64,000 bases of DNA, taken from NCBI GenBank assembly GCA_016785955.1, contig JAEUWH010000113.1:1-64000 (forward strand), read 5' to 3'. Position numbers and translations under genes: made by a program. The stretch's first letter is position 1; every line of letters starts with the position of its first letter. The notes under the pieces were generated by a model that searched no databases, was not told the origin of the DNA, and saw nothing but the letters and a program-made list of their open reading frames with translations. Shown here piece by piece: positions 1 through 64,000 of this stretch. The stretch is from Pseudobdellovibrionaceae bacterium. Its GTDB lineage: Bacteria; Bdellovibrionota; Bdellovibrionia; Bdellovibrionales; Bdellovibrionaceae.

Positions 1-111
1 AAACTAATATTTGAATTTATTGAAGTTTGGTACAATCGACAAAGATTACATTCTTCACTTGATTACATGACACCAGAAGAGTATGAATTTAAACAACTTG
101 CCGCCGCATAA
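1..111 (+). CDS. IS3-family transposase, C-terminal fragment (cut by window edge)
   Basis: The frame is open from base 1 and ends with TAA at 109-111. The 36 visible residues contain the pattern [20 protein letters not shown], typical of the last part of IS3-family OrfB integrases (rve domain), just after the third acidic catalytic residue. The catalytic core lies outside the window. The stop is followed within 30 bp by a sequence that looks like the element's terminal inverted repeat, so this is the 3' end of the IS. Family assignment is confident; subgroup is not determined. Confidence 0.85.
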
Positions 112-141
112 AATGGTGTCCACCAAACTGGGGCTAGATCA
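1..141 (+). mobile_element. Right end of an IS3-family insertion sequence
   Basis: The transposase stop at 111 is followed by a terminus at about 115-141. Read inward on the minus strand it begins TGATCTAGCCCCAGTTTGG, the usual look of an IS3-family inverted repeat. The junction falls inside the IS30 transposase gene, whose reading frame continues into the IS3 end. The other end and any target duplication lie left of the window. Confidence 0.7.
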
Positions 142-980
142 TTTGTCAGGTCTGTTTTCTTCGGAAAGTACTGACGAAGGATTCCAATTCTATTCTCATT
201 TGTACCCCTCTGGTAGCTTGAATACGGATCGCAGAAGTAGACTTTGATCTTCACTTTCTTTTCATAGTTGAGGTGATCCGAGAACTCCTGGCCTCGGTCA
301 TTGGTCATCGACTTTTTAGGAAGCCCTTTCAGAGCAGTGATGGTTTCCTTCGTCACTTTCTTCGCAAACTTTCCATTGAGTTTTCTAAACTTATTGAATC
401 TTGTCTTGCGGTCGGTGATGACCAGCACGGCTGATTTGTGGTTCTTTCCAACCATCAAGTCTCGTTCCCAGTGGCCCACTTTCTTGCGTTTATTCGCCTT
501 CTTTGGACGCTTGGAAATGGACCTTGCATTTTGGATCTTTCCACGACGATCTTCAGAGGGAAAACGCTTCTTTCTGGTCCTTCGAGACCGACGCAAATTC
601 CTCCATAGTTCGCCACCATTTTCACGGTCCTCATAGATGAACTTATAGATCGTCTCGGCACTGACTGTCTCCTCACCCTCAACTCGAAGCCTGTTTGAGA
701 TTTGCTCTGGTGACCACTTCAGTTCAAGCCGCTCAATGATCTTCGTCATGATCACTGGGTTCATCTTATACGGCCCGTGCTTCGACTCCTCCCGGGCAGT
801 GGCCAGTCTCTGGGCTTGCTTCGGGCGATAGCCTCTGAGACCTATATTTCGTGAAATTTCTCGCCCAATTGTACACTTGTGAAAGCCAAGCTTGTCAGCT
901 ATCGCAGACTTTGATAGTCCGGCATCGAGGCCGTCTTTGATTCGAAGACGGTCCTCGCCGGTCACCCGACGGTATTCCAT
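63..980 (-). CDS. IS30-family transposase, C-terminus replaced by IS3 insertion
   Basis: A 305-codon frame whose first ~280 residues are a typical IS30 transposase: an N-terminal HTH (about 5-45, with [20 protein letters not shown]) and a DDE integrase core. Acidic residues are visible at D174 ([10 protein letters not shown]), D228 (MTNDRGQEF) and E262 (RGTNENR). IS30 proteins normally continue with a tail of the kind LNNRPRKRLGYKTP. Here the protein changes abruptly after residue ~281 into a translation of the IS3 end and stops at 63. The chimeric tail lacks the normal C-terminus, so activity is doubtful. Start ATG at 978-980. Confidence 0.85.
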
Positions 981-1080
981 TTTGCAACTCCATTTTGTAG
1001 TAAAAACTGAGTCGCAAATGGCCCGTCAGGTGGCTACCTTCAACTCAGCTTGTTATTGTCTGAGTTGCACTGGAAATAAT
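142..1080 (-). mobile_element. Interrupted IS30-family element
   Basis: The IS30 transposase gene plus about 100 bp upstream of its start. The right boundary is tentative: a short motif TGAGTTGCACTGG near 1060-1074 could be part of the outer inverted repeat, but without the other end it cannot be paired. The left boundary is the IS3 junction near 141, so the rest of the element, if present, lies beyond the left edge. Confidence 0.45.
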
Positions 1081-1232
1081 TTTTCGGGAATGATTAAAAT
1101 TGTGACAGGTAAAATTATAATCACTTCTGAAAAAATCATCTCTCTTGACAGAGCAAGTAAAGAAACCATTAGTAAAAATGAATAAACTATAATTAAAAAA
1201 TATCTCAAATCTCACATCCTTGAAAATTTAAT

Positions 1233-3092
1233 CTAAGTTCCATCTCCACTTAAAATAACTCGAACTCCACCGAGTTTTTCAATACGGTGTGGAAACGACC
1301 CACCAGGGCTACCTATAAACATTCTGTTTTTCTGAATGTTTAGTCGATTAGAAAGAGCACCGACGGTATTAGGACTAAAGATTCCATTCACTAATATTAA
1401 ATCAATTTTAAGTTTGGGGTAAATTTCATCGATGATTTGAACATAGTTTGACAGTTGATCTGCATATTTATCTTTTTCTTGAGATAAATAACAGACTGTT
1501 AAATTTTTAGTCTGCTCATTTTTTAAAACGTATTGCACGGCTTCATTGAGAGTAGCTAAAGTATCATTTTTAGAAAAATACAATACTGGTACCGAAGTTA
1601 CTTTTTTAATTAAATCGAATAAATTTTCAACTAACTTTAATTTTATGGGCGGCAGCAAGCTAACTGAATAATGCACGGCTAATAACAAAATACGCAAAAG
1701 TGATGTTCTTAACAGTAAAAACATAATTAAAGCTAGGGTGACTACGAAATAGGTTAAAAAAATCAAAGATCCTTTTGGGTTCAAATAAATGTTTCCAAGA
1801 ACGCCAACTCCCAGCAAAGTTAAACTTCCAAAAATGTAAGACCAAGGGGCTTTTGTTTCGCGCGGTAATCGGGCTCTTCGAAGCTTTAGAATCGCATTTC
1901 CAATTGCAAAAAAAGACATTACAAATAGAAATGATAAAGTATAGACGCCTGCCAGATCCGTCGTTTTTCCACTGGTTACAAAATAGATCGAAATACAAGT
2001 TGCCAAGAATCCTAATATGATCCAATGATTTGTACCTCGCCATTTATTCTGAACAAGCAAGATGTCTGGCATGCAGCGATCCATAGACATTCTTCGAACA
2101 AGCCCCTGAATTCCAACAAAGCTTGTAAGCACTGCTCCAGATAAAACTAAAAATGCATTTACCGCAATCCATTGGCTAAAACCGTCTCCAATTGAAAGAC
2201 TGCCTAAATGGGATAAGAATCCCTCACCGAGACCGCTAACATCTCTTAAGGGCACCATTGAAATTCCTAAAAGCGCTATAAGTGGATTGAAGATCATAAC
2301 CGCAATCCACATATTTCTGAGAGTCTTTGGAAAAACACCACTTTTTTGTTCTTCAATAAAATTTGCTGAACTTTCGAATCCGCTGATGCCTAATAAAGAA
2401 ATTGAAAAACCCAATATTAAGGACTTCATCCAATTTATATTTTCAAGATCTAATCTAAAGTTATCAATCAAGATCGAGGGGTTCATTATCACAAACATCA
2501 GTCCTGAGCCGACCAAAGCTATCAAAGTTAAAATATGAAAAACAAATATGCAAATGGCTACTTTTGCGGACTCACCAATACCCAGAACGGCAAGAAATGC
2601 AAAAAAGCCAAGTAAAGCTAATACTCCTGTTGTTGGATCTAGGCTTGGGACTATTACTTTTAAATAGTGAATAGCCTCACTAGAGCTAATGACAGCAGTT
2701 GCCACATACGATAGAATTGTCAGGCCAGCCGCAGCTGCGGCAATTTTTTTTGAAGTCGTATTTAACAACAGTGTGTAAGTACCGCCATTCAAAGGAAGCG
2801 CACTACCGACTTCAGAATATATCTTTCTAAAAAAATACAGGGTGATCCCTACGATTGCTAAGACGATTGGAGCTAAGATGCCTGCTTGTGTAATGGCCAA
2901 TGCGGATACATACAGACAGCTGGAGGTTATATCGTTTCCACATATAGCGGTCGAGGACCATTCGCCGAGAAGATTTTTGTGTTCAGGCTCCGAGCTTTCC
3001 GGCCTGGTCTTCAAATCGTCGATTGAAGAAACAATACCTTTACCAGCGAATTCACTGATCGCTTCCTCGCTAAAGTTAATTTTTTTATCCAT
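1233..3092 (-). CDS. APC-superfamily amino acid permease with C-terminal cytoplasmic domain
   Basis: A 619-residue membrane protein of the amino acid/polyamine/organocation family. After a ~45-residue soluble N-terminus there are about 12 hydrophobic segments up to residue ~480. Features of the family include SALPLNGGTYTLLLNTTSKK after the second helix and LLGISGFESSANFIEEQK in the TM6 region. The last ~130 residues are soluble, alternate strands and helices, and contain VLYFSKNDTLATLNEAVQYV and MFIGSPGGSFPHRIEKLGG. This recalls the UspA-like tails found on some APC transporters; that part is inference. It follows the dehydrogenase and superoxide dismutase genes on the same strand with short gaps, suggesting one transcript. 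Substrate unknown. Confidence 0.8.
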   Translation of the reverse strand: MDKKINFSEEAISEFAGKGIVSSIDDLKTRPESSEPEHKNLLGEWSSTAICGNDITSSCLYVSALAITQAGILAPIVLAIVGITLYFFRKIYSEVGSALPLNGGTYTLLLNTTSKKIAAAAAGLTILSYVATAVISSSEAIHYLKVIVPSLDPTTGVLALLGFFAFLAVLGIGESAKVAICIFVFHILTLIALVGSGLMFVIMNPSILIDNFRLDLENINWMKSLILGFSISLLGISGFESSANFIEEQKSGVFPKTLRNMWIAVMIFNPLIALLGISMVPLRDVSGLGEGFLSHLGSLSIGDGFSQWIAVNAFLVLSGAVLTSFVGIQGLVRRMSMDRCMPDILLVQNKWRGTNHWIILGFLATCISIYFVTSGKTTDLAGVYTLSFLFVMSFFAIGNAILKLRRARLPRETKAPWSYIFGSLTLLGVGVLGNIYLNPKGSLIFLTYFVVTLALIMFLLLRTSLLRILLLAVHYSVSLLPPIKLKLVENLFDLIKKVTSVPVLYFSKNDTLATLNEAVQYVLKNEQTKNLTVCYLSQEKDKYADQLSNYVQIIDEIYPKLKIDLILVNGIFSPNTVGALSNRLNIQKNRMFIGSPGGSFPHRIEKLGGVRVILSGDGT

Positions 3093-3151
3093 ATGAATTA
3101 TATATTAATTACTATCGACTGATATAACAACTAAAAATGATTAGAACTGAT

Positions 3152-4054
3152 TCAGCCGACGAATCGCTCCCGATAACTATCTTTTCCCCATCTTGACGAT
3201 TTTGGTAAAAACTTAAATATCACCCAATGATAAATGACTCTCGGAGCAAATCGTCTGAACAGGTGCAAAAACCAAGCGTCAATAGTAACAGGAACCCTCA
3301 ATGGTGGCCTTTTTCTTTTAATGAGTCTTGCAACTTTATTTGCTATTGTTTCCGGTGTTGCGATTGTGTGCTTCATTGTCCATTCAATCAAGATCTCCAT
3401 ATACTTGTAGTGGTAGAAATAAGGATCTTTTCCATTTGAAAGAATCGAGTTCAAGCTCTGTGTTGTCAGTCTTGTCTTTACAAAAGCGTCAGAATTTATA
3501 AACCCAGGTATAACTGATGAAACCTTTATATTCCAAGGTTTGACCTCGTACCAAAGCGACTCTGTCGCGCCCTCAAGAGCAAACTTGGACCCACAATAAC
3601 TTGCCATAGTAGGCATACCAACAAGTCCGGCTGCAGATGAAATATTAATTATTTGTCCGGATCTTCGTTTTCTCATTTGAGGCAATACAAGCGCAATCAA
3701 GCGCATAGGCGAAATGTAATTCACATCCAAAATATCCCGTCTGTCGTCTGCGGTTGCATCTTCAACAACGGATCTCAATGCCAGGCCTGCGTTGTTAATC
3801 AGAACATCTATTTTTCCAAAACGATCAAGAATTTTGCCAATCAGATCTATTCTTTGTTGTTTGTCGGTAACATCAAGCTCTGCAATCATAAGATCATCTG
3901 AATCTTCAATTCCTTCATGTTCAAATCGTTGCAAAGACGATTTCCTGGCCGTAAGAACAAGTTGATATTCTTCCTCGGCGATGAGCTTCTTTGCAAAAGC
4001 CAAACCAAGACCTGTGCTAGCTCCAGTAATCAAGACTACTTTCTTAGGTGACAT
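3152..4054 (-). CDS. Short-chain dehydrogenase/reductase (SDR family)
   Basis: Classical SDR Rossmann protein of about 300 residues. The NAD(P)-binding glycine motif is TGASTGLGLAFAKKL near residue 10, the structural NNAG motif is INNAGLALR near 90, and the catalytic Ser-Tyr-Lys set is visible in NISSAAGLVGMPTMASYCGSK. The conserved PG after the active site is in SSVIPGFI. ATG at 4052-4054 follows a strong ribosome site (AAGGAGGGG); an in-frame TTG lies one codon upstream. The tail of ~60 residues after the core is basic and may be membrane-peripheral. It sits 12 bp downstream of the superoxide dismutase gene. Substrate cannot be read from sequence. Confidence 0.88.
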   Translation of the reverse strand: MSPKKVVLITGASTGLGLAFAKKLIAEEEYQLVLTARKSSLQRFEHEGIEDSDDLMIAELDVTDKQQRIDLIGKILDRFGKIDVLINNAGLALRSVVEDATADDRRDILDVNYISPMRLIALVLPQMRKRRSGQIINISSAAGLVGMPTMASYCGSKFALEGATESLWYEVKPWNIKVSSVIPGFINSDAFVKTRLTTQSLNSILSNGKDPYFYHYKYMEILIEWTMKHTIATPETIANKVARLIKRKRPPLRVPVTIDAWFLHLFRRFAPRVIYHWVIFKFLPKSSRWGKDSYRERFVG

Positions 4055-4069
4055 CAATACCCCTCCTTC

Positions 4070-4675
4070 TCATTCAGACATAGAGTTTTCAATTTTCTTT
4101 AGGTCCTTTTTTTCAAAATTTTCAGAAACGAAATTCCAGTTTATAGAGTCCCAAAAATCATTTAAATAATTTGCTCGTGAGTTTCTGTAATCAATGTAAT
4201 AAGCATGCTCCCACACGTCGCACACTAGTAGCGGCATCTTATTCTCAAGATCTATGACATCTGCATTGGTGGTATTAATAATTTCCAATTTATTATTGCT
4301 TTTATTAAGTGCCAACCAAGTCCAGCCAGAACCAAAAATAGACAAGGCTCGTTCCAGAAAAAGCGGTTTTAGTTTTTCAATTCCACCAAAATCTTTGTCA
4401 ATTTGTAGGCTCAGACTTGAGCCTTTTTTAATTGAAATCTTGGCTGGTGTGAGTCCTAGCCAGTAAAAAGTATGATTGAACGACTGTGCGGCGTTATTAA
4501 ATAATGCGCCCTGACTATTTTTAATAATTTCTATTAATGATCTTCTTTCGGAATCTATAGTTAGCTTGTTCAGATTATCGATATAAGCTTTGTGATGTTT
4601 CCCATAGTGAAACTCAATTGTTTCGGCATCTAGAAAAGTATTCTTACTAAAATCGATTGTTGGTAATTTGAACAT
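4070..4675 (-). CDS. sodB: Fe-type superoxide dismutase
   Basis: A 201-residue Fe/Mn superoxide dismutase, which dismutates superoxide to O2 and H2O2. Metal ligands fit the family: H27 (HYGKHHKAY), H68 (AAQSFNHTFYW), D153 and H157 (VCDVWEHAYYIDYRN). Q64 in NNAAQ and the FeSOD-like surroundings favour the iron type over the manganese type. No signal peptide is seen, so it is probably cytoplasmic. The start has a good ribosome site (AAGGAGAT). It is first in a minus-strand unit with the SDR and permease genes and is transcribed divergently from a LysR regulator 80 bp away, a common regulatory layout. Sequence is rather diverged from enterobacterial SodB. Confidence 0.92.
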   Translation of the reverse strand: MFKLPTIDFSKNTFLDAETIEFHYGKHHKAYIDNLNKLTIDSERRSLIEIIKNSQGALFNNAAQSFNHTFYWLGLTPAKISIKKGSSLSLQIDKDFGGIEKLKPLFLERALSIFGSGWTWLALNKSNNKLEIINTTNADVIDLENKMPLLVCDVWEHAYYIDYRNSRANYLNDFWDSINWNFVSENFEKKDLKKIENSMSE

Positions 4676-4755
4676 ATAATATCTCCTTTTACTTGATTAT
4701 CGCCAATTCTAATGCATAAATAAATAATAACAAAAGTAAGGATTCCATACTTATT

Positions 4756-5688
4756 ATGAATGCATATAATTTTAATCATCTTTATTACTTTTATATCACT
4801 GCGAAACTTGAGGGTATTACCGTCGCGGCAAAACACTTAAATACAAGCCAGTCGTCTCTGAGCGTTCAAATTAAGAATTTAGAGCACAACATTGGCAAGT
4901 CTCTTTTTAAAAAAGTTGGTCGACATATCGAGTTGACAGAGGACGGAAAAGAGTTGTTTCAATTTTGCAGAAGAGGTTTTGAGGCTTTTGAAGAAATGTC
5001 AGATCATGTTCAAAAGTCAAAGACCGCAATGGGCGTGAGGCTTAACATTGGCGTCTCGTCCGATATTGATCGTCCATTTATTACTGAAGTAATTGCCAAA
5101 GTAATTCGAAGCAAACCTTTGCGAAAACAGCCTTTGATTAAGTTAATTTCTAAGGAATCGGCAGTTGTGTTGGATCTTCTGAAGGCTGGTGAAATTGATT
5201 TTGCAATTACCACAAATGCCACCATAGACGGGCAAATTAAGTTACATAAAGAATTAATTTTCCCAGTTATGGCATTTGCCTCTAAAGAGGTTCTAGTCAA
5301 TTTGAAGAAAAAAACGGCCGCTGAGGCACTTAGAGAACAATCGGTCGGCGCCGTATTGCCATCCAAACCGACTATCCTAAGAGCCGAAATCGAATCCTAT
5401 TTTGTAAAACGAAAATTTTGGCCAGTGGTAACCTTTGAAAGCAATATTATGGCTTCTGTTATTCGCGCAGCAATTGATGGCCTTGGCATCGCCCTACTTC
5501 CAACAGTTTATGTGAGTAGGGAATTAAAATCAGATAAATTATTTTCATTTTCATCTGACATTTTATGGAAACATAGACTAATGATTGTGTCCCAAAATAG
5601 CAGATTACCTGAAGAAAAAGCATCAATTCTTGAACAGCTTTTAGAAGATCTGCAAAAATTGATTAACTCTGAAAAAAAGAAGCCCTAA
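4756..5688 (+). CDS. LysR-family transcriptional regulator
   Basis: 310 residues, the usual LysR length. The N-terminal winged HTH spans about 5-65 with HLYYFYITAKLEGITVAAKHL followed by NTSQSSLSVQIKNLEHNIGKSLFKK. The opening HLYYFY is similar to the NhaR-like subgroup. The remainder fits the periplasmic-binding-like effector domain, for example LLKAGEIDFAITT and AAIDGLGIALLPTVYV. It is divergent from the sodB unit and one base ahead of the DUF389 gene. It may control one or both neighbours; this is inferred from position only. No inducer can be predicted. Confidence 0.88.
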   Translation: MNAYNFNHLYYFYITAKLEGITVAAKHLNTSQSSLSVQIKNLEHNIGKSLFKKVGRHIELTEDGKELFQFCRRGFEAFEEMSDHVQKSKTAMGVRLNIGVSSDIDRPFITEVIAKVIRSKPLRKQPLIKLISKESAVVLDLLKAGEIDFAITTNATIDGQIKLHKELIFPVMAFASKEVLVNLKKKTAAEALREQSVGAVLPSKPTILRAEIESYFVKRKFWPVVTFESNIMASVIRAAIDGLGIALLPTVYVSRELKSDKLFSFSSDILWKHRLMIVSQNSRLPEEKASILEQLLEDLQKLINSEKKKP

Positions 5689-5689
5689 A

Positions 5690-6994
5690 ATGAATCTAAG
5701 AAAATTTAATAAGATATTTTTAAGCACCTATATCAAGATTCGCAGACTACTTGATTTAAAAGAAGATTTTGATGAAATGGGTGCTCGCGATTCAATTATA
5801 GAAAATATTGAATTTAAAAGCGGAAATGCCTGGGGATTAATTTTTGCGATTCTTGTTGCTTCTGTTGGTTTGCACGTAAATTCAACTGCAGTTATCATCG
5901 GCGCCATGCTTATATCTCCCTTAATGGGCCCAATAGTCGGTGCTGGGTTTTCTTTGGCTGTCCATGATTTTGAAAATTTAAAGCGATCAGTTTTAAATTT
6001 ATCCTACGCCGTAGCAATTAGTATAATAACGTCTGCTCTATTTTTTTCTCTTGCTCCGTCATCTGGCGCTCATTCTGAACTCATCGCAAGAACTCAACCT
6101 AATTTTTACGATGTACTAATTGCATTGTTTGGAGGAGCTGCGGGAATCGTTGCTAGCACAAGAAAAAGTAAAAGTAATGCAATCCCAGGTGTTGCTATCG
6201 CAACCGCTCTAATGCCACCCCTTTGCACTGTTGGATACGGGCTGGCGAATTTTACACCCACTTATTCGATTGGCGCTCTTTACCTATTTTTAATAAATAC
6301 GCTATTTATTTTCTTATCCACATATGTTTTCGTAAGATTTCTTAATTTTCGTACTGAAGTAGACAAAGATCCAGAACGAGATAAGCGTATTCATAAATGG
6401 ATGGGATTTGCAGCCATACTCATTGTTATACCTAGTATTTTTATGGTCTGGTATCTTCATAAAAGGACCTCTTTTGAAGTTGGTGTGAATTCATTTATAG
6501 AAAATGAAATCGCAAGCCACAAACTAATTGTTGGAAAATCTAAAGTGAATTTTAGTATTAAGCAATCAAGCGTAAATATTAAAATTTTTGGCGATACCTA
6601 CAGCGAATCAGAAATTTTGAATTTAACGAAAATTTTGAATGAGAAGTACGGAATCAATGATGTTGATCTCACAATTAAGAATGAAGAGCCTGATGTACTA
6701 AAAGAGGCTGATCTTGATCAAAAATATCTTTCAAAACAGGAATTTTTGAACTTTCAGCAATCTAGATTAAAAAATGAGATGAACGAACTTATTGAATCTA
6801 TAAACACGTTCAATCAATTCGAGAGCGGCCATTATGGTGGCAACAGCTATACTTTGGCGATCAATAATGAATCTGCAAAGCCCATAATCGAAGTTCAATG
6901 GGCGAAAAAGCCAAAATCAAATGAAATTAAAAAAGCTGAAGTCTTGATTTCCCAAATTCTTTTAAAACATAAATATTCATTTCTACACAAATAA
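5690..6994 (+). CDS. DUF389 family membrane protein
   Basis: 434 residues. The N-terminal ~260 residues hold six or so membrane segments and the DUF389 hallmark: GNAWGLIFAILVASVGLHVN then STAVIIGAMLISPLMGPI and ATALMPPLCTVGYGLA. A soluble C-terminal half of ~170 residues follows, rich in Lys, Glu and Asn, with a BON-like pattern around SIKQSSVNIKIFGDTYSESEILN. Function of the family is not established. The start is one base after the LysR stop, implying translational coupling. Confidence 0.85.
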   Translation: MNLRKFNKIFLSTYIKIRRLLDLKEDFDEMGARDSIIENIEFKSGNAWGLIFAILVASVGLHVNSTAVIIGAMLISPLMGPIVGAGFSLAVHDFENLKRSVLNLSYAVAISIITSALFFSLAPSSGAHSELIARTQPNFYDVLIALFGGAAGIVASTRKSKSNAIPGVAIATALMPPLCTVGYGLANFTPTYSIGALYLFLINTLFIFLSTYVFVRFLNFRTEVDKDPERDKRIHKWMGFAAILIVIPSIFMVWYLHKRTSFEVGVNSFIENEIASHKLIVGKSKVNFSIKQSSVNIKIFGDTYSESEILNLTKILNEKYGINDVDLTIKNEEPDVLKEADLDQKYLSKQEFLNFQQSRLKNEMNELIESINTFNQFESGHYGGNSYTLAINNESAKPIIEVQWAKKPKSNEIKKAEVLISQILLKHKYSFLHK

Positions 6995-7084
6995 TACGAA
7001 ATTAGTATTTATACGATATTTTAGTTCTATTTTTCATACAACTTCATTTTGTGTATTCTGATATCACAAAAAGAAGGGAGTTGT

Positions 7085-7363
7085 ATGAATTGTGTTTATG
7101 AAAATTTTTTACCGACCAGCTCTACAGTTAGGCAATGTTCTTATTTATTAAATCAGATTCAAAAAAACATTTCTGCTAGAAATGTATCCAGCAGAATTAT
7201 TCGTTTGAATCGCAATCAGTATCGAGCATGGATAAAAATTGAAAAACTGAATGGAGAGCATGAGGTTACTACATTAGGAAAAACAGTCAATGATTGCTTT
7301 TCCGAAGCAATCGATCTTGCAAAAAGCACCGATCGCAAATTTGAAAATATAATTACTAATTAA
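7085..7363 (+). CDS. Small cytoplasmic protein, possibly S30AE/HPF-like
   Basis: 92 residues from the ATG at 7085, chosen because AAGGGAG lies just upstream; an ATG 36 bp earlier has no such site. No signal peptide or membrane segment. The second half (YRAWIKIEKLNGEHEVTTLG, then DCFSEAIDLAKSTDRKFEN) has the strand-strand-helix order and the EAIDLA-type helix found in ribosome hibernation factors, but the similarity is weak and I do not claim the family. It lies between the DUF389 gene and a secreted protein gene. Confidence 0.6.
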   Translation: MNCVYENFLPTSSTVRQCSYLLNQIQKNISARNVSSRIIRLNRNQYRAWIKIEKLNGEHEVTTLGKTVNDCFSEAIDLAKSTDRKFENIITN

Positions 7364-7376
7364 GGAGGATTATAAA

Positions 7377-7772
7377 ATGTCAAAAACGTTACTTAGAACT
7401 TTAGCAATAGCATTCGTTTCTTTAGGAATAAATTTGAACAGCTATGGACAAACTGAAATCATAGGCTCACGGCTACCGTCTGAATTGGTGGTAGATAAGA
7501 ATTATGGAAACCATGAAGATGTGCAAATTACTTTAAACGGAATATTCCCAAACGGATGTTATCAAAAAGGTGAGACTTTAGTCGAGAAAGTTGGAAACGA
7601 AATTTTTATTAAAAATAGAGTTGTTTTTCATAAGGATACAATGTGCACGATGGCTTTGATTCCATATTCAGACTCTATTCAAATCCACAATTTAGAGATA
7701 GGAAAACACATCGTCTTTGTAAAAGATAAGTTTGGAAACTACCAACAGATTAAGTCTTTTATTTTAAATTGA
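7377..7772 (+). CDS. Secreted protein of unknown function
   Basis: 131 residues. The start is preceded by AAGGAGGAT. An N-terminal signal peptide is visible (hydrophobic core LLRTLAIAFVSLGINL, likely cleavage after SYG-Q near residue 25). The mature part is beta-rich with two cysteines (in NGCYQKG and DTMCTMAL), which could form a periplasmic disulfide. I do not recognise a family. It follows the preceding small gene by 13 bp, so they are probably cotranscribed. Confidence 0.65.
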   Translation: MSKTLLRTLAIAFVSLGINLNSYGQTEIIGSRLPSELVVDKNYGNHEDVQITLNGIFPNGCYQKGETLVEKVGNEIFIKNRVVFHKDTMCTMALIPYSDSIQIHNLEIGKHIVFVKDKFGNYQQIKSFILN

Positions 7773-7868
7773 TCTATTTTTGCTATGGATCGCATATTTT
7801 CTATATAGTTTTGTATTTGTATAAAGTGTCCGAAAATAGAGATGAATGATTAACTAAAAGGAGAAAAA

Positions 7869-8237
7869 ATGAAGACGAAATTAAGATTTGTAGGATTAGA
7901 AGCATTTTCCCATCACAGAGACTACATTTTCGATATTCTAGATACTACAATTGCTAGATTTGATTTAAATGATAAATTCCAGAGTGAAATTGTAGTCCGT
8001 AAAGAGTCAAAAAAATACAATCCGAATATTGAATTTTACACTTGCGAAATTAATTTTTTCGGTGACCGAAGGCGCGGACATTTGTTTTTCAAAAAAACAA
8101 GCAAGAACTTCTATGAGGTTGTTAAGAAAACATTGGCAGCCGCTGAAAAATCTCTAAGACGAGAGTCTAAAACTAGACTCTCAAGAATGAGAAAACTTTG
8201 TATCATCCCAAACAACATACAATTAACAGCGGCTTAG
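7869..8237 (+). CDS. Small protein resembling ribosome hibernation factors
   Basis: 122 residues with a strong ribosome site (AAAAGGAGAAAAA). The order of predicted elements (strand RFVGLEAF, long helix HHRDYIFDILDTTIARFD, strands with QSEIVVRKE, EFYTCEINFFG and RRGHLFFKK, then helix YEVVKKTLAAAEKSLRR) follows the beta-alpha-beta-beta-beta-alpha plan of S30AE/HPF proteins. The closing helix with paired basic residues is like DKLERQLRK in that family. This is a fold-level guess, not a family match. The C-terminus is strongly basic, consistent with RNA binding. Confidence 0.6.
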   Translation: MKTKLRFVGLEAFSHHRDYIFDILDTTIARFDLNDKFQSEIVVRKESKKYNPNIEFYTCEINFFGDRRRGHLFFKKTSKNFYEVVKKTLAAAEKSLRRESKTRLSRMRKLCIIPNNIQLTAA

Positions 8238-8247
8238 AGGAGGAAAA

Positions 8248-8754
8248 ATGAAAAAAGAAAACAATAATGATCAAAACCTAAAAAAGATCTTAATGGATCG
8301 ATTGAATTGGGATTTCAGGGTCAGCAAATCAGATGTCAAATTATTTGTCAAAAATGGGATCGTAGCCATTTACGGATACTTTGATAAAAATTTTCGTAGA
8401 GCCGCGGCGATAGAGACGATTGCTTCAACTCAAGGAGTGCTGGCTACAATTGATAATACTCAGGTTTTAGGCGATTACCATCGAAGCGATACGGAGCTTG
8501 AAACGATTCTTGAAAAGCGATTACTCGATCAAAAGTTGACTCATGGAGAATGGGTTAAACTCAATGTTCAAGATGGCGTAGTGACATGGGAAGGATCAGT
8601 TTGTCAGTCAAGATTCAAAGCTTGGATATCTAAAATTACTTGGGAGCTTTCAGGAGTAAAGGACTGTTATAACTTTGTAAGGATTGTAAGTTCGCGTCCA
8701 AACGAGTCACAGATTCAGATTTCTGATATGTTACATGAAGCAGTGATTCAATGA
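8248..8754 (+). CDS. Protein with two BON domains
   Basis: 168 residues preceded by GAGGAGGAAAA. Two tandem BON-type repeats are visible: about 10-75 (LKKILMDRLNWDFRV, IVAIYGYFDKNFRRAAAI, STQGVLATIDNTQV) and 82-150 (ELETILEKRLLDQ, VVTWEGSVCQSRFKAWI, LSGVKDCYNFV). BON domains occur in OsmY-like stress proteins and in secretins. There is no signal peptide, so this copy seems cytoplasmic, unlike OsmY. It is 10 bp after the HPF-like gene and ends the plus-strand stress-type group. Confidence 0.75.
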   Translation: MKKENNNDQNLKKILMDRLNWDFRVSKSDVKLFVKNGIVAIYGYFDKNFRRAAAIETIASTQGVLATIDNTQVLGDYHRSDTELETILEKRLLDQKLTHGEWVKLNVQDGVVTWEGSVCQSRFKAWISKITWELSGVKDCYNFVRIVSSRPNESQIQISDMLHEAVIQ

Positions 8755-8838
8755 TTTCTTGCCCCTCCCTGTAAACTTGATCTTCAATTCAATACCGGCT
8801 TCTTTTTAAAAACTTCAATCGATTAACTTTAACAAGAA

Positions 8839-8858
8839 GGTGGCGGGTTCCCGCCACC
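8839..8858 (+). terminator. GC-rich hairpin after the BON gene
   Basis: Nearly loop-free inverted repeat GGTGGCGGG TT CCCGCCACC, 85 bp after the BON stop codon. It stands out in AT-rich DNA. There is no clean T-run after it, so it may be a weak terminator or an RNA stability hairpin at the 3' end of the stress-type transcript. Confidence 0.5.
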
Positions 8859-8911
8859 CATTCGTAAGTAAAATCTTAAAAATTTCAATCACTTGTCCTT
8901 GAGTAAAAGAT

Positions 8912-8928
8912 CGGTGACAAAGTGACCG
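8912..8928. promoter_or_regulatory. Imperfect palindrome, candidate activator site
   Basis: CGGTGACAAAGTGACCG reads as an inverted repeat with one mismatched pair per arm. It lies about 95-110 bp upstream of a sigma54-like -24/-12 element, the usual distance of enhancer sites bound by NtrC-type activators such as the one encoded directly downstream. Assignment is by position and symmetry only. Confidence 0.4.
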
Positions 8929-9021
8929 TGAATTTACTACATGAATAAAGCTTAAAATGTCAGTCCAAATCAAATCATGTCATCTATATTAGACCTGGAA
9001 ACGTTAAGTTAAGTGAATTGC

Positions 9022-9038
9022 TAGGCACCAATCTTGTA
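9022..9038 (+). promoter_or_regulatory. Candidate sigma54 (-24/-12) promoter
   Basis: AGGCACCAATCTTGT matches the TGGCAC-N5-TTGC consensus in the GG dinucleotide and in spacing, but has TTGT instead of TTGC at -12. It lies 27 bp upstream of the GTG start of a sigma54-dependent activator gene, so the operon may be self-activated. An AGGAGGGG-like ribosome site (GGAGGGG) lies between. Confidence 0.45.
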
Positions 9039-9064
9039 CTACGGCATATCGGAGGGGTACTTGG

Positions 9065-10453
9065 GTGAAGCATTGCATACTCTTAATAGACGATAACATT
9101 GCTTATCGTCGTTCAAAAACAGACTTCCTTGAAGACGAAGGCTTCTTCGTTCGCGCAGTCGAAAGCGGAGATGAAGGCATTGCCCTCATCCGACAGCATG
9201 TTTTTCCCTTTTCACTCGCATTGGTTGATTACCATATGCCGGATATGAAAGGACCACAAACGATTCAAAAAATTCGGGAGCTGGACCCAAACATTACGAT
9301 CTTAGCTTTATCTGGCGATGACTCAATTGAAGCCCATAACGAATCTTTGGAATCGGGAGCTGTTTTCTTTGTCGGTAAAGACGTCGGCGAAGCCAAATTC
9401 CTTGGGATACTTCATCGAGCCTGTCGCGAAATCGAAAGACGCACCAAACCTGTCGTTATCGCTCCACATAATGAGAACCAGAAACTGATCGCATCCGTTG
9501 GGATGGTTGGCGTATCCGAGGCTATGGCCGAAGTCGCAAGGTTAATTTTAAAATTTGCTCCTTCCTCTGATTCCGTGCTCATACGAGGCGAAAATGGCAC
9601 TGGGAAAGAACGTGTCGCTAGAGGCATCCATCAAAATTCAAATAGAAAAACAAAGCCTTTTGTTGCTGTGAACTGTGCTGCTATTCCAGAAAATTTGATT
9701 GAGAGCGAACTATTCGGTCATGAAAAGGGAGCCTTCACAGGAGCAATACGACCGCGGATCGGACACTTTGAAGCTGCGGACGGAGGAACAATATTTTTGG
9801 ATGAAATCGGAGAAATGCCGAAGCATCTGCAAGCAACCCTTCTTAGGGTCTTGCAAGAGAAGACGATTACTCCAGTTGGCGCTGTTACAAGTCGGAAGGT
9901 TGATTTCAGATTGATCTCAGCAACCAATGCGGATCTTGAAACACTCATCGCAGAAAAAAGCTTTCGCGAAGATCTATTCTTTCGACTTAATGTTCTACCT
10001 ATCAACATTAAGCCGCTTCGTGATCGTCCAGAAGATATTCCAGTTTTAGCGCACTCGTTCTTAGAAAAAGTTAATCAGGAGTCTGGAGAGCGGAAAGTAT
10101 TGCTCGAAAGTGCTGCCGAAGAACTTCAAAAAATGAAGTGGCCTGGGAATGTTCGTGAACTTGAACATTGCATACGCTTTCTTGCGAATATGTCTTCAGA
10201 AAAGACCTTGGATGCCAGCCTATTAAAGAGCCGCAGCGATCTGAATAGGCCGAAGCAAAAACCAGCCGATTTAGAGGCACTCAAATTCACGCAAATGTCT
10301 TCTGAGAAGACTTTGGTTTTGAAGGCTCTTGAGCAAGGTGGAAATATTTCCGCAGCGGCCCGGATTTTAAATATCAGCCGAAGCACTGTCCGAGAGAAAA
10401 TGAAGAAGTACGATATAGAGTTCAAACCACTTACCGAGGGGGTAGAAGTATGA
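9065..10453 (+). CDS. Sigma54-dependent response regulator, NtrC class
   Basis: 462 residues from a GTG start preceded by GGAGGGG. Receiver domain about 1-122: acidic pair D9/D10, phospho-acceptor D55 in LVDYHMPDMKG, and the conserved lysine in FFVGKD. AAA+ domain about 145-380: Walker A GENGTGKE (175-182), the sigma54-contact loop GAFTGA (222-227), Walker B TIFLDEIGE and arginine-rich FREDLFFRLNVLP. C-terminal Fis-type HTH about 426-450 (NISAAARILNISRSTVREKM). All activator elements are intact. MSSEKTL occurs twice in the linker (376-382 and 411-417). It heads a five-gene operon whose last gene is a hybrid histidine kinase, its likely partner. Confidence 0.93.
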   Translation: MKHCILLIDDNIAYRRSKTDFLEDEGFFVRAVESGDEGIALIRQHVFPFSLALVDYHMPDMKGPQTIQKIRELDPNITILALSGDDSIEAHNESLESGAVFFVGKDVGEAKFLGILHRACREIERRTKPVVIAPHNENQKLIASVGMVGVSEAMAEVARLILKFAPSSDSVLIRGENGTGKERVARGIHQNSNRKTKPFVAVNCAAIPENLIESELFGHEKGAFTGAIRPRIGHFEAADGGTIFLDEIGEMPKHLQATLLRVLQEKTITPVGAVTSRKVDFRLISATNADLETLIAEKSFREDLFFRLNVLPINIKPLRDRPEDIPVLAHSFLEKVNQESGERKVLLESAAEELQKMKWPGNVRELEHCIRFLANMSSEKTLDASLLKSRSDLNRPKQKPADLEALKFTQMSSEKTLVLKALEQGGNISAAARILNISRSTVREKMKKYDIEFKPLTEGVEV

Positions 10454-10734
10454 AAAAGAAAATCTTAATAGTTGTAGCAGCCTTAATTGGAGTGAACGTC
10501 ACTGCGTTTGCTGATGCCGAACAGGCCAAGAATTTAACACCACTTCAAAAAGCGCAGATCGCTTGGGCCATCAGAATTTTGGGTGAAACAAAAACACTGA
10601 CGATCGATCAAAATCAGTGTGTTGAGTTCGACCAAGACATTTTAAATGTCCTTGAAGCCGATGGTCATATTCAATCAGGTGGGGCAAAGCCCTCGTCTAT
10701 ATGCGTAGGTGCCAACGGTGGAATTACAAAGTAG
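10450..10734 (+). CDS. Small secreted two-cysteine protein
   Basis: 94 residues. Its ATG overlaps the regulator stop (ATGA), with GAGGGGG upstream. The signal peptide is clear: KKK then ILIVVAALIGVNVTAFA, cleavage likely after A21. The mature ~73 residues begin DAEQAKNLTPLQKAQIAW, contain a short amphipathic helix, and carry two cysteines, C57 and C85, the second in a Gly/Ser-rich tail (SGGAKPSSICVGANGG). I recognise no family. Encoded between a sigma54 regulator and a peptide-binding protein, it could be a secreted signal, a sensor accessory protein or a substrate; these are guesses from context. Confidence 0.75.
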   Translation: MKKKILIVVAALIGVNVTAFADAEQAKNLTPLQKAQIAWAIRILGETKTLTIDQNQCVEFDQDILNVLEADGHIQSGGAKPSSICVGANGGITK

Positions 10735-10739
10735 TATAT

Positions 10740-12278
10740 ATGAAAAAGGTAAACTTTAAGATCATGCCAATTGTTGGCCTTGCGGTTTTTGCAGCGGGAG
10801 CAGTTTTTATGAAATCATCAAACTATGAGAGAACTTTACGAGTTGCATTTCCAGTTAAGTTGAAAGCAGCGGCGTATGAGCCAACAAATATCAATCTCGA
10901 TCACGAATACATTTTTTTAGAGAATGTCTTTTCACCACTTGTGGAGATCTCAAAAGATGGATCTATCGAATCCGGTGTGGCTGAAAAAATGGATTGGATA
11001 GGAGACGAATTAAAACTGACTATCAGAAAAACATTAAAGACAGCTTCTGGAAAACAGATCACTCCCGATGACGTTGTCTTTTCCCTGAAGCGATTATTGG
11101 TTCTTTCCGGAAATACTCACGGTAATTTCAAGGACATTGTTTGCCCAGGGGTAAACTTGAAAACTGTAGAAGATGACTGCCCTGGAATTAGAAAAGACCA
11201 AGACAGTGTTTTTCTGAATGCCAAAGGTCGAAAATCTTTTTTGATGCCGATGCTTGGAGCTATTGATTTTGCTGTAATTCCCAGAGCGAGCGTCGATCCG
11301 AAGACTTTGAAGATAGTTGATTTTTCTGAAACCAGCGGACCTTATTGGTTAGAGAAAGAAGATGAATCGGGAGAGGCTACACTGAAGCTAAACCCGCATC
11401 ACTATTTTGCATCAAAGAAAGTCGCGGAAAAAATCATCTTTGTTCCTACGGATACAACGAAGCCTGAAAGTAGCTTGAAAGATTTAGAAGAAGGTCGTGT
11501 TGACCACTTAACAACAATTGATGCGTCGAAAGCAGATAAGATTATTCGCTTTGCGCAGAAGCATCCAGACTTTGAAAGTCACGTTACAATGAAAATTCGT
11601 AGCCTATTCATTGTTTTCACAGAACGAGGACGCAAAGAACTGTCTTCTGATGAACGTCGTTATATTGGCGACAAGGTGAAAACCGTATTTTCTTCGATCT
11701 ACGCAGAGATTCCTGGTTTTGAGCAGCGAGCTGAGTTTTTTCCGAGTCTCGGCGAAGGTGGCCTTACTCAAACACAACGAAAAAAATTAGAATCTATGCG
11801 TGAGTTGAAGAAAGAAGAACCAAAGAAGAACTTCAAAATCGGGATAATCAAAAGAACTGGCTATGAAGAGTGGGCGAATCCTATCGCGGCTGCTTTGCCA
11901 CAGGCCGAGTGCTACAAGGAGACGAACGTTCCTGATTTCAAGAAGTATGATAAGTCAGACGATGTTCCTCATGCATGGATCGCCTCTACTGATACGGGAT
12001 TCATGGAAGACATCAGTTTGATTTCTTATTCTCTCAACGCTGGTCTACTGGGGCTGTCAAAGGAACAGCGATCTAAATGGTTAGCTGATTATATGGCGAC
12101 CGACGACAAAGGCTCACGCATCAATAAGCTCAAAGAACTGCACTACCAAGCCCTCGCAGAACCAGCCATTGTTCCGTTGATTGCCTCTCCGTATGCTGCA
12201 CTGGCAAGAAAACCTTGGAAGATCGAACTTTCAGATCTTTACGCAAATAATCAATTATGGCGAATCACACTCCGCTAG
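10740..12278 (+). CDS. Family-5 extracellular solute-binding protein (peptide type)
   Basis: 512 residues from the ATG at 10740, five bases after the preceding stop; an upstream in-frame ATG at 10701 lies inside the previous gene. One N-terminal hydrophobic stretch (IMPIVGLAVFAAGAVFM) acts as signal or anchor; no lipobox. The body follows the DppA/OppA plan: LENVFSPLVEISKDGSIESG near the start, then LTIRKTLKTASGKQITPDDV and VFSLKRLL. There are no ABC permease or ATPase genes in the operon, so it may not feed a dedicated transporter and could act as a periplasmic peptide sensor. Its 3' end overlaps the YcaO gene by 22 bp. Confidence 0.82.
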   Translation: MKKVNFKIMPIVGLAVFAAGAVFMKSSNYERTLRVAFPVKLKAAAYEPTNINLDHEYIFLENVFSPLVEISKDGSIESGVAEKMDWIGDELKLTIRKTLKTASGKQITPDDVVFSLKRLLVLSGNTHGNFKDIVCPGVNLKTVEDDCPGIRKDQDSVFLNAKGRKSFLMPMLGAIDFAVIPRASVDPKTLKIVDFSETSGPYWLEKEDESGEATLKLNPHHYFASKKVAEKIIFVPTDTTKPESSLKDLEEGRVDHLTTIDASKADKIIRFAQKHPDFESHVTMKIRSLFIVFTERGRKELSSDERRYIGDKVKTVFSSIYAEIPGFEQRAEFFPSLGEGGLTQTQRKKLESMRELKKEEPKKNFKIGIIKRTGYEEWANPIAAALPQAECYKETNVPDFKKYDKSDDVPHAWIASTDTGFMEDISLISYSLNAGLLGLSKEQRSKWLADYMATDDKGSRINKLKELHYQALAEPAIVPLIASPYAALARKPWKIELSDLYANNQLWRITLR

Positions 12279-13054
12279 CCTCGTGGCTTTATTCCAAACG
12301 GACCGAGTTGAGCGCTCGATTTCGAGAGTTCAACTGGCCTTCACGGATCTTTCCGGGCGTCTTCGACTTTGAGACCACGATTAGCTGGCAAGGTATCGAG
12401 GCGAATGGTCGAGGCGTTGATTCGAGCAGAGAAATTGCTCTGGAAAAGTCCGTTGCCGAAGCCATTGAGCGTTTAATTTGTCTAACTTTAGGATTTGATT
12501 CCGTCGGCTTTGCTATCGCCGGAACGCACGATCCGTCTCAACACGCGAAAAACGAATGCCTAGAAAGATTCTTCCTTAATGAACACTTGAAAAATGGCAC
12601 TTCACTTTACAACTTAAACGTGGATTTTCCTGAAGCAGAGAAATTAAAGAGACTAGCACCAACGGCTGAAGTCAGCTTTTACAGAATGAATACACCGAAA
12701 AATCTTTTTGGCATCTCTTGCCGTATTCATTTGGCTGATTCAAAGAAAACGTCTTTAGGCTTTGCACTTTCTGAAACTTTAGACCATGCGGCACGACGTT
12801 CTTTCTTTGAAGCACTTCCCAGTTTTGCATGGCTAGCTTCAGTCGAAAAACTTGAATTGAATGAGCTTCCTTGGCATTTGAAGACTGAGTTTATCGAAAA
12901 ACTAGAATCGTTATTTGCTGAGGATGACAGACTTAAGGCAGATCAAATGAAATCTCCCTCCCTATCATCCATCGAGCTAGATTTGACCTCGTTACCTATT
13001 TTTGAAGGCGCACCGATCCAGACAGCTCGCTACCAGATTGCGAGTTTAGAATGA
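12257..13054 (+). CDS. Compact YcaO-domain protein
   Basis: 265 residues, shorter than most YcaO proteins (about 400 or more). ATP-site motifs of the family are visible: GRGVDSSREIALEKSVAEAI followed by ERL (E68, E71, R72) and HAKNECLERFF (E100, E103, R104), with the typical TLGFDSVGFAIAG between them and LGFALSETLDHAARRSFFEA near residue 170. YcaO enzymes use ATP to activate peptide backbone amides, making azolines or thioamides. No partner dehydrogenase or E1-like gene is nearby. The start overlaps the binding-protein gene and its stop overlaps the kinase gene (ATGA), so it is tightly coupled to both. Substrate unknown. Confidence 0.75.
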   Translation: MANHTPLASWLYSKRTELSARFREFNWPSRIFPGVFDFETTISWQGIEANGRGVDSSREIALEKSVAEAIERLICLTLGFDSVGFAIAGTHDPSQHAKNECLERFFLNEHLKNGTSLYNLNVDFPEAEKLKRLAPTAEVSFYRMNTPKNLFGISCRIHLADSKKTSLGFALSETLDHAARRSFFEALPSFAWLASVEKLELNELPWHLKTEFIEKLESLFAEDDRLKADQMKSPSLSSIELDLTSLPIFEGAPIQTARYQIASLE

Positions 13055-14619
13055 AAATCCAGTCACCTGGGCAAAGAATAAAAGCCTTCGAGCAAAAACA
13101 GGTCATTGTGTCTGGTTTGTGCTTTTTATTTCTTGCGGGGTTAGCGGTCGTATTCAATGCGCTTCATTTACAAAATGTCGCAGAGGAAAATACTCGATTC
13201 CTCTCCCGCATGGTTAAAATTGGAGACTTTCGAGAAGCCAGTTTGATTTTGCAACAAGCTAGGCTTTCGAGCTTCACGATGATTCACTATAGATCAACAG
13301 AGCCGGGTCGTTCTTTTGTCATCCCTCCAAAGGCTGAGATTTTCAAAGAAGACAGCTATTTGAACAAAATTCTACGAGACGAAATCGCCGTTCGAGTTGA
13401 TGTTAGCACAGCAACTCATTCTGGCGATGAAATTATATTTGAATACGAACGTTTCCGACTTGTGCCCTATGCGATTTTGATTTGGTTCATTTTGAACATG
13501 ATCTCGATTCCCCAGACACGCTTTTTGAAACGTCGCCTATTGGAGCAATTTGACCGTGATATTGAAATTGAAAAGAAAATTGCAAAAACTGAAGTGGCTC
13601 AACAAGTTCGTCATAATCTTAGAACTCCACTGGCAGCTTTAATGCACATTCCAAGTAAGCTTCCCAAAAGCGTGACCCGAGAACGCGAGCTTCTGGAGCT
13701 AACCATCGGCCAAATCCGCGACCTAATCTCAAAGCTTGATGATCGTCCAAATAATGGGTTTGATGAGGTTTACTCTACCGATATTTACAGCACGCTAGAA
13801 CAAGCGAAACGCGAGTTGACCGCCGCTTCTCCGAAAAGCATCGAATTTATCTTCGATACTGAGGACATTGTTGCATCAGCACTTGTGAAACACATTCCAT
13901 TTGAGTTGCGATCTATCTTGGGAAACATCGTCAACAATTCTATTGAGGCCATGAATTCAACTGGAAAAATCTTTGTACGGATTCGAGATCTTGCATCTGA
14001 AATTTCTATTTCTGTATCTGACAATGGAATCGGAATTAAACCAGAAAGTTTGCCTAAAGTTTTTCAGAAACATTTCTCTGAAGGGAAATCGAATGGATCT
14101 GGTATTGGTCTCTCTCACGCAAAAGAAAATGTTGAAGCATGGGGTGGCCGCATCGGAGTTGAATCAACATCGAATATTGGAACGACTGTAACTGTGAATC
14201 TTCCAATCGTAGATCGAGCTGAATGGTATTTGCCTAGACTCAAATTTAATTCTTCGTCAAAGATCGTTGTAATCGACGATCAGGATTCAGCTTTAGAACT
14301 CTGGAAAATAAAGTTTGAAGAGTCGCAGATTCTTTCTCAAGTGAGGCTATCGACAGATTCGCAAAGTTTAAATATCGATTCATCTCTGTTGGGCAAATCC
14401 GCTAAAGACTTTACCTATTTGATAGATCACGACCTATCTTCTAAAGTTTCAGGATTTGAGCTTTTGACGAGGCTTCCAAACGAATCGTTACGTTGTTTAG
14501 TTACTGGTAATTTCGATGATACAAATTTAAGAGCTTCTTGTGAAGCCACCGGCGTTTACATCATTCCCAAAAGTTGCATTTCTACTTTACCTGTGGTGGT
14601 AACAAGTCCCATGCTTTAA
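13051..14619 (+). CDS. Hybrid sensor histidine kinase
   Basis: 522 residues. Two membrane helices (about 18-38 and 139-155) flank a ~100-residue periplasmic sensing region without a recognised fold. The dimerisation/phosphorylation segment has H188 in QVRHNLRTPLAAL. The ATPase domain shows the N box LGNIVNNSIEAM, G1 SDNGIGI and G2 GSGIGLSHAKENVEAWGG. The last ~120 residues form a receiver-like domain (KIVVIDDQDSA, YLIDHDLSSKVSGFELL with acceptor D459 or D461, LVTGNF, IPKS). It overlaps the YcaO gene by 4 bp and is the likely cognate kinase of the operon's sigma54 response regulator. Confidence 0.92.
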   Translation: MKIQSPGQRIKAFEQKQVIVSGLCFLFLAGLAVVFNALHLQNVAEENTRFLSRMVKIGDFREASLILQQARLSSFTMIHYRSTEPGRSFVIPPKAEIFKEDSYLNKILRDEIAVRVDVSTATHSGDEIIFEYERFRLVPYAILIWFILNMISIPQTRFLKRRLLEQFDRDIEIEKKIAKTEVAQQVRHNLRTPLAALMHIPSKLPKSVTRERELLELTIGQIRDLISKLDDRPNNGFDEVYSTDIYSTLEQAKRELTAASPKSIEFIFDTEDIVASALVKHIPFELRSILGNIVNNSIEAMNSTGKIFVRIRDLASEISISVSDNGIGIKPESLPKVFQKHFSEGKSNGSGIGLSHAKENVEAWGGRIGVESTSNIGTTVTVNLPIVDRAEWYLPRLKFNSSSKIVVIDDQDSALELWKIKFEESQILSQVRLSTDSQSLNIDSSLLGKSAKDFTYLIDHDLSSKVSGFELLTRLPNESLRCLVTGNFDDTNLRASCEATGVYIIPKSCISTLPVVVTSPML

Positions 14620-14692
14620 ATTTTTCTCAGCTTCTTCTGCCTTGCAATAAAGACAAGTGAATTCAGATAATAGCAAGTGCTTGAAAAATTCC

Positions 14693-14720
14693 AAAGAGCA
14701 ATCGTATAAAAAAGCTCTTT
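14693..14720. terminator. Candidate terminator between convergent genes
   Basis: Inverted repeat AAAGAGC and GCTCTTT with a 14-nt loop, followed on the plus strand by AGAAAAAATTTT. It lies between the ends of the kinase gene and the opposing zinc-ribbon gene. The stem is short and the loop long, so support is weak. Confidence 0.35.
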
Positions 14721-14734
14721 AGAAAAAATTTTCG

Positions 14735-15172
14735 CTATGAACACAACTCCTCAACTTCGTCAGTACGGAAGTAAGTTGAACCACCATCGAAAGAGACAAT
14801 CGCACCTTCAGCCTCTTCGTTAGATTCGTGCTCAACGACGGCACAACGCCAAGCAATCGGATCATTTTCTTTCATGATTGTAACAGTATCAAACTCCATC
14901 CAACCAACCTTAGTCGTTTCTGGATAGCATTCGCGAATCATGTTCTCGAAAGATTCTTCAATATCGACAGGTGTGAGGTCAGTTTCAAGAATATGCTTGA
15001 TAACCCAATCTGTACCGTATTCGCAGCCAACACCATCCACCGAGCGCATAAGATCATCTGAACCGCATGATTTACAACGACCGGACGGACATTCATGGTA
15101 GCAGTTGTAGCAAAACGAAATTGAGCGATTGAAAGCAAGTTGAGTCAGTTTTTCTTTAAGTTCAGAGTTCAT
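14735..15172 (-). CDS. Small zinc-ribbon protein of unknown function
   Basis: 145 residues from the ATG at 15170-15172, chosen because AAAGGGAG lies just upstream; the frame extends further but without a ribosome site. A cysteine cluster near residues 21-36 (CYNCYHECPSGRCKSCGSDD) suggests a zinc ribbon. The rest is acidic (many Glu/Asp) with no signal peptide. I do not recognise a named family. It lies beside a recombinase-like fragment, so it probably belongs to a mobile or plasmid-derived module. Confidence 0.65.
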   Translation of the reverse strand: MNSELKEKLTQLAFNRSISFCYNCYHECPSGRCKSCGSDDLMRSVDGVGCEYGTDWVIKHILETDLTPVDIEESFENMIRECYPETTKVGWMEFDTVTIMKENDPIAWRCAVVEHESNEEAEGAIVSFDGGSTYFRTDEVEELCS

Positions 15173-15405
15173 GTTTATCTCCCTTTGATTGGGCTTTGCC
15201 TCTTGCTTGAGGAGCCCTTCACAGAAGGAGTGGGCTCCGAGAAGGCAAACCAGCTCTGGAGAAGATCGACCGCGCATCGACACGCGAATGCGGCAGGGCT
15301 CATGACAGATCCCGAAGGGGCTGGCGTGACGCCTGTGCGGAGATGCGAGAAAAGGGCGATCTTCGTAAGAGCGTCTATCCAGCAGGGAGATTTGAAGTCT
15401 GAGTC
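15173..15405. other. GC-rich non-coding block between small genes
   Basis: Markedly richer in G and C than its surroundings, with several potential hairpins: GAGCCC...GGGCTC around 15209-15235 and GGCG TGA CGCC around 15324-15334. Read on the minus strand it is the leader of the zinc-ribbon gene. No convincing gene was found in either direction. It could be a structured leader RNA or a relic of a mobile element. Confidence 0.4.
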
Positions 15406-15627
15406 TTAAAACTGAGTTGATTTTCTTTCCGACTTTTTCGTTTTTGCTTCTTGCTTGTCCGACTCACGCGGAAAAAATCGAGGGCTTCCCCAAGTCTCCG
15501 TGCGCGATTCATAAATAAGCTTGGCTTGCGCGCGCCAGATCAGAGTTTGAATTTTATCAAGATTCATAGTCAGCAAGAATGCGAGCACTACTCCGGCTGC
15601 AATGGTGATGAGTTTATCCAAATTCAT
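15406..15627 (-). CDS. Small single-span membrane protein
   Basis: 73 residues from the ATG at 15625-15627, preceded by AAAGGGGGAA. A hydrophobic segment at about 5-22 (LITIAAGVVLAFLLTMNL) acts as signal anchor; the rest is charged and basic (KTKKSERKS near the end). It overlaps the end of the recombinase-like gene by 14 bp, so translation is probably coupled. No family recognised. Confidence 0.6.
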   Translation of the reverse strand: MNLDKLITIAAGVVLAFLLTMNLDKIQTLIWRAQAKLIYESRTETWGSPRFFPRESDKQEAKTKKSERKSTQF

Positions 15628-16108
15628 ATTTTCCCCCTTTGGATAAGATGACTTGTTTGTTTTCAAATCGAGCGACGATGTTCTGAAGAGCTGCCCAGCT
15701 CCAACTTTTTCCCGTGCGAGATGGAAGCTTGGCTCGATTCAGTTCTAAATTTATCTGATGTATGGTTCGACCCTGACTCCAGAGACGATGGATTTTTTGA
15801 AGAGTCGGAAACTCCCTTGGGTCTTTTACGATCTTCCCTTCAAAGTAGCAGAAGCCATAATACGGTAGAGCCGCTTGCTTGCCTGACTTTAGCGAACGCT
15901 TGTGAGTGACTTTAGGAGCCGGATTGCGCAGCGCTTGCCCCGCTCGTAGGAGACTAGAGCGCACACCATTTTTCGACATTCCAAGCTGATTCGAGATGTC
16001 GCGAAGGGACATGCCTTTAGAGTACATTTCGACTATGTTTTTATTGTCTTCAGCAGAAATTCGCTTGCTGATTTTGACGATAAATGTGGTGAAATCAATA
16101 GCTTGCAA
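15614..16108 (-). CDS. Recombinase-domain protein lacking the catalytic domain
   Basis: 164 residues, start probably TTG at 16106-16108. Residues about 18-52 form an HTH of resolvase type (MYSKGMSLRDISNQLGMSKN). Residues about 80-150 (PYYGFCYFEGKIVKDPREFP, LWSQGRTIHQINLELNRAKL, WSWAALQNIVARF) match the 'recombinase' DNA-binding region of large serine recombinases. The N-terminal resolvase domain with the catalytic serine is absent, so it cannot recombine DNA alone. It may be a regulator or a remnant of a phage/ICE integration gene. It is first in a minus-strand trio with two small genes. Confidence 0.72.
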   Translation of the reverse strand: MQAIDFTTFIVKISKRISAEDNKNIVEMYSKGMSLRDISNQLGMSKNGVRSSLLRAGQALRNPAPKVTHKRSLKSGKQAALPYYGFCYFEGKIVKDPREFPTLQKIHRLWSQGRTIHQINLELNRAKLPSRTGKSWSWAALQNIVARFENKQVILSKGGKYEFG

Positions 16109-16194
16109 GAGTTCGGTTATTGGGAAGCGTGGTTCACCACATAATTTTTAGATGGTTTTTGGACCTACAACTTAGATTGGTTCTCCTCCAAAGA

Positions 16195-16552
16195 CAGGGG
16201 CAGTCACCTCTAGTCTTTCTTTAGATGAGCAGACTCAATCTTTGTCTATAGTAAAAGAGAATACTTCTACGGTTGCCTCTGGTAAAGCTGCGACATCACA
16301 AATTGTATCTATCAAAGAAATTAAACTTGGCGATCATGTTTTTCCTAAGAAAACCATCAACCGATCAAATGCGAATTTAGCAGGTCTAGATTTGCTAGGA
16401 TCGCTTATTTTTCAACAGGAGTCCTTTTTGATACAGGAGCCGACACGACAGTTATTAATAAACGATTCATTAGCGAACATCCAAATTTATTCAAATGGCT
16501 GAGAAAAGAAAAATGGTACTTACGTGCAACCACACTTCAAAACTACCCCAGA
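16195..16552 (+). pseudogene. Broken aspartic-protease-like gene
   Basis: One frame from about 16195 reads LGDHVFPKKTI and NLAGLDLLGS, then loses sense near 16400-16425. From 16427 another frame reads FDTGADTTVINKRFISEHPN up to a stop at 16550-16552. DTGAD is the catalytic motif of retropepsin-like (clan AA) aspartic proteases and GLDLLGS resembles their later LLGxDxL motif, although here it comes first. A frameshift plus absent start and flanks indicate a decayed gene. The rest of 16109-16785 holds nothing else I can support. Confidence 0.5.
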
Positions 16553-16785
16553 TAGCACAAAGCTGAATAATTGTTCACAACAAGGAAATATTAATCCTTA
16601 CAACGGAAAGAAGGGCTATAAAAAATGAAACTCCCTGTTCCATGATTATAATAATTCACCACGTTCTTGTCTCGTGGTCACATTTGGATCACTCAGTGCT
16701 CCAGCACTGGAGCACTTTGAGAAGATAAAAATGGAATTAAATGGTCTCTCTAGATTAAATTATAAAAAATTTAGCCGGAGGAACT

Positions 16786-18348
16786 ATGTTACTAAGTCAC
16801 AAGGCCACATCCTTATTACTAATTCTGCTTGTTGTGCAGAATTTATCACTAGCGCAAAGTGTATCTGAATTTCAAAAGTCGTATCTAGAAAAATATCCCG
16901 AAGCTATGACAGTCAATTTTGTTTCATCTTACTTTAAAAAAGACCAAAAATTTGGTTTTGGGAAGCAAGGTGGTGACCTAGCAAAAGCGCAAGTACTTGA
17001 AAATATACTCGCCTATTTTGATCGTGATGTGCAAGGAGCCTCTACTATAAATTATAAATACGAAGAAGAATTTGCATGTGACCAGATCAGTTTAGTCAAT
17101 ACAGAAGAAACGAAAGAAAAAACTCGCATAAAAACAGCGAATGAACACACTCAAACTATCACAACTGGATCAACTTTTATTTCCAAATCAGTAGCAACCG
17201 CTTCCATTGGCGATTCTGTCGTGCCATATGGATATGCCAGCGGAGCGTATGCTGGTGCCTATGCCTCTCAAGGCACTACCTACAATACTTATCGCAGAAT
17301 TTACAATTATACTCGTGTAACAACTCAATCTGAGTATGAGCGATATCAAGTTAGGCGTGATGTATTGTGTGTGAAAAAATCTAATGTTATCAGAGTTCGC
17401 GCCGAGGTGAGATTTTTTTCCGACAGAATTAAAGAATTTCATCCTGATATTTTGTCAGATTTTATTGAAAACCACACCAGGTGGACTTTAGATAGTTACT
17501 TGGCTACAGTCTCTTCAACCGCAAATCAGCTGAGACTCATTTTAAGAAATCCGTATTTAACTCAGAACTCTCTAGAAGTGAATTTCGGATCGAAAAACAT
17601 CGAAACATTAATTCTAAACATGAACAACCAGTTGAAGTATCTTACTGGCTTTGGAAAATTTAAAAACTTTATAGGTGGCATTCTGTCTGAGGAGGTTATC
17701 TTAAGAATTCAAAAAATTGATCGTGCAATGACAGACTTCACACATTTGCTTTTGAACTTAGAAAAAGGCGCTTTGTATGCGATGAGTGCCGTATCGTCTA
17801 ATGACTTTGACTTAATAGAAGTCATAAGCCACAACACCATTAACGAGCTTTCCGCTGCTGGTTATCGAGTTAAGTTTAATTTGCCTAATAAGATAAAAAA
17901 CTATTCCATGTGCATAGATAGAACTCTTCAAAAAGCAGCTCTTAACGAAGAGATCAAGCGTGAAACTTCGCTAACTGCAAAACAAGTTTTTAAGAAAGCT
18001 CGTGAATCATGGGACTCGCAACAATATCAAGATTTGGTCATGACAATCATAAAAAACGAAGATTTTTACCAGCTACCCGTTGGGATAATGTCTGAATTTC
18101 AAAAGGCTGCTGAGTTTTCTGATAAGTTACCAAAGACCAAAGATATTACAGACGCATGCATTGTTAAGTTTGATAAACAAAAAAAATCGAAAGAGATGCT
18201 TAGTGTATATTCTAAGTTTAAAGATTGTGTCGATAAATATTTGTCGGCATCCAAGAAGTGCTTAGTCTTACCGAATGCACAAGCCTTCCACTATACAGAA
18301 GAGATCTATTTAGATGCGCATATTATCTGTACATCTGAAACTGAATAA
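16786..18348 (+). CDS. Large secreted protein of unknown function
   Basis: 520 residues with ribosome site GCCGGAGGAACT. Signal peptide at 1-23 (ATSLLLILLVVQNLSLA, cleavage before QSV). Residues about 95-200 are Thr/Ser/Tyr-rich with low-complexity stretches (GYASGAYAGAYASQG), followed by a mainly helical C-terminal two thirds with scattered cysteines. No known domain recognised. It stands alone on its strand between mobile-element remnants and another secreted orphan. Probably periplasmic or surface located. Confidence 0.75.
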   Translation: MLLSHKATSLLLILLVVQNLSLAQSVSEFQKSYLEKYPEAMTVNFVSSYFKKDQKFGFGKQGGDLAKAQVLENILAYFDRDVQGASTINYKYEEEFACDQISLVNTEETKEKTRIKTANEHTQTITTGSTFISKSVATASIGDSVVPYGYASGAYAGAYASQGTTYNTYRRIYNYTRVTTQSEYERYQVRRDVLCVKKSNVIRVRAEVRFFSDRIKEFHPDILSDFIENHTRWTLDSYLATVSSTANQLRLILRNPYLTQNSLEVNFGSKNIETLILNMNNQLKYLTGFGKFKNFIGGILSEEVILRIQKIDRAMTDFTHLLLNLEKGALYAMSAVSSNDFDLIEVISHNTINELSAAGYRVKFNLPNKIKNYSMCIDRTLQKAALNEEIKRETSLTAKQVFKKARESWDSQQYQDLVMTIIKNEDFYQLPVGIMSEFQKAAEFSDKLPKTKDITDACIVKFDKQKKSKEMLSVYSKFKDCVDKYLSASKKCLVLPNAQAFHYTEEIYLDAHIICTSETE

Positions 18349-18651
18349 AGAAATGTTGACCATGCATTTTTGACAGTGCTCATTGATTTTATGAGCTTTA
18401 AAGTGGTCAAAAGAAGTGGACTTATCTGGGTTGGTAATGACAAATGACAACAATGATACACAATAAAGACCATGACGAACAGACTCTAGATCTCGCCGGA
18501 TACCTTTGGTGTCAAAATTGGATTGAGCAACAATCGACTCTTAACTTTTATACTTAACCGCGCCTGTTCGATGCCGTTAGTTAGAAAAAAGAATCCTTGA
18601 GACTATTCCCAAGAATATGTTTAAAGTCTTCACCATCAAGTGAGGTTCAAA
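18349..18651. other. Non-coding stretch with a weak hairpin
   Basis: No gene is supported in either direction. A 6-bp inverted repeat GCTCAT...ATGAGC at 18378-18396 lies 30 bp after the preceding stop and is followed by TTTAAAG. It may be a weak terminator. Confidence 0.35.
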
Positions 18652-19140
18652 ATGTTAAATTTTTCTACTTTTTTATTAGTGCTATTCAGTTGTATCAGTC
18701 ATTCAATCGCATATCCTAAATTTCCAGTTCAGAATGGTTTGCCTGCACCATTTCCAGTGACCAAAGAAAACATTTCTTTTAATCTTTTGCCTCACGAGCC
18801 CGGACCAACTTGGGAATGCCAGCATGAGCCCGTACCTAATTTGCCTTATGACTGGCGAGTGAGCTGCTTATCTCAAACATCCAAAGCTAAACTCAGTTTT
18901 CTAGTGCATTTTTTGGTTCGCGTACTGGGACAAAATAACGATATTTTGGAAGTGCTTTATTGGGTCGATGAATACCCATACGCGTTATATGGTCGAACAC
19001 TTCCACAAAGCCACGGCCAATCAACATTAGTGGGATTCCAGCACGGAATTCTTCCCAACAGGATGAGCTTAGGACAATTTGTTCAAAACGGTACGTCTAG
19101 CTTAAATATCCTCTATTCCAGTCAGAAAAGAAAAAAATAA
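18652..19140 (+). CDS. Small secreted protein of unknown function
   Basis: 162 residues from the ATG at 18652, six bases after AAGTGAGG; a GTG 12 bp upstream would overlap that site. Signal peptide at 1-19 (FSTFLLVLFSCISHSIA). The mature protein is Pro-rich near its start (FPVQNGLPAPFPV) and has two cysteines about 15 residues apart (TWECQHE, RVSCLSQ), which may pair in the periplasm. No family recognised. Confidence 0.65.
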   Translation: MLNFSTFLLVLFSCISHSIAYPKFPVQNGLPAPFPVTKENISFNLLPHEPGPTWECQHEPVPNLPYDWRVSCLSQTSKAKLSFLVHFLVRVLGQNNDILEVLYWVDEYPYALYGRTLPQSHGQSTLVGFQHGILPNRMSLGQFVQNGTSSLNILYSSQKRKK

Positions 19141-19166
19141 AAACTGTTTTTTTGGAGTAATAATAG

Positions 19167-19190
19167 GGCCTGCCCTCATTTTCCTAGCCG
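19167..19190 (+). repeat. 24-bp dispersed repeat, copy 1
   Basis: GGCCTGCCCTCATTTTCCTAGCCG recurs at 23146-23169 with two differences, and the ~9 bases before it are also similar (AT-rich). Both copies lie in intergenic DNA flanking the orphan-gene block. Function unknown. Confidence 0.6.
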
Positions 19191-19239
19191 TCGCGAGAAA
19201 ATGCAATTGGTTAGAGCCCGAGAAGCGAGGAGAAGAAAT

Positions 19240-19271
19240 AGAAAAAAGATCCCTCAAGGACGAACCTTGAG
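19240..19271 (-). terminator. Terminator formed by the last codons of the DUF1456 gene
   Basis: On the minus strand CTCAAGG TTCGT CCTTGAG is followed by GGATCTTTTTTCT. The hairpin uses the final codons and the stop (TGA) of the upstream gene, so coding and termination signals overlap. Confidence 0.65.
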
Positions 19272-19712
19272 CTGCAAGCCCTTAAGAAAATATCTCAGGA
19301 TTTGATCCCCACAGGGACGATAATTGGGATGATCCTTCTTACGCATAAGCGCACTCAATTCGGAACGTCCAATTTCGTATTGAGTGGATTTTAAAATCGC
19401 CAGCATATCATCTTCTTTTAACTCAAAAGCCACGCGCAGTTTTTTCAATACCAAATTATTTGTTACGGGAAGTTCAAAAGGCATAGGTGGTTTTGATTCA
19501 TCTTTACCACGTCTGAAATAAATCAACCCATCCAGAAATTGCGCCATGACTTGATCAGAGCACTTGAGATAATTAACATGTTCATCACTCAAAAGCATTT
19601 TTTGCATATCAGCCAAAGACACCGCTCCACCCGCCAGGGCGATTATGTCTACTAACTTTTGGTCGTTAACATTTAAAATATAGCGAAGACTTCGCATTAC
19701 ATCATTACTCAT
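19254..19712 (-). CDS. DUF1456 (YehS-like) family protein
   Basis: 152 residues. It is built of two repeats, each a short helical module: DVMRSLRYILNVNDQKLVDI in the first and NLVLKKLRVAFELKEDDMLAI in the second. Both repeats end in a C-D-Q/D-x-x-L-x-x-FL-GL motif (KCSDQVMAQFLDGLI, PCGDQILRYFLKGLQ), and the linker FRRGKDES is typical of YehS. Function of the family is not established. ATG at 19710-19712 preferred; another ATG lies one codon upstream. The stop codon lies inside the terminator hairpin. Confidence 0.85.
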   Translation of the reverse strand: MSNDVMRSLRYILNVNDQKLVDIIALAGGAVSLADMQKMLLSDEHVNYLKCSDQVMAQFLDGLIYFRRGKDESKPPMPFELPVTNNLVLKKLRVAFELKEDDMLAILKSTQYEIGRSELSALMRKKDHPNYRPCGDQILRYFLKGLQLKVRP

Positions 19713-19806
19713 CATTACTTACCTTATTGCTCACCTTGTTGCCTACCTTTATCAAAAAAGTATTCCTTACCCAAGCTAAATATGGGCACACAATGCTGAA
19801 ATAGGC

Positions 19807-21096
19807 TTACCCCTTAATGTTGCGATTTCTAAATGATTGTAATTTTGGGATCGTCACAAATACATAATCGCCACTGCGTTCACGTGCCACCCCTTCGGAA
19901 ATAATGGGATGATCGAAAGGAAATTCTTCACGCAAGGTCTGCGCCGAATTCGTGGTGATTTTTTTGCCGTCTTCGTCTTGAATTTCCTGATTAAACTGCC
20001 GCTGCGTTGAAATTGCGGCTTTGTCCTTTTGAATAACCACCTGAACATTTTCCTTCTCATGTTCAGGCACGTAGGCCTTCAGAACGTAGAAATGTCGGTT
20101 TTCGCTGAGTTCACTGCCTCGATCCTGCACCTTATAGAACGGATCATCCTCTTTTCCCACATATTTCGATGAGGCCATCAGAAACTCTCGGTGCTGCTGC
20201 GCCAGTTCCTTTGCAAAACTCCGTGCTTGAATCTGAAGGGAAACCTTGTTGTTGATCTCGTTTTTCTGATAGATCGAATCAAACCCTCGTTTTTGACTGC
20301 GCAAACGATCCTCGTTCGCACCTTTACTGTCAATATAACGTTGCGAATACTCGTCATTCATTCGCTGCTCACGCTTTTCCAAAGTCGCTTTCTGCTCAGC
20401 AAGCTGCTTTTTATGAGCCTCCTCAAGTTTCTTTTCTTGCGCATTTAAATGTATTTTTTTCTCTTCGATTTTTTTATTACCGGTCCGATCGACACGCTCG
20501 TAACGTTGAGTGATATCTTCGCGTAGCTCGTTTTCGGCCCGTAAACCTCGATCCCGCTCACTTTTTACTTGATTTTCATTATTCGCTCGAACTTCGTTCA
20601 AGTTTGCATCCTGTCGCGCACGAGTTTTAGAAACTTGCTCACGATATTTCTGCGTCATTTTTTGATACTCGTCATTCGCACGTGATTTATTCTGCTCTAA
20701 TCGTGACTCCGATTTCGCCTCTTGCTCTGCTAGCTTTTGCTTATAGGTGGCATTGGTCACTTCTATTTTTTCATTACGTGATGACTGCGTGCTATCTAGC
20801 TTCTTTTTATAGCTGGCCTCAAGATCCTTTAATTCTTGCTGACTGCGACCGACAATCGCCTCGCGCTGCTGCTGAGCTTTCTCGACGATTTGCTTTTGTG
20901 ACGAATTAATATGATTGATAGCCGCTTCTTGATTTTCTTGAAGACTTTCTTTTTTCTGATCGTAATGAGATGCGATCGCATCCATTTCCTTTTCTTTAGA
21001 CTCCACCAATTTACGTTTCTTTTCTTGGTAGTCCACTTGAATATCATTCAATTGAGTATTATAGCGATTACGCTCTTTCGAAGGATCGACAGCCAT
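19807..21096 (-). CDS. Coiled-coil protein with C-terminal Hsp20-like domain
   Basis: 429 residues. Residues about 5-300 are almost unbroken coiled coil, extremely rich in Lys, Glu, Gln and Arg and free of prolines after residue 5. The last ~120 residues look like an alpha-crystallin/Hsp20 beta-sandwich: FYVLKAYVPEHEKENVQVVI, KAAISTQRQFNQE, then LREEFPFDHPI and GDYVFVTIPKL, matching the order E-xP-GV, L-xI, F-xLP and G-x-L-xI-xIPK. No signal peptide. This combination is unusual; a scaffold or chaperone role is inferred. Confidence 0.72.
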   Translation of the reverse strand: MAVDPSKERNRYNTQLNDIQVDYQEKKRKLVESKEKEMDAIASHYDQKKESLQENQEAAINHINSSQKQIVEKAQQQREAIVGRSQQELKDLEASYKKKLDSTQSSRNEKIEVTNATYKQKLAEQEAKSESRLEQNKSRANDEYQKMTQKYREQVSKTRARQDANLNEVRANNENQVKSERDRGLRAENELREDITQRYERVDRTGNKKIEEKKIHLNAQEKKLEEAHKKQLAEQKATLEKREQRMNDEYSQRYIDSKGANEDRLRSQKRGFDSIYQKNEINNKVSLQIQARSFAKELAQQHREFLMASSKYVGKEDDPFYKVQDRGSELSENRHFYVLKAYVPEHEKENVQVVIQKDKAAISTQRQFNQEIQDEDGKKITTNSAQTLREEFPFDHPIISEGVARERSGDYVFVTIPKLQSFRNRNIKG

Positions 21097-21115
21097 ACCA
21101 CAATAGTAACAAAGA

Positions 21116-21466
21116 TTATTTGTTTTCTAAAGTTACAGGTGCCACCGACGCCTCAGTCTTTACTTTAGGATTAGGACAATAGTCCTTATAAGAGGTGCGG
21201 CCGCGACAGCGCCACGTTGCTATATAGCGAACATGCTCGTTCGGTTGAACCGTGTGGTAACCACGGTATTGTTCGGGGTCCAGTGTGGAAATAACGATTC
21301 GCTGGCCTATTTCCTCTGGGGGTGTCGACTGAACACTCAGGGTGGGATCGATCGACTTATCTGCCTCCGAATAAGTTGTAATCTCGAGTTCAAAAACGCG
21401 GTACTCGGCCCAACACGGCTGCTTTAAAAGTAAAAATAGAAATACCCATAAAAAAGGCCGAAACAT
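21116..21466 (-). CDS. Small secreted protein of unknown function
   Basis: 116 residues with a clear signal peptide (FLWVFLFLLLKQPCWA, cleavage before EYRVF near residue 21). The mature part is beta-rich, with two cysteines in WRCRGRTSYKDYCPNP near the end that could pair. The sequence is conserved-looking but no family is recognised. It ends 20 bp upstream of the coiled-coil gene on the same strand, so the two may form one transcript. Confidence 0.65.
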   Translation of the reverse strand: MFRPFLWVFLFLLLKQPCWAEYRVFELEITTYSEADKSIDPTLSVQSTPPEEIGQRIVISTLDPEQYRGYHTVQPNEHVRYIATWRCRGRTSYKDYCPNPKVKTEASVAPVTLENK

Positions 21467-21495
21467 CTATGATTTCTATCGGCCGTAGCTGGCGA

Positions 21496-21744
21496 TTACT
21501 TAATATTCAGAAGGTATTTAATTTCCTTAGATAGAAAGCCTAAACGATCGCTCAGATCACGTAAAACCATTGCATTCTCTTGCAATTGATCCACTTCCGA
21601 ACGCGTGCTCAAAGGAAAATCAGACATTTCATTATACACTATGCTTTGCGTACAAAATTCACTCGATAAAGCATTCACTGAAGATACATTGACTAACTCA
21701 CTCGATTTTTCACTAACGTTCACTGAGTAAAGTTCCGTTTTCAT
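21496..21744 (-). CDS. Small Ser-rich cytoplasmic protein
   Basis: 82 residues from the ATG at 21742-21744, preceded by GAGGTG. The first half is Ser/Val-rich (NVSEKSSELVNVSSVNALSS); the second half is a predicted helix with heptad-like leucines (ENAMVLRDLSDRLGFLSKEI). No signal peptide, no family recognised. It lies 29 bp upstream of the small secreted protein gene on the same strand. Confidence 0.55.
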   Translation of the reverse strand: MKTELYSVNVSEKSSELVNVSSVNALSSEFCTQSIVYNEMSDFPLSTRSEVDQLQENAMVLRDLSDRLGFLSKEIKYLLNIK

Positions 21745-21912
21745 TGTCACCTCATTATCGACTACGTGCATGTTTCATTCACAATTCAAAAGTCCAGATA
21801 CACACAGAGGCTCTAGACTTTTTTTAAGCGCATTAGTCTAGTCTAGCTCAAATTTTCAGCATTTCTCAATAGAAATTTTAAAAAAATTTTTTGTATTTCC
21901 GCAGAGGCTTTT

Positions 21913-22542
21913 CTAATATTCGCAAGTCAGCGATTTCTTGTCGGTTTGTGCAATTTCTAAGCGATCGCTTTGGCTGGCAAGATAAGTCCCCATCACGCTG
22001 GCATCCGCATCTTTATGCTTTAATCCCAACACATGACCGAGTTCATGGATCACCAGAGCTTGCAAATTGATTTTACTAGGACCTTTGTTATTAAGAGCCA
22101 GATCATAATATTCGAAATCCTTGGCATTAATTCGAATATCTGCCTCTTTAATCGCGTCACCTAACCAATAGACACTTGTACGAGCCTGCTCTGTAGTTTT
22201 ATTTGCTTCCCAGCTAGAGTAAAAATAGATCACATTTTCAGAGTCTTTCATGGACAGAATCGGTCCGCGAACGATCTGATCTTTAGAAATCGAGACTATC
22301 TTCTTCCCATAGGACTTATTCCAAGTTTCTGCCGCCGCAATCAAGGCATCATGATATTGAGGTGGCACGGATTCATGTAATTTCATCACCACCGGCAGCT
22401 GCCCCTTCCACGAGATACGCTCGCCATACACATTTTGCACAAACCCGCACTCTTCCTGCGACTTAGGCGCACACGCCGGCACTAGCGCCAACAAGGCAAG
22501 AGAAACAGCTATTACAATAATAGATTTAGTCCATCTACACAT
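21913..22542 (-). CDS. Matrixin-like zinc metalloprotease lipoprotein
   Basis: 209 residues. N-terminal signal with lipobox LVPAC (lipidated Cys at about 24), so it should be membrane anchored in the periplasm or on the surface. The catalytic zinc motif is VIHELGHVLGLKHKDADASV, with three His and the catalytic Glu, followed by the Met-turn residue in SVMGTY, as in M10 matrixins and related metzincins. Upstream the DALIAAAETWNKSYG helix is also typical of matrixin-like bacterial proteins. No prodomain is seen. A role in degrading prey or matrix protein would fit a predator but is speculation. Confidence 0.82.
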   Translation of the reverse strand: MCRWTKSIIVIAVSLALLALVPACAPKSQEECGFVQNVYGERISWKGQLPVVMKLHESVPPQYHDALIAAAETWNKSYGKKIVSISKDQIVRGPILSMKDSENVIYFYSSWEANKTTEQARTSVYWLGDAIKEADIRINAKDFEYYDLALNNKGPSKINLQALVIHELGHVLGLKHKDADASVMGTYLASQSDRLEIAQTDKKSLTCEY

Positions 22543-22788
22543 TCAATAGACTCTATCGCAATCACAGTACCAATATGATATAGCCACAGACCATCCACCA
22601 TAAGCCATTAGAACAACAACGCTTTTGCTGAAATTCCAAATGCCCCACCAAAATCGTCTACTTTTGAGATTTCCATTCAAAAACTATACAAAGTCATGTA
22701 ACCTACTGGAATAAATAGACTTTACCTGTCTCAACATTAGACACTCTGAATGAACCTAGAACGGCTCAAAAAAAAGACGAGCCTGGTG

Positions 22789-22808
22789 AGAGGACTTTTT
22801 CGTCCTCT
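22789..22808. terminator. Hairpin AGAGGAC/GTCCTCT
   Basis: Seven-bp perfect stem with loop TTTTTC. A run of eight A lies 15 bp to the left, so a transcript on the minus strand would have a U-run nearby but not adjacent. Could be a terminator remnant. Confidence 0.35.
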
Positions 22809-22842
22809 TCCAGTTAAGATTGGATTCTTTGGAAGGTATTTT

Positions 22843-22883
22843 GTTTCTCTCTCGAGAGCGTCATGATCATGACTGAGAGAAAC
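22843..22883. repeat. Nested inverted repeat
   Basis: GTTTCTCTC and GAGAGAAAC are perfect 9-bp arms. The interior holds two further palindromes, CTCTCGAGAG and TCATGATCATGA. The arrangement resembles a protein-binding or element-end site; no gene depends on it visibly. Confidence 0.5.
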
Positions 22884-23145
22884 TGGCAGGTCTTGCGGAT
22901 GTTATAAAGCAAGACACTTGCCAACTTTCAATACATAGACAAATCAAGTGGTTAGCCCGATGGTGTCGTTTATAGTCCAGTAACTCCTTGAAAACACCCT
23001 GGTCTTTGGTGCTGGTTTGCCTCTCGAGCCTACCTAAGAAACTCCATAAATTTCGCTTATTTATATCAAATTTTGTTATAGTATAGATCAGCAAATGCCA
23101 GCCTAAGGACTGGCTCGCTCTGATGATTTCACGTTGAAATATTAT

Positions 23146-23169
23146 GGCCTGTCCTCATTTGCCTAGCCG
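23146..23169 (+). repeat. 24-bp dispersed repeat, copy 2
   Basis: GGCCTGTCCTCATTTGCCTAGCCG, same orientation as the copy at 19167-19190 with two mismatches. It lies in non-coding DNA just downstream of the next minus-strand gene. Confidence 0.6.
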
Positions 23170-23260
23170 GACTCACCAACGAGAACAGAGGCATGCTTGA
23201 AATAACAACCGCATTTGGCAACATCGCAACCTGAACCAAGAGGCCAATACCTATAAAGTG

Positions 23261-23719
23261 CTAAAGAATCGTCTTAAATGTCTCGACACCAGGCCGCGCT
23301 TTATCTTGGCAGTTATTTGGCGTGTATTGATATTTGATTACCAGCGAGTTCCTGCTGTCATGAACATATCGATTATTTCCATCCAATACGAATCTAAGTT
23401 CAAATTTGCTCAGTATCGTGACCCCGCACGTTTTAACATAATTTAAATAATCGCCCTGCACAGTAACGAAAGTTCCTTTGTTCGTTGCCTCAATTCGCTG
23501 AATCGCGAACAAATCATCAATAGTTTGATTTCTTATATACACCCGCTGGTCTTCAGATCCTAGCCTCATCATACGAAGCTCTTTAAAGCAGATCTGTAAA
23601 GGCATAACCCCGTTGGTGTTACTATTCTCGAAACAATAATTCGTTGATGCAGAGTGAGCGATAACGGCGAAACCAGATGTTAAAAAGATACAAAGAATAT
23701 ATTTAAGCGTCCTAACCAT
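23261..23719 (-). CDS. Small secreted protein of unknown function
   Basis: 152 residues from the ATG at 23717-23719, preceded by AAGGACGG; the frame is open further upstream but that part has no ribosome site. Signal peptide at 1-23 (YILCIFLTSGFAVIAHS). The mature part has four cysteines (in NYCFEN, QICFKE, KTCGVT, NNCQDK) and beta-strand character, so one or two disulfides are plausible. No family recognised. Confidence 0.65.
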   Translation of the reverse strand: MVRTLKYILCIFLTSGFAVIAHSASTNYCFENSNTNGVMPLQICFKELRMMRLGSEDQRVYIRNQTIDDLFAIQRIEATNKGTFVTVQGDYLNYVKTCGVTILSKFELRFVLDGNNRYVHDSRNSLVIKYQYTPNNCQDKARPGVETFKTIL

Positions 23720-23845
23720 ACGCAATTCCGTCCTTAGTTTAGGATGTAATACCATTTGAAAAATCGTACAAGTAGAATCTATTGACCTTGCTTTTGGGCA
23801 CTGTAATCTTAACAAAGTATCAACATCGATCCACAAGGAGATTGC

Positions 23846-24406
23846 ATGAAATCGTTAGTAATCTTGTTAACAGGCATGTCGTTAATGCTTTTAACTCAAT
23901 GTAAAAGCAACCCTCATAAAGCGGAAAAAATTGAAACAGAGATCAAAAATCACGGTCAAGTTTCAGGAGACACCGCCGTTGGCGTAAAGGATGGTAACCT
24001 TGTAGTTCAAAAGAAAGTTCAAATGAACGAAGAGTTACGACGTTTGCAAATCGAAGTTTACGAAATGGAAGACCGCGTGTACGGCAATCGTAAATATGGA
24101 TCACTCGGCCTGTATGGCGTTCTACGCCAATGCCGAAGTGATCTGTCTGATCCAAAATTTGGCGGTGATGGTAAATTGAAATGGACTGAACCTATGGATC
24201 GCATCACCGACAAAGAAGACGATTTTAAAATAGGTCTCGACGAAAAAGACAAACTAGTGGGCGTCAGCGAAGAATTCCTAAAAGACCGTTTAGATCGTTT
24301 TAAAGGCTATAAAAAAGTATTAATGTCTCGCGAAGATGAATACGAAGAAAAAGTACAAATCTGCAAAGCCGAAATGCGCTCGAAACAACAAGCGAAATCG
24401 AACTGA
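23846..24406 (+). CDS. Lipoprotein with charged helical body
   Basis: 186 residues. Ribosome site AAGGAG, lipoprotein signal with lipobox LLTQC (Cys at 19). The mature protein is highly charged and mostly helical, with a likely coiled coil at 55-75 (ELRRLQIEVYEMEDRVYG) and a conserved-looking central part (YGVLRQCRSDLSDPKFGG). A periplasmic envelope protein is likely; no named family is recognised. It converges on hslO with a small hairpin between. Confidence 0.72.
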   Translation: MKSLVILLTGMSLMLLTQCKSNPHKAEKIETEIKNHGQVSGDTAVGVKDGNLVVQKKVQMNEELRRLQIEVYEMEDRVYGNRKYGSLGLYGVLRQCRSDLSDPKFGGDGKLKWTEPMDRITDKEDDFKIGLDEKDKLVGVSEEFLKDRLDRFKGYKKVLMSREDEYEEKVQICKAEMRSKQQAKSN

Positions 24407-24413
24407 AATCAAA

Positions 24414-24436
24414 GAAACCAAAAAAATATTGGTTTC
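24414..24436. terminator. Hairpin between convergent genes
   Basis: GAAACCAA and TTGGTTTC, an 8-bp perfect stem with loop AAAAATA. It lies between the lipoprotein gene and hslO, which point at each other, so it may terminate both, although no long T-run follows. Confidence 0.4.
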
Positions 24437-24455
24437 AACCTTGCGCAAAGAAAAG

Positions 24456-25409
24456 CTAATTTAAAGTTTGTCGATAGAGTTTGTTTTTAATTTCCGTCAA
24501 CTTTTCTGGCAACACATCGTATGGCTTACCGCACATCTGACACATCACTTGGGCGGTTTCTTTATTGGCGATCATGTCATCCAACTCTTGAATACCCAAA
24601 GTTTCCAATGCTCGCAAAACACGATCTTCATTACATGGACAGTAATAGTTAATGGGATAATTGTGATCTAGTTCCGTAAAATCGATGCCCTTTAAATACG
24701 GCTTAACAAATTCTACAACATTACCGCCTTTTAAAATCTCTTCCGAAATTGAGGACTTCACATCTTGAGAGTTTTTCAAAAGAATATCCACGACATCATC
24801 TTCAACACCAGGCATAACCTCGACCAACACACCACCTGCCGATTGAACTTTACCATAGGTATCTAGATACACTCCCAATGAAATGATGGAGCGAATCTGG
24901 TGCGATTGAATTAAATAATGACCAATATCTTCTCCGATTTCAGAGCTAACCAATTCTACGGTTCCATGTGCGGGCTGCTTCTGAAATGGGATATGCCGAG
25001 TGACCGACAACACACCGCTGCCAATGTGTTCTTTTAAGCTTAAACCGGGAACATACTGAGCCGGTTCGAAATATGTGTGCGGAGTATACCCACGCACCTG
25101 CCCCTCGAAATGAGCTTCGGCATAGACTCGTCCCATAGGGCCGTCTCCGCGAACGTATAGTCCCACTTGTTGTTTTTCTTTCAGGTGGCTTGCCAATAAT
25201 AAGGCGCCCACCATGGCCCGACCGACTGCTATTGTCGGCAATGGGTTGGTATTTTGGATTCGCTGCATTTCACGCACAACCTCGGTCGCATTCACGGCCG
25301 ATGCACGAATGGTAAAATCATTTGAAACAAAACGGTGAACTCTTTCCATGAAGATTGAGTCAAACATTTTTTTAAATTTCTGTCCATAGCTAATTTCGGT
25401 TGAAACCAT
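24456..25409 (-). CDS. hslO: Redox-regulated chaperone Hsp33
   Basis: About 317 residues. Hsp33 holds unfolded proteins under oxidative stress, activated when its zinc-bound cysteines oxidise. The zinc cysteines are present as CPC (about residues 257-259) and MCQMC (about 290-293). The core carries family blocks IAVGRAMVGALLLASHLK, VRGDGPMGRVYAEAHFEGQV and VRGYTPH. ATG at 25407-25409 lies downstream of AGAGG; a TTG one codon upstream is the alternative. A ~20-residue N-terminal extension precedes the usual start near MERVHRF. Divergent from the phosphatase gene 40 bp away. Confidence 0.92.
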   Translation of the reverse strand: MVSTEISYGQKFKKMFDSIFMERVHRFVSNDFTIRASAVNATEVVREMQRIQNTNPLPTIAVGRAMVGALLLASHLKEKQQVGLYVRGDGPMGRVYAEAHFEGQVRGYTPHTYFEPAQYVPGLSLKEHIGSGVLSVTRHIPFQKQPAHGTVELVSSEIGEDIGHYLIQSHQIRSIISLGVYLDTYGKVQSAGGVLVEVMPGVEDDVVDILLKNSQDVKSSISEEILKGGNVVEFVKPYLKGIDFTELDHNYPINYYCPCNEDRVLRALETLGIQELDDMIANKETAQVMCQMCGKPYDVLPEKLTEIKNKLYRQTLN

Positions 25410-25451
25410 CAACGAGTGCCTCTAAAATAAAGCGACACGCCGAGGTTTTGA

Positions 25452-25949
25452 TTGAATTTTATCCTGTTTCGACATGCTGAAAAAAAATCCGAGTTGGTCG
25501 CCGACTCATCCTTGTCACAGCAAGGGTTCAATCAAGCTCGAAACCTAGTTCAATTGGTGCAAAACAAAAAATTGCCGCCGCCAACTCATCTCTTTTGCTC
25601 ACCACGTAAGCGCACCAAAGAAACACTGTCATTTTTAGCCGAGCATGCCCACATAAAAATAACCACAAGCCCCCTCCTGGATTTACGAACAAGCCCAGAG
25701 TCTGCCAAAGACTTTCGCTTAAGAATTCAAGAATTTATGGTGGGTTTCCAACTGGACATTCCGGACAGTCCCAATAAACCGCCAACAATCTATGTCTGCA
25801 CTCATCAGGACTGGGCCGAAGAATTCTTAACCATCATCGAAAGCTCGACCGATCTGAGTCAGCCGAAATACTCCAGCTGGCCAAGCGGTCAATACATGTA
25901 TTTTGCCAAATCAGATCTTTGGCACTTAGTGGATTTTAATCGTCTATGA
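25452..25949 (+). CDS. SixA-like histidine phosphatase
   Basis: 165 residues, start TTG at 25452. Histidine phosphatase superfamily: RHA motif FILFRHAEK with R7 and catalytic H8, then LSQQGFNQARNLVQLV, FCSPRKRTKETLSFL and the second catalytic histidine in VCTHQDWAEE. Size and absence of extra domains fit the SixA branch, which dephosphorylates phosphohistidine proteins. Partner unknown. The stop overlaps the FAH-family gene by 4 bp (ATGA), implying coupling. Confidence 0.8.
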   Translation: MNFILFRHAEKKSELVADSSLSQQGFNQARNLVQLVQNKKLPPPTHLFCSPRKRTKETLSFLAEHAHIKITTSPLLDLRTSPESAKDFRLRIQEFMVGFQLDIPDSPNKPPTIYVCTHQDWAEEFLTIIESSTDLSQPKYSSWPSGQYMYFAKSDLWHLVDFNRL

Positions 25950-26530
25950 GTGTCTGGTGTGTAGGGCGAAATTACTCAGAACATGCTAAAGAATTAGGAA
26001 ACTCTATTCCTGACAAACCACTTTTTTTCTTAAAGTCATCTGCCACCGTTCATCATGGTACAACGATGGCCTATCCCGATGGTATTTTATCACTGCATCA
26101 CGAACTGGAACTGGCGTTTCGTTTTGATCAGCACTTGCGGCTTTCGCATATTGCATTGGCCCTGGATCTGACGGATCGCCAAAGACAAAATGAACTCAAA
26201 GCCAAAGGCGAGCCTTGGACGCTGGCAAAGTCGTTTAAAAATGCGTGTCCGATTTCTCCTTGGATCCCGTTTGATTCCAATGAAAATTATTCATTTGAAT
26301 TATATATCAACGAGCAAAAAAAACAGGCCGCGGATCAAAGCCTCATGATTTTCAAATGGCCCCAGCTGGTCTCATTTTTAAAACTGCATTTTCCATTGGC
26401 AGAAGGTGACATCCTACTTTCAGGAACCCCTGCCGGAGTGGGCTCTATCCATCGCGGGGACACTTTAAAATCCGTGCTAAAAAACGCAAAACAACAAATC
26501 CTTATTGAGTGGACTCTAAAAATAGAGTAA
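25946..26530 (+). CDS. Fumarylacetoacetate hydrolase family protein
   Basis: 194 residues, close to the small FAH proteins such as YcgM/FAHD1 (about 215). It begins directly in CVGRNYSEHAKELGN. Metal ligands are E53 and E55 in HHELELAF and D74 in ALDLTDR, with LAKSFKNACPISPW and LLSGTPAGVG also typical. Members hydrolyse acylpyruvates or decarboxylate oxaloacetate; the substrate here is not decidable. It overlaps the SixA-like gene upstream and precedes putA by 86 bp. Confidence 0.85.
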   Translation: MSVWCVGRNYSEHAKELGNSIPDKPLFFLKSSATVHHGTTMAYPDGILSLHHELELAFRFDQHLRLSHIALALDLTDRQRQNELKAKGEPWTLAKSFKNACPISPWIPFDSNENYSFELYINEQKKQAADQSLMIFKWPQLVSFLKLHFPLAEGDILLSGTPAGVGSIHRGDTLKSVLKNAKQQILIEWTLKIE

Positions 26531-26616
26531 TAAATCGAAGATCCTAAAAATTAAAAACGGCTTGTTTAGACCCACTGAGCGGTTTCTAGCAGGGCCAGTA
26601 CGCAAAGGAAATTTCG

Positions 26617-29592
26617 ATGCAAACATCTGAAGCCGATCAAAAACGTATTGTAGAAATTGGTAGTGAAATTTTAAAAAAAATGGAATCTAACTCGAAGGTG
26701 TCTTTGTTCTCAAAAGATTTTTGGTACGGCAGTATCATGGATTGGAGCATGAAGAACGAGACCTTTAAGACCAACATGTTCCGCTTTGTCGACGTTTTGC
26801 CGTCGCTGAATTCCAGTAACGATGTCGCTCAGCACTTGAAAGAATATTTTACCGAAGGGGGATCGGAATTGCCTAGCGTGTTCAACGTCGGTTTGGGATT
26901 AGGCAGCCTAGCACCAGGTTTGATGGCGGGCGCGATCAAAAAGAATGTCACGCAAATGGCGAAAATGTTCATCACGGGTGAAAACCCAAATGAAGCCCTA
27001 CCCGTGCTAAAAAAAATGCGTAAGAACAATCTAACCTTCACCGTGGACATTTTAGGTGAAGCGACCCTTTCTGAAAAAGAAGCCTCCGAGTATTCCAACA
27101 AATACCAAGAATTGATGGACGGCCTAGCGAAAGACGCTGACAAGTGGGATCTGAATCCATTGCTTGATACCGATGCGGAAGGACCACTGCCGAAAGTCAA
27201 CGTGTCCGTAAAAATGTCAGCGTTGTATTCACAAATTAACGATCGCGCCTGGGAAGAAACAAAAACGATTTTAAAAGATCGCCTGCGCCCGCTTTTTAAA
27301 AAGGCAATGGAACGAAATATATTTTTAAACTTGGACATGGAACAATACTCGGTGAAACACCTGACGGTCGAAGTATTCAAAGAACTTTTAATTGAAACCG
27401 AATTGCGCAGCTACAAGTTTTTTGGCTGCGTGATTCAGGCGTACTTGCGCGATTCCAGCGATGACATTCGTGACCTGTGTGAGTTTGCGAAAATCCGTAA
27501 AACTCCGTTCACGGTTCGCTTAGTCAAAGGTGCCTACTGGGACTATGAAACAATTGATTCCGAGCAAAAAAACTGGACCGTTCCCGTCTATACCATCAAG
27601 GCCGAAAGCGATGCTAACTATGAAGTCTGCGCAAAAATTTTGATGGATAATTATCCTCACATCAAAGCCGCATTTGCATCTCATAATGTGCGAACATTGG
27701 CGGCCTGTCTGCACTACGCTCAACTTCGTGGTATTCCTAAAAACGGCTTTGAAATCCAAATGCTGTTTGGCATGGCCGAACCGATCAAGAAAACATTTGC
27801 CGACATGGGCTACCGCGTACGCGAGTATGCCCCCGTGGGGGAGCTTATCCCGGGGATGGCCTATTTAGTACGTCGTCTTTTAGAAAACACCTCGAATGAA
27901 TCTTGGCTGCGCGGTAAGTTTGCGGAAAATAAAACGATGGATGAACTGCTGGCGGACCCCATTACAAAAATTCCAAAACCAGGGACCCCGCCCGCTCCGG
28001 GACAGTACACCTCGACGGCCGCAAAACACAGTTTTCAGAATGAACCGCTGGAAGACTTTGCCGTTGAAAGCAATCGACGCCTGATGCACGAGGCTCTGAA
28101 AAAATTTAACGTTGAGTCCGTGAAGACCGTGATTCCTGAGGTGAATTTTAAAGCGCTGACCGCATCCGAATTTTTAAATCGCGAAAACCCGTCTCAAGCG
28201 AATCAGATCGTGGCTCGCATTGGCTTGGCCAACAAAGACATGGCAGAAATGGCGATCCAAGAATCACACAAAGCATTTCACTCTTGGAAAAAGACATCTC
28301 CCAAAGTACGCGCCGACTATATACGTAAATTGGCGCAGCTGATGCGCACGCGCAAATGGGATTTGATGGCGACGCAAATTTATGAAGTGGGCAAGCCCTG
28401 GGCCGAGGCCGATGGCGACATTGGTGAAGCTATCGATTTTTGCAACTACTATGCAGTTGATATGGAAAAAATTGGTCACCCCCAACGCGTCGGCGGGGTG
28501 CCAGGCGAAACATCTCATTATATCTATAAACCTCGCGGCGTATGTTTGGTGATTGCGCCTTGGAATTTTCCGTTGGCTATCTTGTGCGGCCAGGTCGCCG
28601 CCGCCTTGGTTACTGGCAACACGGTCATCATGAAACCAGCCGAACAAAGCTCATTGATGGCACAAAATCTGTATCAAATGCTGAAAGAATTAAATCTTCC
28701 GGCGGGTGTCGTTCAATTTCTTCCTGGATTAGGTGAAGTCGTTGGCGAATATCTTGTGAACCATCCTCTGACCAGCACGATTGCATTTACGGGATCAATG
28801 AACGTGGGTTTACACATCCTGAACAAATCCTCGATCCCACAAAAAGGTCAAGACCACGTCAAACGTTGCATCATTGAAATGGGTGGAAAAAATGCCGTGA
28901 TCATCGACAGCGACGCCGATTTGGACGAAGCGGTGGATGCGATCGTGTATTCCGCGTTCGGTTTTGCCGGCCAGAAATGTTCGGCCGCCAGCCGATGCAT
29001 CGTCCTTGACGACGTGTACGAAAAGTTTTCTCAACGTCTTGTAGAAGCCACGCGTTCGATTTCGGTGGGCTCTGTACTGAATCCAAAAAATTATCTAGGC
29101 CCCGTTGTCGACAAGGAAGCATACGATCGTATAAATGGTTTGATTAAAAAATATTCTGCTCAACACAAGGTTCTGCAAGCCGCCACCGTCAACACCGACG
29201 GTTATTTTGTATCACCGACTATTTTTGGTGATGTGCCTGCCGATTCCGATTTAGCACAAGAAGAAATCTTTGGTCCCGTTTTAGCTTTGATTAAAGCCAA
29301 AGACATCGACGAAGCCTTAAAGTTTGCGAATGGAACTAAATACGCGTTAACCGGCGGTTTATTTTCACGAAGCCCTGCGAATATTCAAAAAGTTCGTCAT
29401 GAGTTTGAGGTCGGCAATTTGTACATCAATCGGGGAATTACCGGAGCTATGGTAGACCGTCATCCATTCGGTGGTTTTAAAATGAGCGGTGTCGGTTCAA
29501 AAACAGGCGGGCCAGATTATTTAAAACAATTTATGGAACCCATCTGCGTGACCGAAAATACATTACGCCGCGGCTTTGCCCCACAAGAATAA
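26617..29592 (+). CDS. putA: Bifunctional proline dehydrogenase / glutamate semialdehyde dehydrogenase
   Basis: 991 residues, the size of minimal PutA enzymes that lack the DNA-binding ribbon-helix-helix and the C-terminal extra domain, so it should not repress its own gene. The proline dehydrogenase barrel covers about 60-430 (KVNVSVKMSALYSQIN, FTVRLVKGAYWDYET, EIQMLFGMAEP, REYAPVGELIPGMAYLVRRL). The aldehyde dehydrogenase domain covers about 520-980 (PWNFPLAILCGQVAAALVTG, IEMGGKNAVII, catalytic C788 in FAGQKCSAASR). It oxidises proline to glutamate in two steps with FAD and NAD+. Ribosome site AAAGGA. Confidence 0.96.
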   Translation: MQTSEADQKRIVEIGSEILKKMESNSKVSLFSKDFWYGSIMDWSMKNETFKTNMFRFVDVLPSLNSSNDVAQHLKEYFTEGGSELPSVFNVGLGLGSLAPGLMAGAIKKNVTQMAKMFITGENPNEALPVLKKMRKNNLTFTVDILGEATLSEKEASEYSNKYQELMDGLAKDADKWDLNPLLDTDAEGPLPKVNVSVKMSALYSQINDRAWEETKTILKDRLRPLFKKAMERNIFLNLDMEQYSVKHLTVEVFKELLIETELRSYKFFGCVIQAYLRDSSDDIRDLCEFAKIRKTPFTVRLVKGAYWDYETIDSEQKNWTVPVYTIKAESDANYEVCAKILMDNYPHIKAAFASHNVRTLAACLHYAQLRGIPKNGFEIQMLFGMAEPIKKTFADMGYRVREYAPVGELIPGMAYLVRRLLENTSNESWLRGKFAENKTMDELLADPITKIPKPGTPPAPGQYTSTAAKHSFQNEPLEDFAVESNRRLMHEALKKFNVESVKTVIPEVNFKALTASEFLNRENPSQANQIVARIGLANKDMAEMAIQESHKAFHSWKKTSPKVRADYIRKLAQLMRTRKWDLMATQIYEVGKPWAEADGDIGEAIDFCNYYAVDMEKIGHPQRVGGVPGETSHYIYKPRGVCLVIAPWNFPLAILCGQVAAALVTGNTVIMKPAEQSSLMAQNLYQMLKELNLPAGVVQFLPGLGEVVGEYLVNHPLTSTIAFTGSMNVGLHILNKSSIPQKGQDHVKRCIIEMGGKNAVIIDSDADLDEAVDAIVYSAFGFAGQKCSAASRCIVLDDVYEKFSQRLVEATRSISVGSVLNPKNYLGPVVDKEAYDRINGLIKKYSAQHKVLQAATVNTDGYFVSPTIFGDVPADSDLAQEEIFGPVLALIKAKDIDEALKFANGTKYALTGGLFSRSPANIQKVRHEFEVGNLYINRGITGAMVDRHPFGGFKMSGVGSKTGGPDYLKQFMEPICVTENTLRRGFAPQE

Positions 29593-29647
29593 ATTGCAGG
29601 AACGGCATCTACGGAGTGGTTCTATGAATTGTCTGTCCCTTACCAAC

Positions 29648-30595
29648 CTATCTAGGTCCACTCAAGGAGTTTAGTTTCTTTAAATCCATGGTCGCTTTCA
29701 GTGTAAACGCCAGCAGACCACCAAACAAGGCGCCACCAATATGGGCCGAAAAGGCAACGCCTCCGGAAATACCAGGAATCTGCGATGCAAACGAGGCCAT
29801 ATCAGGAATCAAATACATGGGAATCAGGATCAGCGTAGGTAAATAAATACAGCCGTGATTACCTTCCGTCGGGCTCAGAAAATAATAAAACCGAGTGTTC
29901 TGCCTTAAAAAATAAAAGGCGTAAAAGGCGATCAGTCCACTGACCGCGCCGCTGGCACCCACCATGGGAATCAATGTGGTCGGATTAAAATACAGATAGA
30001 ACAGCCCTCCAGCCACGCCACTAAAAATATAAAGCAGTGTAAATCCGACCGCCCCCAGGACACCCTCCAGGGCGTAGCCAATCAAAAATAAAAACAGCAT
30101 ATTACTAAAAAGATGCCAAAGATTCATATGGGAAAATTGATAGGTAATCCAGCTCAATGACTTTTTATTCCCATGAGAAAGACCTAACATATACAAAGTC
30201 TGCTGCTTGACCTTATCTTGATACTCACTCAATAAATATTTCCAACGCGCCCATCGAACTTCATCTTTGTCCCAAATTTGATTTTCCACCGAGCGGATAA
30301 AATCCTTGTCGCGTAGTGCGGCCGCATTCAAAATCATCTTGTGATCAGGATTCGAAAAATCGTACTGCACTAGAAGCTTTTTGTTTTCGTCTAAATGGCT
30401 GTTCTGAAGTAGATATTTGTAAAAGTAATCTGCCGTCACGCTTGCGTAATTGGCATTGAACAATTTCGATTTGGCTTTTTCAGCATCGGCATCAACAAAG
30501 AAAATAAAAAACAACAACACATTGGCCAATATAAAGATATTGACGAAATTAATTTCCATTCTATTTATAAAAATTTTTGGCCAAGGAAAAATCAT
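29648..30595 (-). CDS. Rhomboid-family intramembrane serine protease
   Basis: 315 residues from the ATG at 30593-30595, which overlaps the stop of the upstream RDD gene (ATGA). One N-terminal membrane segment, a ~100-residue periplasmic or cytoplasmic loop, then six membrane helices. Rhomboid motifs: YQFSHMNLWHLFSNMLFLF (HxxxN type), the catalytic serine in VGASGAVSGL and the catalytic histidine in SAHIGGALFGGL. It cleaves membrane proteins within the bilayer. The long first loop is unusual. It is translationally coupled to the RDD protein. Confidence 0.9.
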   Translation of the reverse strand: MIFPWPKIFINRMEINFVNIFILANVLLFFIFFVDADAEKAKSKLFNANYASVTADYFYKYLLQNSHLDENKKLLVQYDFSNPDHKMILNAAALRDKDFIRSVENQIWDKDEVRWARWKYLLSEYQDKVKQQTLYMLGLSHGNKKSLSWITYQFSHMNLWHLFSNMLFLFLIGYALEGVLGAVGFTLLYIFSGVAGGLFYLYFNPTTLIPMVGASGAVSGLIAFYAFYFLRQNTRFYYFLSPTEGNHGCIYLPTLILIPMYLIPDMASFASQIPGISGGVAFSAHIGGALFGGLLAFTLKATMDLKKLNSLSGPR

Positions 30596-31740
30596 GGCGA
30601 CACACTCATGCGTTTCAAAAATCGTTCTTTTTGTGATGACCATTGGGATTTTTGATTTCCCTCGGACGCTGGATTTCGGGACGTTTGCTCGTTTAAAAAC
30701 ACATACGAAGTAAGATAGTACAACTCTAAATTTCTATTCCAATCCACGTAAGTGTACAAAGTATCTAAATCTGAAAACACCCGCGCGTGTTCGTTCTTTG
30801 CCAAGGCTTGATTCATATCGAACAAAACATTAATCACCGCTTCATCATCCAGTTTACCTAAATCCATTTTTGGCGTTCTGTCTGCTTGGCAAATCAATCT
30901 GTCCCCATTGCCCTCGCAGTACTTAGCCTTGTAGGATTCCTTCAATTCATCGTTCGGAGTTACAATATACTGCGCCAAGTAGTTGAGCTTAGCGACGGAC
31001 GTATCAGCATCAAAAGCTTGCTCAACCAGCACTCGAGCACAGCGTAAACTTTCACTTTCTTTATGCTTGGAAAGATAATTTTTAAGCGATTGAACCAATG
31101 TCTCTCGACATTGAGTCCCCTCTTTAACACTGGTCACTTTATCCGGCACCTTTGAAACCGATCTAAAAAATAAAAGCCCAATCGTCATAAAGAAAAAAAT
31201 GATGACGGTATAGGTCCAGCGCAGAATAATCTTTCTGAACTCGGGATGAATTTCGTCTGCTTTACCTTGTCGCAAACTGACAAGCCGTGTACCCGCCGCA
31301 CGATCGTAAAAAGTCGAACGATCGGCTCTTAAAACAATTTCGATAAATGGCAAACAGCTGAACAAAATCGCCTGAAACTTCAATACTGATCGGAACAATA
31401 CTGCGATCAACGATGCGGGCGCTCCTTTTTGAGTTTCTACTCGCATATACAGAAAACGGTGCCCTGGCGTCGCACCATGAAAAAATATAAACAAAACTTC
31501 ATACAAAAGAAACAACGAGAAACTTATAAATATATACTGCACGACCAAATTAAAAATCGGCTCTGCCTGTTTGTTGAAAAGAGCCCAACGAATATCCGCA
31601 GCGATACCGCTGGTGAACAAAGAAATTACCGGTGTCAAAATTAAAAAGTCAATCACATTAGCGAAAAAGCGATCCAGATACGGAGCAGAATTTGGGGATG
31701 CCGGCGCCGATCGTGAGTCTGAAAAGTCTCGTGTTACCAT
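30592..31740 (-). CDS. RDD-family membrane protein
   Basis: 382 residues. The N-terminal 170 residues form an RDD domain: YLDRFFANVIDFLILTPV with the R-D pair near residue 24-31, GATPGHRFLYMRV and TFYDRAAGTRLV. Three or four membrane helices follow the pattern, then another helix at about 185-205. The C-terminal ~180 residues are soluble, helical and have four cysteines, likely periplasmic. Function unknown; RDD proteins are sometimes ion or small-molecule transporters. Coupled to the rhomboid gene. Confidence 0.78.
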   Translation of the reverse strand: MVTRDFSDSRSAPASPNSAPYLDRFFANVIDFLILTPVISLFTSGIAADIRWALFNKQAEPIFNLVVQYIFISFSLFLLYEVLFIFFHGATPGHRFLYMRVETQKGAPASLIAVLFRSVLKFQAILFSCLPFIEIVLRADRSTFYDRAAGTRLVSLRQGKADEIHPEFRKIILRWTYTVIIFFFMTIGLLFFRSVSKVPDKVTSVKEGTQCRETLVQSLKNYLSKHKESESLRCARVLVEQAFDADTSVAKLNYLAQYIVTPNDELKESYKAKYCEGNGDRLICQADRTPKMDLGKLDDEAVINVLFDMNQALAKNEHARVFSDLDTLYTYVDWNRNLELYYLTSYVFLNEQTSRNPASEGNQKSQWSSQKERFLKRMSVSP

Positions 31741-31786
31741 GTCTCTATGTCGACAAAATGTTCACTTTATAAAAGACTAGATTTAC

Positions 31787-31817
31787 AAAAAAAGCCCCTC
31801 TTTTTAGGAGGGGCTTT
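31787..31817 (-). terminator. Rho-independent terminator
   Basis: Perfect 10-bp stem AAAGCCCCTC / GAGGGGCTTT with a 7-nt loop and a T-run on the minus strand. It ends the membrane-protein gene at 31846-32457. Confidence 0.85.
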
Positions 31818-31845
31818 GGTAAGTGCTGTATTCACCAAATTAAAA

Positions 31846-32457
31846 CTATAGAACTTTAAGCTGAGTTAATTTCCCAGCAGCATCTTTGTCCAGTTGCAAA
31901 CGATCAACGACTAGACCTGTCTTATCCAGAAGTTCGTACACTTCTGAACCTTCAGATTTATTCATCAACTTGAATTGAACGGCCTTATCATTAAACAAGC
32001 TGATATATTTTTTGACGAACAGTTCTCCGTCACCGACAGAGACTCGCATATCATCCGCCTCATCAGATTGAATCTCTAGAACTCGCTGATGATCTGACTT
32101 CACCCGATATCGACCTTCCAACGACGAGAAAATCATTTCGTCCTTCAAGGACGGCTCTTTTGACGTATAGCCTACCAAATTCTCTTTAGCAGCAATTTCC
32201 CGAGCTAACAAATGCTCTTTGATAATGGTCTGTTTATTATCCAGCTGAATCGAAGCAACATTACGAGCATTGGCATTGCCGAATTTATTAAAATCAGAAA
32301 TCCACTGATTGGCCGCCACCGTAAAAATAAACAAACCCAGAACGGAAAGACCCAATACCGCTTTCTTTTCCTGAGTGCGCAACATCGATTTTTGACGAAC
32401 CATGCGGTTGGAAGGAAAATCGATCACATTATTTTTCTGGTCTTGATGCTTGCTCAT
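31846..32457 (-). CDS. Single-span membrane protein of unknown function
   Basis: 203 residues. A basic cytoplasmic N-terminus of ~30 residues is followed by one membrane segment (AVLGLSVLGLFIFTVAANQWI) and a ~150-residue soluble, probably periplasmic domain with charged strands and helices. No catalytic motif or family recognised. A strong terminator follows. It stands alone on its strand. Confidence 0.7.
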   Translation of the reverse strand: MSKHQDQKNNVIDFPSNRMVRQKSMLRTQEKKAVLGLSVLGLFIFTVAANQWISDFNKFGNANARNVASIQLDNKQTIIKEHLLAREIAAKENLVGYTSKEPSLKDEMIFSSLEGRYRVKSDHQRVLEIQSDEADDMRVSVGDGELFVKKYISLFNDKAVQFKLMNKSEGSEVYELLDKTGLVVDRLQLDKDAAGKLTQLKVL

Positions 32458-32668
32458 TTAACCCTCTCCTATTATCTTAGCCTACTTTCTCGTCTAATTT
32501 TAAAAAAAATAAAATTAGGACCTTGATCGGTACGCGGCGTATTTAAAAGATTATAAAAGATTAAGTTAGCGAAATAGATGCCAACCAAAACCAACTAGGT
32601 TCGCTTAGAGTTTCATAAACTATCGTACTATTAGTCAATTGATCACAGAAACATGACATCTCAAAACG

Positions 32669-32741
32669 AAACATTTTTAGAAGAACTTTAAAAGAAATTT
32701 TAAGAGAAATTTCAAAAGGCATTCCAAATGAAATTTTAAAG
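32669..32741. repeat. Degenerate 12-bp tandem repeat
   Basis: Units GAAATTTTAAGA, GAAATTTCAAAA, GGCATTCCAAAT, GAAATTTTAAAG and a shorter GAACTTTAAAA follow one another in phase. It lies in the gap downstream of the pseudouridine synthase fusion gene. Confidence 0.5.
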
Positions 32742-32751
32742 ATCTGGGTGC

Positions 32752-34371
32752 TTATGCGTGATGATTTCGTCGGATCAAGAATGATTTTAAATTTGCCTTC
32801 TGCTCGGGCCACTCGAAATCGAGTGATGGCAAAATCAAACTTAACTCCAGTCCCTTTTCTGCATTCATAATTTTGCGACGTAGGTCATCGATGTAAAAAC
32901 CATCGTAAGCCGTCGACAACAACAAAGTACCTTCGTCCGCCAATACGCGAAGACACAGCAACAAAAGCTTTTCAAAATCCTTTTCAATTCGAAACACGCC
33001 CTTCTCACGACGAAAAAAAGTGGGGACGTCGCAAACCACAATGTCAAATTGCTGTCTCTTGGCAACAGCACCTTCCATAAATGTGATGCTATCACGGCAT
33101 AAGAACACAGTTTCCGGCCCCATATCTAATTCATTGATGGCGAAATTTTGTTTTGACCACGCCAGATTGTTTTTATTCGAATCCACCGAGGTCAGTTTGA
33201 AAGCACCGCCCATGGCTGCGGCGACAGCATAGCCGCCAGTGTAGGAAAAAACATTCAACACAGACTTTTGGGACGCATTCCTTAAAAGCCACTGCCTTTG
33301 CAATCGCTGATTCAAGTACAACCCGCAGGATCCATTCACATCCCCACGCAACTCGGATTGAATGCGTCCTTCACTAACCAACCAAGTACACGGGTGCATT
33401 GTCTTTTCCGGACCATCCAAGGTCATCGGTGGCTTTGCCAACTCAACAATCGCCGAATTTGTACCAATTATTTTTTTTCCACTCGCGTGATGAACAAGAA
33501 TGTCTCGGCGAAAATATTGGCCGACATCCGCCCACAACTGTTCATCCACGGCCGTCCATTCTTCCTTTAGCCAATACAAAATCCAGCGCGGTCCCATCTG
33601 ATCCAAGTTGTAACCCGGCCCGCCACCACGATCACCCATGACATGATTAACCAAACGCACGCACGGTGGCCGCCCAGAATCCACAGGAAATAACCTCTGC
33701 CGACGATCCACTTCAAAAATAACCTGCACAAGCGGCCTGTTTTTTAATAATTTTAAATCTTCAAAATAACCGGGCAATCGTGATTGAATTTTGATTCCAT
33801 TCGGAAACAGCATTTGGTGATTATGCAGACATAGAAAAGGATACGGAGCGCCCTCGTACTTTTCGTCCCCCAGCAAAGATAGCCCGGCGACCTGTGCATG
33901 AATGCGGATCTGATGATTACGCCCCGAAAAGGGATGCGCCCGCCATACTTGAAAACCATCTTGCGTGCGAACCCAATTCATTTCTGTTTTTGCATCCAGT
34001 TCTTTTGCTTTATGAACAATAGGCTGCTCGACTAAAAGATTTTTTTTGCTATGTTCTTTTTGCGTAATAAACCAATATTCTTTGTCGACCTGGCGATTCA
34101 AAAAAAAATCTTTATACACTTTGGCCGCCGCCAACGACTTGCCAAAAATCATGACCCCGGTGGTGGTCTTGTCCAAACGATGAATAATATGCAGTTTTTG
34201 ATTTCGGTTTTTCTCGTAAATTTCGATCAGGCCATCTTTGATGGCCTCGCCATGGGCGTGCTTGGAATCGTTCGTATGGGCATCAAACCCGTATGGCTTA
34301 TCAATCGCGATGATATCGTCGTCTTCAAACAAAACAGATAACAAATCGTCGTGAAGCCGTAGAAAATTCAT
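32752..34371 (-). CDS. RluA-type pseudouridine synthase fused to RlmI/K-like methyltransferase
   Basis: 539 residues. Residues about 10-215 are an RluA-family pseudouridine synthase: DIIAIDKPYGFDAH, catalytic D67 in HIIHRLDKTTTGVMIF, and PFSGRNHQIRIHAQVAGLSL. Residues about 280-535 resemble class I SAM methyltransferases that modify rRNA cytosine or guanine (RlmI/RlmK type): GLYLNQRLQRQWLL, VLNVFSYTGGYAVAAAMGGA, VDSNKNNLAWSKQN, FDIVVCDVPTFFRR. Both active sites seem intact, so it may perform two rRNA modifications. It starts directly after the ABC-F stop codon, so they share an operon. Confidence 0.87.
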   Translation of the reverse strand: MNFLRLHDDLLSVLFEDDDIIAIDKPYGFDAHTNDSKHAHGEAIKDGLIEIYEKNRNQKLHIIHRLDKTTTGVMIFGKSLAAAKVYKDFFLNRQVDKEYWFITQKEHSKKNLLVEQPIVHKAKELDAKTEMNWVRTQDGFQVWRAHPFSGRNHQIRIHAQVAGLSLLGDEKYEGAPYPFLCLHNHQMLFPNGIKIQSRLPGYFEDLKLLKNRPLVQVIFEVDRRQRLFPVDSGRPPCVRLVNHVMGDRGGGPGYNLDQMGPRWILYWLKEEWTAVDEQLWADVGQYFRRDILVHHASGKKIIGTNSAIVELAKPPMTLDGPEKTMHPCTWLVSEGRIQSELRGDVNGSCGLYLNQRLQRQWLLRNASQKSVLNVFSYTGGYAVAAAMGGAFKLTSVDSNKNNLAWSKQNFAINELDMGPETVFLCRDSITFMEGAVAKRQQFDIVVCDVPTFFRREKGVFRIEKDFEKLLLLCLRVLADEGTLLLSTAYDGFYIDDLRRKIMNAEKGLELSLILPSLDFEWPEQKANLKSFLIRRNHHA

Positions 34372-35970
34372 TTAGTGAGATTTTCTTTTAGCTTCAAGAT
34401 ATTCGTCATAGGTAATGTGATTGTCATAAACCACAACGCCGTTTTCAATTTCGATAATGCGGTTAGCGGTGGTTTGCATAAATTCGTGATCATGGGACGT
34501 AAAAATCACATTGCCTTTAAAACGCTTCACGCCTTCATTCACCGCCGAGATACTTTCTAAATCCAAGTGACTGGTGGGGCCATCAAGTAATAAAACATTG
34601 GCCCCAGAAAGCATCATTTTCGAAAACATGCATCGAACACGCTCTCCACCAGATAAAACGGACGGTTTTTTAAGCGCTTCATTCCCACTGAAAAGCATTT
34701 TACCTAAAAACCCACGCAAAAATGATTCGTCTTTTTCGGTCGAATACTGACGGAGCCAATCCACCAGCGAGTCCTCGCCCCCAGAAAAATATTTAGAATT
34801 GTCGGTGGGAAAGTAATTTAATGAGGTGGTGATACCCCAGGTAAACGAACCGGTCTCGGGCTTAGCCTCGCCGGCAAGAATATCCAATAAGGTGGTTTTC
34901 GCCAGGTCACTCTTGCCCACTAACGCAATTTTATCGCCTTTACGGACCGTAAAGCTGACATTTTTTAGCACGGGTTCGCCTTTGGCCGAGGCCGAAACTT
35001 TATCCACCGTCAAAACATCGTTACCGATTTCGCGCTTGATATCAAAGCCAACAAACGGCTGTCGACGTGAGGATGCGGGCATATCGTTAAACGTCAACTT
35101 TTCCAGCTGCTTCTGACGTGAAGAAGCCTGCCTAGACTTAGAGGCATTCGCACTGAAACGCGCGATAAAAGCCTTAAGCTCTTCCGCCTTATCCGCGCTC
35201 TTTTTATTTTGATCCGTCAACAGCCTCTGACTAAGCTCACTGGCTTGACGCCAAAAATCGTAATTTCCTGTGTACGTTGTAATCTTGGAATAATCGATGT
35301 CCGCCATGTGCGTACATACTTTGTTCAAGAAATATCGATCATGGGAAATAACAATGACCGTATTTTCAAAATTCAAAAGAAAGTCTTCCAACCACTTGAT
35401 CGCATATATATCCAAGTGATTTGTTGGCTCATCCAACAACAGGATATCCGGCTTCCCAAACAGGGCTTGGGCTAAAAGCACTTTCACTTTGTCACCACCG
35501 GTGATCTCACTCATTAATTTTGAGTGATTTTCTTCGGGAACACCAAGGTCCGCCAGCATTTTACCCGCTTCGGATTCGGCCTCCCAGCCATTGAGTTCGG
35601 CAAACTGCATTTCAAGTTCAGAAGCCCTTATACCGTCGGCTTCCGAAAAATCAGGTTTAGCATATATTTGATCTTTCTCTTGCATCACTCGATACAGTTT
35701 ATCATTACCCATCAATACGGTCGTTAACACGCTGAAGGCATCATAAGCATAATGATCCTGCTTTAACGCCGACAAACGCATATTGGGCGAGATCATAATT
35801 TCGCCTGTATTCGGGGACAATTCTTTAGACAGGATTTTAAAAAAAGTCGATTTTCCGGCCCCATTGGCTCCGATCAAACCATAGCAGTTTCCCGGGGTGA
35901 ATTTCACATTCACATCTTCGAATAACTTTCGTCCTCCAAAACTTAAACTGACATTGCTGGTGCTGATCAT
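34372..35970 (-). CDS. ABC-F family ATPase (YbiT-like) with altered second ATP site
   Basis: 532 residues from the ATG at 35968-35970 (ribosome site GAGGAG); the frame extends upstream without support. Two ABC domains joined by a basic linker and no membrane segments, as in translation factors of the ABC-F class. First domain: Walker A GANGAGKST, signature ITGGDKVK, Walker B ILLLDEPTNHLD. Second domain: Walker A GKSDLAKTT, signature LSGGERVR, and LLLDGPTSHLD, where the catalytic Glu is replaced by Gly. Site 2 is therefore probably unable to hydrolyse ATP normally. ABC-F proteins act on the ribosome; that role here is by family. Confidence 0.88.
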   Translation of the reverse strand: MISTSNVSLSFGGRKLFEDVNVKFTPGNCYGLIGANGAGKSTFFKILSKELSPNTGEIMISPNMRLSALKQDHYAYDAFSVLTTVLMGNDKLYRVMQEKDQIYAKPDFSEADGIRASELEMQFAELNGWEAESEAGKMLADLGVPEENHSKLMSEITGGDKVKVLLAQALFGKPDILLLDEPTNHLDIYAIKWLEDFLLNFENTVIVISHDRYFLNKVCTHMADIDYSKITTYTGNYDFWRQASELSQRLLTDQNKKSADKAEELKAFIARFSANASKSRQASSRQKQLEKLTFNDMPASSRRQPFVGFDIKREIGNDVLTVDKVSASAKGEPVLKNVSFTVRKGDKIALVGKSDLAKTTLLDILAGEAKPETGSFTWGITTSLNYFPTDNSKYFSGGEDSLVDWLRQYSTEKDESFLRGFLGKMLFSGNEALKKPSVLSGGERVRCMFSKMMLSGANVLLLDGPTSHLDLESISAVNEGVKRFKGNVIFTSHDHEFMQTTANRIIEIENGVVVYDNHITYDEYLEAKRKSH

Positions 35971-36077
35971 TAGGGGATGCTCCTCGTTTTTTGAATCCTG
36001 GTAATTTACAGCGAAATTACTGAATTGACAACCACCCCGCGCACGTCGTGCCGAATCCCAAATACGCGCCGTAAAAT

Positions 36078-37325
36078 TTACAGAAGATCCGTCTCTGCAT
36101 GATTGACCAACCGAGCGGCCTGCCACTGTTCAGAGTCATAACCCCGCTCATAGTCGCTCCGGTGCGAGTATATATTGCCATCCACTACCAAGCCACGTCC
36201 TTCGATCGTCTTACCTGCCAACGAATGGTAATAGGCCACAGGAATAGAAATCGTCACGCCGGGCCCCCAAATATCCGTCAAAGGATAAAAAATGGCAACC
36301 AACAGCTCGCCCGCCGTCCCCGCCCCATAGATCGGCGTTTTAAACAGTTCTCGAAATGCCAGCGCCACCCATTCCGCTGTCGATTTCGACTGAGCATCCA
36401 CCAACACCATTTGTGGTCTCGGCAAACAATGCTTGGTTTTAAATGTTTTCAAGGCAATGGAATCATACCGCGCCAACGTCTGAATTTGGTATTCATCATC
36501 CAAATCGTCATCAAAATAGCCGACGCGCCCCAAGTCTCTGTTTTTTTTCAGGTGACCCACGACGGTGGGTTGACACAGAAATGGAGTTAACACTCTTAAA
36601 CCTGCCACAAAATTTCCGCCGTTATTTCCTCGCAAATCAACAATCACCTTATCACCGGGATTGATCTTCGCAAAAACAGACTCTAGCTTTTGAGGATCAA
36701 AATAGTGGCTCTTAAATGATTCCACGGATATGATCTTCACTCCTTCTACCTCGCTGACACGGATTGGCCGCTGAAGGGTGAAGGTTTTCGGTTCAAGTTT
36801 GACCGTGTATATCTTTTTTCTTCGCTCCAGTGCAAGTTCACCCCGCCAGCGATTCAGCGTATAGGTTCCCATGCTCTCGTTTTTACCCAGAACCACGCGA
36901 TCACCACTCTGCAATCCTTTTTTCTGAGCTTCACTGCCGGGAAAGATACGAGTGATGATCAATTCTCCGTCCATAAATTTTGATTCGATTCCATTCTCTA
37001 AATCGGTGTCGGTCAAAATAGCGGCGCTCTCTTGCGGGCCAAACAATTCCAGATGTGAGACCTTAAGTTCGGACAGAATTTGATTGCCTCTTTCCAGTTG
37101 CGGCTTGGGCTCAGCCGTTTCCCGCATCACGTAACGAGACTTCATACGACAGTCACGCAACCATTGGGACAGATCGGCACCCACCGGGATGATTCTCTCA
37201 AAAACGAACTGACAGGTTTGATAAATACGATTGTGAGTTTGGTTGAATTTCTCAATTAACGGATAAAACAACAAAAGACATAAACCCATCGTGATGATGG
37301 CTTTAAGTAGAATAGCAATAGGCAT
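36078..37325 (-). CDS. S41-type peptidase with PDZ-like domain
   Basis: 415 residues from the ATG at 37323-37325; the frame opens 12 codons earlier but that start lies in a terminator hairpin. One N-terminal membrane segment (AIITMGLCLLLFYPLI) anchors it. A PDZ-like region is at about 115-165 (GELIITRIFPGSEAQKKGLQ, SGDRVVLG). The S41/C-terminal processing core includes VDLRGNNGGNFVAGLRVLTP and the catalytic serine region AQSKSTAEWVALAF, with YGAGTAGE after it. Probably periplasmic processing or quality control. The general base was not located with certainty. Confidence 0.78.
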   Translation of the reverse strand: MPIAILLKAIITMGLCLLLFYPLIEKFNQTHNRIYQTCQFVFERIIPVGADLSQWLRDCRMKSRYVMRETAEPKPQLERGNQILSELKVSHLELFGPQESAAILTDTDLENGIESKFMDGELIITRIFPGSEAQKKGLQSGDRVVLGKNESMGTYTLNRWRGELALERRKKIYTVKLEPKTFTLQRPIRVSEVEGVKIISVESFKSHYFDPQKLESVFAKINPGDKVIVDLRGNNGGNFVAGLRVLTPFLCQPTVVGHLKKNRDLGRVGYFDDDLDDEYQIQTLARYDSIALKTFKTKHCLPRPQMVLVDAQSKSTAEWVALAFRELFKTPIYGAGTAGELLVAIFYPLTDIWGPGVTISIPVAYYHSLAGKTIEGRGLVVDGNIYSHRSDYERGYDSEQWQAARLVNHAETDLL

Positions 37326-37334
37326 AAAAATATT

Positions 37335-37355
37335 CTGGGGCGGATCAGGCCCCAG
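37335..37355 (-). terminator. Candidate terminator after the Fis-type gene
   Basis: CTGGGGC / GCCCCAG, a 7-bp stem with a 7-nt loop; on the minus strand it is followed by AATATTTTT. It separates the Fis-type gene from the protease gene. Confidence 0.55.
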
Positions 37356-37405
37356 AAACAAAAACTATTTTAGCGTTATGACTTAAGACTAGCTTTAAAG
37401 AAAAA

Positions 37406-37843
37406 CTAGGCGGCTTGTGCCACTTTTTTCTTACGCGCTTGGGAAGGATCGATTTGATATTGTTTTACTTTTCGGTACAACGTCGCACGGCCGATACCCA
37501 ACGCCTTAGCCGCTTCAGTCAAATTACCCTTGTACTGACTGATCGCATTTTCGATCGCTTTGGCTTCGATGTCGTCCATTTTTTGAACTTTAGAATCTGC
37601 AGTAGGGGCTGGGAAAGGAAGAACATTGTTTGAGTTGTAATTAGGAGTTACGCTTCCCATACCGGCACTCAGTGTCGGCAGATTCGCGCCAAGTTGCTGA
37701 CGAAAACCCGGATTCTCCAAGTTTGAACGCCATTGTTCTGGTGTATAAACTTGAAACTCAACATCATGAGTTTCCCAGTATTTTCTGGCCGTTTCCACGG
37801 TCTCGTGATTATCACTAACCAAAATTAAGTAAGTCTTAGACAT
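37406..37843 (-). CDS. Fis-type DNA-binding regulator
   Basis: 145 residues from the ATG at 37841-37843, preceded by AAGGGGAGG. The N-terminal ~50 residues form a small alpha/beta region (TYLILVSDNHETVETARKYW) that resembles a truncated receiver but has no phospho-acceptor. A disordered Pro/Asn linker follows, then a C-terminal Fis-type HTH (about 98-130: IENAISQYKGNLTEAAKALG, IGRATLYRKVKQYQID). The basic tail ARKKKVAQAA may touch DNA. Two palindromes lie in its upstream region, hinting at self-regulation. Confidence 0.82.
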   Translation of the reverse strand: MSKTYLILVSDNHETVETARKYWETHDVEFQVYTPEQWRSNLENPGFRQQLGANLPTLSAGMGSVTPNYNSNNVLPFPAPTADSKVQKMDDIEAKAIENAISQYKGNLTEAAKALGIGRATLYRKVKQYQIDPSQARKKKVAQAA

Positions 37844-37862
37844 ATTCCTCCCCTTATGCATC

Positions 37863-37896
37863 TGTATGATACAAATATTGATACCCCTACTGTATC
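37863..37896. promoter_or_regulatory. Palindromes upstream of the Fis-type gene
   Basis: TGTATGATACA (37863-37873) is a perfect palindrome about a central base, and GATAC...GTATC (37880-37896) follows six bases away. Both share the GTATC/GATAC core and lie 20-53 bp upstream of the start, where a repressor or autoregulator would bind. Confidence 0.5.
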
Positions 37897-38061
37897 GGTG
37901 AATCATTTAGGGAATTTAGGGGTTCGTTAAACTTTTTTTTGTTTTGCAACTGATTGAAAAGATAGATCAAAAAAAGACGATGAACTGTCCTGTAAAAAGA
38001 TTAGACACTTTTATGGAAAAATTTTTGAAGGTGACCGCCCATTTAAATGAATCCCCCTCCA

Positions 38062-38094
38062 AAAAAAAAGAGCCATGTTGTAGCTCTTTTTTTT
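38062..38094 (-). terminator. Strong Rho-independent terminator
   Basis: AAAAAAAAGAGC and GCTCTTTTTTTT flank a 9-nt loop, with A- and T-runs on both sides. On the minus strand it ends the acidic-protein gene starting at 38707; it could also act on the plus strand. Confidence 0.8.
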
Positions 38095-38137
38095 CATTCT
38101 GCTCTTTCAAAAACAAATTAATTTATATCACATTTTT

Positions 38138-38707
38138 TTAACGACGACCTGATTTGATCTTCAATTGAAGTTTAGAAATCAAGTGAACCGCCATTTTTTC
38201 TTGAACCTTACACATTTTCAGTTCGTCACGTCGGTAGGACCGTTGAGATGGGGTTAATGTACCCGTTTCTAGTTCCATTTCGTAATCTAATTTAGAAGAA
38301 CGAATGCCTTCTAGTTCTTTTGTTTGTTGTTTAAATAGCTTGGTCACTCCACTCAAAGGAGCGACTTCGATCCACTCTTCTTTATTGCGGTACCAACTGA
38401 CCATTCTCAAAAAACGTGCTTTGTTTTTAGCTAATGTGAACTTTGGAAACTGCGTTTCACTTAGCTCTAGGATGTTGTCAATTTCGTCTAAATTAACGTT
38501 ATCTTCTTCATCTTCCCCCAAAAGCTGACCTTTCATCATCTCTTGAGTCAATGCCGGGTCGTCAAACTCTAGGTCAAACGCGCTTTTAACCTTGCCCTGG
38601 CCTTCTTCATCATCCTCACCCTCAGTATCAAGATCGGCCTCGATCTCTATGTCTTTTTGGAATTCCGTACCGCCGCCGCCCACATCTTCATATATATCAG
38701 ACATCAT
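38138..38707 (-). CDS. Acidic cytoplasmic protein of unknown function
   Basis: 189 residues from the ATG at 38705-38707 (a second ATG follows), preceded by GGGGAGG. The first ~90 residues are very acidic (DIEIEADLDTEGEDDEEGQG), the last ~90 basic and helical (KKFTLAK-type segments, RSYRRDELKMCKVQEKMAVH). This charge split suggests a partner-binding or nucleic-acid-associated protein, but no family is recognised. A strong terminator follows. Confidence 0.65.
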   Translation of the reverse strand: MMSDIYEDVGGGGTEFQKDIEIEADLDTEGEDDEEGQGKVKSAFDLEFDDPALTQEMMKGQLLGEDEEDNVNLDEIDNILELSETQFPKFTLAKNKARFLRMVSWYRNKEEWIEVAPLSGVTKLFKQQTKELEGIRSSKLDYEMELETGTLTPSQRSYRRDELKMCKVQEKMAVHLISKLQLKIKSGRR

Positions 38708-38989
38708 GAACACAACCTCCCCAGATTTTGATAAGCTTTTATAGCCTAAAAACCAAAATGACACAAGATGGAAAGCCCAAAAATTGTCACAATGAAAAGG
38801 TTTTAGACAAACGCCCTTCTAACATATTGATCTCATCCCCTCACAGACCCCTAAAAGAAATTTTTTCAACCTGGCATCACCATTGCTTCAGAAAACAGTA
38901 TGAGCACGTTTTAAGGTTTCTATATCGGAAGGATACTCAATCTGGTTTTTGAAACTTTGAAATATGCGGCGCTAATGAAGGAGCAGCCT

Positions 38990-39430
38990 ATGAGATCATT
39001 ACTTTTTTTAACTCTTGCAACATTTATCACGAGTGTTTTTCTGATTTCGTGCAATAACAAGGACGAAGGCAATAAAGATGCTGAAATTCAGCAAGCAAAA
39101 ATTGCTTATGACCGCTGTGTTTCCATAAAAGGACAAGCCTACTGTAATGCAGGAAAAGCTGGGACCTTGGCCTCTTTGGCAGAATTTTACGGACAAAGTG
39201 CTTATTACAATTTCTATGGTTACAATAACTACCTAGCGGTGAACCCAAACACCACCAACTACAACCAAGATCAATTGAATGTGTATTTTGAAAATTATTT
39301 AAAATCTTCAACGAAGCAAGACATCTTGTTATTGAGTAATCGCTGGTACCAAATGAGTACCGAAGTGAACTCGCTGGCTTCACCATTGAATACTTTTGGT
39401 CGTCGCTGCACCATCTATGGATGCTATTAG
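38990..39430 (+). CDS. Small Tyr/Asn-rich lipoprotein
   Basis: 146 residues from the ATG at 38990, preceded by GAAGGAG; the frame extends 11 codons upstream without support. Lipoprotein signal with lipobox FLISC (Cys at about 21). The mature part has an Asn/Tyr-rich centre (YNFYGYNNYLAVNPNTTNYN) and cysteines in DRCVSI, AYCNAG and RRCTIYGCY at the very end. No family recognised. Its stop overlaps the end of the convergent subtilase gene by 4 bp. Confidence 0.68.
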   Translation: MRSLLFLTLATFITSVFLISCNNKDEGNKDAEIQQAKIAYDRCVSIKGQAYCNAGKAGTLASLAEFYGQSAYYNFYGYNNYLAVNPNTTNYNQDQLNVYFENYLKSSTKQDILLLSNRWYQMSTEVNSLASPLNTFGRRCTIYGCY

Positions 39431-41076
39431 TTTCTATCTATGATTTGACCAGCAGCAACGGCCAACGCCGCCTGAACAGCCAGGTCTGCCTGCACCACAC
39501 CGGAACCTGTTTCGTTTTCAGTATCGTCCGAGATTTTCTTTGCAGTGGCTTTTAAAAGCGCCTTAACTTGTGTCGGCGTTAATGCTTTGTTCACCGATTT
39601 CATCAATGCTACCACGCCACTGACATGCGGAGTCGCCATACTAGTTCCATTCATCGAAGCGTGATTCGTAATGGCCGTGATCATTTGCGTTTGAACCACT
39701 TGTCCTTCTTTCAAGGCATTCATCATGGCGTCCCCAGCGGCTAAATCAACCATGAAAACCCCAACCGAGACTTCAGAACCGTCGTCTGTTAATGACCCGC
39801 GAATCGACTCCGTGGTATTGTTAAAAATAATAACGGCCGCGGCTTTTGCTTTGATCGCATTGTCGACTTTTTCTCGAAATGTCAGCTCGCCGCGTTTAAT
39901 CAACGCGATTTTACCTTCCACGTTCAGATTCGTAAAATCATCCTCTTTACCCAAACCGACGTATATCATTTGGCCCGACACAGGACGAAGCAAGGTTTTT
40001 GAGCCTTCAAAAGCCGAACTCTTTGTCTTTTGAAAGTCCCCACCACCCATAGCCACCTTGACCATCGCTTCACGACCAGACGCCAGTGGCACGGACGAAA
40101 TCACATCGACCCCCGGAGCAACAACAGCCAATTCGGGACCATACTGTGAAAACTCGGCGCGCTTCATGTCTGCATCCACCGCACCTACAGCAATGCACTC
40201 GGGTAAAGCCGCCGGAAAACTGACATCGCTAGAGCCATCATTACCAGAGGCCGCCACAATCGTGATTCCCGCATCGAACGCGCGCTTGACCGCAATACGC
40301 TCGGCCATTGACGACCACATCCCACCCAAAGACATGCTAATAACATCGACTTTTTGTTCAACCCCCCAGTTTATCCCTTCCGCAATTGAAATATTCGAGC
40401 ATCCATCTTCGGCGCACACTCGACCCGCCAGAATATGAGCCGTCGGCGCCACTCCCGAAAATCCAGATTTATCCAATACACCCGCCACGGTACCAGCCAC
40501 ATGCGTTCCATGCCCAATCGTGTCCTTATAGGCATACCCGTCCTGCTGATCACCGACAAAGTCTTTTGCATTTTCTAAATTGGGTCGAATAGCCGGATGA
40601 TCACGATCAATCCCCGTGTCTAAAATAAGAACGCGCGCACCAGCCCCTCCAGCCGTGACATTCCAAGTGCGTCCGGAATTAATAGCCCCAATTCCCCACG
40701 GACGGTCCTGTTCAAAAAAGCGAAATGCGCCCGCATCTAAAACAGGTTTTTTAAATTGCCCCAGAGGGAACGGCAATGGATGCTTGACCTCTTTTTCGAC
40801 AAACAAAACATTACGATTTTTTTTCAAAGACTGAACTTCAAGATCAGACAAATGCTTAACAACCACTGTATCTAAAGCCTGAAGATGGGTTTCAATCCGA
40901 TCGACTGTCAGGGTGTACCCCTGAGAATTCATGTAGCTCTGAAGCTGAAGATTTGAATCTTTTCGTGAAACCAACTCTTGATGTAGGTCGTGGTTTTTAA
41001 AAGTCACCATATAACGTTCGGCTATGGCCATTTGTGAAAATACAATCGATACAAAGAGCAAACTCTTAGTCTTCAT
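39427..41076 (-). CDS. Secreted subtilisin-like serine protease (S8)
   Basis: 549 residues. Signal peptide at 1-19 (SLLFVSIVFSQMAIA), an inhibitor-I9-like propeptide at about 20-100, then the subtilase domain. Catalytic triad: D153 (VLILDTGIDRDHP), H189 (IGHGTHVAGTVAG) and S479 (MNGTSMATPHVSG); oxyanion Asn is in VAASGNDGSS. A protease-associated (PA) domain is inserted at about 370-455 (GKIALIKRGELTFREKVDNA). Exported protease, probably self-maturing. Possible role in nutrient or prey protein digestion is inference. Confidence 0.95.
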   Translation of the reverse strand: MKTKSLLFVSIVFSQMAIAERYMVTFKNHDLHQELVSRKDSNLQLQSYMNSQGYTLTVDRIETHLQALDTVVVKHLSDLEVQSLKKNRNVLFVEKEVKHPLPFPLGQFKKPVLDAGAFRFFEQDRPWGIGAINSGRTWNVTAGGAGARVLILDTGIDRDHPAIRPNLENAKDFVGDQQDGYAYKDTIGHGTHVAGTVAGVLDKSGFSGVAPTAHILAGRVCAEDGCSNISIAEGINWGVEQKVDVISMSLGGMWSSMAERIAVKRAFDAGITIVAASGNDGSSDVSFPAALPECIAVGAVDADMKRAEFSQYGPELAVVAPGVDVISSVPLASGREAMVKVAMGGGDFQKTKSSAFEGSKTLLRPVSGQMIYVGLGKEDDFTNLNVEGKIALIKRGELTFREKVDNAIKAKAAAVIIFNNTTESIRGSLTDDGSEVSVGVFMVDLAAGDAMMNALKEGQVVQTQMITAITNHASMNGTSMATPHVSGVVALMKSVNKALTPTQVKALLKATAKKISDDTENETGSGVVQADLAVQAALAVAAGQIIDRN

Positions 41077-41253
41077 AAATCCTCATCCTTGGATTTGTTT
41101 TTTTTAAAGCCTTCGCATCCCGCCATAAGGCTCGACTTCAATTAAAGAAAACTAAACCAAGGATAGCAAATGAAAAACAGCAATCGCCAGCACATTTGAT
41201 TCTATAGTTTACATAACAAATTTTTATCTGGACGTAAAACTAGAGGTCTAGAA
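41077..41253. other. Non-coding leader region
   Basis: Between the protease start and a candidate small gene. AAATCC...GGATTT at 41077-41096 with a following T-run looks like a plus-strand terminator but overlaps the protease ribosome site and has no gene to end, so I do not call it one. Confidence 0.35.
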
Positions 41254-41424
41254 ATGGCTCCTAGACAGAATATCAAGGCGATACGACAAAAAATAAAGAG
41301 AGGAAAAAACCAGATGACAGACCAGTTACAACTCGCCTGCTGTCCAGGAAAAAACTATGATCTGCCGCCGATCCTTCTGGATTCCATGAAAGCCCGGGGG
41401 ACGCTCACTCTTTTTGGGATTTAA
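41254..41424 (+). CDS. Candidate 56-residue small protein
   Basis: Open frame of 56 codons with AGAGG seven bases before the ATG. The N-terminus is basic (MAPRQNIKAIRQKIKRGKNQ), then MTDQLQLACCPGKNYDLPPI and a short hydrophobic end. A second in-frame ATG at 41314 also has GAGAGG upstream. No family recognised and no conservation could be tested, so it may be spurious. It lies in a 470-bp gap before a secreted protein gene. Confidence 0.35.
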   Translation: MAPRQNIKAIRQKIKRGKNQMTDQLQLACCPGKNYDLPPILLDSMKARGTLTLFGI

Positions 41425-41548
41425 CAACTGTCTAACAATTTTACACCCCTCAACTATTTAAAACTCATCTTATTACTTCCCCTATCATGAAACGTTGGTC
41501 CTCAATTTGAATTACCTTTAAGTGGAATATAATCAATGAGAGGTCTGT

Positions 41549-42220
41549 ATGTTAAATTGGAAGTACTTTGTCGTTACCACACTCGCGTGCTCGGCGCTTT
41601 TTGCCCAAATTGAGTTCAACAAAAAGGACGTTCTGAAAGGAAAAATCGTCCTTAAAGACAAAACCGATAAGGATATGGAAATAACACAAGACTCTAAGCT
41701 CGAGGTAACATTAACCTCGACAGCTACAATCGATAATCTGATTTTGAACAGTCAATACCAAGTCGTGCTAAAAATTGGTGATCAAGAAGTAGTCTACAAT
41801 GTTGAGCCCACCAAGAATGCGGATAAAGATAATCGCTTGGACTATGTCGGCAAGAAGGAAGACAATAAGCAAACCTTAGGAATTCAATGCAATGTCGAGC
41901 CGACCAAACTTGAAGCCCCCTCTTCCGTGAACTATGAAAAAGGCTTTGTGGCCTGCGTGAAATCTAACAGCAGCTGCAGATCTTATGCTCTGCATACCGA
42001 GAAAGAATTTAAGTATGGCGAGACCCAAATCTGTATCGGAAAACGCGAAGTGGAGCTTTCAAAAGAAAATGCTAAACAAATTGATGTGATCACCTGCAAA
42101 CTTGCGGATGATTGGACTGATCGCGCGACGAACGCTAAAAACAGCGTCATGTTCAGTTTCAAACGCACCTCGGACAGTATGGAAAAACACATCAAGATCG
42201 CCGCTAGCGAATGTAAATAA
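41549..42220 (+). CDS. Secreted protein of unknown function
   Basis: 223 residues, ribosome site GAGAGG. Signal peptide at 1-19 (YFVVTTLACSALFA, cleavage before QIEF). The mature protein is beta-rich and Lys/Asp-rich, with five or six cysteines in the second half (IQCNVE, VACVKSNSSCRSY, QICIGK, ITCKLA, ASECK), likely forming disulfides. No family recognised. Its end overlaps the convergent methyltransferase gene by 17 bp. Confidence 0.7.
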   Translation: MLNWKYFVVTTLACSALFAQIEFNKKDVLKGKIVLKDKTDKDMEITQDSKLEVTLTSTATIDNLILNSQYQVVLKIGDQEVVYNVEPTKNADKDNRLDYVGKKEDNKQTLGIQCNVEPTKLEAPSSVNYEKGFVACVKSNSSCRSYALHTEKEFKYGETQICIGKREVELSKENAKQIDVITCKLADDWTDRATNAKNSVMFSFKRTSDSMEKHIKIAASECK

Positions 42221-43325
42221 GAATCGACAAAGTGATCTTTAGTCCACCATTGATCACTGGAAAATGAAGCGCGTGGAGCGCTTCTTTGTCTTTAACAGGC
42301 TCCGGATGAAACAATGCCAATAACTGTGGCTTGAAAACAAGCTTCAATGTCTTCATCATATCTTTCAATGTTTCCGACTTGACCTGTTTTCCATATGGCA
42401 AATTTGAAAATATCCAAATACGTTCACTGTGTGAATTTTCATAGTCTCCATTTTTTCCATGAAACAATTCGACCTTCACACCGTTCGAAATTTTGCGCAG
42501 ATTCTGCTGAAGAATATCGAATGTTTCGTGTTCACTTTCGATTCCGACCAACTTTATAAAAGGCAATTTAGAGAACGAAATAAAACTCTTATCCAACGGT
42601 TTCAGCTCTTTAAAGAAAACCAACTTGGAAAACGTGTAAGAACGATGCGTATTTATACCGACATTTTGACTCTCGAGCAGCAACGTTCCAGAACCTGCAA
42701 ATGGATCAATCAACACCGTAGGTTCTTTCCATGGCGAATCCAAGGTATGTATTTTACGTAACGCCCACTGCGCGATTGTTTCCCGCATTGAACCAAACGA
42801 AACTTTTTTATCCAACATACGTTTGTACAACGCCGGCCCTGTCGTATCGATACTGAGCGTGCATACGTCTTCGAAAAAATCAACCAACAAGATAAAATCA
42901 CTTTCTTCTGATTCACTTGCTTTTGAAAGCAATTCATATCCCGAATAAACACGATTAAAAACTTCAAATATTTTCTTCTCTTGCCCCAACTTTGATTTTC
43001 GCGAATTCACTTTCACAAAAACACGAGACTTGGGCGGAAACCATTCAGACAAGGATCGGCCTCTTAGCTTTTTCTCAAGATCACTGAAAAACACGCAATG
43101 AAACTCGTCCCAACGAACCAATATCCGCGTCGCCAATTTAGAATACAGATTCAGATACACTGACTCCTTCACGTCGGACTGAAATTCAACCCCGCCTTTT
43201 TGGGAAGATAGAATCTGAAAACCATGATCGTATTCATAAATTGCATGAAAATTTTTGATCTCGGATTCCATTTCACTTTCAAAGCCAGGCGCCGTAACGG
43301 CGAAAAATTTAGGCACTTTTTGCAT
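42204..43325 (-). CDS. THUMP-domain RNA methyltransferase (RlmL-like)
   Basis: 373 residues. The N-terminal ~150 residues match a ferredoxin-like plus THUMP RNA-binding region (FFAVTAPGFESEMESEIKNF, LATRILVRWDEFHC). The C-terminal methyltransferase has FVKVNSRKSKLG, LYKRMLDKKVSFGSMRETIA, the SAM motif LIDPFAGSGTLLLES and the active motif FSNLPYGKQV (NLPYG for NPPYG). The family methylates guanine N2 in rRNA. It lacks the second methyltransferase of RlmL from Escherichia coli. The start overlaps the MFS gene by 17 bp. Confidence 0.82.
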   Translation of the reverse strand: MQKVPKFFAVTAPGFESEMESEIKNFHAIYEYDHGFQILSSQKGGVEFQSDVKESVYLNLYSKLATRILVRWDEFHCVFFSDLEKKLRGRSLSEWFPPKSRVFVKVNSRKSKLGQEKKIFEVFNRVYSGYELLSKASESEESDFILLVDFFEDVCTLSIDTTGPALYKRMLDKKVSFGSMRETIAQWALRKIHTLDSPWKEPTVLIDPFAGSGTLLLESQNVGINTHRSYTFSKLVFFKELKPLDKSFISFSKLPFIKLVGIESEHETFDILQQNLRKISNGVKVELFHGKNGDYENSHSERIWIFSNLPYGKQVKSETLKDMMKTLKLVFKPQLLALFHPEPVKDKEALHALHFPVINGGLKITLSILIYIR

Positions 43326-44442
43326 CCTTCATAGACAAGAGTATAATAAAACTTCCAAGTAAAAAAATAGGCGCAAATACCATGGCAAACTTAAGACCTA
43401 CATAATCGGCCATCTGCCCCACGCCTAAATGCATCAGCACAATACAAAATCCTTGAATCGATAACGTCCATGAAACGATGGTTGTCGATTTCGTCGGGAA
43501 CAATTGTGATATATAGGACATACTTAACGGATAAAAAGGTGCCAAACTAAATCCACTCAATACCAAAGCTAAAGGATGCACAAACAGACCGAATAAGATC
43601 AACACCACAGAAGCAATCAAAGAAAATAATAATTGCTTACGAATATTATAGTGATGTGGTGTGAACGAAATCAGAATGCGCCCCAATAAGACAAAAACAA
43701 ACAACAATGTAACGTATAGGCTGGACTCAGATAGGTCATAATTGTAGTACTTTCGCATAAACTGAGCAAGCCGAGTTCCCATCATGATTTCAGCTAGAAC
43801 ATACAATGAAATCACCACAGAAATCTTAAGCTCAGACACCCCCTCCAACCGACTGGTTACCGGTTCTTGAAATTGAGAAAAATGCAGAATACTGTCTTTC
43901 TGACGTGAATTGTAAATCAAACCAATGATACCAAAAATTAAGGCCACCCATGCAAAATGCAAAATGATTTGTTGCCACTTTTGGTCGGACAACCAAGCTA
44001 CAAATAACGGCGCTAACAGAGACGCCACCCCATACATACTGTGCAAATAAGACAACATACGCGAGCGATTTTTAGGACTCGTGCCCAGAATAACCAAATT
44101 ATTTTGAGCCACCCCGAGCAGCCCAACACTGACCCCAAAAAATAAAACACCAAATAAAACAACGTCATAGGAAGAGGCCCAATACTGAATCACAAAGCTC
44201 AGAAAAATGCACAGAACCCCAGCATATAAAATCAGCAATAAATGCGATATTGTTTTTATTTTTCGCACCATAAAACTGCCGATAAACGACATAAACGAGG
44301 ATAGAGCAAAATACCAAGCCGCACGGGAATCTGACAAATTGAATGTTTGAATAATTTCGGGAAATAAAGGACCCCGTATGTTGTCGCCAAACCCCAAAAT
44401 GAATAAACTAAAAAACGAAACCCATAACAAATAATTCATGTA
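43309..44442 (-). CDS. Major facilitator superfamily transporter
   Basis: About 378 residues from the ATG at 44440-44442, or 376 from a second ATG two codons on. Roughly 12 membrane helices (first FSLFILGFGDNIRGPLFPEI) with a short cytoplasmic loop in the middle. The early GDNIRGPLFPEI and FMVRKIK between helices 2 and 3 fit MFS. The region upstream of this start is shared with the divergent heptosyltransferase gene. Substrate unknown. The frame extends further upstream but would read into the neighbour. Confidence 0.8.
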   Translation of the reverse strand, partial: YMNYLLWVSFFSLFILGFGDNIRGPLFPEIIQTFNLSDSRAAWYFALSSFMSFIGSFMVRKIKTISHLLLILYAGVLCIFLSFVIQYWASSYDVVLFGVLFFGVSVGLLGVAQNNLVILGTSPKNRSRMLSYLHSMYGVASLLAPLFVAWLSDQKWQQIILHFAWVALIFGIIGLIYNSRQKDSILHFSQFQEPVTSRLEGVSELKISVVISLYVLAEIMMGTRLAQFMRKYYNYDLSESSLYVTLLFVFVLLGRILISFTPHHYNIRKQLLFSLIASVVLILFGLFVHPLALVLSGFSLAPFYPLSMSYISQLFPTKSTTIVSWTLSIQGFCIVLMHLGVGQMADYVGLKFAMVFAPIFLLGSFIILLSMKDAKSA

Positions 44443-44473
44443 CATTTCCCAATATCTGAGTAAAGTAGACAAC

Positions 44474-45484
44474 ATGCAATCAAAAACTAAAGTATTGCTC
44501 ATACGATTTTCCAGCTTTGGCGATGTCACCCAAGCACTGAGTCTGCCTTCAAAATTAAAAGAGCATTTCCAAAATGCCGAAATCCATTGGGTCACTCGAG
44601 AAGACTATAAATCTTTGTTAGAAGATCATCCCCATATTGATCGCATTTGGCTGTTTAACCGAAAAAAAGGATTTGTATCACTAGCCAAACTTGCTTGGCA
44701 ACTGCGCCAGCAAAACTTCACGCACGTCTACGACGCCCACAATAATCTGCGCTCGTTGGTCATATACACCCTGACAACATTCCTAAAATTTAATCAAAAA
44801 ATACGACGCCCGATCTATCGCTGGCGACGATTCCTGTTATTTAAGCTTCGAATCAATCGCTTTGAAATGCCTTTTTCAGGACAACGAGATTTGATCGAAC
44901 CGTTGCAAGGTTGGGGAATAAATAAACACTTACCGACAGCACCCCAAATTTTTCTACAACCCGCAACCGAATCAAAGGCCCTAGAAAAAATACATTCCCT
45001 GCGCCGTCCATTTTTCACACTTGCCCCATCCGCCGCCTACTTTCTGAAACGATGGCCTAAAGATTATTGGAAAGAACTGATTCGACTACTACCTGAGTAT
45101 GATTTTGTATTACTCGGCGGCCCAGAAGATCAGTTTTTAAAAGACATTGTGGCCGAAGCACCCAATCGATGTCTAAATCTAGCAGGCGCTTTAGATTATA
45201 AAACAAATGCCGCCATTATTAAAAAATCAAAAGCCCTTGTCAGCAATGATACCGGGTTAATGCATATCGCAGAACAATTGGGACATCCCTGCTTGGCCCT
45301 CTTAGGCCCTGCTCCGTTTGGGTTTCCTAGCCGCTCAAGCACTTTGAAAATGGAGTTGCCGCTCGCCTGCCGTCCTTGCAGCAAACATGGCCAGGGGCCA
45401 TGCGTGAACCCATATCACCACCAATGCCTAGTCGACATTAAACCACAAACCGTTGCCACCGAATTGCTTAAATGGATTGGATAA
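44474..45484 (+). CDS. Glycosyltransferase family 9 (heptosyltransferase-like)
   Basis: 336 residues from the ATG at 44474. GT9 pattern: KVLLIRFSSFGDVTQALSLP at the N-terminus, IHWVTREDYKSLLEDHP, then the donor-binding half with LAPSAAYFLKRWPKDYW, FVLLGGPEDQ and LVSNDTGLMHIAEQLGHP. GT9 enzymes add heptose to the LPS inner core using ADP-heptose. It overlaps waaA by 13 bp, which supports a role in LPS core assembly. Whether it is WaaC- or WaaF-type is not decided. Confidence 0.88.
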   Translation: MQSKTKVLLIRFSSFGDVTQALSLPSKLKEHFQNAEIHWVTREDYKSLLEDHPHIDRIWLFNRKKGFVSLAKLAWQLRQQNFTHVYDAHNNLRSLVIYTLTTFLKFNQKIRRPIYRWRRFLLFKLRINRFEMPFSGQRDLIEPLQGWGINKHLPTAPQIFLQPATESKALEKIHSLRRPFFTLAPSAAYFLKRWPKDYWKELIRLLPEYDFVLLGGPEDQFLKDIVAEAPNRCLNLAGALDYKTNAAIIKKSKALVSNDTGLMHIAEQLGHPCLALLGPAPFGFPSRSSTLKMELPLACRPCSKHGQGPCVNPYHHQCLVDIKPQTVATELLKWIG

Positions 45485-46761
45485 TTTTTTCTGTCTATCG
45501 CTATATCGCTCTTCCTTTGGTTTTCGCCATTGCGAAAGCACTGGCACTTTTAGAAGTTAAGAATAAATTTTTTGAAACGCTTCAGTTTCGTTTAAAAAAT
45601 AAATTTCATTACAAACCCACATTCGATCCCCAAAAAAAATCTATCGGCATCCATGCCGCCAGCGGTGAGATCGAATACGCATTACCACTGATACGTAAAA
45701 TCAAACAACTTCATCCTGACTATAATATTGTCGTAACCCTCTCCTCAATGTCAGTATTAAAAGCCGTTATGAATCAAATGGACGTGGATGCTGTCGGACC
45801 AGCGCCCATCGATTTAAGGAAACCTATCCTGTATTTTTTGAACCAGTTTCAGTTCAAAATATTTTTGTTTGCTCGTACTGATGTGTGGCCCGAGATAAGC
45901 TATCAGCTGAACCGCCTAAAAATACCCAGCTACCTTTTTTCAGCCACATTTTCAAAAACACGTGCAGATAAAGGATTTTTAGCTCAGGCATTGACTCGTA
46001 TTTCACTCAACAACCTAAAAAAAATTCTTGTTGTCTCTGAATCCGATAAAAAAAACATTGAGTCTATCAAAATACAAACGCCGATTCACGTCACCGGTGA
46101 CACACGATTTGATCAGGTGTTTTATAAGAAAGCGAACTTAAAAAAAACACTTCCCGCTATTCCTGACTCTAAAAAAATTTTTATCGCAGGCTCGACGTGG
46201 CTAGAAGACGAAAATATTGTCCTCCCCGCCTACGCCCTGCAAGCTCGGAATTGGCGACTGATCCTTGCTCCACATGAAGTCCATGAAGACACCCTGACAC
46301 GCTTAGAAATGTTTTTCCAACAACACGAATTAAAAGTGATCCGACTCTCACAGGCTTTACTATCAACGGAATCAACCCCTTGGGACGTAATGATTGTAGA
46401 CCTCTATGGTTATCTTTTTTATCTTTATGCCTATGCAGATTTAACATTCGTCGGCGGCTCGTTTAAAGCCAAAGTGCATTCAGTGATGGAACCTCTCAGT
46501 TTTTTTAAACCCGTGTGCGTGGGACCCCACCATACAAACAACCGAGAAGCCGTTGAGTTTAGCCAAATCCAAATGAACTTTATCAATACTCATTGGGTTC
46601 AAAAATTCAATAGTGCTCAGGAGTTAGAAAACCTCTTAAGCCTTCATACGAAACTCTCTGTATCAGAAAAAGACAAAATCGGTCGGGATTTAGAAACCCT
46701 CTTGAGCCAACATAAAGGGGCGACCGAACGAACTTATAAAGAAATTTTATTTCTTTTGTAA
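45472..46761 (+). CDS. waaA: Kdo transferase (3-deoxy-D-manno-octulosonic acid transferase)
   Basis: 429 residues. Transfers Kdo from CMP-Kdo to lipid A. An N-terminal membrane-associating helix (YIALPLVFAIAKALALLE) precedes the catalytic Glu motif IGIHAASGEIEYALPLI (E66); family members usually have SVGE where this one has SGE. Other family blocks: KIFLFARTDVWPEISYQL, HVTGDTRFDQV, FIAGSTWLEDE, LILAPHEVHE and LTFVGGSFKAKVHSVMEPLS. It overlaps the GT9 gene upstream, forming a two-gene LPS-core unit. Confidence 0.9.
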   Translation: MDWIIFSVYRYIALPLVFAIAKALALLEVKNKFFETLQFRLKNKFHYKPTFDPQKKSIGIHAASGEIEYALPLIRKIKQLHPDYNIVVTLSSMSVLKAVMNQMDVDAVGPAPIDLRKPILYFLNQFQFKIFLFARTDVWPEISYQLNRLKIPSYLFSATFSKTRADKGFLAQALTRISLNNLKKILVVSESDKKNIESIKIQTPIHVTGDTRFDQVFYKKANLKKTLPAIPDSKKIFIAGSTWLEDENIVLPAYALQARNWRLILAPHEVHEDTLTRLEMFFQQHELKVIRLSQALLSTESTPWDVMIVDLYGYLFYLYAYADLTFVGGSFKAKVHSVMEPLSFFKPVCVGPHHTNNREAVEFSQIQMNFINTHWVQKFNSAQELENLLSLHTKLSVSEKDKIGRDLETLLSQHKGATERTYKEILFLL

Positions 46762-46915
46762 ACAAAGCTCCTTCCTCATTTGTTTCAACTTGAGACGCCT
46801 CAAAGATGTCGGCTGCCTACCAAAATTGTCACCGCTATTTATTTTTATATAATAATTATATTTAAACTCACTACGATGAATAATGCGGGCCTTCGCTTTG
46901 CAATATTATATAATT

Positions 46916-48070
46916 ATGAGAAACTTCCTCATCGCTTGTACTATATCTATTACGGTCTCTCTAACTTGGGGTGCTGACAAAAAAAAACTGGCCTCCGCAG
47001 AACCATTGCTTAAAACAAGCGTTCAAAAGCCATCAAATGAATCTCGATTGCGTCTTATGCTGCGATCCAATGGCTACGAGACTCAGTTTGAAAAAGCTGA
47101 TGTGTTTCAATTTCGTGTTAACTACTATCTAAAATACTTTGTAAACCCGTCAATTTATTTGAAAGTTAATCCCATTGCTCGCCTGAACTCGGGACACGTT
47201 CAAAGTGTCAATGGTGCAGAATCGCTAGCCAATCGAATCAGTATTCAAAATGCGGGTGCCTACTATGAATGGATGAAAGAAAGCTATTTAGGTATCGGAA
47301 TTTTGGATCAGTATGAAGTTTTCTCGGCCCTGCTTATTGATGATCAAATCGCTTTCGTTGCCGGACAGGCTAAGCAAAGTCACGTGACAGGTCCTTGGAC
47401 GTTCAGTGCATTCTCTCAAAGTGCCATTCCCAATACAGAATCATCTACTACGGATCAAAACGGAAAAGAGTCAACACCCATGCTGACATCCGTGGGTGTT
47501 TCTTCGACTTGGTCCCCAAACGAACGCAATACCACTCACGCTAAGGCTTCATATTTCAAATACTCTCAAATCCCAACCAGCGTGTCGACAGCCAGTGTTA
47601 TTGGCGGTAACACGTCGGCGGACTTTCGCATTTCAGAAACGCAACGAGCGTTTAAATATGAATACTATGGTCTAGACACAGAAATTAATTTCCGTCGGCA
47701 CCTACACAAATCAGCCTACCTCTTGGGAAGCGCATCCTTCTTGGAAAATCAAGGAGCTCCAAAAGGGATAAATCAGGGTTATCGATATGGTGGTGGCGCA
47801 GGCATCAACATTTTAACTCACAACGAGCTAGAGCTTTCAGGCTACAGTTTCCGTATTGAATCTGACGCCGCCTTAGCCTCCTACGCAAATACAGATTATT
47901 TTCGCACTAATCATCTAGGTTACGAATTTTTGGCATCATGGAAAAATGTGAAGCAAAACTTTCGCGTCTCTTTTGCTTTTGTTGATTTACGATTGATTGT
48001 TGAAAATCCAGCACAGTCGGATGGTAAAATTTATTTCTTACGTTTTGAGGTCCTCAATGTCCCAATTTAG
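46916..48070 (+). CDS. Predicted outer-membrane beta-barrel protein
   Basis: 384 residues from the ATG at 46916; an earlier ATG at 46883 adds 11 residues ahead of the signal. Signal peptide MRNFLIACTISITVSLTWGA. The body alternates strands rich in Tyr, Phe, Ser and Asn with short turns (for example FQFRVNYYLKYFV, SIYLKVNPIARLN, GYRYGGGAGINILTHNELEL, FRVSFAFVDLRLIV), the pattern of a porin-like barrel; it does not end in an aromatic residue (FEVLNVPI). No family recognised. First of a three-gene surface operon. Confidence 0.7.
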   Translation: MRNFLIACTISITVSLTWGADKKKLASAEPLLKTSVQKPSNESRLRLMLRSNGYETQFEKADVFQFRVNYYLKYFVNPSIYLKVNPIARLNSGHVQSVNGAESLANRISIQNAGAYYEWMKESYLGIGILDQYEVFSALLIDDQIAFVAGQAKQSHVTGPWTFSAFSQSAIPNTESSTTDQNGKESTPMLTSVGVSSTWSPNERNTTHAKASYFKYSQIPTSVSTASVIGGNTSADFRISETQRAFKYEYYGLDTEINFRRHLHKSAYLLGSASFLENQGAPKGINQGYRYGGGAGINILTHNELELSGYSFRIESDAALASYANTDYFRTNHLGYEFLASWKNVKQNFRVSFAFVDLRLIVENPAQSDGKIYFLRFEVLNVPI

Positions 48071-51000
48071 CATCTATACCTCACTAAAAATTTCGTTTTT
48101 TGCATCGTTCGTACTGCTATCAGCGTGTAATCTGCCAGGCACCCAAAAACGCAGTGATGCCAACGGACAAGGATCTTTTTACGCCGACGAAGTCACAGGA
48201 GAATTCATCGCAGAAAATTTTCTAGAGGAGATCTCTTTACCGAAAGAACGTGTTTACGGGATGAAAGTTTGTTTGCGAGATTTACAATACAGCAAGCCTG
48301 TCATTCATCATCCATTTCTAATCGAAGAAACCAACATCGAATTAAAATCAGATGCCACCGGATGCATCAACTGGAATGAATCGGTTAAATTTGAGTACTT
48401 AACAGACCCCGCATTTTTGAAAATCGACCGAAAGATTCGTTCAAAAGGCGTTCACACAGGCTCTTATGCCATTTCGTTCGCGGTCAACCCTTGGGATACA
48501 GAGAACTACCACAGCACCATTGATCTTTCTAAGAAAAAAGTGGAACCACTGATCAGCGGTGAAGACGTTCAACAAAAACTTTCAGGAAAATCTCAAAAAG
48601 CCTCGTTTGACCTATGGGTTGAAGATGGTCGTCTATTCGCCAATGACGAAAAAATGGGAGACGCCAAGAATAATGCGCTCGAATTAAAATACGAATTTAA
48701 TCTCGCTCCATTTATCAAAACTAAAAAAACCAGCGGTGAACTTTCGCAGTATAACCTGAAATATGGATTATTTAACGGGCGCTTAGAAATAATTCAACGA
48801 TACTACGAAGGCTCGTCATCAAAAAACATATACGAAATTCTTGCTGGTCAAAATTTTTCTGCTGAAAAAATGGAAAAGGGTAATTTGTCATTTACGAAAA
48901 TATTAAAATTTAACGGCGTTGTGTCCCGAGGCAGCTTGTTTGTACGACTCTATCTGCAACCCTCTAAAACTGTCGCAAATTTAAATCCATTTGTTGGCGT
49001 TTTTCCGATTGGTGATTTTCGAAGTATTCGTACAAATCAGTTCCTAAAGATTTTGCCCAGCAAGGACTTTATCAAAGAATTAGAAGCTCAACTGCCTTTA
49101 AACAGAGCCTATGTAACGTCCCCTAACGGAAATGCTACCCAGCAAGCCGAAACGATAAGCGTTTCACAAAATGCGAAAACAGATTCGGCGATTTCCGTTA
49201 CGAACATCGATTTTGATTCGCCGCTAAAAAGCGTCCAACATTTAAATCACAAACGCATCAGCACTTATCCGGCGAACATTTGCTTTGTAAACAACCTAAC
49301 TCAGACTCCAATCACGTTCCAAAAATTTAAGGTCTATGGTTTTAGCCAAGACGAATCCAAACGAGGTGAACTAAAAAAAGAGGTTCTAACTAGTAATAAC
49401 ATGGGCTGTATATACTGGACCGAAAATATCGAGTTCGACATTTACTCGTGCCAACACTATTACCGTGGTTATATCGTCATCGAAAATCCCGACTATAATA
49501 TCAGCATCAAACGTTATTACTATGTCAATCCGTGGGATAATTTTTTCGGAGCGAAAGATGCAAACAAAATTGAAGATCCTTCAAAGCTGAACACCTCGTG
49601 TGAAACTGAAAACCCTAAGCGTTCGGAAATTGTTTTGACCGACGTCAGTTTTAAAACTCATTTATCAAATAGTACTAAAAATCAACCTTCAAAATCCAAC
49701 GGAAGCATCAATTCATTGCTTGAATTAGATTTACAGAAAGATCTAGGCATCACCATTCACCCTATGGTGAAAATCCCCAGCGATCTACACCAAGACTATG
49801 CCCATCCTCTGGACCCTTTAGTCGATGGTGCGTATTTACTACGCGTGATGATTGTTCGAAACATCAATCTTACCCCCAAGATTGAAATTATTGCTCAAAA
49901 AGATATTCCTGTTATTAATACACGAAGTGGCACCATCTATGCCCGTTTTCCGTTTAACTTAAAAGACCATCGTCTATTTCACGCACGCAATACTCTTTTC
50001 ATGCAATTGATTCCAATCAAGCACGACAAGGTCAAGGCAACAGACGATAATACATTGGAATTAAAAAATCCAAATGAGCCTATTGAAAATTTAATCAATA
50101 AAGACGTCAGCATTCTTTCTCCCATCTACACCGAGGAAATCGTGTTGGACGGAGAAAACTTCAAAACTCTACGGCCGTTCTCGGGTTCTGAATACTTAAC
50201 GCATTTACAACTGAACTACAGCAATAAAAATGAAAACATTAGCTTTTCAGATTTAGTTTCAGAGTTTAAGGAAAAAGTACGTCAACAACAGCAAACCAAA
50301 GAAAAAATGGCTCGCCCAGACACCTATGCAAAAGATTTAAACTTAGATTACTACACCGAAGCCAATGTTGATTCTCTATCAATTGCTTCTTGGCTGAAAT
50401 CCAATGTGAATGCTAATTCAATAACGGCGGATAAAAATGCGGGTCAACAATTGTGTGACTTCTGGTTCAACCACTATTGGAACGGAAAGTTTAACATGGG
50501 CGAGTACTGGCTGAAACGCGTATGCGCCAATGCCGCCGATGAAAATATCAAAACATTTTTTGATTTTGATCGTGTTTATTTTATAAACAACGTCACAAGA
50601 TCAGAATACACGGGACCTGGACCAGAGCGTGGACTTAACCTGGGAACATCATTTTCGGTCAGCACATCCTATTCAGCGGCGAAAAGCACGGCTGCTGGCT
50701 CGGCTGGAAAATTAGGTGCGGGCGCACCACTCGGCGGTAAGTTCGTATCGGTCGGAGCGGAAGCTTATGTCGGAATCGAATGGAGCTACACGACCGCCCA
50801 TTCTGATTCCAATTCGATCGCAATCAGTGAGGGAAGCAATTTGATGGTCACAGAATCTCGGTTCAAAATTCAATCGAATGACTATCAATATTGTATTTCC
50901 GTGAAGCCAAATGCAAAATTATTCCAACCATCAAGTAAAGGTATCATCACACAAATCTGGCACGGCGATATCGACTACACCCAGTTCTTTAAACCCAATG

Positions 51001-51344
51001 TTACTGATGATGAAAAGATCTCGTTGTCTAACAAAGGTATTTTCATTTGCCGGGCGAAAAAAACAACAACGAATCTTGTCTTTAACGAACAATATTACTG
51101 GGTGACTCAACCTATGAGTGACAACGAAGTTCAAGACTCCCATGACGAACGTAACAAAATTTTCACAATCATGATTCGTGGAAATCAAGATTATAATAGA
51201 TTTAAATACATGCTGTCTCGCAAATGGAAACGACCAGAAGGCTCCGGTCAGAATAGCAATAGCCAAGACTACTTAAGCGGTCTCATGCAAATGCAATCTT
51301 ATAAAATTTCACCTCCGGGCGTACATGTGTGGCGTGAACCATAA
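48057..51344 (+). CDS. Giant lipoprotein with duplicated module
   Basis: 1095 residues from the ATG at 48057 (GAGGTC upstream), overlapping the barrel gene by 14 bp. Lipobox LLSAC, so it is lipid anchored. A module recurs: around residues 70-150 (GCINWNESVKFEY, then NPWDTENYH) and 410-500 (GCIYWTENIEFDI, then NPWDNFFGA); the GCI and NPWD motifs are 42 residues apart in both copies. Residues about 850-930 are Ser/Ala/Gly-rich (SVSTSYSAAKSTAAGSAGKL, FVSVGAEAYVGIEWSYTTAH). No known family. Probably surface exposed; a role in cell contact is speculation. Confidence 0.75.
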   Translation: MSQFSIYTSLKISFFASFVLLSACNLPGTQKRSDANGQGSFYADEVTGEFIAENFLEEISLPKERVYGMKVCLRDLQYSKPVIHHPFLIEETNIELKSDATGCINWNESVKFEYLTDPAFLKIDRKIRSKGVHTGSYAISFAVNPWDTENYHSTIDLSKKKVEPLISGEDVQQKLSGKSQKASFDLWVEDGRLFANDEKMGDAKNNALELKYEFNLAPFIKTKKTSGELSQYNLKYGLFNGRLEIIQRYYEGSSSKNIYEILAGQNFSAEKMEKGNLSFTKILKFNGVVSRGSLFVRLYLQPSKTVANLNPFVGVFPIGDFRSIRTNQFLKILPSKDFIKELEAQLPLNRAYVTSPNGNATQQAETISVSQNAKTDSAISVTNIDFDSPLKSVQHLNHKRISTYPANICFVNNLTQTPITFQKFKVYGFSQDESKRGELKKEVLTSNNMGCIYWTENIEFDIYSCQHYYRGYIVIENPDYNISIKRYYYVNPWDNFFGAKDANKIEDPSKLNTSCETENPKRSEIVLTDVSFKTHLSNSTKNQPSKSNGSINSLLELDLQKDLGITIHPMVKIPSDLHQDYAHPLDPLVDGAYLLRVMIVRNINLTPKIEIIAQKDIPVINTRSGTIYARFPFNLKDHRLFHARNTLFMQLIPIKHDKVKATDDNTLELKNPNEPIENLINKDVSILSPIYTEEIVLDGENFKTLRPFSGSEYLTHLQLNYSNKNENISFSDLVSEFKEKVRQQQQTKEKMARPDTYAKDLNLDYYTEANVDSLSIASWLKSNVNANSITADKNAGQQLCDFWFNHYWNGKFNMGEYWLKRVCANAADENIKTFFDFDRVYFINNVTRSEYTGPGPERGLNLGTSFSVSTSYSAAKSTAAGSAGKLGAGAPLGGKFVSVGAEAYVGIEWSYTTAHSDSNSIAISEGSNLMVTESRFKIQSNDYQYCISVKPNAKLFQPSSKGIITQIWHGDIDYTQFFKPNVTDDEKISLSNKGIFICRAKKTTTNLVFNEQYYWVTQPMSDNEVQDSHDERNKIFTIMIRGNQDYNRFKYMLSRKWKRPEGSGQNSNSQDYLSGLMQMQSYKISPPGVHVWREP

Positions 51345-52527
51345 AGTTCTGCATTTTCTTTTTATCCTTCTTCTGATGGCATCAGCCGCTACTGCGACCG
51401 AAGGACAAATGCGCTTTTCGACTCTGCTTTATGTCACTACGGGCGACTATTGGCTGAATCAGTTTATTTCCCAATCTCACCAAGTGACCTTTGAAAAATA
51501 TATTTCACAGAAAATGAAAGACGAAGGAATACAGAATCTTACCCAAGACGAAGTCAGATTCGCCATGAGTCAAGCCTATATCGATCTTCACAGTTTAAAT
51601 ACTCAATCGCCATCTCCTCGACTAGGCAATGCGATCCAATGGTTAAATTCCAACGCTGGCCCCTACGCCCGGAGTCTTCAATCCTTGAATCAAACATTAA
51701 CCATGCTTCAACAACTGCATTCCTCACCAGAAGATTGGCTAAATTATCTGGGTCGTATCCCCACCGACCAACTCAAGTTGCTGATCTCCTCTCAGCGATT
51801 CAATCCTCCTGAAAGCTCAACGATCAGCGAACGTTTAATACACATACTCACTTCAAGAGCGGCCGGATCTCTGGAACTGTTCGGCTTTTGGGGACGTGAT
51901 ATAGAGGATAAATCTTTTTTTAGGAAAAACACTCATCTCCTTCCTAAAGTGGTCGAGTCTTTCTCGCAAACCGACAATATTGAAATGCTATGTGCCTGGG
52001 CTACAATGGCGCCCTTGATAGAACAGCGATACACCGACAAAGACACGGAACGCCACGCAGGCATTGATCAATCACTTTCAGCATTAAACACTCTACTTGC
52101 TGGTGCCAATCGTCACTATAGTAAAAAATGTAACTATGGCTCACTCGATCAAGAAACCCTAGGAAAAAAAGTTTCAGATTTCAGACGGTTCTATTCAAAA
52201 TTTGTATCCACGTATGCAATTCATAGCCAATCTCGTATTCAAGTACCCATTACGAACACGAACTCGTTTTCAGGTTCATGTGACTACGCCTATCATATGA
52301 AACAGATCAGATTGACTATCGAACAACAACCAAAGTTTAGTTATGCCACGGCATCTACAGATATTTACAAGTGTTCGATAACCATGGTTACAATGAAGAA
52401 TTTAAAAAACACAACGCACGTACAAATTACGATTTTGACACCCAAAACCATTCACTATCTTGATGTTGACTCAACCCATGATAAACTTATCGAAAATATT
52501 GCGAGTGCCTTGGGCATTCGTATTTAA
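51325..52527 (+). CDS. Secreted protein of unknown function
   Basis: 400 residues, overlapping the giant lipoprotein gene by 20 bp, so likely coupled to it. Start ATG at 51325, with GTG at 51334 as alternative. Signal peptide FLFILLLMASAATA, cleavage before TEGQ. The mature part is mostly helical with a few cysteines (in MLCAWA, KKCNYG, SGSCDYA, YKCSIT). No family recognised. Probably a partner of the lipoprotein and the barrel protein. Confidence 0.7.
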   Translation: MCGVNHKVLHFLFILLLMASAATATEGQMRFSTLLYVTTGDYWLNQFISQSHQVTFEKYISQKMKDEGIQNLTQDEVRFAMSQAYIDLHSLNTQSPSPRLGNAIQWLNSNAGPYARSLQSLNQTLTMLQQLHSSPEDWLNYLGRIPTDQLKLLISSQRFNPPESSTISERLIHILTSRAAGSLELFGFWGRDIEDKSFFRKNTHLLPKVVESFSQTDNIEMLCAWATMAPLIEQRYTDKDTERHAGIDQSLSALNTLLAGANRHYSKKCNYGSLDQETLGKKVSDFRRFYSKFVSTYAIHSQSRIQVPITNTNSFSGSCDYAYHMKQIRLTIEQQPKFSYATASTDIYKCSITMVTMKNLKNTTHVQITILTPKTIHYLDVDSTHDKLIENIASALGIRI

Positions 52528-52550
52528 ATTCGTATTTAAAACCGATCCAT

Positions 52551-53687
52551 TTATTTTGCTAGCTGCTGGACTTTATTTAATACCGATGAAACGTGAATAG
52601 ATTTCATACACTCATGAGTTTTAATCGGACATTCATGATGACCGTGTGATCCACATGGCCGACATGCCAATGCCTCATTCTCTAAAACATAAACAAAATT
52701 ACCCCACGGACGATATCCAAAATGCAGAACTGTGGGACCAAAAAATACCAAAATTTTCTTACCCAGTAAAGCGGCCAGGTGGGCCGAAGCACTATCATTG
52801 GCTACAACCAAATCGCACTGATTCAGCACCAGTATGGACTCCCAAACGGATGACTTTCCAATCAAGTTAACGACCCCTTCGCCAGCCCCGACCCGTTTTA
52901 CAATTTCATCACCGTATATCTCTTCACCGGCCCCCCCCATCAACAATACTTTGTAGTTCAGCTGTCTTAGGTGATCTACCAACTGGGCAAAACTCTCCAG
53001 CGGCCATCGTTTTGTATTCCAAACACTGCCAGGAAAAACAGCAATATGTTTTTCATCACCCACTTTATGCTTTACTGACTCGACAAGCTCTGCTCGACCC
53101 GAGCTACCTAAAGGTGGTATCGCGACTCTTGGGAACTGTGCCCATGCTGGGACTTCGACCATATGCTGGTCGGCTTCTTTGAAATTGAAATTGCGTATTT
53201 TTGACTCTTTTGCAAAAAAAACAGCAAACCGGCCATCAATCAAAGCTAACAATTGCAAAATCCTCAAGGGTTCGGGCAATAACAAATCGCGTGGAACCCG
53301 ATAATCATAACCAAAAAAATTAAAACCCAATCGATAGCCCACCCGCACGACGGTCTTTATTCTGATTGAAAACAAATAACTACGAAACGAGCGATGAATA
53401 CAAAAAACAAAATCATTCATCACCTGATTCAAATTTCTAACCACCAACGCATAATCTTGAGCGGACCCTTTTTGAACTTCTTGAATTTCATCGACCATTT
53501 TTAGCTTTAAAAAAAAATCCCCAATACCTTTTTTACACACCAAAATAATTTTTGCTTGAGGAAATTTCTGTTTGAGAACGCTAATAAATGAAATAGTTAA
53601 CACCAGGTCACCCAAAAAGGCGGTATTAATAACGACAATACGTCGTGCCTGAGTATCAATTTCTAAAGGAATCGAATTCGGGTTCAT
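52551..53687 (-). CDS. Glycosyltransferase family 9 (heptosyltransferase-like)
   Basis: 378 residues. GT9 features: IVVINTAFLGDLVLTISFI at the N-terminus, ILVCKKGIGDFFLKLKMVDE, then AVFPGSVWNTKRWPLESFAQ and VVANDSASAHLAALLGKKIL, which match the ADP-heptose-binding half. A cysteine pair near the end (CRPCGSHGHHEC) is common in WaaF-like enzymes. Its start is 7 bp from the stop of the next gene, so the two GT9 genes form one unit, probably extending the LPS core. Confidence 0.85.
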   Translation of the reverse strand: MNPNSIPLEIDTQARRIVVINTAFLGDLVLTISFISVLKQKFPQAKIILVCKKGIGDFFLKLKMVDEIQEVQKGSAQDYALVVRNLNQVMNDFVFCIHRSFRSYLFSIRIKTVVRVGYRLGFNFFGYDYRVPRDLLLPEPLRILQLLALIDGRFAVFFAKESKIRNFNFKEADQHMVEVPAWAQFPRVAIPPLGSSGRAELVESVKHKVGDEKHIAVFPGSVWNTKRWPLESFAQLVDHLRQLNYKVLLMGGAGEEIYGDEIVKRVGAGEGVVNLIGKSSVWESILVLNQCDLVVANDSASAHLAALLGKKILVFFGPTVLHFGYRPWGNFVYVLENEALACRPCGSHGHHECPIKTHECMKSIHVSSVLNKVQQLAK

Positions 53688-53694
53688 GTATTCT

Positions 53695-54840
53695 CTACAG
53701 AGAAGCGTCCTGGCTTTTTAATTTACAAGCCATCTCGTTCTCGTTCCATTTAAGTATGTGTGTTACAAACTGATCAATATCAGGATGATCATAACACATT
53801 CTCTGCTGACTACAATCTCTCTTCCAACAAGGGCTGCAGGTAAAATCAGATTTAATGGCGGCTCCGTTTTCATAAAAATCTACTTCGTGAGCACAGGTGG
53901 GCCCAAACCATGCTAGCGTATATTTCTGAAAAGCAATGCCAACATGCATAGCAAAAGAGTCCCCACTGATCAGTATATCAACGGCGGCAATACTTTGTAA
54001 TCCATCACGCAATCCTTTTTGCGTATCCGACACGACGACGAAGGGGCAACACTGCTGAATTTGCTGATTAGTAACTGTTTCATCCCGACCACCCAATAAG
54101 ACAATCTGCGCATCGGGGAGCACCTTTTGAATTTTTTGAATAAGCTGTATTTGCGAAGCTGTAGACATTTTTTTATAGGCAATCACGTTTCCACAACCTG
54201 TGTTAATGCCAATCAACAATCGACGCGAGCCAAGCCACTGCTGACGACGTCTGGCGGACTCTGTTTTTTCAACATCAGTAAGATAAAGCCAATACCTCTC
54301 ACGTTGAAACTCCCAACCACACGTTTCAAATAGTAACTGAATTTCTGATTTAGTGTTTTCAAAAAATTTTTTCTGATTCGAAAGCCCTAGTCTCCATAAT
54401 TCATTGGCATCAGTGTCCATGGGCGCGATACTGCCATTTGTGCCATCAGCTTTAAAACCTTTCATCTGTTTAGCATTTAAAAATGGCAGCAATCCAGCCG
54501 TCTTCAAATCCTTATCCAGCGCGAATACGCATTCAAAATGGAATGCCTTTAAGATCAACATCGATTCAAAGCTGAATTCCAACACTTTATCAATCGCGGG
54601 ATGATACCTTAAGATTTCACAACTGGCCTTCTCGGTTAACCAGACGACATAGCTGTGGGGGTATTGTTGTTTTATTTTTCGCAGTAGTGCCGTCGAGCGC
54701 ACCACACTGCCCATCGCACCTAGATGGACAACTAAAATCGCCGAGTCCACAGCCGAATACGAATGACATTTGTCATTACATAATGAACCACGACTACACG
54801 GTTTGTAGCCATTGAAATAACGACAGTTCGTTGCTTCCAT
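53695..54840 (-). CDS. Glycosyltransferase family 9-like protein with N-terminal Cys cluster
   Basis: 381 residues. The GT9 fold is suggested by ILVVHLGAMGSVVRSTALLR, YVVWLTEKASCEILRYHPAI, IGINTGCGNVIAYKKM, IVLLGGRDE and ISGDSFAMHVGIAFQKYTLA. A ~28-residue N-terminal extension has four cysteines (NCRYFNGYKPCSRGSLCNDK plus another) and the C-terminus has four more (SPCWKRDCSQQRMC), perhaps binding metal. Upstream of the other minus-strand GT9 gene. More diverged than its neighbours; substrate uncertain. Confidence 0.75.
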   Translation of the reverse strand: MEATNCRYFNGYKPCSRGSLCNDKCHSYSAVDSAILVVHLGAMGSVVRSTALLRKIKQQYPHSYVVWLTEKASCEILRYHPAIDKVLEFSFESMLILKAFHFECVFALDKDLKTAGLLPFLNAKQMKGFKADGTNGSIAPMDTDANELWRLGLSNQKKFFENTKSEIQLLFETCGWEFQRERYWLYLTDVEKTESARRRQQWLGSRRLLIGINTGCGNVIAYKKMSTASQIQLIQKIQKVLPDAQIVLLGGRDETVTNQQIQQCCPFVVVSDTQKGLRDGLQSIAAVDILISGDSFAMHVGIAFQKYTLAWFGPTCAHEVDFYENGAAIKSDFTCSPCWKRDCSQQRMCYDHPDIDQFVTHILKWNENEMACKLKSQDASL

Positions 54841-54920
54841 AAATTAATTTTAGCAGAATTTTTTAGAGATATAGTCTAAATAGGCGGTTAAACAAAAGAC
54901 CTGGCACAACGTCAGATTTC

Positions 54921-55736
54921 TTATTTGAAATACGTCTGCATGACAGATTGATAGTCCAGTGCCTTTTGTCTGGATTTGTCCGCAAAGTCGGCACCTTTCC
55001 CAGCATAAATAATCGATCGCGAAGCATTCACAATAATACGTTTATTTTTTAACTCTTTAACTGTATCTAAAATCTGCTTCAAATCTCCACCCTGAGCACC
55101 CAGTCCCGGAACTAACAAAGGCAACTGAGAGTCCATTTGACGAATCTTTTTCAAAGCATCGATATAGGTCCCACCCACGACCAAACCTAAATTCTTTTTT
55201 TCGTTCCACTCGGTCGAAACTGTTTTAGCTAAGTGATAATAAAGAGGCTGCTCTCCCACCTTCAGATCTTGAAAGTCTCCACCATGTGGATTGGACGTCT
55301 TACACAACAAAAATAAGCCTTTAGATTCATACTCCATAAATGGGGTGACGACATCTTTGCCCATATAAACATTCAAGGTCACACTATCAGCCTGGTAGCG
55401 ATGAAACGATTCACGGGCGTATTGCCGAGCTGTTGAATCGATATCTCCACGCTTTGAATCCAAGATCGTTAAAATATGAGGGTAGTTTTTTTGAATGTAT
55501 TGAAAAGTCATTTCCAGATCGGCTTCTAAGCCTTCCGCCGAATAGTATGCAACTTGCGGTTTGTACGCATTCACCAAATCTGCGGTGGCATCAATAATCG
55601 CTTTATTGAATTCAAAAAATGGGTTTTTCTTGCCAGAAAAAATTTCTGGCAACGATTTTAAATCCGGATCCAACCCCACACACAAAAATGATTTATTTTT
55701 CTGTGTGATATGATCAAGCTTCTCGTAAAAATTCAT
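54921..55736 (-). CDS. pyrF: Orotidine 5'-phosphate decarboxylase
   Basis: 271 residues, of the longer PyrF type. It catalyses the last step of UMP synthesis. Motifs: FLCVGLDPDLKSLPE, catalytic ILDSKRGDIDSTARQYA with the Asp-Lys-Asp set, VTLNVYMGKDVVTPFMEY, LVPGLGAQGGD for phosphate binding and IIVNASRSIIYAGKG. The start overlaps the trxA stop by one base (55736), so the two genes are transcribed together. Confidence 0.93.
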   Translation of the reverse strand: MNFYEKLDHITQKNKSFLCVGLDPDLKSLPEIFSGKKNPFFEFNKAIIDATADLVNAYKPQVAYYSAEGLEADLEMTFQYIQKNYPHILTILDSKRGDIDSTARQYARESFHRYQADSVTLNVYMGKDVVTPFMEYESKGLFLLCKTSNPHGGDFQDLKVGEQPLYYHLAKTVSTEWNEKKNLGLVVGGTYIDALKKIRQMDSQLPLLVPGLGAQGGDLKQILDTVKELKNKRIIVNASRSIIYAGKGADFADKSRQKALDYQSVMQTYFK

Positions 55737-56071
55737 TAAGGCGCAACAATATTTCGATTTAAAAAATCAATAATTGAGTCTTTCGGTTGATTGCCCACCA
55801 ATTGGCCAACTTGACTGCCACCTTTGAAAAGTAACATGGCTGGAATACCACGAATATTATACTTAGAGGGCGTCTCTTGATTTTCATCGACATTTAATTT
55901 TACGATTTTTACTTTGCCGGCCATTTCACCCGCGATCTCTTCTAGCTTTGGACCTAAGGCACGACATGGCCCACACCACTCGGCCCAGAAGTCTACCAAC
56001 ACCGGAGTGTTCGATTTTAAAACATCATTTTCAAAAGAAGTGTCTGTCACTGCATTTGTTACGGATCCCAT
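55736..56071 (-). CDS. trxA: Thioredoxin
   Basis: 111 residues. Cytoplasmic dithiol-disulfide reductant. Active site WCGPC with C33 and C36 in DFWAEWCGPCRALGPKL, the conserved cis-Pro in IRGIPAMLLFKGGSQVGQL, and the N-terminal strand and helix of the thioredoxin fold. Length and lack of signal peptide fit TrxA. Followed immediately by pyrF on the same strand. Confidence 0.95.
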   Translation of the reverse strand: MGSVTNAVTDTSFENDVLKSNTPVLVDFWAEWCGPCRALGPKLEEIAGEMAGKVKIVKLNVDENQETPSKYNIRGIPAMLLFKGGSQVGQLVGNQPKDSIIDFLNRNIVAP

Positions 56072-56172
56072 AAATTCTCCTCTGATGGCCCAACAATAAT
56101 CTTTTATAAATCAGTTGTCCATACCTGGAATTATAACATAAAAACGACTAAAAAAAAGGCATTAGAGGACCA

Positions 56173-57183
56173 TTACTTTTTGTCAGTTTTTATATTGGGC
56201 TTGCCGTCGAACAGTTGATTGACGAACTGACGACGAGCCTCGTCCTGGGTCTTTAAATCCTCTAGATTCCAATCTTTTTTCATTTCATTGAGGTGTCTTT
56301 TGGCGGCGACTTTCTTCATGGTAGACTCGGGATACAAATGCAGTTCAGCCGTCATTTCGGTGTACTTTTTAATTTTTCCTGCAAGCGCATCTGCACGCGC
56401 AGCAATATCTTTTTGCAGCTGAGCCCCCAGCACCTTAGGATCCTCAAAAGACTCGGTCGTCGGGGGTACGGGTTTATCCAAGGCCTCTGCCACTTTGGAT
56501 TCCCCTCCGCCCGATAGCTCGCTAATTAATTCCGCAAAAGGATCAACGCTAGTCTCCCTACTGGCGTGCGTGGTCTCTTCATTTCCAAAGAAACTTTTTT
56601 TCAACTCGGTGGTTGGCTCTGTGCCGACCCCACCGGTTACGAATGTTCCTTCATCGCTTCCAATGGCCGAAGTCGACGGTTTTTCCGCATTCAGCTTGTC
56701 CAACTCGCCTTGAATGTTTTGAATCACCTTAACGGTCTCGGCGTCGTAAGCGGCAAACGCCAATTTATCTGTGCGATCTTTGGCAAAAGATTTGGCTAAT
56801 TTTTCAATGACGACTTTCTCATCCTGCTTCGTCAGTTTGCAAATAATTTGAATCAAACGAATCACAGAGATCGGTGATTCAAGCAACATATCCATTCGCA
56901 TACGCAATAATTCTTCAGCCGGTAAATCGTAGTCCCTGGGGAAAATCAATATGGACTTCCCTGTCCAACGAGTCATATCTTTAACTTTTTTTCCAATACT
57001 GATCGAAGATACACGCTGCGAATTTCCAAACCCAACGATTATATCGGGATTAAATGCTACGATCTGGTCTTTCACCGTATATTCATTGGTCAAGCCGATC
57101 ACATCGAAATTACATTTTTTAAGTGACAGCTCGGTGGCGTTTAGTTCGGCAAAATCATCATAGACAAGGAGTACTTTACTCAT
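56173..57183 (-). CDS. Pseudo-receiver domain protein
   Basis: 336 residues. The first ~115 resemble a response-regulator receiver (KVLLVYDDFAELNATELSLK, FNPDIIVGFGNSQRVSSISI, SILIFPRDYDL), but the phospho-acceptor Asp position reads VGFGN and the C-terminal Lys is missing, so it probably is not phosphorylated normally. A low-complexity linker (Ser/Thr/Gly/Glu) leads to a C-terminal helical part (KYTEMTAELHLYPESTMKKV, WNLEDLKTQDEARRQFVNQL). Function unknown. Divergent from lptF 76 bp away. Confidence 0.65.
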   Translation of the reverse strand: MSKVLLVYDDFAELNATELSLKKCNFDVIGLTNEYTVKDQIVAFNPDIIVGFGNSQRVSSISIGKKVKDMTRWTGKSILIFPRDYDLPAEELLRMRMDMLLESPISVIRLIQIICKLTKQDEKVVIEKLAKSFAKDRTDKLAFAAYDAETVKVIQNIQGELDKLNAEKPSTSAIGSDEGTFVTGGVGTEPTTELKKSFFGNEETTHASRETSVDPFAELISELSGGGESKVAEALDKPVPPTTESFEDPKVLGAQLQKDIAARADALAGKIKKYTEMTAELHLYPESTMKKVAAKRHLNEMKKDWNLEDLKTQDEARRQFVNQLFDGKPNIKTDKK

Positions 57184-57259
57184 TAGGTTTATAATATTAG
57201 TGAGGTTTTAGGTATTCAATAGGTTCTCTCAAAGATGCTAACGAGTGAGACAATAGTCC

Positions 57260-58363
57260 ATGCCAGTAATTAGAGGTAAAAAAGCAGTACAGTATATCTT
57301 CTTTGAAATGGTTCCCAGTTTTTTGCTGGGCTTACTGGTCTTTATTTTCGTAATCCTTATGTTTCAGGTGCTTCGCCTTACAGAGTTTGCGTTAGTTCAT
57401 GGCGTCGAGACGCCTACCCTGGCAGAAATCGTTATGTATATCTGCATATCTATGTTGCCCATTCTATTTCCCATGAGTCTTTTATTTTCTATACTGATCA
57501 CCTATGGACGACTCAGCCAAGATTCAGAAATTATCGCCATGAAAGCCAGCGGATTATCGTTAAAGACCATCACGGCTCCGGCCCTTATTCTGGCCGCGGT
57601 CGTCGCGATTGTGTCGGGACAAACTTCTTTTGAACTGGCACCGTGGGGAAATCGACAATTTGAGGTCTTGTTTACAAAATTAGGAAATACGAAGGCCTCG
57701 GCAACCATCAAAGCCGGCACATTCTCTGAAGGTTTTTTTGACCTTGTTGTGTATGCCAATGAGGTGAACAACGATACCGGGGAGTTGAAAAATCTTTTTA
57801 TATACAACGAGCGTGATACCGACAAACCCATCACCATCATCGCCAAACGAGGCGAGCTGATTCCTGACCCTAACAACCCTGGACATCGAGTCCTGCTACG
57901 ACTGGAAAATGGCGATATACATCGCAGTGGAGAAAGTCATACAAAAATTAAATTCTCAACCTATGACTTGCAGCTGATTGATCCTGTTAAAACCGAGTAC
58001 AAAGAGAAGTCACCACAGTCGATGACCTTAACCGACCTTCGCTATCTCAAAAACGATGAAATGCAAAAAAAAGAAGATCGCAACATATACACGATCGAGT
58101 TTCACAAACGCTGGGCAATCACGATCTTGTGTTTTGTATTCGCATTTGTCGGCGTGGGGCTAGGCATTGAGGCTAATCGTCGAGAACAAAAAACCAGCGG
58201 ATTTGTACTTTCGATTATTGTGATTATTGTGTACTGGATTCTGTACGTAACCTTCGAAGGCATTGCCCGTTCGAATGCCGTCCCCGCTACTGTCGCTATT
58301 TGGACACCGAATATTTTATTTGGTATTTACAGTGCGTATTTGTTGAAAAAACAGGTCAGATAA
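57260..58363 (+). CDS. lptF: LPS export permease LptF
   Basis: 367 residues of the YjgP/YjgQ family. Three membrane helices at each end flank a ~170-residue periplasmic beta-jellyroll, the LptF/LptG plan. Family blocks: FFEMVPSFLLGLLVFIFVIL, MSLLFSILITYGRLSQDSEI, IIAMKASGLSL and FHKRWAITILCFVFAFVGVG. It forms part of the LptB2FG transporter that lifts LPS from the inner membrane. Choice of LptF over LptG is tentative since the partner gene is not in view. No second permease follows here. Confidence 0.82.
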   Translation: MPVIRGKKAVQYIFFEMVPSFLLGLLVFIFVILMFQVLRLTEFALVHGVETPTLAEIVMYICISMLPILFPMSLLFSILITYGRLSQDSEIIAMKASGLSLKTITAPALILAAVVAIVSGQTSFELAPWGNRQFEVLFTKLGNTKASATIKAGTFSEGFFDLVVYANEVNNDTGELKNLFIYNERDTDKPITIIAKRGELIPDPNNPGHRVLLRLENGDIHRSGESHTKIKFSTYDLQLIDPVKTEYKEKSPQSMTLTDLRYLKNDEMQKKEDRNIYTIEFHKRWAITILCFVFAFVGVGLGIEANRREQKTSGFVLSIIVIIVYWILYVTFEGIARSNAVPATVAIWTPNILFGIYSAYLLKKQVR

Positions 58364-58591
58364 GAACCGATCTGAAAAGTAAGGTTAAATAGAGCGATGC
58401 AGTAGCTTCCTTACCACCACCGTCGTCCGTGACGACATCGCCCCTCCCTTAACATTAATTAAATCTAATCTGTTAAAATTTATCAAAGACTTTTTTAATA
58501 GTTTTTAATTTTTTTTTCAAGTTAGCTCAAAAATTTAGCAAACTATATACTTACCAAGTTTTGAAGTGCTTTCAAACTCAGACGCTGGACC

Positions 58592-59437
58592 CTATAACCA
58601 GTAATGAACATCGTCCGCAGCCGTCATGATATGCGCCCCCAGCTTTAGCAACGAAAGACTACCCTTGAAACTGTCATCCAACGGATGCCCAGGAACAACA
58701 AACACATCTTTGCCCATTTCTAAGGCGCGATGAGCCGTAATGAGTGTACCGCTTTTTTCACGAGCTTCGACGATCAATGAAACCTTCCCCAACCCCGCAA
58801 TCAATCGATTGCGGTGACAGAAGTGGTGCTTTTTCACTGTTTGATCGTCCGCGAATTCGCTGAGCACGCATCCACCTGTAGCTAAAATTGGCTCTACCAA
58901 AGGCACAAATGAGTGTGGATAGAGTTGATTCAATCCCGAGGGAAGAATCGCAATCGTGGGCAATTTCAAATCCACACTGGCTTGATGCACCCATTGATCG
59001 ACACCGATGGCACCCCCACTGACGGTAACAAATTCAGAGAGACTCAACAAAGAGGACAGCTCTCGTCGTAGCCACCAGATACTTTTCTGCGAAGGTTGCC
59101 GACTGCCAACAACCGCAATTTTTTCCCGTTTCCATACGGGCGTTCCGATATAGCTAAAAACCAAAGGTGGATCGATTAGAAATGTAAATTCAATTGGATA
59201 GTCGGGCTCACCATAGCGAACCCGGTTCACGGATGAGCGCGTCTCGAATTGCGCATTTCGCTGCACCTCAGAGCAGGTCTGTTGGTACAGATCAGGATCT
59301 ATTTTTTGGATTTCGTCCAAAATTTTTTTAGGATCCGCCATCGTCAATTGTGTCAACAAAGTTAGGATTTGATCTTGCCGACGAAAATAAAAACTCTGTT
59401 TTTGTAGAAAAAAAAGAAAATCATAGAGTGAAATCAT
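58592..59437 (-). CDS. dprA: DNA-processing protein DprA
   Basis: 281 residues, shorter than many DprA proteins. Loads RecA onto incoming single-stranded DNA in natural transformation. The Rossmann-like core shows IAVVGSRQPSQKSIWWLRRE, FVTVSGGAIGVDQWVHQA, AILPSGLNQLYPHSFVPL, FCHRNRLIAGLGKVSLIVEA and SGTLITAHRALEMGKDVF plus VPGHPLDDSFKGS. The N-terminal SAM-like domain seems reduced and the C-terminal winged helix absent. A comEC-like gene lies about 2.5 kb away. Confidence 0.9.
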   Translation of the reverse strand: MISLYDFLFFLQKQSFYFRRQDQILTLLTQLTMADPKKILDEIQKIDPDLYQQTCSEVQRNAQFETRSSVNRVRYGEPDYPIEFTFLIDPPLVFSYIGTPVWKREKIAVVGSRQPSQKSIWWLRRELSSLLSLSEFVTVSGGAIGVDQWVHQASVDLKLPTIAILPSGLNQLYPHSFVPLVEPILATGGCVLSEFADDQTVKKHHFCHRNRLIAGLGKVSLIVEAREKSGTLITAHRALEMGKDVFVVPGHPLDDSFKGSLSLLKLGAHIMTAADDVHYWL

Positions 59438-59508
59438 AAATTCACCCTATGCAACAATTCATCTTTGATTCTCTTTGTTTTATAAAACTACGAATGACGA
59501 ATTTCGAA

Positions 59509-61140
59509 TTAAAATTCTTCTATGGGGGCGGGCTCTTCATTGGGGGGAGCCGCCGTATCTTCGAAATTTGGCTCCGCTTTGGCCGAGTCATCACCTTTAG
59601 AATCAGCACCATCAGGTATCGCAACCAGGTCATTCACCACCACCCGATCAGTAACGCGAGTGACATATCCAATTGAAAAATTTGCGGTGGCATCTATGAT
59701 CAAGAGCGAACCCACCTTCATTGGGTTTTCTCGAACCAAAGAGGTCACACGACGACGCCCTAGATCTTCATAGATAGGAAGTTTAATATTGGCCTGATAG
59801 CCACCCAAAGAACCTTGATTAATTAAAACAAAGTTCCCTTGTCCGATAATCCCGTAAGCATTCAAGTTACCGATGATTCGACCTTTACTGGCCGTCGTTT
59901 CGACCGTAGCGTCAGATAAACGAAACGTTCTCATCCGCCCAGCTAAAACCAGCGAGCCTTCTGAAACCAACGAGTTTGATTTCGTAACTCGAGCGCGATA
60001 CACATTCTCATGGGAATTCACACGACCTAAAATTCGAACTTCACCTTCTACTTCGTGCATTTTCACGTTGTATTCAACTTTTTCCCCATCGACGGCCGGC
60101 AATGAAAGTTTTTTTCCTGATTTTACAATTGTATAGATTCCTTCAGGGGGCACCGACATTTTCACAAACACGTATTGATCTTCACCTGCCGACTTGAACT
60201 CGGACTCGACTTCAACCACTTCTCCGACCGAGGTTAGCGCCTCTTCCGAAATATAAAACTCAAAATTTAACATTGCCTCTTGAGCAACACTTTTTCGCTC
60301 TTCAATTTGGATATCAATTTCTTTTTGAATACGAACGTCTTTATCTCTAAAAAAGCTTGGTAGCTTCCTTAATGCTGTTTTTATCGTCTCATTTTTAGGT
60401 ACAGGATCAGCTTGGTTGCCATCGTCGTCCGAATCAACGGTCCCAAGATCTTCATTTTTTGCAATTTCCTTTTTCTCTTCAACAGCCACTCCCGGTTTAT
60501 TGTCAGCCGCCAATGTGGGTAAGGCTTTGGAGTCACCTTGGAAGAATTTAATTTTCATATCCGGAAAAATCACGTGTGGATTGTATATCATTTCCTTGTT
60601 CAACGACCATACTTTGGGCCAATAAAATGGATCACCAAATAAAGTTCCCGAGATATCCCACAAGGTGTCACCCTTGTTCACGATATAGGTATCAGATGTT
60701 CGCTTACCGACGACTTTCTGCCAATTCTCAGGGGATGTTTTATCTTTATGATACCGAGTATAGGTTTGATTAAATCGCTCTTCACGACCGAAGGCTTGAA
60801 CTTCAGATTTCACCTCTAAATTCGATGGCGTAGGCTTGAACTCTTCTACCTGCCGCGGAGCTGTTGCTTCAGCCGAAGGCAACTCTACGTGTGGCGCGAT
60901 GGGCGTCGGAGCCACCGGGGTTTCAACTGCCGAATGAGGATTCGGCTGAGCCGGCGTCAACGTCGGATCTGGTGGCATCTCGTCTAAGTTGGGCAATGTC
61001 AGTGACTCATCGGCGGGTACATTCAGTGATGGGTCTGGTGTTAAGGGAATGTCGTTTGGATCCAGTGTAAGCTCGCCTTCTTGCGCACGAAGTACCAAGC
61101 TGAGCATCAAACCACAAAGAATAATTTTTTTGATAGTCAT
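59509..61140 (-). CDS. LysM-domain secreted protein
   Basis: 543 residues with a signal peptide (IILCGLMLSLVLRA). A Pro-rich region at about 20-115 is followed by a LysM domain at about 150-200 (YIVNKGDTLWDISGTLFGDP, FYWPKVWSLNKEMIYNPHVI), which binds peptidoglycan. The remaining ~330 residues are beta-rich with an acidic Asp/Glu-rich end (PPNEEPAPIEEF). Its ATG overlaps the stop of the upstream TPR gene (ATGA), so they form one operon. Likely a periplasmic envelope protein; no enzymatic domain seen. Confidence 0.82.
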   Translation of the reverse strand: MTIKKIILCGLMLSLVLRAQEGELTLDPNDIPLTPDPSLNVPADESLTLPNLDEMPPDPTLTPAQPNPHSAVETPVAPTPIAPHVELPSAEATAPRQVEEFKPTPSNLEVKSEVQAFGREERFNQTYTRYHKDKTSPENWQKVVGKRTSDTYIVNKGDTLWDISGTLFGDPFYWPKVWSLNKEMIYNPHVIFPDMKIKFFQGDSKALPTLAADNKPGVAVEEKKEIAKNEDLGTVDSDDDGNQADPVPKNETIKTALRKLPSFFRDKDVRIQKEIDIQIEERKSVAQEAMLNFEFYISEEALTSVGEVVEVESEFKSAGEDQYVFVKMSVPPEGIYTIVKSGKKLSLPAVDGEKVEYNVKMHEVEGEVRILGRVNSHENVYRARVTKSNSLVSEGSLVLAGRMRTFRLSDATVETTASKGRIIGNLNAYGIIGQGNFVLINQGSLGGYQANIKLPIYEDLGRRRVTSLVRENPMKVGSLLIIDATANFSIGYVTRVTDRVVVNDLVAIPDGADSKGDDSAKAEPNFEDTAAPPNEEPAPIEEF

Positions 61141-61637
61141 TTGATTAGTTTCATCTCGGTTTCAGCCCGGAAGTATTCAGGTGATTGCGGATACTTACGA
61201 CGAATTTCACTAAATATCGCCATGGATTGAGTATTCAAATTCATATTTCGATAGGCCATGGCTTTACCAAACTTAGACGCCACAACTTTGTTGCTCAGAG
61301 GAAACTCAGAAACCACTTTTTGAAAAAAACCGATAGAATCTTTATAGTTTTTTTCTTCCAAAGCCATCTTCCCGGCCAAATAATAAGCGTTATCCAAAAA
61401 TGGGCTTCGTGGAAACTTTTTAGCAAAACTTTTTAGTCGGATCGAAAGGTTTCTATACTTTCCCATCTGATAGTCAGAGATAATTTCAGAATAGTATTCT
61501 AAATCTGATTTTGAGTCTTTGATTCCTTCCAACTCGCGCACCAGTTCATCATAGTTGTTTGAGCGTGACTTATTTACGACAGCACTCGCTGTGAATGCTC
61601 CAAAAACACACAAAATCATACCAACTTTTTTTATCAT
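61137..61637 (-). CDS. Periplasmic TPR protein
   Basis: 166 residues from the ATG at 61635-61637, preceded by AGAGGGGA. Signal peptide MIKKVGMILCVFGAFTASAV. Two to three tetratricopeptide-like repeats are visible (SIRLKSFAKKFPRSPFLDNA, YYLAGKMALEEKNYKDSIGF, KVVASKFGKAMAYRNMNLNT), ending in a partial one (RRKYPQSPEYFRAE), similar to the C-terminal part of CpoB/YbgF. Coupled to the LysM gene, suggesting a joint cell-wall role. Confidence 0.75.
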   Translation of the reverse strand: MIKKVGMILCVFGAFTASAVVNKSRSNNYDELVRELEGIKDSKSDLEYYSEIISDYQMGKYRNLSIRLKSFAKKFPRSPFLDNAYYLAGKMALEEKNYKDSIGFFQKVVSEFPLSNKVVASKFGKAMAYRNMNLNTQSMAIFSEIRRKYPQSPEYFRAETEMKLIK

Positions 61638-61698
61638 TTTTTCCCCTCTGACCACCCATTAAATTATGACACGTAAACAAAAATGACATCAAGAAAAG

Positions 61699-61707
61699 TT
61701 ATCCACA
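61699..61707 (+). promoter_or_regulatory. Single perfect DnaA box
   Basis: TTATCCACA in a very AT-rich gap of about 270 bp. Only one perfect copy was found nearby, so this is a DnaA site at most; it may be chance. Confidence 0.35.
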
Positions 61708-61904
61708 AAAAATGTTATCAACTCGTTGTTCTGGACCTTGGACCATAGTATTTTCAAGGATTTGAGCCATTTGCTGCAATTATAGTCATAAAAATTATAG
61801 AGTTTCAGCTTGCCTAAAAAATAGGAAATCCGAACTTTTGAAGATCTGACAAAATCCAAATTTTTCTTAAAAATTTGGCAACAAGCACAGCGGACTTACT
61901 TTGC

Positions 61905-62840
61905 ATGACATGTTTACCGATGTTTATCCTCCTGCCTATTGTGCTTTTCTTAAGCATCTACACACAGATAAATCTTATTCGGCCTCTCGAGCCAGCGGCT
62001 GCTCGTATCCACGCCCACTGCGTGCATGTATTCTCGGATGCGCACCGTCCTCACGACTTAAGTGCCTCGTTTATTTGTGGAAAAAAGGTCACCCACTCTG
62101 CACATAAAAATCTTTTACAAAAAAGTGGCCTCTATCATGCCATCGTTGTTTCAGGTGGACACTTTTTATTCATAGAATCGCTCCTTAAACGTATACAGTT
62201 ACCTTATCTGGCTCGCATGGTTGTCTTACTCTTTTACTACTTAGCCACACATCTACAGGCCCCAGGCTTGCGTTGTTTAATGCAATTAAATCTTGGACAC
62301 ATCAGTCAACGATGGCATCTGAAATTGTCGTCTCCGGTCCTGTGCTTTTATTCGGGACTTGCGTGCTTAGCAATCAACGTAGACCTATGGCAATCTCTTA
62401 GTTTTTGGCTAAGCTTGGCCGTGTCACTGGCATTGGCCTTTGCTCAAGAACTAAAAACCCAAAACAACAAAGCCATTTCCTTTTTTCTTCCCCTGATCTG
62501 CATTTATATTTTTCTGATTCCTTTCAATTTCACCAATGGCTACCTCCATCCCTTGAATCTGGTTCTGGGTGCCATTTTTCTGTATCCATTTTGTATATTC
62601 CTATTGTTTTCCGCAGGCCTCATTTTAGGTTCACGCGCTTTTCCAACTCTGTCTTTTGACTCTCTCTTAGAACCGCTAAACAATATGGTGTTCCTATTTC
62701 TCAAATACTCGACGCAGATCGTGCCAAATAAAAATTTTGGTTCATTTGATTTATTTTATTTATGGATTTACTTATTGATTTCGATTGTCAGCTTTCACAT
62801 GCTGACCCTGCATTTCCGAAGGGAAACCATCCGTGAATAG
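61905..62840 (+). CDS. Short ComEC/Rec2-like membrane protein
   Basis: 311 residues from the ATG at 61905, or 321 from an in-frame TTG at 61875. Eight or so membrane helices. The ComEC competence-domain signature is visible: SFICGKKVTHSAHKNLLQKS and SGLYHAIVVSGGHFLFIE, then LQAPGLRCLMQLNLGHIS and FWLSLAVSLALAF. Full ComEC proteins (~700 residues) have an N-terminal OB domain and a C-terminal metallo-beta-lactamase; both are missing here. It may be a degenerate or streamlined DNA-uptake channel. DprA lies 2.5 kb away. Confidence 0.72.
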   Translation: MTCLPMFILLPIVLFLSIYTQINLIRPLEPAAARIHAHCVHVFSDAHRPHDLSASFICGKKVTHSAHKNLLQKSGLYHAIVVSGGHFLFIESLLKRIQLPYLARMVVLLFYYLATHLQAPGLRCLMQLNLGHISQRWHLKLSSPVLCFYSGLACLAINVDLWQSLSFWLSLAVSLALAFAQELKTQNNKAISFFLPLICIYIFLIPFNFTNGYLHPLNLVLGAIFLYPFCIFLLFSAGLILGSRAFPTLSFDSLLEPLNNMVFLFLKYSTQIVPNKNFGSFDLFYLWIYLLISIVSFHMLTLHFRRETIRE

Positions 62841-63075
62841 TTTCATATTTTTCTGCCTTTTCTTTCTGTCCACGCAGTGGCTTGCTTCCGATCCCTCACG
62901 CATGATACACGCTCCCAAGCCAGTCACAAAAACAACAAATAAAAAATCCCCTCTGAACGTCAGAAAAATCTATGGAAAAAACAAGATTCATGGAGGCCTC
63001 AAGATATTTACAGAAAAAAAAAGGCGCCTGAAGATTCAGACGCCAAAACAATCAATGATGAAAAAAATTTCTTAA
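62833..63075 (+). CDS. Small basic secreted protein (uncertain)
   Basis: 80 residues, start GTG at 62833 overlapping the ComEC-like stop. Signal-peptide-like start FIFFCLFFLSTQWLAS, then a strongly basic mature part (KPVTKTTNKKSPLNVRKIYG). Its end runs through the terminator of the opposing ald gene, which makes the 3' part doubtful. No family recognised. Could be a spurious frame. Confidence 0.4.
   Translation: MNSFIFFCLFFLSTQWLASDPSRMIHAPKPVTKTTNKKSPLNVRKIYGKNKIHGGLKIFTEKKRRLKIQTPKQSMMKKIS
63014..63044 (-). terminator. Rho-independent terminator of ald
   Basis: GGCGCCTGAA GA TTCAGACGCC, a stem of about ten pairs with one mismatch, with a run of nine A on the plus strand (T-run on the minus strand). 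It ends the ald transcript 39 bp after its stop. Confidence 0.8.
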
Positions 63076-63082
63076 TTCAAAA

Positions 63083-64000
63083 TTACACTTTGTATGGACG
63101 ATATTCCATTTGCAGATCACGTGCGACCGGTTCGTAACAGACGTAACCATTGTACACATTCAAACCTTTTAACAAGTTTTTATCTTTAGCAATCGCATCT
63201 TCCACACCCAAAGCGGCCAGCATTGAACCGTATTTCAAAGTTACGTTGGTCAACGCATATGTTGATGTTCGAGGCACCACGCCGGGCATATTCGGCACGC
63301 AATAATGAATCACCCCATCGATTTCAAAAGTCGGGTTTTGATGAGACGTAGGACGGCAGGTTTCAATACAACCACCTTGGTCAACCGCAACGTCTACCAC
63401 CACAGATCCCTTCGACATTTGCGACACTAATTCTTTGCTTACCAACGTGGGAGCTTTTTGACCCGTGATCAATACACCACCGATAAGCAGGTCACAGTCA
63501 CGAACAGACTCTTCAATGTTTTTAGTATTCGAAAATAAAGTCATCGCACGACCCTGGAAAATATCATCTAAGTATTCCAAACGAGCCGTATTCACATCCA
63601 AAATTGTAACGTTCGCCCCAAGGCCCATCGCCATTTTCGCCGCGTTAGTTCCTACGACGCCACCACCGATGATCGTTACTTTGGCTGGCTTAACACCCGT
63701 CACGCCACCCAACAGAACGCCCTTACCACCATGATCTTTTTGCAAGTAATAAGCACCGATTTGTGTCGCCATACGACCAGCGACTTCTGACATGGGCTTT
63801 AACAAAGGCAGTGAATGATCGGGCAATTCAATAGTCTCATACGCCACGGCCTTCACTTTTCTTTCCGCTAAAACTTTAGTTAGCTTAGGTTCCGCCGCTA
63901 AGTGCAGATAGGTGTATATAATTTGGTTTTCTCTCATCAAGTCGTATTCATCAGGAAGTGGCTCTTTCACTTTCATGATCATGTCGGCTTTTTTGTACAC
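63083..64000 (-). CDS. ald: Alanine dehydrogenase, C-terminal part (cut by window edge)
   Basis: 305 residues visible; the N-terminal ~65 residues lie beyond the right edge, so no start can be given. NAD-dependent oxidation of L-alanine to pyruvate and ammonia. Motifs: [34 protein letters not shown], catalytic-region [21 protein letters not shown] site [41 protein letters not shown] and [16 protein letters not shown]. Close in pattern to well-studied Ald enzymes. A terminator follows the stop. Confidence 0.95.

Follow-up and report, generated by a model that had tools for sequence, protein, structure and literature searches.

Peptide pheromones control the conjugative plasmids of enterococci, and in the pCF10/PrgZ system this proceeds via import of the peptide and a cytoplasmic receptor. 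In LuxPQ-type signalling, a binding protein and a hybrid kinase act on the sigma54 regulator LuxO. YcaO proteins belong to the RiPP pathways of the azoline and thioamide types. Bufferins and oxazolins, as described in passages of PMC12452194, are MNIO-modified, Sec-exported RiPPs, and bufferins give a precedent for Sec-exported modified precursors.

Comparison of genomes indicates that Bdellovibrio-group bacteria carry a conserved five-gene cassette, mostly on mobile DNA elements, which resembles each of these systems in part. The copy analysed here lies in a window of 64,000 nt from a Pseudobdellovibrionaceae bacterium (assembly GCA_016785955.1, contig JAEUWH010000113.1, positions 1-64,000, forward strand). 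The cassette is like pCF10/PrgZ in its element-borne OppA-like binding protein (SBP), its putative peptide signal and its link to conjugation, but it has the SBP, a membrane kinase and a sigma54 regulator in place of import and a cytoplasmic receptor, and its unit includes a YcaO enzyme and a likely precursor. As in LuxPQ, the genes for a periplasmic binding protein and a membrane kinase are neighbours and the pathway includes a sigma54 regulator; here, however, the SBP is a family-5 peptide binder, and signal gene, YcaO and regulator all stand in one unit. With YcaO-dependent RiPP pathways the cassette shares the YcaO fold, the Glu/Arg motifs and a small, Cys-tailed candidate precursor. It differs from them in having no E1-like, dehydrogenase, TfuA or transporter gene, in the Sec-type signal that its precursor candidate bears instead of an ordinary leader, and in a YcaO gene placed between the SBP and kinase genes, whose product in the window clade has no C-terminal segment. 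The Sec signal on a Cys-containing candidate precursor recalls bufferins and oxazolins as portrayed in parts of PMC12452194, whereas the cassette enzyme is a YcaO and not an MNIO, one Cys is constant, and there is a linkage to an SBP and a kinase.

Gene order and conservation of the cassette

Five genes lie on one strand at 9065-14619, and their ORF coordinates agreed exactly with the junctions given in a sequence-only reading of this DNA, which had taken them as a coordinated unit. The sigma54-dependent response regulator (9065..10453, +; Pfam Response_reg, Sigma54_activat and HTH_8, that is receiver, AAA+ and Fis-type HTH) overlaps the small-protein gene (10450..10734, +) by ATGA, and a 5-bp gap separates the latter from the SBP gene (10740..12278, +), whose start was taken as ATG 10740, the program-made ORF list preferring an alternative upstream start at 10701. 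The SBP gene overlaps the YcaO gene (12257..13054, +) by 22 bp, and the YcaO gene overlaps the kinase gene (13051..14619, +) by another ATGA. As had also been stated, the usual YcaO partners are absent, Pfam showing no E1-like, dehydrogenase or transporter gene among the five.

Lack of a conserved order in relatives had been named as evidence against such a unit. The results showed that SBP, YcaO and kinase follow each other in that order in 26/26 other loci first found with the YcaO protein, so the five-gene arrangement exceeds chance, and that the SBP gene adjoins the YcaO gene in 60 of 66 YcaO-anchored loci (among the matches listed). This set of 66 took in 40 further matches to the family profile described below, with many weaker matches lying outside it. 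The peptide-binding protein and the kinase were present in every complete locus examined. Eighteen duplicate loci (one place, two collections) were removed before the small-protein, promoter, mobility-gene and YcaO-motif counts. An alignment search with the SBP revealed no relative in viral contigs, and plasmids yielded none in the YcaO search and none with the SBP at E<=1e-20; on these searches carriage by phage or plasmid was rejected. A defence system was also rejected, the PADLOC matches being confined to the regulator's AAA part.

A small Cys-tailed protein as candidate precursor

The small ORF sits directly 5' of the SBP gene, is tied to it in both gene orders seen, and is hypervariable in sequence. 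Its window copy encodes 94 residues with a Sec-type signal and two Cys, at positions 57 and 85 (the latter near the C-terminus), in line with the secreted two-Cys protein of the sequence-only reading; across relatives, however, only the C-terminal Cys is constant, and a two-Cys disulfide is for that reason not favoured. Cys85 was invariant in 19/19 aligned small proteins. A near-C-terminal Cys occurred in 48/57 small proteins versus 31/108 controls, and the 9/57 without it were mostly a distant group. Six of 63 unique loci failed a crude signal rule (L043, L045, L056, L068, L080 and L108), five of these six small proteins having the tail Cys by eye. No Pfam or NCBIfam family matched the small protein, and its structure model was poor, with a disordered tail. 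Some tails resemble modified-peptide cores, such as GGGGGASCG in L102. The small protein looks like a peptide precursor; its gene shares the unit with that of a candidate modifying enzyme, the YcaO protein, whose substrate we propose it to be.

Core-like tails would also suit a modified small protein that serves as an effector, perhaps a bacteriocin or a peptide that binds metal, with SBP and kinase monitoring the product or a ligand; bufferins, according to passages of PMC12452194, bind copper and are modified Cys peptides exported by Sec. Yet the unit has no immunity or export gene, a single constant Cys offers little to bind a metal with, and a dedicated peptide-binding protein and kinase accompany every complete locus, so that we consider an effector improbable.

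The peptide-binding protein and the kinase

Pfam assigned the SBP, which has an N-terminal hydrophobic segment, to SBP_bac_5 (E 2e-10), and the SBP profile matched OppA-type structures in the PDB, including PrgZ (4faj) at E 7.8e-9. Since OppA3, AapF and OppA were better matches, PrgZ is an analogue and not the closest relative. D418 of the SBP is invariant; we do not claim it as the equivalent of the peptide-amine Asp of OppA, as the PDB alignments end before it. The kinase carries two TM segments by hydropathy (17-35 and 135-153), which flank about 100 residues. HATPase_c (1.5e-23) supports the kinase half of the earlier label 'hybrid kinase', HisKA reaching only E 0.044, but Pfam gave no receiver domain at E<=1, and 'hybrid' denotes a receiver-like tail recognised by eye, as was His188. 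Together, SBP and kinase look like the receptor of the peptide.

The YcaO protein

As scored by Pfam PF02624, the window YcaO protein (E 0.013, 15.3 bits) fell below the cut-off of 25.7, and the model had zero matches across the whole genome; a family profile was therefore built and used. The assignment was recovered both by this profile and by fold. The predicted model (pLDDT 90.5) matched an archaeal YcaO (Z 16.6 over 239-240 residues), LynD (16.3), MusD (15.9), McbD (15.6), E. coli YcaO (14.9) and TruD (10.7), while the next unrelated chain reached 7.0. By its modelled fold the window protein belongs to the YcaO superfamily, though missed by Pfam, and the identity proposed for it earlier is borne out by these YcaO structures (Z 10.7-16.6) and by the nearly invariant Glu/Arg motifs.

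These motifs, which we take to be ATP/Mg-binding (family aligned to MJ1094 and McbD), were kept at E68 (64/64), E71 (63/64), R72 (64/64), E100 (64/64), E103 (62/64), R104 (62/64) and E185 (60/64), and were likewise present in 6 control YcaOs. Missing active-site residues had been held to count against the YcaO protein, and the alignment of 64 shows them retained. An HP-containing C-terminal segment was found in 28/64 YcaOs and is lacking in the window protein and its clade, and at position 188, an Arg in 34/64, the window clade has Pro. The C-terminal segment has a role in catalysis, and its loss together with Pro188 lowers the claim of catalysis, leaving fold membership unaffected.

Both features would fit a YcaO that has lost catalysis and binds ATP or peptides as a regulatory partner, for instance of the kinase, in a cassette that senses peptides without modifying them: the SBP would sense ordinary peptides, for example those released from degraded prey, and the small protein would be a co-receptor. 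OppA-type SBPs bind peptides broadly, and whichever of the two gene orders is present, the small protein accompanies the SBP gene. A non-catalytic protein, however, has no need of Glu/Arg residues kept in 60-64 of 64 sequences, and the tail Cys persists although the small proteins are otherwise hypervariable. We regard sensing without modification as unlikely, if not strikingly so.

The cassette on integrated elements

The right-hand part of an integrated mobile element (1..16139, no strand assigned) was delimited by its shared homology with two related elements, which ended at 16139 each time, in three insertions with three different flanks. The contig begins at base 1, inside the element, whose left part the window therefore lacks. 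At the right end lies a gene with a Recombinase domain (15614..16108, -; PF07508, E 3.5e-6), and the elements of L131 and L133 have similar recombinase-type genes at the corresponding end. A small element protein (14735..15283, -; likely start ATG at 15172; no Pfam family above cut-off) is common to related elements, its distance to the cassette varying. Two related elements encode a VirD4-like coupling protein and a large serine recombinase, and related elements have VirB2, VirB6, VirB8, VirB9 and TraL-like genes, not all of them above cut-off. TraU was found in 0/16 genomes and TrwC relaxase in 0/19; relaxase PF03432 occurred in 5/19 genomes, never on cassette contigs, and the TrwC and PF03432 searches identified no relaxase near cassettes.

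Homologous cassettes have a VirB4-like gene 11.6-18.6 kb away. Such a gene lay within 20 kb of at least 27/38 regulator-bearing versus 0/20 regulator-less cassettes (among the matches listed; p 8.4e-8). Two regulator-bearing cassettes had none within 20 kb (among the matches listed), and nine of the 38 could not be judged, one of them being the window copy with its nearby contig start; as near counts on any contig and not-near needs 20 kb on both sides, 27/29 would be inflated and 27/38 is conservative. The tally comprises 58 cassettes including the window, with positions copied by hand, and the VirB4-like matches listed for 43 genomes, excluding short partial matches and P-loop proteins of ~590-700 aa, which are probably coupling proteins. 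L044 counts as regulator-less in it and as regulator-bearing (divergent gene) in the locus table, and G099:C2:2509, if included, adds one regulator-bearing case near a VirB4-like gene. In our reading, integrated conjugative elements of Bdellovibrionota carry the five-gene unit as a module. Some other role has to be sought for the cassettes that lack a regulator and lie away from VirB4-like genes.

Sigma54-type sites and possible control of transfer

A candidate sigma54-type -24/-12 promoter, AGGCACCAATCTTGTA, precedes the regulator gene at 9023..9038 (+; score 11.9 of 15.5), and homologous loci have this variant upstream of their regulator gene at a similar spacing. The window site is not significant alone, because such scores gave shuffle p values of 0.03-0.08 in related loci; here and in the counts that follow, the shuffles preserve base composition only. 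Sites at p<0.02 were found before 16/62 cassettes, before the divergent transfer-operon 'PWLNADG' gene in 3/6 loci (L071, L075 and L082) and before other candidate first tra genes in 1/12 (L030). With sites in only 3/6 and 1/12 of the loci examined, we rejected the idea that sigma54 generally controls the transfer operon.

The transfer operon of window-clade elements has no sigma54 site in front of it, which would suit a cassette that is cargo with a host-directed function and does not govern element transfer; regulator-less versions judged on both sides are likewise away from VirB4-like genes (0/8 near, among the matches listed). But regulator-bearing cassettes go with VirB4-like genes, and from element to element the cassette persists amid differing cargo. 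A cargo role seems to us quite improbable.

A proposed signalling circuit

The reading we prefer, held at somewhat less than an even chance, is that the cassette encodes its own peptide signal, modified by YcaO and exported through Sec, which SBP and kinase detect; sigma54 would provide autoregulation, and the circuit would probably steer transfer. The small protein would be made with its Sec signal, and YcaO would spend ATP modifying the backbone at the Cys-containing C-terminal tail before export. In the periplasm, the OppA-like protein would bind the tail, attached or cut off, and the SBP would in turn act on the kinase through its periplasmic domain; the kinase would phosphorylate the sigma54 regulator. 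The regulator would then activate the cassette's own -24/-12 promoter, where promoter-like sites are seen, and in some elements also the divergent transfer operon, which has a -24/-12-like site of its own in three loci. By this means the element might gauge kin elements or neighbours before transfer. Conservation and mobility of the cassette rest on sequence evidence, and we infer the peptide modification, the ligand and the control of transfer. The peptide-sensing or peptide-making circuit suggested by the sequence-only reading fits the precursor-like small protein and the receptor-like SBP and kinase, while the modified peptide itself belongs to the conjectural part.

It appears doubtful, if by no means far-fetched, that all of the following hold: a first YcaO-modified, Sec-exported pheromone, one cassette both making and sensing it, several tail-specific channels per genome, conjugative elements of Bdellovibrionota sensing each other, and a sigma54 transfer switch. 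If true, YcaO peptide chemistry would be joined with peptide control of conjugation, which were not met together in the literature searched, and the Bdellovibrio group would gain a counterpart of the enterococcal pheromone plasmids. YcaO would join a very small set of enzymes that modify Sec-exported precursors, specificity could be tested on dozens of naturally occurring signal-receptor pairs, and mobile DNA would have a new way to sense its surroundings. The cassette is small and open to direct testing.

As to other features of the DNA, the window holds no tRNA genes, and Rfam gave no match in positions 1-20000. The same 20000 positions contain 53 direct and 68 inverted repeat families, the largest among those listed being short and imperfect.

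A conserved five-gene cassette in Bdellovibrionota

The sequence-only reading had proposed a coupled locus at 9065-14619, and inspection of the open reading frames confirmed all five genes on the plus strand, with junctions as described. Pfam identified receiver, AAA+ and Fis-type HTH domains in the sigma54-dependent response regulator (9065-10453), and assigned the third protein (10740-12278) to SBP_bac_5, the family-5 peptide-binding proteins (SBP). The last gene (13051-14619) had been called a hybrid kinase; a kinase ATPase domain was found, with HisKA below threshold, but Pfam detected no receiver, and about 100 residues are enclosed by two TM segments.

Of 59 relative genomes, 16 contained relatives of the YcaO protein (12257-13054), and several of these had more than one copy. 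The gene order was kept as SBP-YcaO-kinase in all 26 further loci, 20 of which also carried the regulator on the same strand. A family profile matched 124/368 genomes of the phylum, although its weakest matches may be other YcaOs, and SBP adjoined YcaO in 34 of 40 further loci opened from this search. The six weaker matches without an adjoining SBP (homologous loci L089-L093 and L098) are other Bdellovibrionota YcaO proteins with neither SBP nor kinase nearby. An alternative order, YcaO-small protein-SBP-kinase, was found with or without the regulator (L096, L100, L102, L104). Among SBP-linked loci, the kinase was absent only in L066 and L068, where both contigs stop at the YcaO gene. The 22 named records from an SBP search were labelled Bdellovibrio, other Bdellovibrionota (including Oligoflexia), one Silvanigrella and two possibly misbinned Elusimicrobia bins. 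Cassettes of different families within the order grouped closely in the SBP tree (the window clade with L024, and L034 with L035), a pattern expected from horizontal transfer.

In the literature searched, where subscription papers were mostly not covered, no paper combined YcaO, pheromone and conjugation, and within that scope the cassette is undescribed. Within the same scope, a sponge metagenome paper was the sole match for YcaO with Bdellovibrio or Bdellovibrionota, matches for YcaO with sigma-54 and histidine kinase were apparently unrelated, RiPP with Bdellovibrio also gave matches, and broader searches gave only general reviews and bufferin work.

The fourth protein has a YcaO fold

On Pfam alone the YcaO assignment was at first shaky, as the window protein matched at E 0.013 and the Pfam YcaO model found nothing in the whole genome; NCBIfam gave no match at E<=0.1 for this protein or the small protein. 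A profile of 24 relatives matched MJ1094 (2.3e-9) and McbD (4.1e-6). Over its whole length, the AlphaFold2 model (pLDDT 90.5) matched archaeal YcaO (Z 16.6), LynD (16.3), MusD (15.9), McbD (15.6), E. coli YcaO (14.9) and TruD (10.7); the first unrelated chain scored 7.0.

The Glu/Arg motifs are nearly invariant in an alignment of 64 SBP-linked proteins, and likewise in six unlinked YcaOs, so that the loss of active-site residues that would have spoken against the first reading was not seen in them. An HP-containing tail, present in 28/64 SBP-linked YcaOs, is absent from the window clade, which stops early, and position 188 is Pro in this clade and Arg in 34/64. The early end and Pro188 count against YcaO activity and would suit a non-catalytic YcaO within a general peptide sensor, which, set against the retained motifs, we consider unlikely. 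That YcaO acts on the small protein, its putative substrate, is evenly balanced. A full-length relative matched azoline-forming and thioamidation models alike, both far under cut-off, so the bond that might be modified could not be told.

The small protein as a candidate signal

All 63 unique SBP loci have one or more short ORFs at the 5' end of the SBP gene, some listed ORFs being mechanical, and in 57/63 one passed our own, crude signal-peptide rule; in the window it encodes 94 residues (10450-10734). The sequences vary strongly between loci, and a Cys lies within the last 20 residues in 48/57 small proteins (core family 39/42, distant group 9/15), compared with 31/108 control small signal-bearing ORFs of the same loci. 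Cys85 was invariant and Cys57 variable in an alignment of 19 small proteins. Among core members with the tail Cys, the preceding residue was I, L, V or M in 30/40, and a helix-Gly-x-hydrophobic motif lay upstream in 34/40. Judged by sequence, some tails, including that of L102 (GGGGGASCG), look like modified-peptide cores. The structural model was poor (pLDDT 55.7 overall; tail worst, 44-37 at the end), which is weak evidence for an unfolded precursor.

The SBP profile was nearest to OppA-type proteins and also matched PrgZ (7.8e-9). Each of the 27 SBPs checked had an N-terminal hydrophobic segment; residues 10-45 included a Cys in 4/27, and most are therefore predicted not to be lipoproteins. 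Whether the small-protein tail is the putative SBP ligand stands near even. The small proteins might instead be effector peptides, which, beside a peptide-binding protein and kinase, we regard as improbable.

In the genome of the window (G000), four of six profile matches to YcaO were opened (contigs C38, C3, C46, C90); all are full cassettes with small-protein tails differing from each other, which would suit parallel signalling channels.

The cassette on mobile elements

Clustering of neighbours of 63 unique cassettes gave VirB4-like ATPase (18 loci), pilin (17), TraL-like (14) and recombinase-like (8) genes. Pfam backed TraC_F_IV/P-loop_TraG, TrbC/VirB2, VirB8 and CagX/VirB9 near cassettes, with TrbL/VirB6 and TraL below cut-off; a coupling protein of the TraG/VirD4 type and a large serine recombinase are encoded on two related elements. 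Judged by the VirB4-like matches listed for 43 genomes, regulator-bearing cassettes were near this gene (within 20 kb) in 27 cases, not near in 2 and not judgeable in 9, versus 0, 8 and 12 for regulator-less cassettes (Fisher p 1.2e-6; 8.4e-8 with not-judgeable cases counted as not near).

The window itself was not judgeable, as base 1 is the start of its contig; a transposase gene follows (63-980; HTH_38, rve). Three cassettes sharing ~90% identity with that of the window are 11.6-18.6 kb away from the ATPase gene, and G000:C4, in the same genome, has closely similar tra genes. Homology with the ~90%-identical loci spans ~8907-14623, beyond which only scattered element genes are shared, with differing sequence between; common sequence ends at 16139 in three insertions whose flanks all differ. 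The linkage, the similar cassettes near the ATPase and this common end indicated that the cassette forms part of a mobile element as one of its modules. That the module is conserved, and mobile in most cases with a regulator, is very likely. The region 5' of it (63-8754) is likely element cargo, containing the transposase, an amino-acid permease, a short-chain dehydrogenase, Fe/Mn superoxide dismutase, a LysR regulator, and DUF389 and BON proteins; it is not common to related loci, and G000:C4 has a 75%-identical dismutase stretch.

Using a general consensus and weights partly of our own, a sigma54-type site was found before the first gene in 16/62 cassettes (shuffle p<0.02), with the consensus full or near-full in several clades (L071, L078, L082, L096, L104, L038, L069). 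In the window the site is the weaker variant AGGCACCAATCTTGTA, alone not significant, whose position is kept in homologous loci. Sigma54 autoregulation of the cassette is probable.

A 'PWLNADG' gene family opens a divergent transfer operon (L071, L075, L082, L122, L123), which leads to the VirB4-like gene in L122 and has its own sigma54-type site in L071, L075 and L082. No such site preceded this operon in L038, L072 and L108, the transfer operon in window-clade elements, or 11/12 other candidate first tra genes. These absences would fit a cassette that is plain cargo of mobile elements, which, set against the linkage of the regulator to VirB4-like genes, seems quite improbable; control of element transfer by the cassette is slightly favoured. 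The joint reading of module, modification, ligand, autoregulation and transfer control falls just short of even, as its steps support each other.

Regulator-less cassettes

The single-contig genome G193:C1 has two regulator-less cassettes, at ~2.56 Mb (L076) and ~2.98 Mb (L083), but does not appear among the matches listed for the VirB4-like query, suggesting another role for this form. Beside the regulator-less cassette of L046 lies a CRISPR-like array (12118-15500; G007:C1), in which the conserved repeat GTTCTGATTGGCTCACAGATTCCCATCTGTTATTCT recurs at intervals of 65-66 bases, with 51 copies within the stretch searched and differing spacers. At L041, two similar secreted-looking proteins (12533-14389) adjoin a regulator-less cassette; by eye they look similar to trypsin-like proteases.
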